A stretch of DNA of 54,429 nucleotides from Streptomyces sp. NRRL S-455 (GTDB lineage: Bacteria; Actinomycetota; Actinomycetes; Streptomycetales; Streptomycetaceae). The notes under the pieces are model-generated. The model saw only the letters and a program-made list of their open reading frames with translations. It did not search any database and had not been told where the DNA came from. The translations under genes and the position numbers were made by a program. Of this stretch, positions 1-54,429 are shown one piece after another (position 1 is the first letter of the stretch; the number at the start of each line of letters is the position of its first letter). Location: the NCBI RefSeq assembly GCF_000717875.1, contig NZ_JOCT01000040.1, forward strand, positions 1-54,429, given 5' to 3'.

Positions 1-12129
<12,129 letters not shown>

Positions 12130-12441
12130 CTGTCTCCTCACAATCTTCCGCCGGAACCCCCGGCCTTTTCATGCCGCGCAGAAAAATAATCGAGGTGCCG
12201 CTTGAGTGACATTAAATTAAGGGCGAACTGGGACGCTAGCAAGGCTGCAAGGAGATGGTCAACATACTTATCCGGGAGGATAACCGCAGGTAGGGAGCTT
12301 GATATCCAGCTGATAGCGAGGGTATACGAGCGATTTGTAGAGTGTAGACACGTGCATTTCCTTTCCTGATCGAGAATTCCGGGAGCTGTCTTTCCTTCGG
12401 TGCTCCCGCGTTTCTCCCGTTCTTTTCATTGGAGAGCCGCC
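12130..12441. promoter_or_regulatory. Divergent promoter region between cdaPS1 and hmaS
   Basis: This 312-nt non-coding stretch is clearly more AT-rich than its flanks and separates the divergent NRPS and Hpg genes, so it should hold both promoters. It contains a perfect inverted repeat, TTATCC-GGGA-GGATAA, at 12268-12283, a possible operator or small hairpin. No protein binding is known from the sequence alone. The CCTGCCGAAAGT element found in other intergenic regions of this window is absent here. Confidence 0.6.
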
Positions 12442-13515
12442 ATGCCGCCAAGTGCCATTGCGTACGCCGAGCTGTACGTCACGGACGACCGGGATGCCTC
12501 CGGCTTCCTCATCGACAGCCTCGGCTTCGTGCCCCTGGCCGTGGCGGGCCCCGCCACCGGCACCCACGACCGCAGGTCCACCGTGCTGCGCAGCGGGGAG
12601 GTCACCCTCGTGGTCACCCAGGCGCTGCGGCCGGGAACCGCTGTCGCCCGGCACGTCGAGGAGCACGGCGACTCCATCGCCGACCTCGCGTTCAGCTGTG
12701 ACGACGTCCAGTCCTGCTTCGACCGGGCCGTCCTCGCGGGCGCCGCCGCGCTGCAGCAGCCGACCCCGTCGCTCCTGCCCGGCCAGGACACCTTCTTCGC
12801 CGCCGTCTCCGGGTTCGGGGACGTCCGGCACACCCTGATCGCCGCGACCGGCGACCGGACGGGGCAGCTGCCGCCCGACCGGGACTGGGCGCTCCTGCCG
12901 GCCGCCACGGACCCCGCGGTGTCCCGGCCGGTCCTCGACCACGTCGCGATCTGCCTCGAAGCCGGCACCCTGCGCCGCACCGCCGAGTTCTACGAGGCCG
13001 CCTTCGACATGCCGTTCTACTCGTCCGAGTACATCGAGGTGGGCGACCAGGCGATGGACTCCATCGTGGTGCGCAACGCCGAGGGCGGCATCACCTTCAC
13101 CCTCATCGAGCCCGACGACACGCGGGTGCCGGGGCAGATCAACCAGTTCCTGAACGCCCACAACGGTCCGGGAGTCCAGCACCTGGCCTTCCTCGTGGAC
13201 GACATCGTCGGTTCGGTCCGCGCGCTCGGCGACCGCGGCGTGGCCTTCCTGCGCACCCCCGGCGCCTACTACGACCTTCTCACCGAGCGCGTCAGCGACA
13301 TGGCCGACGCCATCGCCGACCTGCGCGAGACCAACGTCCTCGCGGACCACGACGAGTGGGGCTACCTGCTGCAGATCTTCACCCGCTCGCCCTACCCGCG
13401 CGGCACCCTCTTCTACGAGTACATCCAGCGCAACGGCGCGCGCGGTTTCGGCAGTTCGAACATCAAGGCGCTGTACGAGGCCGTCGAGAGGGAGCGGGAA
13501 GTGGCCGGTCGATGA
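12442..13515 (+). CDS. hmaS: 4-hydroxymandelate synthase (HmaS), Hpg biosynthesis
   Basis: A non-haem iron dioxygenase of the HPPD/HmaS family (357 aa) that converts 4-hydroxyphenylpyruvate to 4-hydroxymandelate, the first committed step to 4-hydroxyphenylglycine. Two vicinal-oxygen-chelate halves are visible. The iron ligands are His167 (VLDHVAICLE), His247 (GVQHLAFLVDD) and Glu326 (LFYEYIQRNG). The C-terminus (GFGSSNIKALYEAVERE) is typical of the family. ATG at 12442 is chosen because GGAGA lies 6 nt upstream; an in-frame GTG at 12400 would add 14 residues and resembles the annotated start of the S. coelicolor protein as I remember it. The stop overlaps the hmo start (ATGA). HmaS rather than HPPD is inferred from the neighbouring hmo and hpgT. 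Confidence 0.95.
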   Translation: MPPSAIAYAELYVTDDRDASGFLIDSLGFVPLAVAGPATGTHDRRSTVLRSGEVTLVVTQALRPGTAVARHVEEHGDSIADLAFSCDDVQSCFDRAVLAGAAALQQPTPSLLPGQDTFFAAVSGFGDVRHTLIAATGDRTGQLPPDRDWALLPAATDPAVSRPVLDHVAICLEAGTLRRTAEFYEAAFDMPFYSSEYIEVGDQAMDSIVVRNAEGGITFTLIEPDDTRVPGQINQFLNAHNGPGVQHLAFLVDDIVGSVRALGDRGVAFLRTPGAYYDLLTERVSDMADAIADLRETNVLADHDEWGYLLQIFTRSPYPRGTLFYEYIQRNGARGFGSSNIKALYEAVEREREVAGR

Positions 13516-14669
13516 CGTCCGTCACCGAGCGGGAGCCGCTCACGCTCGACGACTTCGCCGAGTGCGCACGTCGCGAACTTCCGCCCGAGGTCTGGGACTT
13601 CATTGCCGGTGGCGCGGGCCGGGAGCGGACGCTGGCCGCCAATGAGACCGCCTTCGACGCCGTGCGGCTGCGCCCCAGGGCGCTGCCCGGCATCGAGGAA
13701 CCGGACACCTCCGTCAAGGTGTTCGGCTCCCGCTGGGCGGCGCCCGTCGGGATCGCACCCGTGGCCTACCACTCACTCGTCCACCCGGACGGCGAGACGG
13801 GAACGGCCGCCGCCGCGGGCCGGCTCGGACTCCCGCTCGTCGTCAGCACCTTCGCGGGCCGGACCCTCGAAGAGGTGGCCGACGCGGCCCACGGCCCGCT
13901 GTGGCTCCAGCTGTACTGCTTCCGCGACGCCGAGACCACGTTCGGCCTGGCCCGTCGCGCGCGCGACAGCGGCTACCAGGCCCTGGTGCTCACCGTCGAC
14001 ACCCCCTTCACCGGCCGCAGGCTGCGCGACCTGCGCAACGGCTTCGCGGTCCCCGCCCATGTGACCCCGGCCAACCTGGCCGGGTCGGCCGCCGCGGGGA
14101 GCGCCACCCCCGGAGCGCACAGCAGGCTGGCCTTCGACCGCTCGCTCGACTGGTCCGCCGTGGCCCGGCTGCGGGACCTGAGCGGGCTGCCCGTACTCGC
14201 CAAGGGCGTCCTCACCGCGCGGGACGCCGAGGCGGCGGTGGCGGCGGGCGTCGCGGGCATCATCGTCTCCAACCACGGCGGCCGCCAACTCGACGGCGTC
14301 CAGGCCAGTGTGGAGGCGCTGCCCGAGGTGGTGTCCGCCGTGCGCGGCCGCTGCCCCGTCCTCCTCGACGGCGGTATCCGCTCCGGCGCCGACGTCCTGG
14401 TCGCGCTGGCCCTCGGCGCCCGCGCCGTGTTCGTCGGCCGGCCCGCTTTGTATGCCCTGGCCGCAGGCGGCAGCGAGGGCGTGCGCCGGATGCTCACCCT
14501 GCTGATCGAGGAGTTCGCCGACACCATGGTGCTCACCGGCCACGCCTCGCCCGGCACGATCGACGCGGACACCGTGATCCTGCCGGGACACAGCCACCCG
14601 ACCACCGAGAACCCGGCGCCGCACACCGTGCCGTACGCCGTGCCGTTCACAGACAGGAGCCCCGGATGA
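13512..14669 (+). CDS. hmo: 4-hydroxymandelate oxidase (Hmo)
   Basis: An FMN-dependent alpha-hydroxyacid oxidase (385 aa) that oxidises 4-hydroxymandelate to 4-hydroxyphenylglyoxylate in the Hpg pathway. The family pattern is complete: N-terminal ELPPEVWDFIAGGAG, the substrate-side LQLYCFRD segment, VDTPFTGRRLRDLRNGF, AKGVLTARDA, the catalytic SNHGGRQLD with His255 and Arg258, and the FMN phosphate-binding DGGIRSG and VFVGRPALYAL. The start overlaps the hmaS stop by 4 nt and the stop overlaps the hpgT start by 4 nt, so the three genes form one coupled operon. Length is normal and no active-site change is seen. The 4-hydroxymandelate specificity rests on context. Confidence 0.95.
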   Translation: MTSVTEREPLTLDDFAECARRELPPEVWDFIAGGAGRERTLAANETAFDAVRLRPRALPGIEEPDTSVKVFGSRWAAPVGIAPVAYHSLVHPDGETGTAAAAGRLGLPLVVSTFAGRTLEEVADAAHGPLWLQLYCFRDAETTFGLARRARDSGYQALVLTVDTPFTGRRLRDLRNGFAVPAHVTPANLAGSAAAGSATPGAHSRLAFDRSLDWSAVARLRDLSGLPVLAKGVLTARDAEAAVAAGVAGIIVSNHGGRQLDGVQASVEALPEVVSAVRGRCPVLLDGGIRSGADVLVALALGARAVFVGRPALYALAAGGSEGVRRMLTLLIEEFADTMVLTGHASPGTIDADTVILPGHSHPTTENPAPHTVPYAVPFTDRSPG

Positions 14670-15991
14670 CGACCACGTCAGGGAGCACGGACCGGACAGG
14701 CGTCCTGCCGCGGACCGCGCTGCACGCCAGCCTGTCCGCGCCGCTGCTCGACACGATGACCTTCCTCAACGAGGTCACCCTCCGCCATCCGCAGGCGATC
14801 TCCTTCGCCCCGGGGCGGCCGTACGAAGGCGACTTCGACGTCGCGCGCGTACCCGGACTCATCGAGACCTACCTCGACCACCTGCGCGAGCAGGGCCACT
14901 CCGAGGAACGCGTGCGCACGGCGCTCTACCAGTACGGCGAGACCGCGGGACAGATCCGGGACATCGTCGCCCGCATGCTCGACATCGACGAGGACATGAC
15001 GGTGGACCCCGCGTCCGTGGTGGTGACGGTCGGCTGCCAGGAAGCCGTCCTGCTCACGCTCCGCGCGCTGTTCACGGGCCCCGACGACGTGCTCCTCGTC
15101 GACAGTCCCTCGTACGTCGGCGTCACCGGCGCGGCCGCCCTGCTCGGGATCCCCGTCGTCGCGGTGCCCGGCACCCCGCACGGGCCGAGTCCGGAGGGAA
15201 TCGAGCGCGCCGTACGGGAGATCGAGGCGAGCGGCCGGCGCGCCAGATGTCTGTACGTGGTGCCCGACTGCTCCAACCCCACGGGCGTGAGCATGCGCCG
15301 TGAGGCCCGTACGGCCCTGCTCGACGCCGCGGACCGGCTCGGACTGCTGCTCCTGGAGGACAACCCCTACGGTGTGTTCAGCACGGTGCGGCGGCCGACG
15401 CTCAAGTCCCTCGACACCCACCGGCGCGTCATCTACCTGGGCTCCTTCGCGAAGACCGCCTTCCCGGGCGCGCGCGTCGGGTTCGTGGTCGCCGACCAGC
15501 TGGTCGAGAGCGCGGACGGCCGGGCACCGGGGCTGCTCGCCGATGAACTGGCCAAGGTCAAGAGCATGGTCACCGTCAACACCTCCAGCCTGAGCCAGGC
15601 AGCGGTCGCCGGACTGCTCCTGCAGAACGGCGGCGGGCTACGGGCGGCGAACGAGGCCGCGGCACGCCACTACCAGGCCACCATGAGGTGCCTGCGGGAG
15701 TCCCTCGCCGCCGAACTGCCCGCAGGGGCACCGGAGTCGGCGGGTGTGCGGTGGAACGATCCCGACGGCGGGTTCTTCCTGACGCTCGACGTCCCGTTCG
15801 CCGCGGACGGGGCCGCGCTGGACATCTCGGCGGAGAAGTACGGCGTCATCTGGACGCCGATGCGCCACTTCCACCTGGACGACGCGGGGGACCGGCAGAT
15901 CCGGCTCTCCTGCAGTTACCTCACCACCGACCAGGCCACCGAAGGGGCGGCACGGCTGGCCCGCTTCATCAAGGACCAGGCGCGGAACTGA
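14666..15991 (+). CDS. hpgT: 4-hydroxyphenylglycine aminotransferase (HpgT)
   Basis: A PLP-dependent class I/II aminotransferase (441 aa) that transaminates 4-hydroxyphenylglyoxylate to L-4-hydroxyphenylglycine, using Tyr as amino donor in characterised homologues and so regenerating 4-hydroxyphenylpyruvate for HmaS. Seen in the sequence: YQYGETAGQ, VTVGCQEAVLL, the PDCSNPTGVSM loop, LLLEDNPYG with the PLP-contacting Asp, and the Schiff-base Lys263 in SFAKTAFPGARVGF; RLSCSY near the C-terminus holds the carboxylate-binding Arg. It is the last gene of hmaS-hmo-hpgT and is followed by a hairpin shared with the convergent absA2. Confidence 0.94.
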   Translation: MTTTSGSTDRTGVLPRTALHASLSAPLLDTMTFLNEVTLRHPQAISFAPGRPYEGDFDVARVPGLIETYLDHLREQGHSEERVRTALYQYGETAGQIRDIVARMLDIDEDMTVDPASVVVTVGCQEAVLLTLRALFTGPDDVLLVDSPSYVGVTGAAALLGIPVVAVPGTPHGPSPEGIERAVREIEASGRRARCLYVVPDCSNPTGVSMRREARTALLDAADRLGLLLLEDNPYGVFSTVRRPTLKSLDTHRRVIYLGSFAKTAFPGARVGFVVADQLVESADGRAPGLLADELAKVKSMVTVNTSSLSQAAVAGLLLQNGGGLRAANEAAARHYQATMRCLRESLAAELPAGAPESAGVRWNDPDGGFFLTLDVPFAADGAALDISAEKYGVIWTPMRHFHLDDAGDRQIRLSCSYLTTDQATEGAARLARFIKDQARN

Positions 15992-16006
15992 ACCCAACCG
16001 ATGTCA

Positions 16007-16043
16007 CCGGGGGCTGCGCCGCCAGATCTGCGCAGGCCCCCGG
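16007..16043. terminator. Hairpin between convergent hpgT and absA2
   Basis: CCGGGGGCTGCGC at 16007-16019 pairs with GCGCAGGCCCCCGG at 16030-16043, with one bulged base and a loop of about 10 nt. It sits in the 61-nt gap between the two convergent stop codons and probably terminates in both directions. Confidence 0.75.
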
Positions 16044-16052
16044 CGTATGGCC

Positions 16053-16721
16053 CTAGTTGCCGAGACCGATGTCCTTCACCAGGCCCGCCTCGTAGGCGAT
16101 GATCGCCGCCTGCACCCGGTTGCGCACCTCCAACTGGTTGAAGATCGCGCTCACATACGTCTTGATCGTGCCCTCGACCAGGTGTAGCCGCTGGGCGATC
16201 TCCGCGTTCGACAGGCCGGCGCCCAGCATCCCCAGGACCTCCTGCTCACGCTTGGTCAGCAGGGTCGTGCGCTCGCCCGAGACCTCCGCGCGGGGCGACG
16301 GGGCCCTGCGCAGTTCGGTCATCAGCCGGCGCGCCACCAGCGGGGAGAGGCAGGACCCCCCGGCCGCCACGGCCCGCACCCCGGAGATCAGGTCCCGCGG
16401 ATCGGACGCCTTGAGCAGGAACCCGGCCACTCCCTGGTCCAGGGCGCGCTCGATGTACTTGTCCTCGCCGAAGGTGGTGAGTATGACCACCCCGGTGTCC
16501 GGGTTGGTGGTCCGCAGTTCACCCGCGGCGGTCAGGCCGTCCATCTCGGGCATCCGGATGTCGAGCAACGCCACATCGGGGCGGTGTTTGCGGGCCAGTT
16601 CGACCGCCTCACGCCCGTCGGACGCCTCGGCGACCACCTCGATGCCCGGCTCGGTGGTGAGGATGGAGCGAACCCCGGCCCTGATGATGGTCTCGTCGTC
16701 GGCGAGCAATACGCGAATCAT
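16053..16721 (-). CDS. absA2: AbsA2-type response regulator (NarL/LuxR family)
   Basis: A 222-residue response regulator. The receiver domain (about 1-120) has the acidic pair Asp8-Asp9, phospho-acceptor Asp54 in ALLDIRMPEMDG, and TTFGEDKYIERAL with the conserved Thr/Lys end. The LuxR-type helix-turn-helix is at about 155-215 (LTKREQEVLGMLGAGLSNA, then EGTIKTYVSAIFNQL). It lies 65 nt downstream of the absA1 kinase and convergent with hpgT, which is the absA1-absA2 position in the S. coelicolor CDA cluster. There, phosphorylated AbsA2 is an established repressor of CDA and other antibiotics and binds the cdaR promoter region. Same role inferred here. Confidence 0.94.
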   Translation of the reverse strand: MIRVLLADDETIIRAGVRSILTTEPGIEVVAEASDGREAVELARKHRPDVALLDIRMPEMDGLTAAGELRTTNPDTGVVILTTFGEDKYIERALDQGVAGFLLKASDPRDLISGVRAVAAGGSCLSPLVARRLMTELRRAPSPRAEVSGERTTLLTKREQEVLGMLGAGLSNAEIAQRLHLVEGTIKTYVSAIFNQLEVRNRVQAAIIAYEAGLVKDIGLGN

Positions 16722-16786
16722 CCGATCCTTCCCTGGTGGTTTCTGCTCATCGGCCCCGCGGGCGGCCGCCGCCGGGCGTGCTGTGC

Positions 16787-18487
16787 TCAGAGCGTGTCCT
16801 TGGCCACCAGAACATCATCCTGGAAACACAGCCGGTACATCGTGTCGGTGAACTGGAGAGGACTCGCGCCGGCCCGGTAGTACTCGCACGTGGCACCCTG
16901 CGGCACCAGAGGTTCCGTGACGACCGGTGGCGGCTTCCTGATCCGCCGCGACGGGAGCGCCGGATCCAGCTCCGCGCGCGTCTCACCGACCCGCATGCGC
17001 GCGTAGTCCTCGGGGGAGATCGAGGTCGTCGCCGAGGTGAAGACGTAAAGGCCCGCCAGGAGCGCCACGATGGCCGCACCGAGCAGCGCCGGGATCAGCG
17101 CGGCCCGCCGGGCGTCGCGCCGCAGCCGAGCTCTGGTCCGCAGCAGCGCGGCCCGCGACGCGCTCCACCTCGGTGCGGGAGGCGCGGGGACGGCAGGGCC
17201 GGGCACCTCTTCCGTGCCGTCCGTTCCGGGGACTTCGCCGTCGGCGGCGCCGGACCGCGGGCGGGTGGCGTCGAGGCCGGGCCCCGCGGCCGCCCTGGAC
17301 GGCGCCGACGCGGTGTGCGGCAGCCGGGCGTACACCTCGAAACCGCCCGCCCGCGGGCCCGTCCGCAGGGTGCCGCCCGCGAGGCGGACGCGTTCGTCAA
17401 GCCCGATCAGTCCGGATCCGCTGCCCGTCGCGGGCGCGCTCCCGCCATGCTCCGGGCGCTCGTTGACGACCGACACCACGGTCTCGCGCCTCCCGTGGGT
17501 CACCCGCACGGTGATCGCGGCACCCGGCGCGTGCTTGGCCGCGTTCGTCAGGGACTCCTGCACCACCCGGTACGCCGCGAGATCGGACAGCAGAGGCGGC
17601 TTGTCCGCCCTCGGGGGCGCGCCCTCCTCGTGGAAGTCCACCGGCGTGGCCGACTGCTCGAAGCGGCGCACGAGTTGGGCGATCGACTCGTGGGTGGGGG
17701 TCAGCGACGGTGTGGGGTCCTCCCGCAGTAGCCCGATCACCTCGTGCAGGCGCTCCGTGGCCATGGTGCACCGCTCCCGCAACTGGCCCACGGAGTCGCG
17801 GTGTTGCTCGGAGAGGCCGGGGGCCAGCTCGAGACCGCCGGCGAGCAGGGCCATCACGCTCAGCTCGTGCCCCAGGGAGTCGTGGATGTCCTGCGCGATC
17901 CTGGCCCGCTCCTTGAGCCTGGCCTGCTCGGCGATGTAGCGCTGCTTCCACTCCAGTTGCTCGGCGTGCTCCCAGCCGGCGTGCGCCAGCGCGGTGCGCT
18001 GACTCCACCAGTTGCCCGCCCACCAGGGCAGGACGCTGGAGGCGAACTCGGTCATCAGCAGGCTCAGCCAGTCCTTGGTGTCGGCCAGGGCACTGGCCAG
18101 GAGGAGTCCGGCCACCGCGACACAGAGGAACACCAGGTGCGCGGGCCAGAGCCGGGTCAGTCTGCGGCCCGCCAGGAAGCTCAGCACCGCGGCCGCGATC
18201 GCCGGCCACAGGCTCGCGCCGAACCAGGGGTAGAACAGGGCGAGAAGCGTCGCGAGCAGCAGGGACAGCAGCGGCGCCGTGCGCCGCACCACGACCGCGG
18301 CCGTGATGGTCAGACAGGCGGCCGCCCAACTGGCCGCCGTGGCCGCGAGTCCCTCCGTGTTGAACGCGGAGGGCGCGAGGAGCACGAGCAGCAGCACCAG
18401 ATCGCCACGCCTGGCGAGGGGCCGCTCGGAGCCAAGGGCCCGTAGTAATGGTCCGGTTCGTCGGCGCACGGCCTGCCATCGCTGCAT
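16787..18487 (-). CDS. absA1: AbsA1-type sensor histidine kinase with C-terminal membrane anchor
   Basis: A 566-residue membrane kinase that in characterised homologues both phosphorylates and dephosphorylates AbsA2. Several N-terminal transmembrane segments lie between about residues 29 and 135. The HisKA_3 box is ARIAQDIHDSLGHELSVMAL with phospho-His202, and the ATPase part ends in GSGSGLIGLDERV. A further transmembrane segment at about 463-485 (ALLGAAIVALLAGLYVFTS) is followed by about 80 extracytoplasmic residues. This C-terminal anchor is unusual for the family but known for AbsA1. Codon 14 is TTA (plus-strand TAA at 18446-18448) and codon 15 is CTA. TTA is the bldA-dependent leucine codon, and I saw no other in-frame TTA in this window by eye. 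The start is ATG with a weak ribosome site; divergent from the ABC exporter. Confidence 0.93.
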   Translation of the reverse strand: MQRWQAVRRRTGPLLRALGSERPLARRGDLVLLLVLLAPSAFNTEGLAATAASWAAACLTITAAVVVRRTAPLLSLLLATLLALFYPWFGASLWPAIAAAVLSFLAGRRLTRLWPAHLVFLCVAVAGLLLASALADTKDWLSLLMTEFASSVLPWWAGNWWSQRTALAHAGWEHAEQLEWKQRYIAEQARLKERARIAQDIHDSLGHELSVMALLAGGLELAPGLSEQHRDSVGQLRERCTMATERLHEVIGLLREDPTPSLTPTHESIAQLVRRFEQSATPVDFHEEGAPPRADKPPLLSDLAAYRVVQESLTNAAKHAPGAAITVRVTHGRRETVVSVVNERPEHGGSAPATGSGSGLIGLDERVRLAGGTLRTGPRAGGFEVYARLPHTASAPSRAAAGPGLDATRPRSGAADGEVPGTDGTEEVPGPAVPAPPAPRWSASRAALLRTRARLRRDARRAALIPALLGAAIVALLAGLYVFTSATTSISPEDYARMRVGETRAELDPALPSRRIRKPPPVVTEPLVPQGATCEYYRAGASPLQFTDTMYRLCFQDDVLVAKDTL

Positions 18488-18622
18488 TCCAGCACGCTAC
18501 AAGAGGCACTACGGCCTCCGAACCTGCCGAAAGTCGAATGCGGTCGTTGCCGTTCGCCAGATGTTCCGGGTTCGACGGCTCCCTAGCGTTGTGGACGTGA
18601 CTTTGGAAGGAGCCACCAGGCG
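18488..18622. promoter_or_regulatory. absA1/ABC exporter divergent promoter with CCTGCCGAAAGT element (site A)
   Basis: This 135-nt gap between divergent genes carries CCTGCCGAAAGT at 18523-18534 on the plus strand, 35 nt from the absA1 start and 88 nt before the ABC ATPase start. The same 12-mer occurs at 26557-26568 and 29425-29436 (both as reverse complement) and, with its last base changed, at 22447-22457. GGAAGGAG before 18623 is the ribosome site of the transporter gene. Probably an operator for a cluster regulator. Confidence 0.65.
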
Positions 18623-19576
18623 ATGATCACTTTGGACCGACTGACCAAGCGGTACGGCGACAAGACGGCCGTCTCGGACCTCTCGTTCGAGATCAACCCG
18701 GGGAAGGTCACGGGCTTCCTCGGCCCGAACGGCGCGGGCAAGTCGACCACCATGCGGATGATCGTCGGTCTTGACGCGCCGACGTCGGGACGGGCGCTGG
18801 TGGGAGGCAAGCGGTACCAGGAGCTACGGCACCCCCTGCGCGAGGTGGGCGCGCTGCTCGACGCCCGCGCCGGCCATCCGGGCCGGTCGGCCTACCACCA
18901 CCTGCTCGGACTGGCCCGCAGCAACGGAATCCCGGCCTCCAGGGTCGGCGAGGTCCTGGAGACCGTCGGCCTCACCGAGGTGGCGAAGAAGCGCATCGGC
19001 TCCTTCTCCCTCGGCATGGGCCAGCGGCTCGGTATCGCCGTGGCGCTCCTCGGCGATCCCAAGGTGCTGCTCTTCGACGAGCCGGTCAACGGCCTCGACC
19101 CGGACGGAGTGCGCTGGGTGCGGGAGTTGATGCGGTCCCTGGCCGCGGAGGGCAGGACGGTCTTCGTGTCCAGCCACCTGATGAGCGAGATGCAGGAGAC
19201 CGCCGACCACCTGCTGGTCATCGGCCGAGGAAAGATCATCGCCGACGCCCCCATCGAGGAGGTCATCGCGGGCAGCTCGCTCACCGCCGTCCGGGTCCGC
19301 ACTCCGCAGCCCGACGTGCTCAGGCGGGAACTGCTGCAGTTCGGGATGAGGGTGGAACAGGACGCGACCTCCGAACCCGAGGAACTCCTCGTCGTCGGCG
19401 GCACCCTGGAGGAGATCGGCGACCTGGCCTTCAACCATCGTGTCCCCATCCATGAGCTGAGCATGCGCAAGGCCAGCCTGGAACAGGCGTACATGGAACT
19501 CACCGCCGCCAGCGTGGAGTACGGCTCGCCCACGCTCTCCCAGGTCACTCATGCTCCTGATCACCAGAAGGCGTAA
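18623..19576 (+). CDS. ABC transporter ATP-binding protein (lipopeptide export/resistance)
   Basis: A 317-residue ABC ATPase with Walker A GPNGAGKST, signature FSLGMGQRLG (normally LSGGQ-like), Walker B VLLFDEP and switch His in FVSSHLMSEM. The roughly 100-residue C-terminal extension is typical of DrrA/BcrA-type drug-export ATPases. It is followed 6 nt later by its ABC-2 permease and corresponds by position to the transporter pair of the S. coelicolor CDA cluster. Likely job: export of, or self-resistance to, the lipopeptide. It starts at ATG 18623 after GGAAGGAG, and the regulatory element CCTGCCGAAAGT lies upstream. Confidence 0.92.
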   Translation: MITLDRLTKRYGDKTAVSDLSFEINPGKVTGFLGPNGAGKSTTMRMIVGLDAPTSGRALVGGKRYQELRHPLREVGALLDARAGHPGRSAYHHLLGLARSNGIPASRVGEVLETVGLTEVAKKRIGSFSLGMGQRLGIAVALLGDPKVLLFDEPVNGLDPDGVRWVRELMRSLAAEGRTVFVSSHLMSEMQETADHLLVIGRGKIIADAPIEEVIAGSSLTAVRVRTPQPDVLRRELLQFGMRVEQDATSEPEELLVVGGTLEEIGDLAFNHRVPIHELSMRKASLEQAYMELTAASVEYGSPTLSQVTHAPDHQKA

Positions 19577-19582
19577 CTGGAA

Positions 19583-20380
19583 ATGACGACAACAACAACC
19601 GCCCCCAAGCTCGTAGGCCCCGTCAAAGGCGGCGGATTCAAGGGCGCCGTGGCGTTCGAGTGGACGAAGTTCTGGAGCGTCCGGGCCACCTGGTGGAACC
19701 TCGCCGTCGGCCTGCTGCTCACGGTGGGCTTCGCCGCGATCGTCGGCGCGTCGGCCGACGCCAGCGCGAAGAAGGGCGTCGACGTCACCATGCCGGCCCC
19801 GCACCACGCGTCGCAGGCTTTCCTGATCTCCCAGTTGACCGTGGTGGTGCTCGCCACCCTCGCGCTCACCAGCGAGTACTCCAGCGGTTCCATCCGCACC
19901 ACGCTGCAGAGCGTCCCCCTCCGCGGCCGGATGCTCCGGTCCAAGACGCTGGTCGTCATGGCGGTGGTGGTCGCCGCGGGCTTCGTCTTCAGCGTGCTGG
20001 CGACTCTGGTCGCCGCGCCCCTGATGGGGGACCACGGCGAGTACACCGGCGGCCAGTTGCTGGAAACCGCGCTCGGCGCCGGGGTGTACCTCGCCCTCCT
20101 CGCGGTCATGGCCATCGGTCTCGGCACCATCCTGCGCAGCGCCGCCGGCACCATCACGACCCTCATCATGGTGCTGCTCGCGCTGCCCCAGCTGATGGGC
20201 GTCGTCGGCGCCAAGTGGCTGGAGACCGCGTCCGACTACATGCCGAGCGTCGCCGGCACCGTACTGCTGACCCAGGACAGCGACCCCTACGGCGGCGGAA
20301 CCGCGCTGCTGGTCCTGCTGCTGTGGGCGCTCGCCGCGTACCTGGCAGGCTCCGCCGTCCTGCGCCGACGCGACGCCTAG
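19583..20380 (+). CDS. ABC-2 type permease, partner of the preceding ATPase
   Basis: A 265-residue membrane protein with six predicted transmembrane segments, among them AVGLLLTVGFAAIVGA, LISQLTVVVLATLAL, VVMAVVVAAGFVFSVL, LALLAVMAIGLGTIL and ALLVLLLWALAAYLAG. The layout matches ABC-2 permeases of the bacitracin/daunorubicin exporter type. It begins 6 nt after the ATPase stop (AACTGGAA upstream), so the two are co-translated. No substrate is visible in the sequence; lipopeptide export is inferred from context. A hairpin follows at 20446. Confidence 0.9.
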   Translation: MTTTTTAPKLVGPVKGGGFKGAVAFEWTKFWSVRATWWNLAVGLLLTVGFAAIVGASADASAKKGVDVTMPAPHHASQAFLISQLTVVVLATLALTSEYSSGSIRTTLQSVPLRGRMLRSKTLVVMAVVVAAGFVFSVLATLVAAPLMGDHGEYTGGQLLETALGAGVYLALLAVMAIGLGTILRSAAGTITTLIMVLLALPQLMGVVGAKWLETASDYMPSVAGTVLLTQDSDPYGGGTALLVLLLWALAAYLAGSAVLRRRDA

Positions 20381-20445
20381 CGCCGCCCTGCCGGACAGTC
20401 CTCGGCAGACCGATCCTCCCCCTCCCCCCAAGGAAAAGAGAAAAA

Positions 20446-20481
20446 GAGGGGCCGCATGCTCTGCCAGGCATGCGGCCCCTC
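20446..20481. terminator. Perfect 14-bp hairpin downstream of the ABC permease
   Basis: GAGGGGCCGCATGC (20446-20459) and GCATGCGGCCCCTC (20468-20481) form a perfect 14-bp stem with an 8-nt loop. The A-rich tract lies on the left side, so the uridine tail would be on a minus-strand transcript. It may still stop the exporter operon before the phospholipase gene. Confidence 0.75.
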
Positions 20482-20586
20482 TGCCGTACCCGGAACAGAT
20501 CCTGATAACAGCGCGATAAGGGCCTTATAGCGGTCGTCACCAAGGTGGGAGCGCTGGATCCTCACCCCCGCCCTGGAGGCTGTTCC

Positions 20587-21039
20587 ATGCGTCGTCGTAC
20601 GACCACGACCCTCACGCTCGCCGCCGGATGCGCGCTCGCGCTCGGTGTGGCGGCCGCTCCCGCGTACGCGGCCCCCGCCGACAAGCCGCAGGTGCTCTCC
20701 TCCTTCACCCAGACCAGCGCGTCGAGCCAGAACGCGTGGATCGCGGCCCAGCAGAACCAGGCCGCCTGGTCCGCCTACGAGTTCGACTGGTCGACCGACC
20801 ACTGCACCGCGTCGCCCGACAACCCGTTCGGCTTCCCCTTCCAGACGGCCTGTGCGCGCCACGACTTCGGCTACCGCAACTACAAGGCGGCGGGCCAGTT
20901 CGACGCCAACAAGAGCCGCATCGACAGCGCCTTCTACGAGGACATGAAGCGCGTCTGCGTCACCTACACCGGTGAGAAGAACACGGCCTGCAACAGCACG
21001 GCCTGGACCTACTACCAGGCCGTCAAGCTGCTCGGCTGA
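20587..21039 (+). CDS. Secreted prokaryotic phospholipase A2
   Basis: A 150-residue exported protein with signal peptide MRRRTTTTLTLAAGCALALG ending at APAYAA. The mature part carries the Streptomyces phospholipase A2 signature: the calcium-loop-like region before PDNPFGFPFQTACARHDFGYRNY, where HD is the catalytic pair, paired cysteines (HCTA, TACARH, RVCVT, TACNS) and a C-terminal helix. The enzyme hydrolyses the sn-2 ester of phospholipids outside the cell. ATG 20587 is chosen because GGAGG lies 7 nt upstream and the signal peptide then starts correctly; an upstream in-frame start would spoil it. What it does in a lipopeptide cluster is unknown; membrane lipid remodelling or acyl release are guesses. 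Confidence 0.88.
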   Translation: MRRRTTTTLTLAAGCALALGVAAAPAYAAPADKPQVLSSFTQTSASSQNAWIAAQQNQAAWSAYEFDWSTDHCTASPDNPFGFPFQTACARHDFGYRNYKAAGQFDANKSRIDSAFYEDMKRVCVTYTGEKNTACNSTAWTYYQAVKLLG

Positions 21040-21048
21040 CTCGGATCC

Positions 21049-21082
21049 GCGCGGACCGGCGCCTGGCGGAGCCGGTCCGCGC
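21049..21082. terminator. Hairpin after the phospholipase gene
   Basis: GCGCGGACCGGC (21049-21060) and GCCGGTCCGCGC (21071-21082) form a perfect 12-bp stem with a 10-nt loop, placed just after the phospholipase stop. There is no clear T-run. Confidence 0.7.
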
Positions 21083-21119
21083 CTGCCGTGTCGGGGCCGA
21101 CGGTGAGGGAGGGAGACGC

Positions 21120-21977
21120 ATGCGCAGCGCCGTCATAGTGGGCGCCGGACTGATCGGTCGCTCCGTGGGGCTCGCACTGCGGCGACACGGTGTGACCACC
21201 TACCTGATCGACGCGGACCCCGAGGCGGCGCTGGCCGGCGAGGAGTGCGGCGCGGGCTTCGCCGCGCACCCCCCGCAGCAGGCCGACATCGCGGTGATCG
21301 CCGTACCACCCGCTCTCGTCGCCCCGGTGCTCGCCGAGCACCAGAGGCTCGGCACCGCCCGCTGCTACACGGATGTCTCCGGCGTCAAGGTCCGGTTGCA
21401 CCAGGAGGCCCGGGCGCACGGCTGCGATCTGACCTCCCTGGTCAGCGGGGCACCCGTGGTCGGCGGGGGAGCGGGCCGGTCTCAGCCCCGGGCCGACCTC
21501 TTCGACGGCAGGCCGTGGGCCCTCACCCCGACCGAGTCCACCGGCAATCTCGCCCTGAACAGCGCACTGGAACTGGTCGCACTGTGCGGGGCGGTCTCGG
21601 TGCTGCTGGACCCCGAGACCCACGACCGCGCGGTCGCCCTCGTCTCGCACGCGCCGCACCTCGTCTCCAGCCTCGTCGCGGCACGGCTGCTCGGCGGCGA
21701 CGAGTCGGCCGTACGGCTGGCCGGACAGGACCTGCGCGACGTCACCAGGACCGCGGACGGCAACCCCGAGCGGTGGGCCGAGATCCTCACGGCCAACGCC
21801 GGCCCGGTCGCCGACCAACTGGACGACTGGGCGGCCGAAGCGCAGGCCATGGCACGGGAGTTGCGCGATGTCGCGCGGTCCGGGGACGCGGCCCGCCCGG
21901 TCCGGCTGCGGGAGACCCTGCGCTTCGGCGTGGCAGGGCGGGCCCGCATCCGGGAGCTGGACGCGCCCCGGCCCTGA
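21120..21977 (+). CDS. Prephenate dehydrogenase (4-hydroxyphenylpyruvate supply)
   Basis: A 285-residue NAD(P)-dependent oxidoreductase of the TyrA family. The N-terminal Rossmann motif is IVGAGLIGRSVGLALRRHG, followed by ADIAVIAVPPALVAPVL, YTDVSGVKV, the VSGAPVVGGGAGRSQ catalytic region (near the substrate-binding HPM/GxE site of the family) and SHAPHLVSSLVA with the conserved His. It converts prephenate to 4-hydroxyphenylpyruvate, the substrate of HmaS, so it feeds Hpg. The ribosome site GAGGGAGGGAG precedes ATG 21120. It matches by position the dehydrogenase gene of the S. coelicolor CDA cluster. Prephenate versus arogenate preference cannot be told from sequence. Confidence 0.9.
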   Translation: MRSAVIVGAGLIGRSVGLALRRHGVTTYLIDADPEAALAGEECGAGFAAHPPQQADIAVIAVPPALVAPVLAEHQRLGTARCYTDVSGVKVRLHQEARAHGCDLTSLVSGAPVVGGGAGRSQPRADLFDGRPWALTPTESTGNLALNSALELVALCGAVSVLLDPETHDRAVALVSHAPHLVSSLVAARLLGGDESAVRLAGQDLRDVTRTADGNPERWAEILTANAGPVADQLDDWAAEAQAMARELRDVARSGDAARPVRLRETLRFGVAGRARIRELDAPRP

Positions 21978-22007
21978 TGGGCCGAAAACACCACCGGCAG
22001 AAGGGAC

Positions 22008-22442
22008 ATGACCATGCGGAGGACTCCGCGCGCCACGGCCGTCGCCGGAGCGCTGGGAGCGGCCGCGCTCCTCGCGGCACCGACGGTCTCCGCCGCCCCC
22101 GCCGAGGTGACTTCGGCGGGCTGTGTCACCAAGAGTGACGCCCAGGACTTCGCCAGGGGCGAGATCACCGTCTGTGTCGAGGACGGCCGGGTGCGGGTGA
22201 CCGGCAACGTCGAGGACCTCAAACCCGGCGGCCCCTTCACGGGAGGCGACAGCTACTGCGTGGGCTGGACCATCGGCTGGGAGACCGCCTCTGGAAGCAC
22301 GTCCAGCGGCACTCCTGTGGCTTGCCCTCACTTCGGCGGCGAGGCGTACATCGAGTTCGACTACGACCCCACCGAGGACGAGCACGGTCCGAAGGACGTC
22401 ACCGGCGTGACGTACATGCGCCTCCACACGGAATCCTGGTGA
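22008..22442 (+). CDS. Small secreted protein of unknown function
   Basis: A 144-residue protein not assigned to any family by me. A signal peptide (RRTPRATAVAGALGAAALLA, cleavage probably after VSAAPA) is followed by a mature domain of about 110 residues with four cysteines (AGCVT, TVCVE, SYCVG, VACPH) that could form two disulfides. The sequence is acidic near the end (DPTEDEHGPKD). AAGGGA lies only 2 nt before ATG 22008 but 7-8 nt before ATG 22014, so the true start may be 22014. It lies 30 nt after the prephenate dehydrogenase and probably shares its transcript. A secreted protein gene is also present here in the S. coelicolor CDA cluster. Confidence 0.8.
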   Translation: MTMRRTPRATAVAGALGAAALLAAPTVSAAPAEVTSAGCVTKSDAQDFARGEITVCVEDGRVRVTGNVEDLKPGGPFTGGDSYCVGWTIGWETASGSTSSGTPVACPHFGGEAYIEFDYDPTEDEHGPKDVTGVTYMRLHTESW

Positions 22443-22446
22443 CCGC

Positions 22447-22457
22447 CCTGCCGAAAG
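22447..22457 (+). promoter_or_regulatory. CCTGCCGAAAG element (site D) before the hydrolase gene
   Basis: CCTGCCGAAAG followed by A matches the 12-mer of sites A-C at 11 of 12 positions. It lies 5 nt after the upstream stop and 175 nt before ATG 22633, pointing toward the hydrolase gene. The remaining intergenic stretch to 22632 is relatively AT-rich and holds no gene. Confidence 0.45.
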
Positions 22458-22632
22458 AAAGGGCAGCACAACGGAATGCATGACGGAAGTGCAGGCGTAT
22501 CCACGGGCGGGAACGGAGTTCGAAACGAATCCTCACTGTCCTTGGTGATGGAAATGCCGTCAGCGCTTTCGGATCACATTCCGCGCTCCTAACGTGATCA
22601 GCGTTCAGTCCTTCTCGACGAATTGAGCGCTG

Positions 22633-23823
22633 ATGCCGAAGGTGACCGGAGCAGGACGCCCGTTGCGCCGACGTGCCGCCCTCGTGGCGGCCGCGATGCT
22701 GGCGGTCGCGCCCGCCGCCGCGAGCGGTCCGGGCGTGGCCGCACCGGCCCCCGAAGAGGCCGCGTGGACGGCGCCCGCCCTGCCCGCGCCGACCGGTGCC
22801 CGGCCGGTCGGCCTGCGGACGACGGAGCTGCGCGACACCTCCAGGCGCGACCCCTGGAACCCCGCGCGGGCCCGGGAGCTGACGGTCTCGCTCTGGTATC
22901 CGGCCCGGGCTTCGAAGGCGCCGCGCGCCCGCTACGTCACGGTGCGGGAATCGGAGATGATCCTGCGCCGACACCGGGTCGAGGGTGTGCCCGCCGATCT
23001 GCTCAGCCGCATCCGGGTCCACGCGCGGGTGGCCGCGCCGCCGGTGGCGGCGCCCGGCCGCGGCCTGCCTCTGGTGCTGCTGTCGCCCGGTTTCGCGCTG
23101 CCCCGGTCGTCGCTGACGGGGCTCGCCGAGGAACTGGCGAGCCGGGGGTACGCGGTGGCCGGGGTCGACCACGCCTACGAAGCCGCGGCCATCCGCCATC
23201 CCGACGGCCGCGTGACGGGCTGCCTGGCCTGCGAGCGGCGACCGGAGGGAGCGGTGGTCGCCGCGACCCGTGCGGCTGATCTGTCGTTCGTACGGCAGCG
23301 GTTGATCCGTTCGGCCCGGGCCGGCGGGCTGCCGCGTCTGGACCCGTCGAGGGTCGCGCTGGTGGGCCACTCCATGGGCGGGGCCGCCGCGTTCGAGGCG
23401 CTGCGTACCGATCCCGGGTTCGCGCTCGGGGTGAACATGGACGGCACGGTCCACACATCCGGCAGGACCAGGCTCGACCGGCCGTTCGTGCTGCTGGGCG
23501 CGGGCGAGCACGGCCGGCCCGGCAGCGACCGGACCTGGGACCGGGCCTGGCAGGACCTCTCCGGCCGGCGCCGCTGGATCTCGGTGGACGGCGCGGGTCA
23601 TCTGTCCTTCACCGACTACGCGCCCCTGCTGGAACGGATCGGGCGGGCGGGTCCGGAGGTCACCCTGCCCTCCGGGGACGGCAGCCGGATCACCCGGGAG
23701 CTGGTCGTGGCCCTTCTCGACGAGGGGCTCCTGCACCGCCTCGGTCCTCGCCTCGACGCGGTGGCGCGGCACCTGCCGGAGGTCCGGCGCCACGACGGCC
23801 CGCAGGACCCGGCCACCGGTTGA
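22633..23823 (+). CDS. Secreted alpha/beta hydrolase (lipase/PAF-acetylhydrolase-like)
   Basis: A 396-residue exported hydrolase. An arginine-rich N-terminus ([20 protein letters not shown]) looks like a signal peptide, possibly Tat. The order of motifs resembles platelet-activating-factor acetylhydrolase/lipase: an N-terminal LTVSLWYPA segment, oxyanion-side [24 protein letters not shown], nucleophile elbow [12 protein letters not shown] with Ser247, an Asp in VNMDGTVH and His in [10 protein letters not shown]. It sits where the S. coelicolor CDA cluster has a lipase-like gene, next to a secreted phospholipase A2. Substrate unknown; a lipid ester or the lipopeptide itself are possibilities. 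Confidence 0.88.
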
Positions 23824-23853
23824 GAAAACGAACCAATATCGGAAGGAAACGTG
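23824..23853 (+). promoter_or_regulatory. Element shared with the glmT upstream region
   Basis: The 30 nt starting GAAAACGAACCAATATCG resemble the 30 nt at 29461-29490 (starting GAAAACGGATCAATATCG) and are placed similarly, about 80-120 nt before a start codon (MbtH gene here, glmT there). It could be a shared promoter or activator site, for example for CdaR. Confidence 0.5.
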
Positions 23854-23935
23854 GGCTCAGTATCTTGGCCAGGGTCGGAAGCAAAGGCCGCAGCCCGCGC
23901 AGAATCTCCACCGACGTTCCCGGAAGGAATGCGAA

Positions 23936-24151
23936 GTGACCAATCCGTTCGAAGACGCAGACGGCCGCTATCTCGTGCTCGTCAATGATGAGGGCCAGCA
24001 TTCGCTGTGGCCGTCCTTCGTGGACGTGCCGGCCGGGTGGACGGTCGCCTTCGGCGAGTCCGACAGGGAGGCCTGCCTGGAGTACGTGGAGAAGAACTGG
24101 ACCGACATGCGGCCCAGGAGCCTCGTCGAGGCGATGAGCGTCGACAGCTGA
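23936..24151 (+). CDS. MbtH-like protein, adenylation-domain chaperone
   Basis: A 71-residue MbtH-family protein. These bind NRPS adenylation domains and are often needed for their folding and activity. The family signature is complete: [20 protein letters not shown] with the invariant Trp and Pro, then [17 protein letters not shown]. It starts at GTG 23936 after GGAAGGAA. In this window it is the only MbtH gene, so it may serve both NRPS sets. It stands alone between the secreted hydrolase and the convergent cdaR, with its own promoter region upstream. Confidence 0.96.
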
Positions 24152-24208
24152 CCCGGCGGCGGCCCCGGACAGGCATGCCCGCGCCGCCCGGATCGCGCCG
24201 CACCACTG

Positions 24209-24238
24209 CCGCCCCGCCGGATGGATCCGGCGGGGCGG
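24209..24238. terminator. Hairpin after the MbtH gene
   Basis: CCGCCCCGCCGGA (24209-24221) and TCCGGCGGGGCGG (24226-24238) make a perfect 13-bp stem with loop TGGA in the convergent MbtH/cdaR gap. Confidence 0.75.
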
Positions 24239-24294
24239 AGCGCTGTCCGGGGCGGATCCGGCGGCGTACGCCTGTGCCGTGATTACGGAACGCC

Positions 24295-24331
24295 ACGGCC
24301 CGTACGACCCTCTCGGGGTCGTACGGGCCGT
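24295..24331. terminator. Hairpin after cdaR
   Basis: ACGGCCCGTACGACCC (24295-24310) and GGGTCGTACGGGCCGT (24316-24331) make a perfect 16-bp stem with a 5-nt loop, 55 nt beyond the cdaR stop on its strand. It is the strongest hairpin seen in the window. Confidence 0.8.
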
Positions 24332-24385
24332 CGTCGAGCGCGCTGTCCGGATCGGTGCCCGGTGCCCGGTGCCGGCCGGCTCGGC

Positions 24386-26272
24386 TCAGCCGACGCAGTC
24401 GGCCAGGCCCGGGGCGGCACGCAGGGAGCGGAACGCGTGCAGGCGCACCAACTCCTGCCATCGGTAGCGCATCTCGCCCCAGGGGCTGCGGCCGACCACT
24501 TCCAGGAGCTGCGCGTCCACCAGGGTCTCGATGAGGTCCTCGGCGTCCAGCAGATCCGTGCCGAGCACCTTCGCCGCCTCCGCCGCCTCGAAGTCGGCGT
24601 CGTCGAGGCGGCTCAACTCGCGGTAGGCCTCGGCCGCGTCGGCGTCCAACTCCCGCATGCTGCGGTCGAGTCGGGCGTGCAGCGAGTCCTCACCGATGCT
24701 GAGTTCCGCCAGCCGGTCGGCGGAGCGTTCCAGGCGGCGTACCAGGTCGGACACCTGCCAGTGCTGCTTGGTGAGCAGCCTGGCCGCCGCGGCGCGCAGC
24801 GCCAGGGGCGTGTGGCCGCACAGTGCGCTGAGCTGCCGGGTGGCCCGGGGGGACTCCTCGGCCCTGGAGTCCCGCAGCACGCTGGTCAGCACCTCCGTTG
24901 ACTCCTCGTCGGACAGCGGGCCGACGCGCAGCCGAAGGGCGCAGTACTTCTGCAGGAGTTCGTCCAGGTTGGCCTGTCCGGTGATGAGTACGCAGCACTC
25001 ACCGCTCCCGGGCAGCAGATGACGCAGCCTGGCATACGACGACGCGTGGTCGAGGACCACCAGGACGCGCTTGCCCTCCAGCATCGCGCGATAGCGCTCG
25101 GCGGCCTCCGAGACGTCCGTGGGCAGCGGCCCCTCGGCTCCCAGCCGGCGAAGGAACTGGTGGAGCACGTCCAGGGTCCGGCCCTGCCGGAGGTCGGCGA
25201 ACAGCTGTCCGTCGGGGAAGCGGTGCGCCGACCGGTGCGCCCAGTTGACGGCGAGGCTCGTCTTACCGATTCCTGGGCTTCCCGTGATGTACGCGATGGG
25301 GGATGGATTCTGCGGAGAACCGTTGAGCAGCGCATCATCCATAAGCCACTGCTCCCGACTACGTCCGGTGAAGTACGCGTTGCTTTCCGGGAGCTGGCAC
25401 GGCACTGGCTGGGGTCTGTCTCTTCGTGGTGCGGCAATGCCGGGAACAGCGAGCTGGGGGAATTCGTCCCGCAGAATCGAGTCGTGGAGCGACTGCAGCT
25501 CGGCGCCCAGTTCGAGGCCGATCTCCTCAATGGAGTACCGCATTCCGTCGCGGAATGTCGTGAGCGCCTCCGCGCGCCGGCCCGAACGGTACTGGGCGAG
25601 CATCAGGTAGTAGCGCAGCCGGTCGCGCAGCGGGCAGGCGCCGACCAGCGCCTGGAGTTCACCGAGCACCGCCTGGTGCTCACCGAGCTGGAGGCGCAGC
25701 GCCATCTGCTGCTCCACGGCGAGCATCCGCTGTTCGTCGAGGCGGACCGCCTCGGTCTCGGCGAAGGGCGCGTACACGCCGCCGAGAGCCGGGCCGCGCC
25801 ACAGTGCCAGCGCCTCCCGCAGAGCCGCCGCCGCCTCCGCCGGGCGGTCCTCCGCCGTCCACTCCGTGGCCCTGGCGACCAGTTGCTCGAAGCGCAGCGA
25901 GTCGAGCGAGTGGCCGGCGAGGTTGAGCATGTATCCGGGAGTGGCCGTGACGATCGTGTCCTGGCTCCAGCCCGCGCTGCGGAAGATCTTGCGCAAGGTG
26001 GCGATGCAGATCGCCACCTGGGTACGGGCCGTGCTCGGCGGGCGGCCGTTCCAGACCTTTTCTATCAGTGAATCGAAAGACACGACCTGATTCACGGAGA
26101 GCAGCAATGCGGAGAGAACCGCCCGCTGCCGAGGTCCGCCGACCGTGAGGCCTTGGCCATTCATCTGCACTTCGAGCGGCCCGAGTATTCGGAATTCGAG
26201 GCCGGATTCGATGTCTTCTTTCGTGTTCGGTTCGACTCCCTGAGGTACCGGAGTTGTCAGCTGAACATTCAT
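24386..26272 (-). CDS. cdaR: SARP/AfsR-type pathway activator CdaR
   Basis: A 628-residue Streptomyces antibiotic regulatory protein with an extra ATPase part. The OmpR-like winged helix (about 20-110: EFRILGPLEVQ, GPRQRAVLSALLLSVNQVV, RTQVAICIATLRKIF) is followed by the bacterial transcriptional activation domain (about 115-265, LRYYLMLAQYRSGRRAEAL) and an NB-ARC-like ATPase with Walker A TGSPGIGKTSLA (Lys337) and VLVVLDHASSY. Position and size match CdaR of S. coelicolor, the CDA activator repressed through AbsA2. The start chosen is ATG 26272 because coding quality falls upstream, although its ribosome site is weak; the frame extends to 26557. Confidence 0.92.
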   Translation of the reverse strand: MNVQLTTPVPQGVEPNTKEDIESGLEFRILGPLEVQMNGQGLTVGGPRQRAVLSALLLSVNQVVSFDSLIEKVWNGRPPSTARTQVAICIATLRKIFRSAGWSQDTIVTATPGYMLNLAGHSLDSLRFEQLVARATEWTAEDRPAEAAAALREALALWRGPALGGVYAPFAETEAVRLDEQRMLAVEQQMALRLQLGEHQAVLGELQALVGACPLRDRLRYYLMLAQYRSGRRAEALTTFRDGMRYSIEEIGLELGAELQSLHDSILRDEFPQLAVPGIAAPRRDRPQPVPCQLPESNAYFTGRSREQWLMDDALLNGSPQNPSPIAYITGSPGIGKTSLAVNWAHRSAHRFPDGQLFADLRQGRTLDVLHQFLRRLGAEGPLPTDVSEAAERYRAMLEGKRVLVVLDHASSYARLRHLLPGSGECCVLITGQANLDELLQKYCALRLRVGPLSDEESTEVLTSVLRDSRAEESPRATRQLSALCGHTPLALRAAAARLLTKQHWQVSDLVRRLERSADRLAELSIGEDSLHARLDRSMRELDADAAEAYRELSRLDDADFEAAEAAKVLGTDLLDAEDLIETLVDAQLLEVVGRSPWGEMRYRWQELVRLHAFRSLRAAPGLADCVG

Positions 26273-26794
26273 GATTTCTTGAACCCCCGCGTCAAGTTTC
26301 AGTAATGTCTGTGCAATTAAGATCCCGGAATTCTGAGCGTGGCCGACTCGATGCATGGGACTGGCCTGCGCTGCGGTCCTCATGAGACCCCTCGCTCGTA
26401 CGCCTCCTGAGCAAAGTGGAATGCTCGGCTCCGCATTTGTGCGTGTTAGCGGGCGTGGCGAGTGCGGGTCGTTCGATGCACCAGATTTATCGATCGTAGT
26501 TGGCTCCCCCCTGCCTTCTGTTAAATGATACGGATCTTTGATGACCTCAACACTCAACTTTCGGCAGGTATCACACCTAGCTTTCGATAGTCCGCCGCGT
26601 TCTATTCCGAGAACGTCTCATCCGTGACCTGTCCCCGCTCAAGCTTGATCGTCCCTGGTGACGACGGAGGTCGCCCCCTGGCCGCGGCGGCCGGCGGGGC
26701 GGCGGGGCCGTGGCGACCGGAGGGCGACAGGGCTGGATCGGCCAGGTCGGGGGATTGGCTGGATCGCACCACGTGCCCGAAAGCGGACAGACGA
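26273..26794. promoter_or_regulatory. Long cdaR upstream region with CCTGCCGAAAGT element (site B)
   Basis: About 600 nt lie between the P-type ATPase stop and the cdaR start; nearly half (26273-26640) is markedly AT-rich, as for a regulated promoter. The reverse complement of CCTGCCGAAAGT is at 26557-26568, pointing toward cdaR and 285 nt before its start. A second CGAAAG lies 23 nt away from the one in the element. Positions 26640-26794 are GC-rich without a gene. Confidence 0.6.
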
Positions 26795-26826
26795 AAGGGA
26801 CGCCCGGCACGGGCCGGGCGTCCCTT
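26795..26826. terminator. Hairpin after the P-type ATPase gene
   Basis: AAGGGACGCCCGGC (26795-26808) and GCCGGGCGTCCCTT (26813-26826) form a perfect 14-bp stem with a 4-nt loop, 45 nt beyond the ATPase stop. On the minus strand it is followed by TTTCG. Confidence 0.8.
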
Positions 26827-26870
26827 CCTCTCGCGAGGGCGGTCCGGGGGATGTCACCGCCTTCGCTGGC

Positions 26871-29303
26871 TCAGTCGTCGGCCAGCCGCCGACGCATACG
26901 GGCCCATACGAGCTCCAGCACCAGTCCGGCCACAGCGGCACAGGCGACCGCCGTCCACGGTGCCGCGACACCGACCAGCTTCAGCTGGAAGAACTCCTGG
27001 AGATACGGCACCACCAGCACGACGGCGAACGACACCGCCATCGTCAGCACCAGCAGGATGCGCCACCAGGTGTAGGGGCGGGCGATGATGGCCAGCGCCC
27101 ACAGGGCCGTGAGGAACAGCGCGAGGGTCGCCGCCGAGGTCTCGGCGTCCAGGTTGTCGTCGTACACGGACCGGGCGAACAGATAGGCGACCGAGGTGGC
27201 CGTCGCCGCGAGCGCGCCGGCGGGAATGGCGAACCGCAGGACGCGGCCCACGAAGTTCGACCTGGCGCGCTCCGTGTTGGGGGCCAGTGCGAGGAAGAAC
27301 GCGGGGACGCCGATGGTGAGCGAGCCGACCAGCGTGATGTGACGCGGCAGGAAGGGGTACGGCACCTGGGCGATCACGATGACGATGGCCATCAGCACCG
27401 AGTAGACGGTCTTGGTGAGGAACAGGTTGGCCACGCGCTCGATGTTGCCGATGACCCGGCGGCCCTCCGCGACCACCGAGGGCAGCGAGGCGAAGTTGTT
27501 GTTGAGCAGCACGATCTGGGCCACCGCCCGGGTCGCCGGGCTGCCCGAGCCCATACCCACGCCGATGTCGGCGTCCTTGAGCGCGAGGACGTCGTTGACG
27601 CCGTCACCGGTCATCGCCACGGTGTGGCCCCGGGACTGCAGGGCGCCCACCATGTCCCGCTTCTGCTGGGGGCCGACCCGCCCGAAGATGGCGTTCTGCT
27701 CGACGGCGTCGGCCAGTTCCTCCGGGTGCTCCGGGAGGAACCGGGCGTCCACCGGGTTGTCCGCGCCGGGCAGGGACAGGCTCGACGCGACGGCGCCGAC
27801 GGACACCGCGTTGTCGCCCGAGATCACCTTGGCCGAGACGCCCTGGTCGGCGAAGTACCGCAGGGTGGCGGGCGCCTCCTGCCGGATGCGCTGCTTGATG
27901 ACGACGAGCGCGGCGGGCGTGACCGCGTCGGGCACGGCGGCCGCGTCGTCCAGGAGTTCGTCCAGCGGCCGTGAGCAGCGCGCCAGGAGCAGGACGCGCA
28001 GGCCCCGCGCGCCGTAGGAGTCCGCGGCGGTGAGCACGGAGTGCCCGGCCGGCAGCATGGTGTCGGGCGCGCCGAGCAGCCAGGCCGATTCCGCACCGGA
28101 CGGCTGGGTGAACGCGGCGCCGCTCCACCGCCGGGCCGAGGAGAACGGCGCGGTCGCGGTGCGCTGCCAGCCCTCGGGAGCGGGGTAGGCCTCGATGATC
28201 GCCTGAAGGCTGGCGTTGGGACGTTCGTCGGCGGCGCCGAGGGCGCCGAGCACCTCCTCGACGGGCACGCCCGGCAGCAGCGGAAGGACCTCGTCGACGT
28301 CCATCGACGCCTCGGTGAGCGTTCCCGTCTTGTCCAGGCACACGGTGTCCACCCGGGCCAGGCCCTCGATGGCGGGAAGCTCCTGGACCAGGCACTGCTT
28401 CTTGCCGAGCCGGACCACGCCGACCGCGAAGGCCAGCGAGGTCAGCAGGACGAGACCCTCCGGGACCATGGGGACGAGACCGCCCACCATGCGGCGGATC
28501 GCCTCGGGCAGATCGTCGTCGTTCACCATGAACTGCGTGATGATCAGCGAGATGCCCGCCGGGATGATCGCGTAGGTGACGAACTTCAGGATCTTGTCGA
28601 TGCCGTTGCGCAGCTCGGAGTTGACGAGGCTGAAGCGCCGTGCCTCCTCGGCGAGTTGGGAGGCGTACGCCTCCCGTCCCACCCGGGTGGCGGTGAAGGC
28701 GCCGGATCCGGCCACCACGAAGCTGCCGGACATCACCGCGTCGCCGGGACGCTTGACGACCGGATCCGCCTCGCCCGTGAGCAGCGACTCGTCGACTTCC
28801 AGGTTCTCGGCCGTGGTGACCGTGCCGTCCACCACGATCTTGTCGCCCTGGCCCAGGTCGATGACGTCGTCCATGACGATCTCGGAGGCGCTGAGCGTGA
28901 CGCGCTGCCCGTCGCGCCAGACGCGTGGACGGCTCTCGCCGACGATCGCGAGCTGGTCGAGGGTCCGCTTGGCACGCACTTCCTGGATGATGCCGATCAG
29001 CGTGTTGGCGAGGATGACGCCGCCGAACAGCCCGTCCTGCACAGGCCCGACGATCATGATGATGACGAACAGCACGCCGATGATCGCGTTGATGCGGGTG
29101 AACAGGTTGCTCCGGACGATCTCGCCGATGCTGCGGCTCGACCGGGTCGGCACGTCATTGACGCGACCGGCGGCGACGCGCTCGGCGACCTGAGCCGACG
29201 TCAGCCCGGCGTGCCCGTCGACGAGCGTTCCAGGTGGCGGGGCGGCGCCGCCCAGGACCCCGGCGTCGGCGGCGCCGCCGGGCTCGTCCAACTGCTTCTT
29301 CAT
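26871..29303 (-). CDS. P-type cation-transporting ATPase (Ca2+-ATPase-like)
   Basis: An 810-residue P2-type ATPase. Seen: N-terminal LTSAQVAERVAAGRVNDV, membrane pairs around residues 50-110 and 235-290, actuator LLTGEADPV, VPEGL in the fourth membrane helix (PEGL type, as in calcium-pump-like members), phosphorylated Asp324 in CLDKTGTLTE, hinge MTGDGVNDVLALKDADIGV, and about six C-terminal membrane helices. It probably exports a divalent cation. A calcium-type pump next to a calcium-dependent lipopeptide suggests calcium handling or self-protection, and the S. coelicolor cluster has one at the same place. ATG 29303 follows GGAGG. Ion specificity cannot be proved from sequence. Confidence 0.9.
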   Translation of the reverse strand: MKKQLDEPGGAADAGVLGGAAPPPGTLVDGHAGLTSAQVAERVAAGRVNDVPTRSSRSIGEIVRSNLFTRINAIIGVLFVIIMIVGPVQDGLFGGVILANTLIGIIQEVRAKRTLDQLAIVGESRPRVWRDGQRVTLSASEIVMDDVIDLGQGDKIVVDGTVTTAENLEVDESLLTGEADPVVKRPGDAVMSGSFVVAGSGAFTATRVGREAYASQLAEEARRFSLVNSELRNGIDKILKFVTYAIIPAGISLIITQFMVNDDDLPEAIRRMVGGLVPMVPEGLVLLTSLAFAVGVVRLGKKQCLVQELPAIEGLARVDTVCLDKTGTLTEASMDVDEVLPLLPGVPVEEVLGALGAADERPNASLQAIIEAYPAPEGWQRTATAPFSSARRWSGAAFTQPSGAESAWLLGAPDTMLPAGHSVLTAADSYGARGLRVLLLARCSRPLDELLDDAAAVPDAVTPAALVVIKQRIRQEAPATLRYFADQGVSAKVISGDNAVSVGAVASSLSLPGADNPVDARFLPEHPEELADAVEQNAIFGRVGPQQKRDMVGALQSRGHTVAMTGDGVNDVLALKDADIGVGMGSGSPATRAVAQIVLLNNNFASLPSVVAEGRRVIGNIERVANLFLTKTVYSVLMAIVIVIAQVPYPFLPRHITLVGSLTIGVPAFFLALAPNTERARSNFVGRVLRFAIPAGALAATATSVAYLFARSVYDDNLDAETSAATLALFLTALWALAIIARPYTWWRILLVLTMAVSFAVVLVVPYLQEFFQLKLVGVAAPWTAVACAAVAGLVLELVWARMRRRLADD

Positions 29304-29424
29304 CCCTGACGTCCTCCGGACTCGGCTCCGCGCTCTGCACTTCTGACGGATGTTCTCTCCGCCCACCGACAGTAGGAGCCCGCCTCCCGCCGTCACCACG
29401 CACGAACGACGTCTCTTCGGCCTT

Positions 29425-29436
29425 ACTTTCGGCAGG
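29425..29436 (-). promoter_or_regulatory. CCTGCCGAAAGT element (site C) before the P-type ATPase
   Basis: ACTTTCGGCAGG on the plus strand, that is CCTGCCGAAAGT on the minus strand, lies in the 306-nt divergent gap between the ATPase and glmT, pointing toward the ATPase and 121 nt before its start. It is identical to sites A (18523) and B (26557). The rest of the gap holds the glmT promoter element and no gene. Confidence 0.6.
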
Positions 29437-29460
29437 GACCACCCCGCCGTCCGGCAGAGC

Positions 29461-29490
29461 GAAAACGGATCAATATCGAGGGGAAAGTGC
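29461..29490 (+). promoter_or_regulatory. Element before glmT shared with the MbtH promoter
   Basis: The sequence starting GAAAACGGATCAATATCG matches the element at 23824-23853 at most positions (GAAAACG and CAATATCG identical, then a purine-rich GGAAA). It lies about 120 nt before the glmT start codon. Confidence 0.5.
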
Positions 29491-29609
29491 GCGCTTCTAG
29501 CTTCGTGCTCGCAGTTCTGCGGGCATCACGGTGTCCGCACCCGGCCGAAGCGGCGCCTGATCGGTGCCCGGCCGGTCACCTTCCCCCCAGGCAGAGGAGA
29601 TCCTCACTC

Positions 29610-30656
29610 ATGCACGCACAGACGAGCGGATACACCGTGACAGGGGATGACGTGCAGGGTCAGCTGGCGGAGCTCCGGCGGAGCCATCCCGAGCTGCACG
29701 CCCTTGCCGATCCGCAGCGGCTCGCCGCCTGGGAGGACGCCCTGTGCACCGCCCTGGAGCGGCACGACGACTTCGGCGCCGACCCGGAAGGCAGCCGCGG
29801 AGTGGAGTACGTGCAGGCCCAGACGCTGAACTCGCTGGCCCGCGAGGCGGGTATCCGCGAACTCCTCGGCTTCGCCGACACCGCCCGCCGCACACCGGAC
29901 GGCGAACGGCCCGTCCTGGTCGACCTGTTGGGCGGGGACGGACTGGTGCGCAAGGTGTGCGAGGAGCTGGGCATCGGCGACTTCAACATCCTGACGTGCG
30001 ACGCGTCCCCGCACATGGTCGCGTCGGCGTGGGCGGCGGGCATGCCGGCGCTGCTGCAGCGTGCGGAGCAGCCCCTGCTGCGCGACCGGACCGTCGACGC
30101 CGTGCTGCTGGCCTACGGCTCGCACCACGTGCCGCCCTCGGACCGTCAGACCGTGGCCACCGAGGCCCACCGCATGCTCCGCCCCGGCGGGACGTTCATC
30201 CTGCACGACTTCCTCGTCGGCTCGCCCGTGGACGTCTGGTTCGAGGAGGTGACCGACGTGTACTCGGCGACCGGCCACAAGTTCCTGCACTTCACCCGCG
30301 ACGAGATCGACGGCTATCTGGAGAAGGCCGGGTACGACCGCCACGAGGTCGTGGAGATCGACGACCCGTACACCGCTGTCGGCGCCACCCCGGAAGAGGC
30401 GGAGATCGAGATCGGCCGGTACCTGCTCAACATGTACGGCCTGGTCAAGGTCTTCGACGGCCGGACCGAGAACGAGGCGTACCGCTGGGTGACCGAGACC
30501 GCGAAGTCCATCTTCCGCTACCCGGAGGGAGAAGGGTCCCTCCGGGCGAGCGAGCTGCGCTACGAGGAGGCCACCGGCAAGTGGCGCATCACCATCCCGC
30601 GGCGCGCGGTCGTCGGCGTCGGGCGCATCGCCGCCGCCGGGCCCGACGGCCGCTGA
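29610..30656 (+). CDS. glmT: SAM-dependent C-methyltransferase, GlmT type
   Basis: A 348-residue class I methyltransferase. The SAM-binding core begins at about residue 102 with VLVDLLGGDGLVRKV (Asp105), then ILTCDASPHMV, VDAVLLAYGSHHVP and EAHRMLRPGGTFILHDF; an N-terminal helical extension of about 90 residues precedes it. In the S. coelicolor CDA cluster the gene beside the ATPase and trpE2 is glmT, whose product methylates alpha-ketoglutarate on the way to 3-methylglutamate. Related enzymes methylate aromatic pyruvates, so indolepyruvate or phenylpyruvate is an alternative substrate. ATG 29610 follows GAGGAGA by 9 nt. It is convergent with the LLM monooxygenase. Confidence 0.82.
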   Translation: MHAQTSGYTVTGDDVQGQLAELRRSHPELHALADPQRLAAWEDALCTALERHDDFGADPEGSRGVEYVQAQTLNSLAREAGIRELLGFADTARRTPDGERPVLVDLLGGDGLVRKVCEELGIGDFNILTCDASPHMVASAWAAGMPALLQRAEQPLLRDRTVDAVLLAYGSHHVPPSDRQTVATEAHRMLRPGGTFILHDFLVGSPVDVWFEEVTDVYSATGHKFLHFTRDEIDGYLEKAGYDRHEVVEIDDPYTAVGATPEEAEIEIGRYLLNMYGLVKVFDGRTENEAYRWVTETAKSIFRYPEGEGSLRASELRYEEATGKWRITIPRRAVVGVGRIAAAGPDGR

Positions 30657-30670
30657 ACCCGCGGCGACGG

Positions 30671-30688
30671 CGGTCCCGGCAGGGACCG
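30671..30688. terminator. Short hairpin between convergent glmT and LLM monooxygenase
   Basis: CGGTCCC (30671-30677), loop GGCA, GGGACCG (30682-30688) in the 33-nt gap between convergent stop codons; probably bidirectional. Confidence 0.6.
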
Positions 30689-30689
30689 T

Positions 30690-31709
30690 TCAGCGGGCGA
30701 AGGCGCGCCGGACCCGGTTCAGCCGGTGCAGGGCGTCCAGGGTGGCCGGGGCCGGCGCGCCGAAGTCGATGAGCGAGGCCACCTCGTCGACCCCGGCCTC
30801 CCGCAGCCGTGCCACGAAGCGGACGCACTTGTCGACCGAGCCGAGCAGTGCCGAGGTGCGGAAGTAGCGTTCGAAGGCGTGGTCGAGGAGCTGGGGGCCG
30901 CCGTGGGCGCCCAGCTCCGGCCAGCGGTCCCGCCACAGGTCCACGGAGGACGCCAGGTACTCCAGGAACGGGGCGCGCACCACCTCACGTACCGCGTCGT
31001 CGGACTCCCCGACGAAGGTGTGCACCATCAGCGTCACACGGCCGGTGTCCGGGTCGTGGCCCGCCCGCTCGCGCGCGGCACGGTACGCGCGGATCCGGGG
31101 CACCAGGTCCTCCACCCGCTGGAAGAGCAGAGCGGTCAGCACATGGAGGCCGAGCGCGCCGGCCTCCTCGAATCCCGCGGGGTGCGACGAGCAGGTCAGC
31201 CACAGGTCCAAGTCCGGCTGGACGGGCCGCGGATAGGTCGCGACCCGCGTCTGCCGTCCCTTGCCGTCGGTGCGCTCGACGGTCCTGCCCGCCCACAGGT
31301 CCCGCACCTCGGCCAGACTCTCCAGCGTGTGGGCGCGGCGGGCGGCGTAGCGCTCCGGGGCCAGCACGAAGTCGTGCGCGTTCCAGCCGGTGGCCAGGGC
31401 CAGGTCGACACGCCCGCGGGAGAGGTTGTCGACGAACGCCCAGTCCTCCACCACGGTCAGCGGGTCGTGGAGCGGGGCGACGACACTGCCCGCCCGCAGC
31501 CGGACCCGTTCGGTCCGTGCCGCGAGGGCGGCCGCGGCCAGTGCCGGATTGGGGTAGGCACCTCCGAAGGGGTGGAAGTGCCGCTCGGGCAGCCACACCG
31601 CGGTGAAGCCGTTGCGGTCGGCGAAGCGGGCGCTGTCGAAGAGCAGGTCGTACTCGGCTGGAGCGTCGTCCACTTTCCTGTTCGCGAAGTACAACAGGCT
31701 GAAATCCAT
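30690..31709 (-). CDS. Luciferase-like (LLM) flavin-dependent monooxygenase of the NRPS/PKS-associated type
   Basis: A 339-residue FMN/F420-type TIM-barrel monooxygenase. Typical segments: MDFSLLYFANRK, FTAVWLPERHFHPFGGAYPNPALAAAAL, RVRLRAGSVVAPLHDPLTVVEDWA, RGRVDLALATGWN and LWLTCSSHP. It resembles the MupA/Atu3640 subgroup that occurs with or inside NRPS and PKS enzymes and oxidises carrier-protein-bound chains. It is transcribed after the ACP gene with an 18-nt gap, so the likely substrate is the acyl chain on that ACP (hydroxylation or desaturation, inferred). I do not remember this gene in the S. coelicolor CDA cluster between glmT and trpE2, so it is probably an insertion belonging to the second assembly line. 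Confidence 0.88.
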   Translation of the reverse strand: MDFSLLYFANRKVDDAPAEYDLLFDSARFADRNGFTAVWLPERHFHPFGGAYPNPALAAAALAARTERVRLRAGSVVAPLHDPLTVVEDWAFVDNLSRGRVDLALATGWNAHDFVLAPERYAARRAHTLESLAEVRDLWAGRTVERTDGKGRQTRVATYPRPVQPDLDLWLTCSSHPAGFEEAGALGLHVLTALLFQRVEDLVPRIRAYRAARERAGHDPDTGRVTLMVHTFVGESDDAVREVVRAPFLEYLASSVDLWRDRWPELGAHGGPQLLDHAFERYFRTSALLGSVDKCVRFVARLREAGVDEVASLIDFGAPAPATLDALHRLNRVRRAFAR

Positions 31710-31727
31710 GACTGATTGCCCGCCCTC

Positions 31728-32024
31728 TCAGTTCGCGCTGCCCAGGGCGCCGGCCGGCGTGTCCGCCAGTTTCCGCGCGATGAGGAGGCCGAGTGCTTCC
31801 AGGCTCGGGTGGTCCCACATTTCGTCGGCAGTGACGACGACGCCGAAGTGGTCCTCGATATCGGCGGCCAGACCCGCGGAACCGACGGAGTTCAAGCCGT
31901 GGTCCGAGAGCGGCCGCCCCGGGTCGATGTCCTGTGCCGGGAGCCCGACGTGACTGGCGAAACAGGTGATGAGCCAGGTCCGGACGGTCTCGGGAGAGTG
32001 CTGGGCGTGCGCCATGTCCACCAT
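31728..32024 (-). CDS. Free-standing acyl carrier protein
   Basis: A 98-residue carrier protein. The phosphopantetheine site is Ser46 in DHGLNSVGSAGL; the residue before Ser is Asn where most carriers have Asp. DIEDHFGVVVTADEMWDHPSLEALGLLIARKLA is the typical helix II-IV part. It is of the kind that takes acyl groups from fatty-acyl-AMP ligases, and a FAAL is encoded at 37597. The gene precedes the LLM monooxygenase on one transcript and is divergent from trpE2. Two starts are possible: ATG 32024 (GAGGGGA very close) and ATG 32015. A role as acyl donor to the starter C domain at 39441 is inferred. Confidence 0.88.
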   Translation of the reverse strand: MVDMAHAQHSPETVRTWLITCFASHVGLPAQDIDPGRPLSDHGLNSVGSAGLAADIEDHFGVVVTADEMWDHPSLEALGLLIARKLADTPAGALGSAN

Positions 32025-32280
32025 GTCCCCTCGGTTGCTGATGCGTTGGCAGATGGTGGAGACGCGGTCCGCAACTCGGGGCGAGCAAATGCGTTGGATC
32101 CACCGGAAAGTAACAGTGCGTGTGACGTAACGTCAAGGCATTCCGGGGGCCGCGCAAGGGATATGCCTTCAATAGCGAAGCTATAAGGCTCATACATAAA
32201 GTGCGGAGCGGTGGATTCACGGCCGCATTTGATTTCTGCCGTTCGTCGGCAGGCGAGTAATTCACGACAGGGAAGGCGAC
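32025..32280. promoter_or_regulatory. Divergent promoter region ACP/trpE2 with an inverted repeat
   Basis: A 256-nt, partly AT-rich gap between divergent genes. A perfect inverted repeat CTGCCG-TTCGT-CGGCAG lies at 32236-32252, 28 nt before the trpE2 start. Each arm matches the CTGCCG core of the CCTGCCGAAAGT elements, so it may bind the same regulator. GGGAAGG precedes ATG 32281. Confidence 0.55.
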
Positions 32281-33770
32281 ATGACCACCCATCCCATCGA
32301 AGAACTCACGGCGGACGCGGCCGAGGCCGCCCGCGCCACCGTGCCCCACCGCGCCGCCGCCGCGGCGCTGGCGCGGGACTACGACGTCATCCCGCTCCAC
32401 CAGGAGTTCCTGGCCGATGTGATCAGCCCTGTCACCGCGTTCTCCCAGCTGTGCGGGCCGGACGAGGCCGGCTTCCTGCTGGAGAGCGTGCCCGTCTCCG
32501 GCGGCGTCGCGCGCTACTCGTACGTGGGACACCGGCCGGTACCGCTCGACCTGCCCGACGGTGACCCGCTGGCCGCACTGGAACCCCTGCTCGCGGCGTC
32601 GGAGGCCCCGCTGCACGGCCTGCCGCCGTTCCACGGTGGCGTCGTCGGCTACCTCGGCTACGAGGCGGCACGCCACTTCGAGGAGTTGCCGGTCTCCGCG
32701 GGCGCGCCGCCCGGCCTGCCCGAGTCCGCCTTCCTGGCCGCCGACGACCTGGTGGTCTTCGACCACGCCACCCGGCGCGTCCTGCTGATGACCCTGTACC
32801 GCCCGGCACACGAGTCCTACGACGACGCCGTCGCCCGGATCGTCCACCTCAACCACAGGCTGCGGGACGCGGGCAGGCCCGATGGGTTCACGGGCCGGCC
32901 GCTCGCGGACACCGCCCCGCCGGACGCGGAGGCGACGGACGGCTGGACCGCCAACCTCACCGAGGCGGAGTTCAAGGGCCGTGTCGCCCGCGCCCGCGAG
33001 CACATCGCGGCCGGCGACGCCTTCCAGATCGTGCTGTCCCGGCGCCTCAGCAGGCCCCTGCGTGCCGAACCGCTCGACCTGTACCGGCATCTGCGGGCGA
33101 CCAACCCGTCGCCGTACATGTACCACCTGAGCCTGGGCGGGGGCCGCCATGTCATCGGGGCCTCACCCGAACTGCTCGTCAAGGCGGAGGGCCGCCGCGT
33201 GGAGACCCGGCCGCTGGCCGGCACCCGGCCCCGGCATCTCGACCCCCGCCAGGACCTGGACCTGGAGCACGAACTGCTCGCCGACGAGAAGGAACGCGCC
33301 GAGCACGTGATGCTGGTCGACCTCGGCCGCAACGACCTCGGCAGGGTCACCGAACCGGGCACCGTACAGGTGGAGCAGCTCATGCGGGTCGAGCGCTTCT
33401 CCCACGTGATGCACCTGTCGTCCACCGTCTCGGGCCTGCTCGCGCCGGGCCGCGGCGCGCTGGACGCCCTGCGGTCCACCTTCCCCGCCGGAACGCTCTC
33501 CGGAGCGCCCAAGATCCGCGCCATGGAGATCATCGCGGAGCTGGAGCCCCAGCAGCGCGGTGTCTACGGCGGTGCCCTCGGCTTCGTGGGCCTCGACGGA
33601 CTGACCGACTTCGCGATCGCCCTGCGCACCATGGTCGTGGCCGACGGCCAGGTGCACGTCCAGGCGGGCGCGGGCATCGTCGCCGACTCCGACCCCACGT
33701 CCGAGTACCGCGAGACGCTGCACAAGTCGCGCGCGATGATCACGGCCGTACGGCGGGCGGAGGCCCAGGC

Positions 33771-33774
<4 letters not shown>
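32281..33774 (+). CDS. trpE2: Anthranilate synthase component I
   Basis: A 497-residue chorismate-utilising enzyme that forms anthranilate from chorismate, with glutamine-derived ammonia from TrpG. Seen: N-terminal tryptophan-regulatory-type region (LLESVPVSGGVARYSYVG), then the catalytic half with EAEFKGRVARAREHIAAGDAFQIVLSRR, NPSPYMYHLSLGG, IGASPELLVK, ETRPLAGTRPR, DEKERAEHVMLVDLGRNDLGRV, TFPAGTLSGAPKIRAMEII and AGAGIVADSDPTSEY. It opens the operon trpE2-G2-D2-C2-DAHP synthase that supplies Trp for the lipopeptide; a cluster-borne second trp set is a hallmark of the CDA locus. The stop overlaps the trpG2 start. Confidence 0.95.
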
Positions 33775-34371
<597 letters not shown>

Positions 34372-34379
<8 letters not shown>

Positions 34380-35397
34380 GCTACTGAGAACGGTCACCCG
34401 GCGGCGCCTGACCGAGGCCGAGGCGGCCGAGGCGATGCGCGTGATCATGCGCGGCGAGGCGACACCGGCCCAGATCGCGGGGTTCGCGCTGGCCGTCACG
34501 GTGCGCGGCGCCTCCGTCGACGACCTCGTGGGAATGGCCCGCGCGGCCCAGGAGTTCGCCACCCCCGTCCGGTGCGAGGGTGAGCTGCTCGACACCTGCG
34601 GAACCGGCGGCGACGGCCTGAACACCTTCAACGTCTCCACCGTGTCCGCGATCGTCGCCGCGGCCTGCGGGGTCCGCGTCGCCAAGCACGGCAACCGCAG
34701 CGCGTCGTCCGCCTGCGGCAGCGCGGACGTCCTGGAGGAACTCGGGGTCCGCATCGACCTCGGTGCCGACGAAGCCGCCGCCTGTCTGCGGAGCACCGGC
34801 ATCACCTTCCTGTTCGCCCCGCTCTTCCACCCGGCCTTCAAGCACACGTCCGGCCCGCGCCGGGAACTGGGCACGCGCACCGTCTTCAACCTCCTGGGAC
34901 CGCTGTGCAACCCGTCGGGCGCGCGCCTGCGCACCCTCGGAGTGCCGAGCCGGGACCTCGTGGAGCCGATGACCGAGGTCCTCGACCGGCTCGGCGTCAC
35001 CCGCGCCCTGGTGTTCCACAGCGAGGACGGCATGGACGAGCTGAGCACCGGCGCACCCGCCCACGTGGTCGAACTGCGCGACGGCCGGCGCACCACCCAC
35101 CGCTTCGACGCCGCCGACCACGGGCTGCCGCGGTCCCGCCCCGGCGACCTGACCGGCGGCGACCGCGCCGTCAACGCGGCCGTCGTCCGCCGCGTCCTCG
35201 CCGGTGAGCCGGGGCCCGCGCGGGACGTCGTCCTGCTCAACGCGGCCGCGGCCCTGCGGGTCGCCGCCCTGGCCGACACCTGGGCCGACGGGCTGCGCCT
35301 CGCCGGCTCGGCGGTCGACAGCGGCGCCGCCGCCGATCTGCTCGAACGCTGGACCCGCGCCTCCTGGCAGCGGGCGGAACTGGAGGTGCCCGCGTGA
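34372..35397 (+). CDS. trpD2: Anthranilate phosphoribosyltransferase
   Basis: A 341-residue enzyme that joins anthranilate to phosphoribosyl pyrophosphate. Family marks: GEATPAQIAGFALAVTVRG, LLDTCGTGGDGLNTFNVST (the glycine-rich PRPP loop), VAKHGNRSASSACGSADVLE, the FAPLFHPAFKHTSGPRRELG segment and FNLLGPLCNPSGA. ATG 34372 is chosen for GGAG 7 nt upstream, with an 8-nt overlap with trpG2; GTG 34369 directly before it is the only alternative. Normal length, no missing catalytic motif. Confidence 0.95.
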
Positions 35398-36170
35398 GCG
35401 ACATCCTCGTGACCCTCGTCGCAGACGCCGAACGGCAGACGGAACGGCGACGCGCGGTCCGCCCCGAGACCGAGCTGGTCGTGCTTGCCGCGGCCGCGCC
35501 CCCGCCCCGGGACTTCGCCGCCGCCCTGCGGCAGCCGGGCCTCGGCGTCATCGCCGAGATGAAGCCCCGCAGCCCCTCCAAGGGGCCGCTCACCGACGAC
35601 TACCGGCCTGCCGAGCTGGCCCGCGCCTATCAGGGCGGCGGCGCCTGCGCCCTGTCGGTCCTCACCCACGAGGACGGCTTCGGAGGCAGCCCCGACCACC
35701 TCGTGGTCGCCCGTGACGCATCCGACGTCCCCGTCCTGCGCAAGGACTTCATCGTCGACGAGTACCAGATCCTGGAGGCCAGGGCGCTCGGCGCCGATGC
35801 CCTGCTGCTCATCGTCGCCGCGCTGACCCCCGAGCGGCTGGCCGAACTCCTCGCGTACACCCGGAAGTACGGCATGGAGGCGCTGGTCGAGGTGCACGAC
35901 GAGGGCGAGGTGGACACCGCTCTGGCGGCGGGCGCCGACGTCATCGGCGTCAACCACCGTGACCTGAGGGACTTCTCGATCGACCGGACCCTCTCCGCCC
36001 GGCTGCGCGAGCGGGTGGGCGGCCGGCGGGTCATGGTCGGCGAGAGCGGCGTGCGCGGCGCACCGGACGCGCGCGATCTAAAACGGGCCGGCGTGGACGC
36101 GGTCCTCGTCGGAGAACTGCTCATGCGGGCCGGGGATCCCGGCGCCACGATCAAGGAACTGATCGGATGA
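35394..36170 (+). CDS. trpC2: Indole-3-glycerol phosphate synthase
   Basis: A 258-residue TIM-barrel enzyme that closes the indole ring from the phosphoribosylanthranilate product. Typical strands: VIAEMKPRSPSKGPL with catalytic Lys and Glu region, ALSVLTHEDGFGGS, VLRKDFIVDEYQILEARALG, ADALLLIVAAL, EALVEVHDEGE, VIGVNHRDLRDFSID and VMVGESGVRG. It starts with GTG overlapping the trpD2 stop (GTGA). The isomerase step (PriA) and tryptophan synthase are not encoded here and must come from primary metabolism. Confidence 0.95.
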   Translation: MSDILVTLVADAERQTERRRAVRPETELVVLAAAAPPPRDFAAALRQPGLGVIAEMKPRSPSKGPLTDDYRPAELARAYQGGGACALSVLTHEDGFGGSPDHLVVARDASDVPVLRKDFIVDEYQILEARALGADALLLIVAALTPERLAELLAYTRKYGMEALVEVHDEGEVDTALAAGADVIGVNHRDLRDFSIDRTLSARLRERVGGRRVMVGESGVRGAPDARDLKRAGVDAVLVGELLMRAGDPGATIKELIG

Positions 36171-37600
36171 CAGCGAGCGACACACACACGACAGCACCGG
36201 CGGCCCCGTACCGCCCGGATACCGCGGCCGGTACGGGTGAGGGAGCCTGGAGCCCCGCATCGTGGCGCGGCCGCCCCGCCGCGCAGCAGCCCGACTGGCC
36301 CGACCCGGAGGAACTGCGGCGCGTGGAGGACACCCTCGCCCTGCAGCCCCCACTGGTGCTCCCGGACGAGATCCTCGACCTGCGGCACTCCCTCGCCCAG
36401 GTCGCCGCCGGAGAGGGATTCCTGCTGCAGGCGGGAGACTGCGCCGAACGGTTCAGCTCCTGCACCGAGTCCGGCGTCCGAAGCAAGCTGCGCGTGATCC
36501 TCCAGGTGGCCATCCTGCTCACCTACGGATCCGGTCTGCCCGTGGTGAAGGTCGGGCGGATCGGCGGCCAGTTCGGCAAGCCCCGCAGCCGCCCCACCGA
36601 GACGATCGACGGCACCGAACTGCCCGCCTACCGCGGTGACATCGTCAACGGCCCCGAGTTCACCCCCGAGGCACGCCGCGCGGACGCCACCCGGCTGCTC
36701 CGCGCCTACCAGCACTCGTCGGCGGTCCTGAACGTCCTGCGGGCCCTGACCCTGGGCGGGTACGCCGACCTCGGCCAGGTCCACGACTGGAACCAGGAGT
36801 TCGTCCGCGGCAGCGCCGCCGGACAGCGGTACGAGAAGGCCGCCGACGACATCACCTGGGCCCTGAGGTTCATGTCGGCCTGCGGCGTGGACACCCGCTC
36901 CCAGGCCGCGCTGCACCAGATCCAGCTCTACACCTCGCACGAGGCGCTGCTGCCCCACTACGAGCAGGCGCTGACCCGCTACGACGAGAAGCGGCGCACC
37001 TGGTTCGACACCAGTGCGCACATGGTGTGGATCGGTGACCGCACCCGCCAACTCGACGGTGCCCACGTCGAGTTGCTGTCCGGCATCGGCAACCCCGTCG
37101 GGGTCAAGGTCGGCCCCACCACGACACCCGGGCAGCTGCGCGAGCTGTGCGAGCGCCTCGACCCGGACCGGGCGCCGGGACGCCTCGTCCTGATCAGCAG
37201 GCTCGGCGCCGGAAAGGCCACCGAACTGCTGCCGCCGCTGCTGCGTGCCGTGCGCGACGCGGGACACGCCCCGGTGTGGGCCTGCGACCCCATGCACGGC
37301 AACACCTTCGTCTCCGACAGCGGCTACAAGACCCGCCGGCTCTCCGACATCACCACCGAGGTGGCCGAGTTCTTCGCGGTGCACCGGCAGGAGGGCCTGC
37401 ATCCGGGCGGCATCCACCTCGAACTCACCGGCGACGACGTCACCGAGTGCCTCGGTGGCGACCTCGAGGAAGTGCTCGACACCCACCTCGCCACCCGCTA
37501 CGAAACCGCCTGCGACCCACGCCTGAACGCCGTCCAGTCCATCGAACTCGCCTTCCGCGTCGGGGAGTTCCTGCGTGAGCTCCGGCGCGGCGAACGATGA
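36167..37600 (+). CDS. Class II DAHP synthase (3-deoxy-7-phosphoheptulonate synthase)
   Basis: A 477-residue plant-type (class II) DAHP synthase, the entry enzyme of the shikimate pathway, condensing phosphoenolpyruvate and erythrose 4-phosphate. Seen: QAGDCAERF, VVKVGRIGGQFGKPRS, YRGDIVNG, TSHEALLPHYEQALTR, WIGDRTRQLDGAHVELL, GNPVGVKVGP, WACDPMHGNTF and GGIHLELTGDDVTECLGG. Its start overlaps the trpC2 stop (ATGA) and its stop overlaps the FAAL start (ATGA). A dedicated copy raises aromatic flux for Trp and Hpg, and the S. coelicolor CDA cluster has one next to trpC2. Feedback insensitivity is plausible but not visible. Confidence 0.95.
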   Translation: MTASDTHTTAPAAPYRPDTAAGTGEGAWSPASWRGRPAAQQPDWPDPEELRRVEDTLALQPPLVLPDEILDLRHSLAQVAAGEGFLLQAGDCAERFSSCTESGVRSKLRVILQVAILLTYGSGLPVVKVGRIGGQFGKPRSRPTETIDGTELPAYRGDIVNGPEFTPEARRADATRLLRAYQHSSAVLNVLRALTLGGYADLGQVHDWNQEFVRGSAAGQRYEKAADDITWALRFMSACGVDTRSQAALHQIQLYTSHEALLPHYEQALTRYDEKRRTWFDTSAHMVWIGDRTRQLDGAHVELLSGIGNPVGVKVGPTTTPGQLRELCERLDPDRAPGRLVLISRLGAGKATELLPPLLRAVRDAGHAPVWACDPMHGNTFVSDSGYKTRRLSDITTEVAEFFAVHRQEGLHPGGIHLELTGDDVTECLGGDLEEVLDTHLATRYETACDPRLNAVQSIELAFRVGEFLRELRRGER

Positions 37601-39396
37601 ACGACATACGCGAGGCGGCCGGTCTGCCCGAGGTCCTGCGCGCCCTGGCCCGCTCGCAGCCCGACGAGGCGGCGTTGATCCACATCCGGGTCCCGGACGC
37701 CGACGACGGCCACGACACGCTGACGTACGCCCGGCTGGACCTGGCGGCACGTGAGCTCGCGGCACGGCTGCGCGCGGAGGCGGGGCTCGTCCCCGGGGAC
37801 CGGGTGCTCCTCCAGCTTCCGTCCGGTACACGGTTCCCCGTCGCCTTCTTCGGATGCCTGTACGCGGGACTCATCGCCGTACCCGCGCCGCTGCCCGGCA
37901 ACAACCGGCGAGAACTCCTGCGGGTCAAGGGGATCGTGCGCCAGGCAGGCGTCCGCGCGATCCTCACCGACGGCGAGAACCGCCCGGCGGTCCGCGCATG
38001 GCTGAGCGCCCAGTCACTGGAGGACGTCCCGCTCCTGGTGACCGAGGGACCGGACGGGGCCCCGCCCGGCCCGGCCGACGCCCCGCCCCCGCTGCCCGGC
38101 GAGACCGCGCGCCACGACACCCCCGCCCTGATCCAGTACACCTCGGGCTCCACCTCCGACCCCAAGGGCGTCGTGGTCACCCACGGCAATCTGCTGCACA
38201 ACGTCGCGGTCATGGGGGCGAGCTTCGCCGTCCCGCCCGGCACCCGGCACGGTGGCTGGATACCCCTCTACCACGACATGGGACTCGTCGGTCACCTGCT
38301 CACCGGCGTCCTGCTGGGCAGAGGCGCCGTGACGATGAACCCGATCGCCTTCATACGCAAGCCCCACCAATGGCTGCGCGTCATCGACCGGTTCGCCATC
38401 GGACACTCCAACGCACCCGACTTCGCCTACGCGTTGTGCCTACGGCGCACCCGCCCCGACCAGATCGAGGGGCTCGACCTGTCGCGCTGGCGGTACGCGG
38501 TCAACGGCTCGGAACCCGTGCACGCACCCACGCTGCGGGCGTTCACCGAACGGTTCGTGCCCTACGGCTTCCGCCCGGATGCCCTGGTGCCCTGCTACGG
38601 CATGGCGGAGGCCACCCTGTACGTGTCGGGAACGGTGTCGCGGCCCCCCGCCACGCTCCACGCAGACGCCGCCCTCCTGGAACGGAACGTGCTCGCCGCC
38701 GCGAAGCCGGCCGACCCCGCGCGGAGCACCACGCGCGAACTCGTCAGCTGCGGCGAACTGCACGACCTCACCTGCCGGATCGTCGATCCCGAGACCGGCG
38801 CCGCGCTCCCCGACGGGACCGTCGGGGAGATCTGGCTCCGCGGACCCGGCGTCGCCCACGGCTACTGGGACAACACGGCGGCGACCGAGGAGATCTTCGG
38901 CGCCGTGCTCGACGGCGAGCCCTATCTGCGCACCGGCGACCTGGGGGCGCTCCTCGACGGTGAACTCTTCCTCACCGGCCGGAGGAAGGAGGCCCTGACG
39001 GTCAACGGCCGCAATCTCTATCCGCAGGACATCGAGCACGAACTGCGCAGCCGCCACCCCGAGCTGGCCGCGCTGCCGGGCGCCGCGTTCACCGTCGTCG
39101 ACCGGCGCGGCGAGCGCCACGAGGAGGCCCTCGTGGTGACGCAGGAGATCGCGCGGCACCTCCCCGACGAGCAGTACGCGCGGCTCGCCGCCGACATGAA
39201 GCGGACGGTCGTGCGCGAGTTCGGGCTCCCCGTGCGGGGGGTGGCGCTGCTGCGCCGGGGCACGGTCCGGCGTACGACGAGCGGCAAGATCCAGCGGGTC
39301 GCCATGCGGGAGCTGTTCCTCGCCGACGCCCTGCGGCCGCTCTACGCGGACTGGTGGACGGGCGGGCCGGGCGGGACGGACGGGCCTGAGCGATAA
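37597..39396 (+). CDS. Fatty-acyl-AMP ligase (FAAL) for lipopeptide initiation
   Basis: A 599-residue acyl-adenylate enzyme. Family motifs: [20 protein letters not shown] (A3, Tyr181), WIPLYHDMGLVGHLLTGVL, NAPDFAYALC, YRLRPD-like PCYGMAEATLYVSG, TGDLGALLDGELFLTGRRKEAL and C-terminal TSGKIQR. The layout is that of FAALs, which activate a fatty acid as acyl-AMP and load it on a carrier protein rather than CoA. The ACP encoded at 31728 is the obvious partner and the starter C domain at 39441 the acceptor. The ATG overlaps the DAHP synthase stop by 4 nt, coupling it to the trp operon. I know of no FAAL at this position in the S. coelicolor CDA cluster. Confidence 0.93.
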   Translation: MNDIREAAGLPEVLRALARSQPDEAALIHIRVPDADDGHDTLTYARLDLAARELAARLRAEAGLVPGDRVLLQLPSGTRFPVAFFGCLYAGLIAVPAPLPGNNRRELLRVKGIVRQAGVRAILTDGENRPAVRAWLSAQSLEDVPLLVTEGPDGAPPGPADAPPPLPGETARHDTPALIQYTSGSTSDPKGVVVTHGNLLHNVAVMGASFAVPPGTRHGGWIPLYHDMGLVGHLLTGVLLGRGAVTMNPIAFIRKPHQWLRVIDRFAIGHSNAPDFAYALCLRRTRPDQIEGLDLSRWRYAVNGSEPVHAPTLRAFTERFVPYGFRPDALVPCYGMAEATLYVSGTVSRPPATLHADAALLERNVLAAAKPADPARSTTRELVSCGELHDLTCRIVDPETGAALPDGTVGEIWLRGPGVAHGYWDNTAATEEIFGAVLDGEPYLRTGDLGALLDGELFLTGRRKEALTVNGRNLYPQDIEHELRSRHPELAALPGAAFTVVDRRGERHEEALVVTQEIARHLPDEQYARLAADMKRTVVREFGLPVRGVALLRRGTVRRTTSGKIQRVAMRELFLADALRPLYADWWTGGPGGTDGPER

Positions 39397-39440
39397 CGCG
39401 CCGATAGGGCGCGCATGCCGGTCCCCCCGAGACTGGCGGA

Positions 39441-50614
<11,174 letters not shown>

Positions 50615-50673
50615 CCGGCCAGGACACCGCACGTGGCGCCGTACACCGCACCCGGCACAGAGGAGAACCCCGA

Positions 50674-53600
50674 GTGATCCCCCTATCGTTCGCGCAGCGG
50701 AGCCTGTGGCTCACCGGGCAGCTTGAGGGCCGCTCGGCCACGTACAACATCCCGCTCGCCCTGCGCCTGACCGGGGTCCTGGACCGGGCGGCTCTGGCGG
50801 CGGCGCTGCGGGACCTGGTCGAGCGGCACGAGAGCCTGCGGACCGTGATCGGGCGGCACGAGGGCGAGCCCTGCCAGGTGATCCTCGACACCGACGACGT
50901 GGGCGAGCTCCTGACGGACGTGACACCGACCGCCACGAGCCCCCGGGACGAGACCGAACCCGGAGCCGGAGCCGGACCCGAACCCGCTGTGGTCCCGGGC
51001 GAGTTCACCACGTACGAGTTCGATCTCACGACGCAGGCACCGCTGCGGGCGTGGCTGTGCGGGATCGGACCGGACGAGCACCTCCTCACCCTGGTCGTGC
51101 ACCACATCGCGGCCGACGGCTGGTCGATGGGCGTGCTGCTGCGTGACCTCGGGCAGGCCTACGCGGCACGACGCGAGGGGCGCGCCCCCGAGTGGGAGGC
51201 GCTGCCGGTGCAGTACGCGGACTACACCCTGTGGCAGCGCGAACTGCTCGGCGACGAGGGCGACCCGCACAGTCTCGCCGCCCGCCAGCTGGCCCACTGG
51301 CGGGACCGGCTGGCGGGCCTGCCGGAGGAACTGACCCTGCCCACGGACCGGCCCCGCCCACCGGTCGCGAGCCGGCGCGGCGGCACGGTCCCGCTGGAGT
51401 TCGGCCCGGAGCTGCACGGCCACCTCACCGAGGTCGCCCACGAGCTGGGCGCGAGCCTGTTCATGGTGGTGTGTGCCGGGCTGGTGGCCTTGCTGTCCCG
51501 GCTCGGCGCGGGCGACCACATCACCGTCGGCACACCGGTGGCGGGCCGCACCGACGACGCCCTGAGCGATCTGGTGGGCTGCTTCGTCAACACCCTCGTG
51601 CTGCGCACCGACGCGAGCGGCGATCCGACGTTCACGGACCTCGTGCAGCGCGTACGGGAGGCGGACCTGGCGGCGCTCGCACACCAGGACATCCCGTTCG
51701 AGCGGCTCGTGGAGGCCGTGAACCCGGCGCGCTCGCCGTCCCGCCACCCGCTGTTCCAGGTGATGCTCGCCTTCCAGAAATTCACCGACGTGGCACCCCA
51801 ACTTCCCGATCTTCAAGTCGAGTTGCTGCCGCTCGACAGTCCCGCCGCCCACTTCGACCTCTCCTTCGACCTCACCGAACGGCACGACGCCGACGGCCGG
51901 GCGGCCGGCATCACCGGCACCCTCTGCCATGCCACCGACCTGTACACCCACGACACCGCCCGGCGCATCGCCGAGCGCCTCGTCCGCCTCCTGACCGCCG
52001 CCGCCGACGACCCGCGGCGGCCGGTCGCCGCCCTCGACCTCCTCGCCCCGGCCGAGCGCGCACTCCTCCTGGCCGAAGGGCACGGCACCCGCGGCCCGGC
52101 CGCCCGGCCGGACACGGTGACAGGGCTGTTCGCGGCGCGCGTGGCGCAGCGCCCGGACGCGACCGCGCTCGTCTTCGCGGACACCGAACTCACCTACCGT
52201 GACCTCGACACCCTCTCCGACCGCCTCGCCCAGCGCCTGCGCGCCCGTGGCGCGGGCCCCGAACGCCTGGTCGCGGTCGTCATGGACCGCTCCGCCGACC
52301 TCGTCGTGACGCTCCTCGCGGTCCTCAAGACCGGCGCCGGCTACGTCCCGCTCGAACCCGAAACACCCCCGGCACGGACCCGCCTCGTCCTCGACGACAC
52401 GCGCCCGGTCCTCCTGCTCACCGACGGCACCGCCGAACTCCCGCCGGACACCGGCATCCCCCTCCTCGACGTCACCGCCGGCCACGACGCGACGGCCCAC
52501 CGCGACGAGGGCGGTACGCACCCGACGCCGCCGCCCGCCCCCGTCCACCCCGGCAACGCCGTGTACGTGATGTACACGTCCGGCTCGACGGGCCGGCCGA
52601 AGGGCGTCGTGACACCGCACGCGGCCGTGGCGGCGTTCGCGGCCCACCCGCCGTGGCGGCGCGACGGCGCCCCGGACGCCGTGCTCTTCCACGCCAACCA
52701 CGCCTTCGACGCGTCGACCTACGAGGTCTGGGCCACGCTCGCCCACGGCGGCCGCGTGGTGATCGCCCCGCCGGGTCCCCTGAACGGCGCGGCCGTGGCC
52801 GAGCACATCGCCCGGCACGGCCTGACCCGGCTCCATGCGACCGCCGGCCTCTTCCGTGTCTGGGCGGAGGAGGAACCGGAGGTCTTCAAGGGGCTGCGCG
52901 AGGTGACGACCGGCGGTGACGTCGTCTCCGCCGCCGGGGTCCGCGCGGTGCTGCGCGCCTGCCCGGACACCGTGGTCACGGCCGCGTACGGCCCCACCGA
53001 GACAACCGCCTTCAGCACGCTCGGCACCTTCACCGGGGACCCGGACCGCGTCCCGAACACGGTGCCGATCGGCCGCCCGATGGACGGCATGCGCACCTAC
53101 GTCCTCGACCATCGCCTGGCCCTCGTACCGCCCGGCGTCGTCGGGGAGCTGTACGTGGCGGGCACCGGCCTCGCGCGCGGCTACGCCCACCTCCCCGGCC
53201 TGACCGCGGAGCGCTTCGTGGCGGACCCGTACGCGGCGGCGTACGGAGCCGGGGGCGAGCGCATGTACCGCACCGGAGACCTGGCCCGCCGACTGCCCGA
53301 CGGGCAGCTGGAGTTCGCGGGCCGCGTCGACGACCAGGTGAAGGTGCGCGGCTTCCGCGTCGAGCTGGGCGAGGTCGAGGCCGCGCTGCTCGGTCACCCG
53401 GACGTGGCGCGCACGGTCGCGGCGGTCAAGGAGGACGGCTCCGGCGACAAGAACCTGATCGGATACGTCGTTCCGGAACGCGCCGACCGCCCGGAACCGG
53501 CCCCCGACGGTGCCCCGGAGCCCGTGGACACCGAGGCGATCCTCCGCCACGCCCGGACCGTCCTCCCCGACCACGCGGTGCCGTCCGCGATCGTGCTCCT

Positions 53601-54429
53601 TCGGACGCTGCCGCTCACCGCCAACGGCAAGCTGGACCGCGCGGCCCTGCCCCATCCCGGCCCCATCGCCGCGACCTCCGGCGGCCGCGCCCCCCGCTCC
53701 CCGCGCGAACACGCCCTGTGCGCGCTGTTCGCCGAGATCCTCGGCCTGCCCGAGGTGACGATCGACGACAACTTCTTCGCCCTGGGCGGGCATTCGCTGC
53801 TCGCGACCCGCCTGGTGAGCCGGGTGCGGACCGAACTCGGCGTCGACCTGGGTATGGCGGAGCTGTACGCGGCGCAGACGGTGGAGGCGCTGGCCCGCGA
53901 ACTCCCCGGCACCGGCGGCAGGCCGCGCCCACCCCTACGCGCCGTCCGGCACCGGCCCGCCCGGCTTCCGGTGTCCTTCGCCCAGCAGCGGCTCTGGTTC
54001 CTGGGGGAGCTGTCCGGCCGCTCGGCGACGTACAACATCCCCTTGACGGTCCGGCTGACCGGCCCCGTGGACATCGCCGCCCTCGCGGCGGCGCTGCGCG
54101 ACGTGGTCGAGCGGCACGAGAGCCTGCGGACGGTGATCGGTCAGGCCGAGGGTGAGCCGTACCAGCGGGTGCTCGGCATGGCCGAGGCGGGCGAACTGCT
54201 CAGGGTGGTGGAGGCGGTCCCGCGGGAGCTGCCGCACAAGGCGGCCACCCACGAGTTCGACCTGGCGGAGGAGCCGCCGCTACGGGCGTGGTTGACCGCG
54301 ACCGGCCCCGACGAACACCTCCTCGCCCTGGTGGTGCACCACATCGCGGGCGACGGCTGGTCGATGGGGCCGCTGGCACGTGATCTGGGGCGGGCGTATG
54401 CGGCGCGTTGTGAGGGGCGGGGCCCGGGG
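50674..54429 (+). CDS. NRPS, C-A-T-C..., N-terminal 1252 residues (continues beyond window)
   Basis: The frame is open from GTG 50674 (GAGGAGA upstream) to the right edge. Domains: C1 of the LCL type ([26 protein letters not shown]), A1 (from about 480, [11 protein letters not shown]), T1 ([15 protein letters not shown]) and C2 ([26 protein letters not shown] near the edge). A1 specificity residues read DAYHTGAAFK, nearly the same pattern as A1 of the NRPS at 39441 (DAYHSGTAFK), so both may activate the same or a related amino acid, which I cannot name. C1 being LCL agrees with the absence of an E domain in the upstream protein. It lies 59 nt after the upstream NRPS stop and is probably co-transcribed. 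Confidence 0.94.

What the first reader, a model, noticed from the sequence alone, without database searches (positions are those of the whole stretch)
29610..54429. A second, FAAL-primed lipopeptide assembly line interleaved with a CDA-type cluster
Seen: two NRPS sets on the two sides of the window, each with its own starter-type C domain (WLAQQLDP and WLAHQLDP openings). The left set reads Ser-Thr-(Trp)-E as in CDA. The right set reads X-Ser(E)-X-X, with a FAAL, a free ACP and an LLM monooxygenase. From memory the S. coelicolor CDA locus runs glmT-trpE2 directly and has no FAAL or NRPS after the DAHP synthase. The extra genes are thus placed on both sides of the Trp operon, which points to a supercluster making two lipopeptides with shared precursors, MbtH and regulators.
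Basis: partly seen in the sequence, partly recalled or inferred. Interest (0 to 1): 0.85.

Follow-up and report, generated by a model that had tools for sequence, protein, structure and literature searches.

The report
Second lipopeptide factory inside CDA cluster
In one Streptomyces genome, genes that look like the machinery for a second fatty-acid-capped peptide lie on both sides of a precursor operon inside the gene cluster for a known antibiotic (CDA), so that two assembly lines sit in one interlocked block.

Summary
The window is one whole contig (C40). Its left NRPS is CdaPS1-like; the rest of the CDA line, with its own lipid genes, lies on contigs C55 and C5, so CDA does not need the right-hand NRPSs. 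In the 3 other CDA genomes found, glmT overlaps trpE and no FAAL or NRPS was seen in about 14 kb after the DAHP synthase. Here an LLM monooxygenase and an ACP separate glmT from trpE, and a FAAL overlaps the DAHP synthase stop and leads into C*-A1-T-C-Ser-T-E / C-Val-T / C-A4-T-C. By elimination and sequence affinity the line continues on contig C19: A5-T-TE, dpgA-dpgB-dpgC. Best reading: a separate FAAL/ACP-primed lipopeptide line of at least five modules, probably with 3,5-dihydroxyphenylglycine at positions 1 and 4. In strain G5(2025), relatives of FAAL, LLM and DpgA are listed on contigs of one length. My paper searches listed no lipopeptide with FAAL and Dpg. The C40-C19 join, two products, and shared precursors, MbtH or regulators are inferred. 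New variant of a known kind.

The parts
1..12141 (-). CdaPS1-type NRPS (3' end beyond contig): C*-A(Ser)-T-C-A(Thr)-T-C-A(Trp)-T-E-C
   Evidence: Pfam, pocket codes, tree
12400..13515 (+). HmaS, hydroxyphenylpyruvate dioxygenase family (Hpg pathway)
   Evidence: same place in 3 other CDA genomes
13356..14669 (+). Hmo, FMN-dependent hydroxymandelate oxidase type (Hpg pathway)
   Evidence: FMN_dh; name recalled
14678..15991 (+). HpgT-type aminotransferase (start approximate; ORF read from 13901); for Hpg, probably also serves Dpg
   Evidence: PF00155; 89-90% in 3 other CDA genomes; function inferred
21120..21977 (+). prephenate dehydrogenase
23936..24151 (+). MbtH protein, one of two found in the genome
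24386..26557 (-). SARP-type regulator (BTAD, NB-ARC), probably CdaR (start approximate)
   Evidence: 71-79% in 3 other CDA genomes
29487..30656 (+). GlmT-type methyltransferase (3-methyl-glutamate of CDA)
   Evidence: 84-85% to three other genomes
30690..31709 (-). LLM monooxygenase, TIGR04020 (MupA/PuwE type); between glmT and trpE
   Evidence: 452.6 bits, cut-off 244.45; PuwE 6ket; no hit in three CDA genomes' loci
31728..32024 (-). free-standing acyl carrier protein, FAAL-partner type
   Evidence: tblastn hit in 50 of 80 FAAL loci against 0 of 80 for the CDA ACP
32281..33774 (+). TrpE2
33771..34379 (+). TrpG2
34369..35397 (+). TrpD2
35394..36170 (+). TrpC2
36167..37600 (+). class II DAHP synthase
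37597..39396 (+). FAAL; ATGA overlap with the DAHP synthase stop codon
39441..47426 (+). NRPS 1 of the second line: C*-A1(DAYHSGTAF)-T-C-A2(Ser)-T-E
47423..50614 (+). NRPS 2: C(DCL type)-A3(Val code DAYFWGVTF)-T
   Evidence: Val match
50674..54429 (+). NRPS 3: C-A4(DAYHTGAAF)-T-C(partial), open at the contig end; probably continues on G000:C19 (L010) as C(end)-A5-T-TE then dpgA-dpgB-dpgC

Best explanation
A second lipopeptide NRPS line has been inserted into a CDA cluster, on both sides of its trp2/DAHP-synthase operon. Inferred route: the FAAL adenylates a fatty acid and loads it on the free ACP; the LLM hydroxylates the carrier-bound acyl chain, perhaps at C2 as proposed for the PuwE oxygenase domain; the starter C domain of NRPS 1 joins the acyl group to residue 1; the line then adds D-Ser, Val, residue 4 and residue 5, and a TE releases or cyclises the product. 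Residues 1 and 4 are most likely 3,5-dihydroxyphenylglycine, made by DpgA, DpgB and DpgC with the CDA cluster's HpgT as transaminase. MbtH, and perhaps the CDA transporter and regulators, serve both lines. Shown by sequence: gene order and domain order on C40, separation from CDA, the Ser and Val codes, Dpg enzymes on C19. Inferred: the C40-C19 join, the Dpg positions, the LLM reaction, sharing, production.
For: CDA is accounted for without the right set: C55 reads T-C-A(Hpg)-T-E; C5 reads Gly, Asn(E) and CdaPS3 with codes DQGKTGVGH and DGWAVASVC, equal to the CDA codes printed in PMC9113097, plus TE; FabH, acyl-CoA oxidase-type, KS and ACP genes lie downstream on C5. PMC9113097 states that CDA does not use FAAL/ACP initiation. 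Three of three other CDA genomes found lack the inserted genes at this place. Starter C of the right line is outside the CDA starter-C clade (support 100). Link to C19: C40-right and C19-left are the NRPS contig ends left over once CDA is assigned; the C fragment at the C19 start is nearest to two right-line C domains (61% each; CDA C domains 50-56%) and the A5 module is nearest to the right-line Ser module (59%, other module-length matches at most 52%). DpgA, DpgB, DpgC pass equivalog cut-offs. Close relatives of FAAL, LLM and DpgA overlap in S. sp. G5(2025) (one contig length, 2107766, for all three), S. kanamyceticus and NPDC087300 (FAAL, DpgA) and S. formicae (LLM, DpgA). A3 code equals the glycinocin Val code.
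Against: No contig joins C40 to C19, and a further module could be missing in the gap. None of the 18 ORFs taken from the first 20 kb of C19 matches the about 14 kb that follow DAHPS in the three CDA genomes (count of ORFs), so the far side of a clean insertion was not found. LLM was not listed for S. kanamyceticus or NPDC087300 (120 of 142 listed) and is in 0 of 80 other FAAL loci, so it may be accessory. In NPDC087300 FAAL and DpgA are on different contigs. No DpgD over the cut-off in the genome. Codes for A1 and A4 matched nothing in a paper search, and A5 (DAPTLGCVD) is unassigned. No expression or product data.
Confidence: 0.8

Rival explanations
1. The right-hand NRPSs belong to the CDA assembly line (a variant, longer CDA).
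For: They lie in the same locus and the CDA line is broken over three contigs.
Against: Eight of the 11 CDA positions (1, 2, 3, 6, 8, 9, 10, 11) are read from C40-left, C55 and C5, in CDA order and with its own TE; the three unread positions (4, 5, 7) fall in the two assembly gaps. The right line has its own starter C and FAAL and, if C19 joins, its own TE.
Confidence: 0.03
2. The LLM and ACP serve CDA tailoring and only the FAAL-NRPS block is foreign.
For: They sit beside glmT and are transcribed away from the FAAL block. LLM is in 0 of 80 other FAAL loci.
Against: No LLM or ACP hit in the CDA loci of three other genomes. The ACP resembles ACPs near FAALs (50 of 80 loci) and CDA has its own ACP on C5. 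Of the LLM's nearest named relatives, those of G5(2025) and S. formicae are in strains or species that also carry the DpgA relative, and in G5(2025) the FAAL.
Confidence: 0.1
3. The second line is longer than five modules: modules are missing between C40 and C19, as happened to CDA modules 4, 5 and 7.
For: The same assembly has no sequence for those CDA modules at C40/C55/C5.
Against: The cut is inside a C domain, with profile positions 5-164 on C40 and 299-398 on C19, so a gap of about 400 bases is enough; NRPS 3 plus C19 would then be a C-A-T-C-A-T-TE protein, the dimodular terminator described for this lipopeptide group.
Confidence: 0.25
4. Misassembly: a chimeric contig has put an unrelated NRPS cluster beside the CDA genes.
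For: Draft assembly of 120 contigs.
Against: Both junctions (glmT/LLM and DAHPS/FAAL) lie well inside the contig, and their exact text occurs once in the window (the rest of the genome was not checked). DAHPS and FAAL overlap by four bases, a normal operon junction; the ribosome-binding stretch of trpE is kept.
Confidence: 0.04

Closest known systems
CDA (calcium-dependent antibiotic) cluster of Streptomyces coelicolor type
   Same: Left and middle part: CdaPS1, HmaS, Hmo, AbsA1/A2, ABC pair, MbtH, P-type ATPase, GlmT, trpE-G-D-C, DAHP synthase in the same order as in three other genomes; HpgT and the SARP are there too; CdaPS3 codes equal to print.
   Different: LLM and ACP split glmT from trpE; FAAL and NRPS genes follow DAHP synthase.
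FAAL/ACP-initiated actinobacterial lipopeptides (daptomycin, A54145, friulimicin, glycinocin, malacidin, telomycin; PMC9113097, passages)
   Same: FAAL, free ACP, starter C domain, probable dimodular C-A-T-C-A-T-TE terminator.
   Different: Short (5 modules read), no Asp or Gly code and so no Asp-X-Asp-Gly calcium motif; Dpg genes; MupA-type LLM. Of the 120 FAAL relatives listed, only those of S. kanamyceticus, NPDC087300 and G5(2025) exceed 63%.
Dpg pathway of glycopeptide-type clusters (DpgA, DpgB, DpgC, DpgD, HpgT; composition recalled)
   Same: DpgA, DpgB, DpgC equivalogs in a row.
   Different: No DpgD over cut-off in the genome; the line is lipid-primed.
Puwainaphycin PuwC/PuwD/PuwE (cyanobacterial FAAL, ACP, LLM oxygenase; PMC4219810, passages)
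   Same: FAAL, separate ACP and an LLM oxygenase homologous to PuwE 6ket.
   Different: No PKS module or aminotransferase domain in the right-hand genes of C40; the LLM is a separate protein.

Membership tests
CDA cluster (left part) | NRPS codes Ser-Thr-Trp(E)-Asp-Asp-Hpg(E)-Asp-Gly-Asn(E)-mGlu-Trp-TE | tested here: met
   8 of 11 positions read and all 8 fit; positions 4, 5, 7 lie in assembly gaps. Order of residues recalled; mGlu and Trp codes checked in PMC9113097.
CDA cluster (left part) | own FabH/FabF/ACP/acyl-CoA oxidase lipid genes, no FAAL | tested here: met
   FabH, KS, ACP and acyl-CoA oxidase-type genes present on C5; that these supply the CDA acyl chain is recalled; CDA without FAAL is stated in PMC9113097
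FAAL/ACP-initiated lipopeptide line (right part) | FAAL | tested here: met
   solved relatives are mostly FAALs or FAAL-like domains (17 sequences); best NCBIfam models are FAAL-type, all below their curated cut-offs
FAAL/ACP-initiated lipopeptide line (right part) | free-standing ACP | tested here: met
FAAL/ACP-initiated lipopeptide line (right part) | starter-type C domain on first module | tested here: met
   inside the 45-row starter clade (99)
FAAL/ACP-initiated lipopeptide line (right part) | dimodular C-A-T-C-A-T-TE terminator | tested here: inconclusive
   holds only if C40 and C19 join
Calcium-dependent lipopeptide antibiotics (right part) | Asp-X-Asp-Gly calcium-binding stretch | tested here: not met
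   no Asp or Gly code among the five A domains read; a missing module cannot be excluded
Dpg-containing peptide | DpgA, DpgB, DpgC | tested here: met
   615, 184.6 and 581.1 bits against cut-offs 425, 140 and 530
Dpg-containing peptide | DpgD | tested here: not met
   17 matches in own genome, 0 over the cut-off
Dpg-containing peptide | A domains that activate Dpg | not testable with these tools
   A1 and A4 codes are only similar to the recalled Dpg code; no printed match found
MupA/PuwE LLM family | TIGR04020 match over cut-off | tested here: met
   452.6 against 244.45 bits

The most novel reading that the evidence does not exclude
A natural two-product supercluster in which an ancestral glmT-trpE coupling was split so that the trp2/DAHP-synthase operon now heads the operon of a second, FAAL-primed, Dpg-containing lipopeptide of about five residues (2-hydroxyacyl-Dpg-D-Ser-Val-Dpg-X), with MbtH, HpgT, transporter and regulators used by both lines.
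Probability: 0.4. Interest if true: 0.7.

Novelty: new variant of a known kind. Interest (0 to 1): 0.55.

Why it matters
It gives a concrete pair of antibiotic-type lines threaded into one locus, with three CDA clusters without the insertion for comparison, so the build-up of a supercluster around a precursor operon can be studied. It also points to a lipid-primed Dpg peptide for which my paper searches listed no precedent, with relatives of its key enzymes in a few named Streptomyces (S. kanamyceticus, S. formicae, G5(2025)), and offers a testable case of MbtH and HpgT shared between two lines.

Tried and rejected
Rejected: right NRPSs as part of CDA. Rejected: recent duplication of the CDA line; the starter C domains of the two lines lie in different groups (100 for the CDA clade) and the chain C domains also fall apart, though with lower support (91, 81). 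Rejected: arrangement standard in CDA producers. Rejected for two of the other NRPS contigs: C19 belonging to another line; the C21 and C1 NRPS genes are inside long contigs. The ends of C10 and C4, which also hold C domains, were not checked; the C-domain genes of C11 start 31 kb in.

Led nowhere: other draws of genomes to reach S. kanamyceticus or S. formicae (0 of 323 genomes with a FAAL at E <= 1e-205; 1 of 394, the own genome, with a DpgA at E <= 1e-170). In the first draw 117 of 392 genomes had a FAAL at E <= 1e-120, the best after the own one at 58%. Paper searches for a FAAL plus Dpg lipopeptide: 0, 0, 31 (20 listed), 5 (4 listed) and 1 paper; nothing in the listings fits, and the one is on mycobacterial polyketides. 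Searches on S. kanamyceticus lipopeptides and CDA superclusters were seen as listings only. My first automatic pocket-code scripts misread position 278 in some domains; the alignment-based codes are the ones used. In the tree I left out loci L001-L008 and L092-L127 and C domains shorter than 330 residues, the cut ones at the ends of C40 and C19 among them. Two plus-strand ORFs used as queries (24221-24901, 25019-26071) lie opposite the SARP and are probably not genes; I do not count them as evidence.

Papers: PMC9113097 outline, passages and section 35; PMC10952193 passages; PMC4219810 passages; PMC11376024 passages; the others as search listings only. Recalled, from no call: the CDA residue order, the CDA gene names and acyl-supply role of the C5 lipid genes, the glycopeptide Dpg pocket code, the make-up of the Dpg pathway, and HpgT serving both Hpg and Dpg.
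Full report
What was checked. The window is contig C40 of an 8.23 Mb, 120-contig genome. Its left NRPS (1-12141, minus strand) and right NRPSs (39441-54429) both run off the contig.

The left line is CDA. Alignment-based pocket codes are DVWHFSLVD (Ser), DFWNVGMVH (Thr), DAWSVGSVC (Trp, followed by E). Contig C55 carries T-C-A(DVYHLGLLC, Hpg)-T-E and the start of the next protein. Contig C5 carries Gly (DILQLGLIW), Asn (DLTKVGEVG) with E, and a last protein with DQGKTGVGH, DGWAVASVC and TE. The last two codes are those printed for 3-methyl-Glu and Trp of CDA in PMC9113097. So 8 of 11 CDA positions are read; positions 4, 5 and 7 are lost in two gaps, where C40-left and C55 end in the same repeated C-domain text. 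C5 also holds FabH, acyl-CoA oxidase-type, KS and ACP genes. The CDA line therefore has its own lipid genes and TE and does not need the right-hand genes. PMC9113097 says that CDA is not started by a FAAL/ACP.

The arrangement is not standard. GlmT was sought in 392 genomes of the genus; 16 matched at E <= 1e-40, the own genome included, and three others are at 84-85% (G118, G136, G246), the rest at 50% or less. In these three the order CdaPS1-HmaS-Hmo-AbsA-ABC-PLA2-PDH-PAF hydrolase-MbtH-P-type ATPase-GlmT-TrpE-G-D-C-DAHPS is the same as in the window, with HpgT (89-90%) and the SARP (71-79%) also there. Over the 40 kb read from each, LLM and ACP give no hit and FAAL gives only one 32% cross-hit, inside an NRPS A domain of G246; in the about 14 kb read after DAHPS there is no FAAL or right-type NRPS. 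GlmT and TrpE overlap by four bases in all three. In the window LLM and ACP stand between them, while the ribosome-binding stretch and start of trpE are kept. FAAL overlaps the DAHPS stop by four bases, so trpE to NRPS 3 looks like one operon behind a new divergent intergenic region. None of these three genomes has a DpgA over the family cut-off (2 of 5 genomes do, G000 and G011).

The right line is a different line. In a tree of 117 C domains (for rows left out see Tried and rejected) the right starter C lies in the 45-row starter clade (99) but outside the CDA starter clade (four rows, 100). The two full chain-type C domains of the right line pair with each other (91) outside the 25-row group (81) that holds the CDA chain C domains; neither of these last two values reaches the 95 mark. 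NRPS 2 opens with a C domain of the 23-row clade (99) that also holds the first C of CdaPS3, which follows an E domain; this fits D-Ser at position 2.

It probably continues on C19. C19 starts inside a C domain (profile from 299), C40 ends inside one (profile to 164). Once CDA has taken C40-left, both ends of C55 and C5-left, these two are the NRPS ends left; C21 and C1 NRPS genes are internal, the ends of C10 and C4 were not checked. The C fragment on C19 is 61% identical to each of two right-line C domains and 50-56% to CDA ones; the A5 module is 59% identical to the right Ser module and at most 52% to other modules (a 118-residue carrier-domain stretch of C55 is at 58%). After A5-T-TE come DpgA, DpgB and DpgC, all over their equivalog cut-offs. 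Outside data agree in part. DpgA has five relatives at 82-85% (NPDC059002, S. formicae, S. kanamyceticus, G5(2025), NPDC087300), then 74% and below (120 of 2734 listed). FAAL has three at 75% (S. kanamyceticus, NPDC087300, G5(2025)), then 63% and below (120 of 250 listed). LLM has, among named ones, S. iakyrus 95%, G5(2025) 88%, S. formicae 80% (120 of 142 listed). For G5(2025) all three proteins are listed with a contig of 2107766 bases; for S. kanamyceticus FAAL and DpgA with one of 10133897. For NPDC087300 the two contigs differ, and for S. formicae LLM and DpgA carry different contig lengths (4510 and 9611874), perhaps two strains. LLM was not listed by name for S. kanamyceticus or NPDC087300, nor FAAL or DpgA for S. 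iakyrus. Against a clean insertion: none of 18 ORFs from the first 20 kb of C19 matches what follows DAHPS in the three CDA genomes (count of ORFs).

How it would work. FAAL and the free ACP prime the line: an ACP like this one is found in 50 of 80 FAAL loci (up to 10 kb on each side), while the CDA ACP finds 0 of 80. The LLM is of the MupA/PuwE family; its nearest solved relative is PuwE 6ket. In puwainaphycin the oxygenase domain is proposed to help give a 3-amino-2-hydroxy acyl chain (PMC4219810); MupA was shown to hydroxylate the alpha carbon of an ACP-bound beta-keto thioester and to need both the ACP and the beta-keto group (PMC10952193). No ketosynthase was found among the right-hand genes, so the MupA chemistry cannot be carried over as it stands, and the LLM step is a guess of moderate strength. 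Against it: LLM is in 0 of 80 other FAAL loci, so FAAL with LLM is an uncommon pair there. A3 (DAYFWGVTF) equals the code printed for Val in three glycinocin-type strains. A1 (DAYHSGTAF) and A4 (DAYHTGAAF) share the D, Y, H and G positions with Hpg (DVYHLGLLC on C55) and with the Dpg code as I recall it; smaller residues at 299 and 322 would leave room for two meta hydroxyls (inference). Together with dpgABC this makes Dpg at 1 and 4 the best guess. A5 (DAPTLGCVD) is closest to Ser-type domains and is unassigned. DpgD is not found over the cut-off, so a general crotonase may stand in, or the pathway runs without it.

Sharing. The genome search found two MbtH genes, one here and one on C1; the right block has none of its own. 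HpgT is in the CDA half; no aminotransferase is among the seven C19 proteins scanned, up to 9.4 kb. I saw no transporter or regulator among the right-hand genes of C40. This makes sharing likely but does not show it.

Verdict. As a kind of thing it is known: FAAL-primed lipopeptide lines, Dpg pathways and neighbouring clusters all have precedents (for example the S. ambofaciens lipopeptide cluster beside spiramycin, PMC9113097). The combination, and the way it is threaded through the CDA operon, are new as far as my searches reach (open-access PMC texts only).

Noticed in passing
L011 (G000:C55) 1-1131, minus strand: The start of the second CDA NRPS is broken into two reading frames close to the contig end, probably an assembly error in a repeated C domain.
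   Followed up: no
L134 (G011:C8:1-20000): Another Streptomyces cluster with a starter-type C NRPS, MbtH, FabF-type KS, a stand-alone LLM 64% identical to the window's, DpgA, DpgB, DpgC, a further enoyl-CoA hydratase (DpgD-like by position), a read-through Hmo-aminotransferase ORF and HmaS: an LLM again beside Dpg genes.
   Followed up: partly
G000:C21:252625-264412 (L143): A further NRPS locus in the same genome with two LLM matches inside long open frames.
   Followed up: no
20545-21039 and 22633-23823: A prokaryotic phospholipase A2 and a PAF-acetylhydrolase-type protein are conserved in the CDA cluster of the four genomes compared; role unknown to me.
   Followed up: no
L010 (G000:C19) about 422-1940: A5 has the odd pocket code DAPTLGCVD although its sequence is closest to Ser domains.
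   Followed up: no
16787-18487: AbsA1 is only 75-76% identical to its counterparts in the three CDA genomes while AbsA2 and ABC1 beside it are 94-96%, so the sensor kinase seems to have diverged faster.
   Followed up: no
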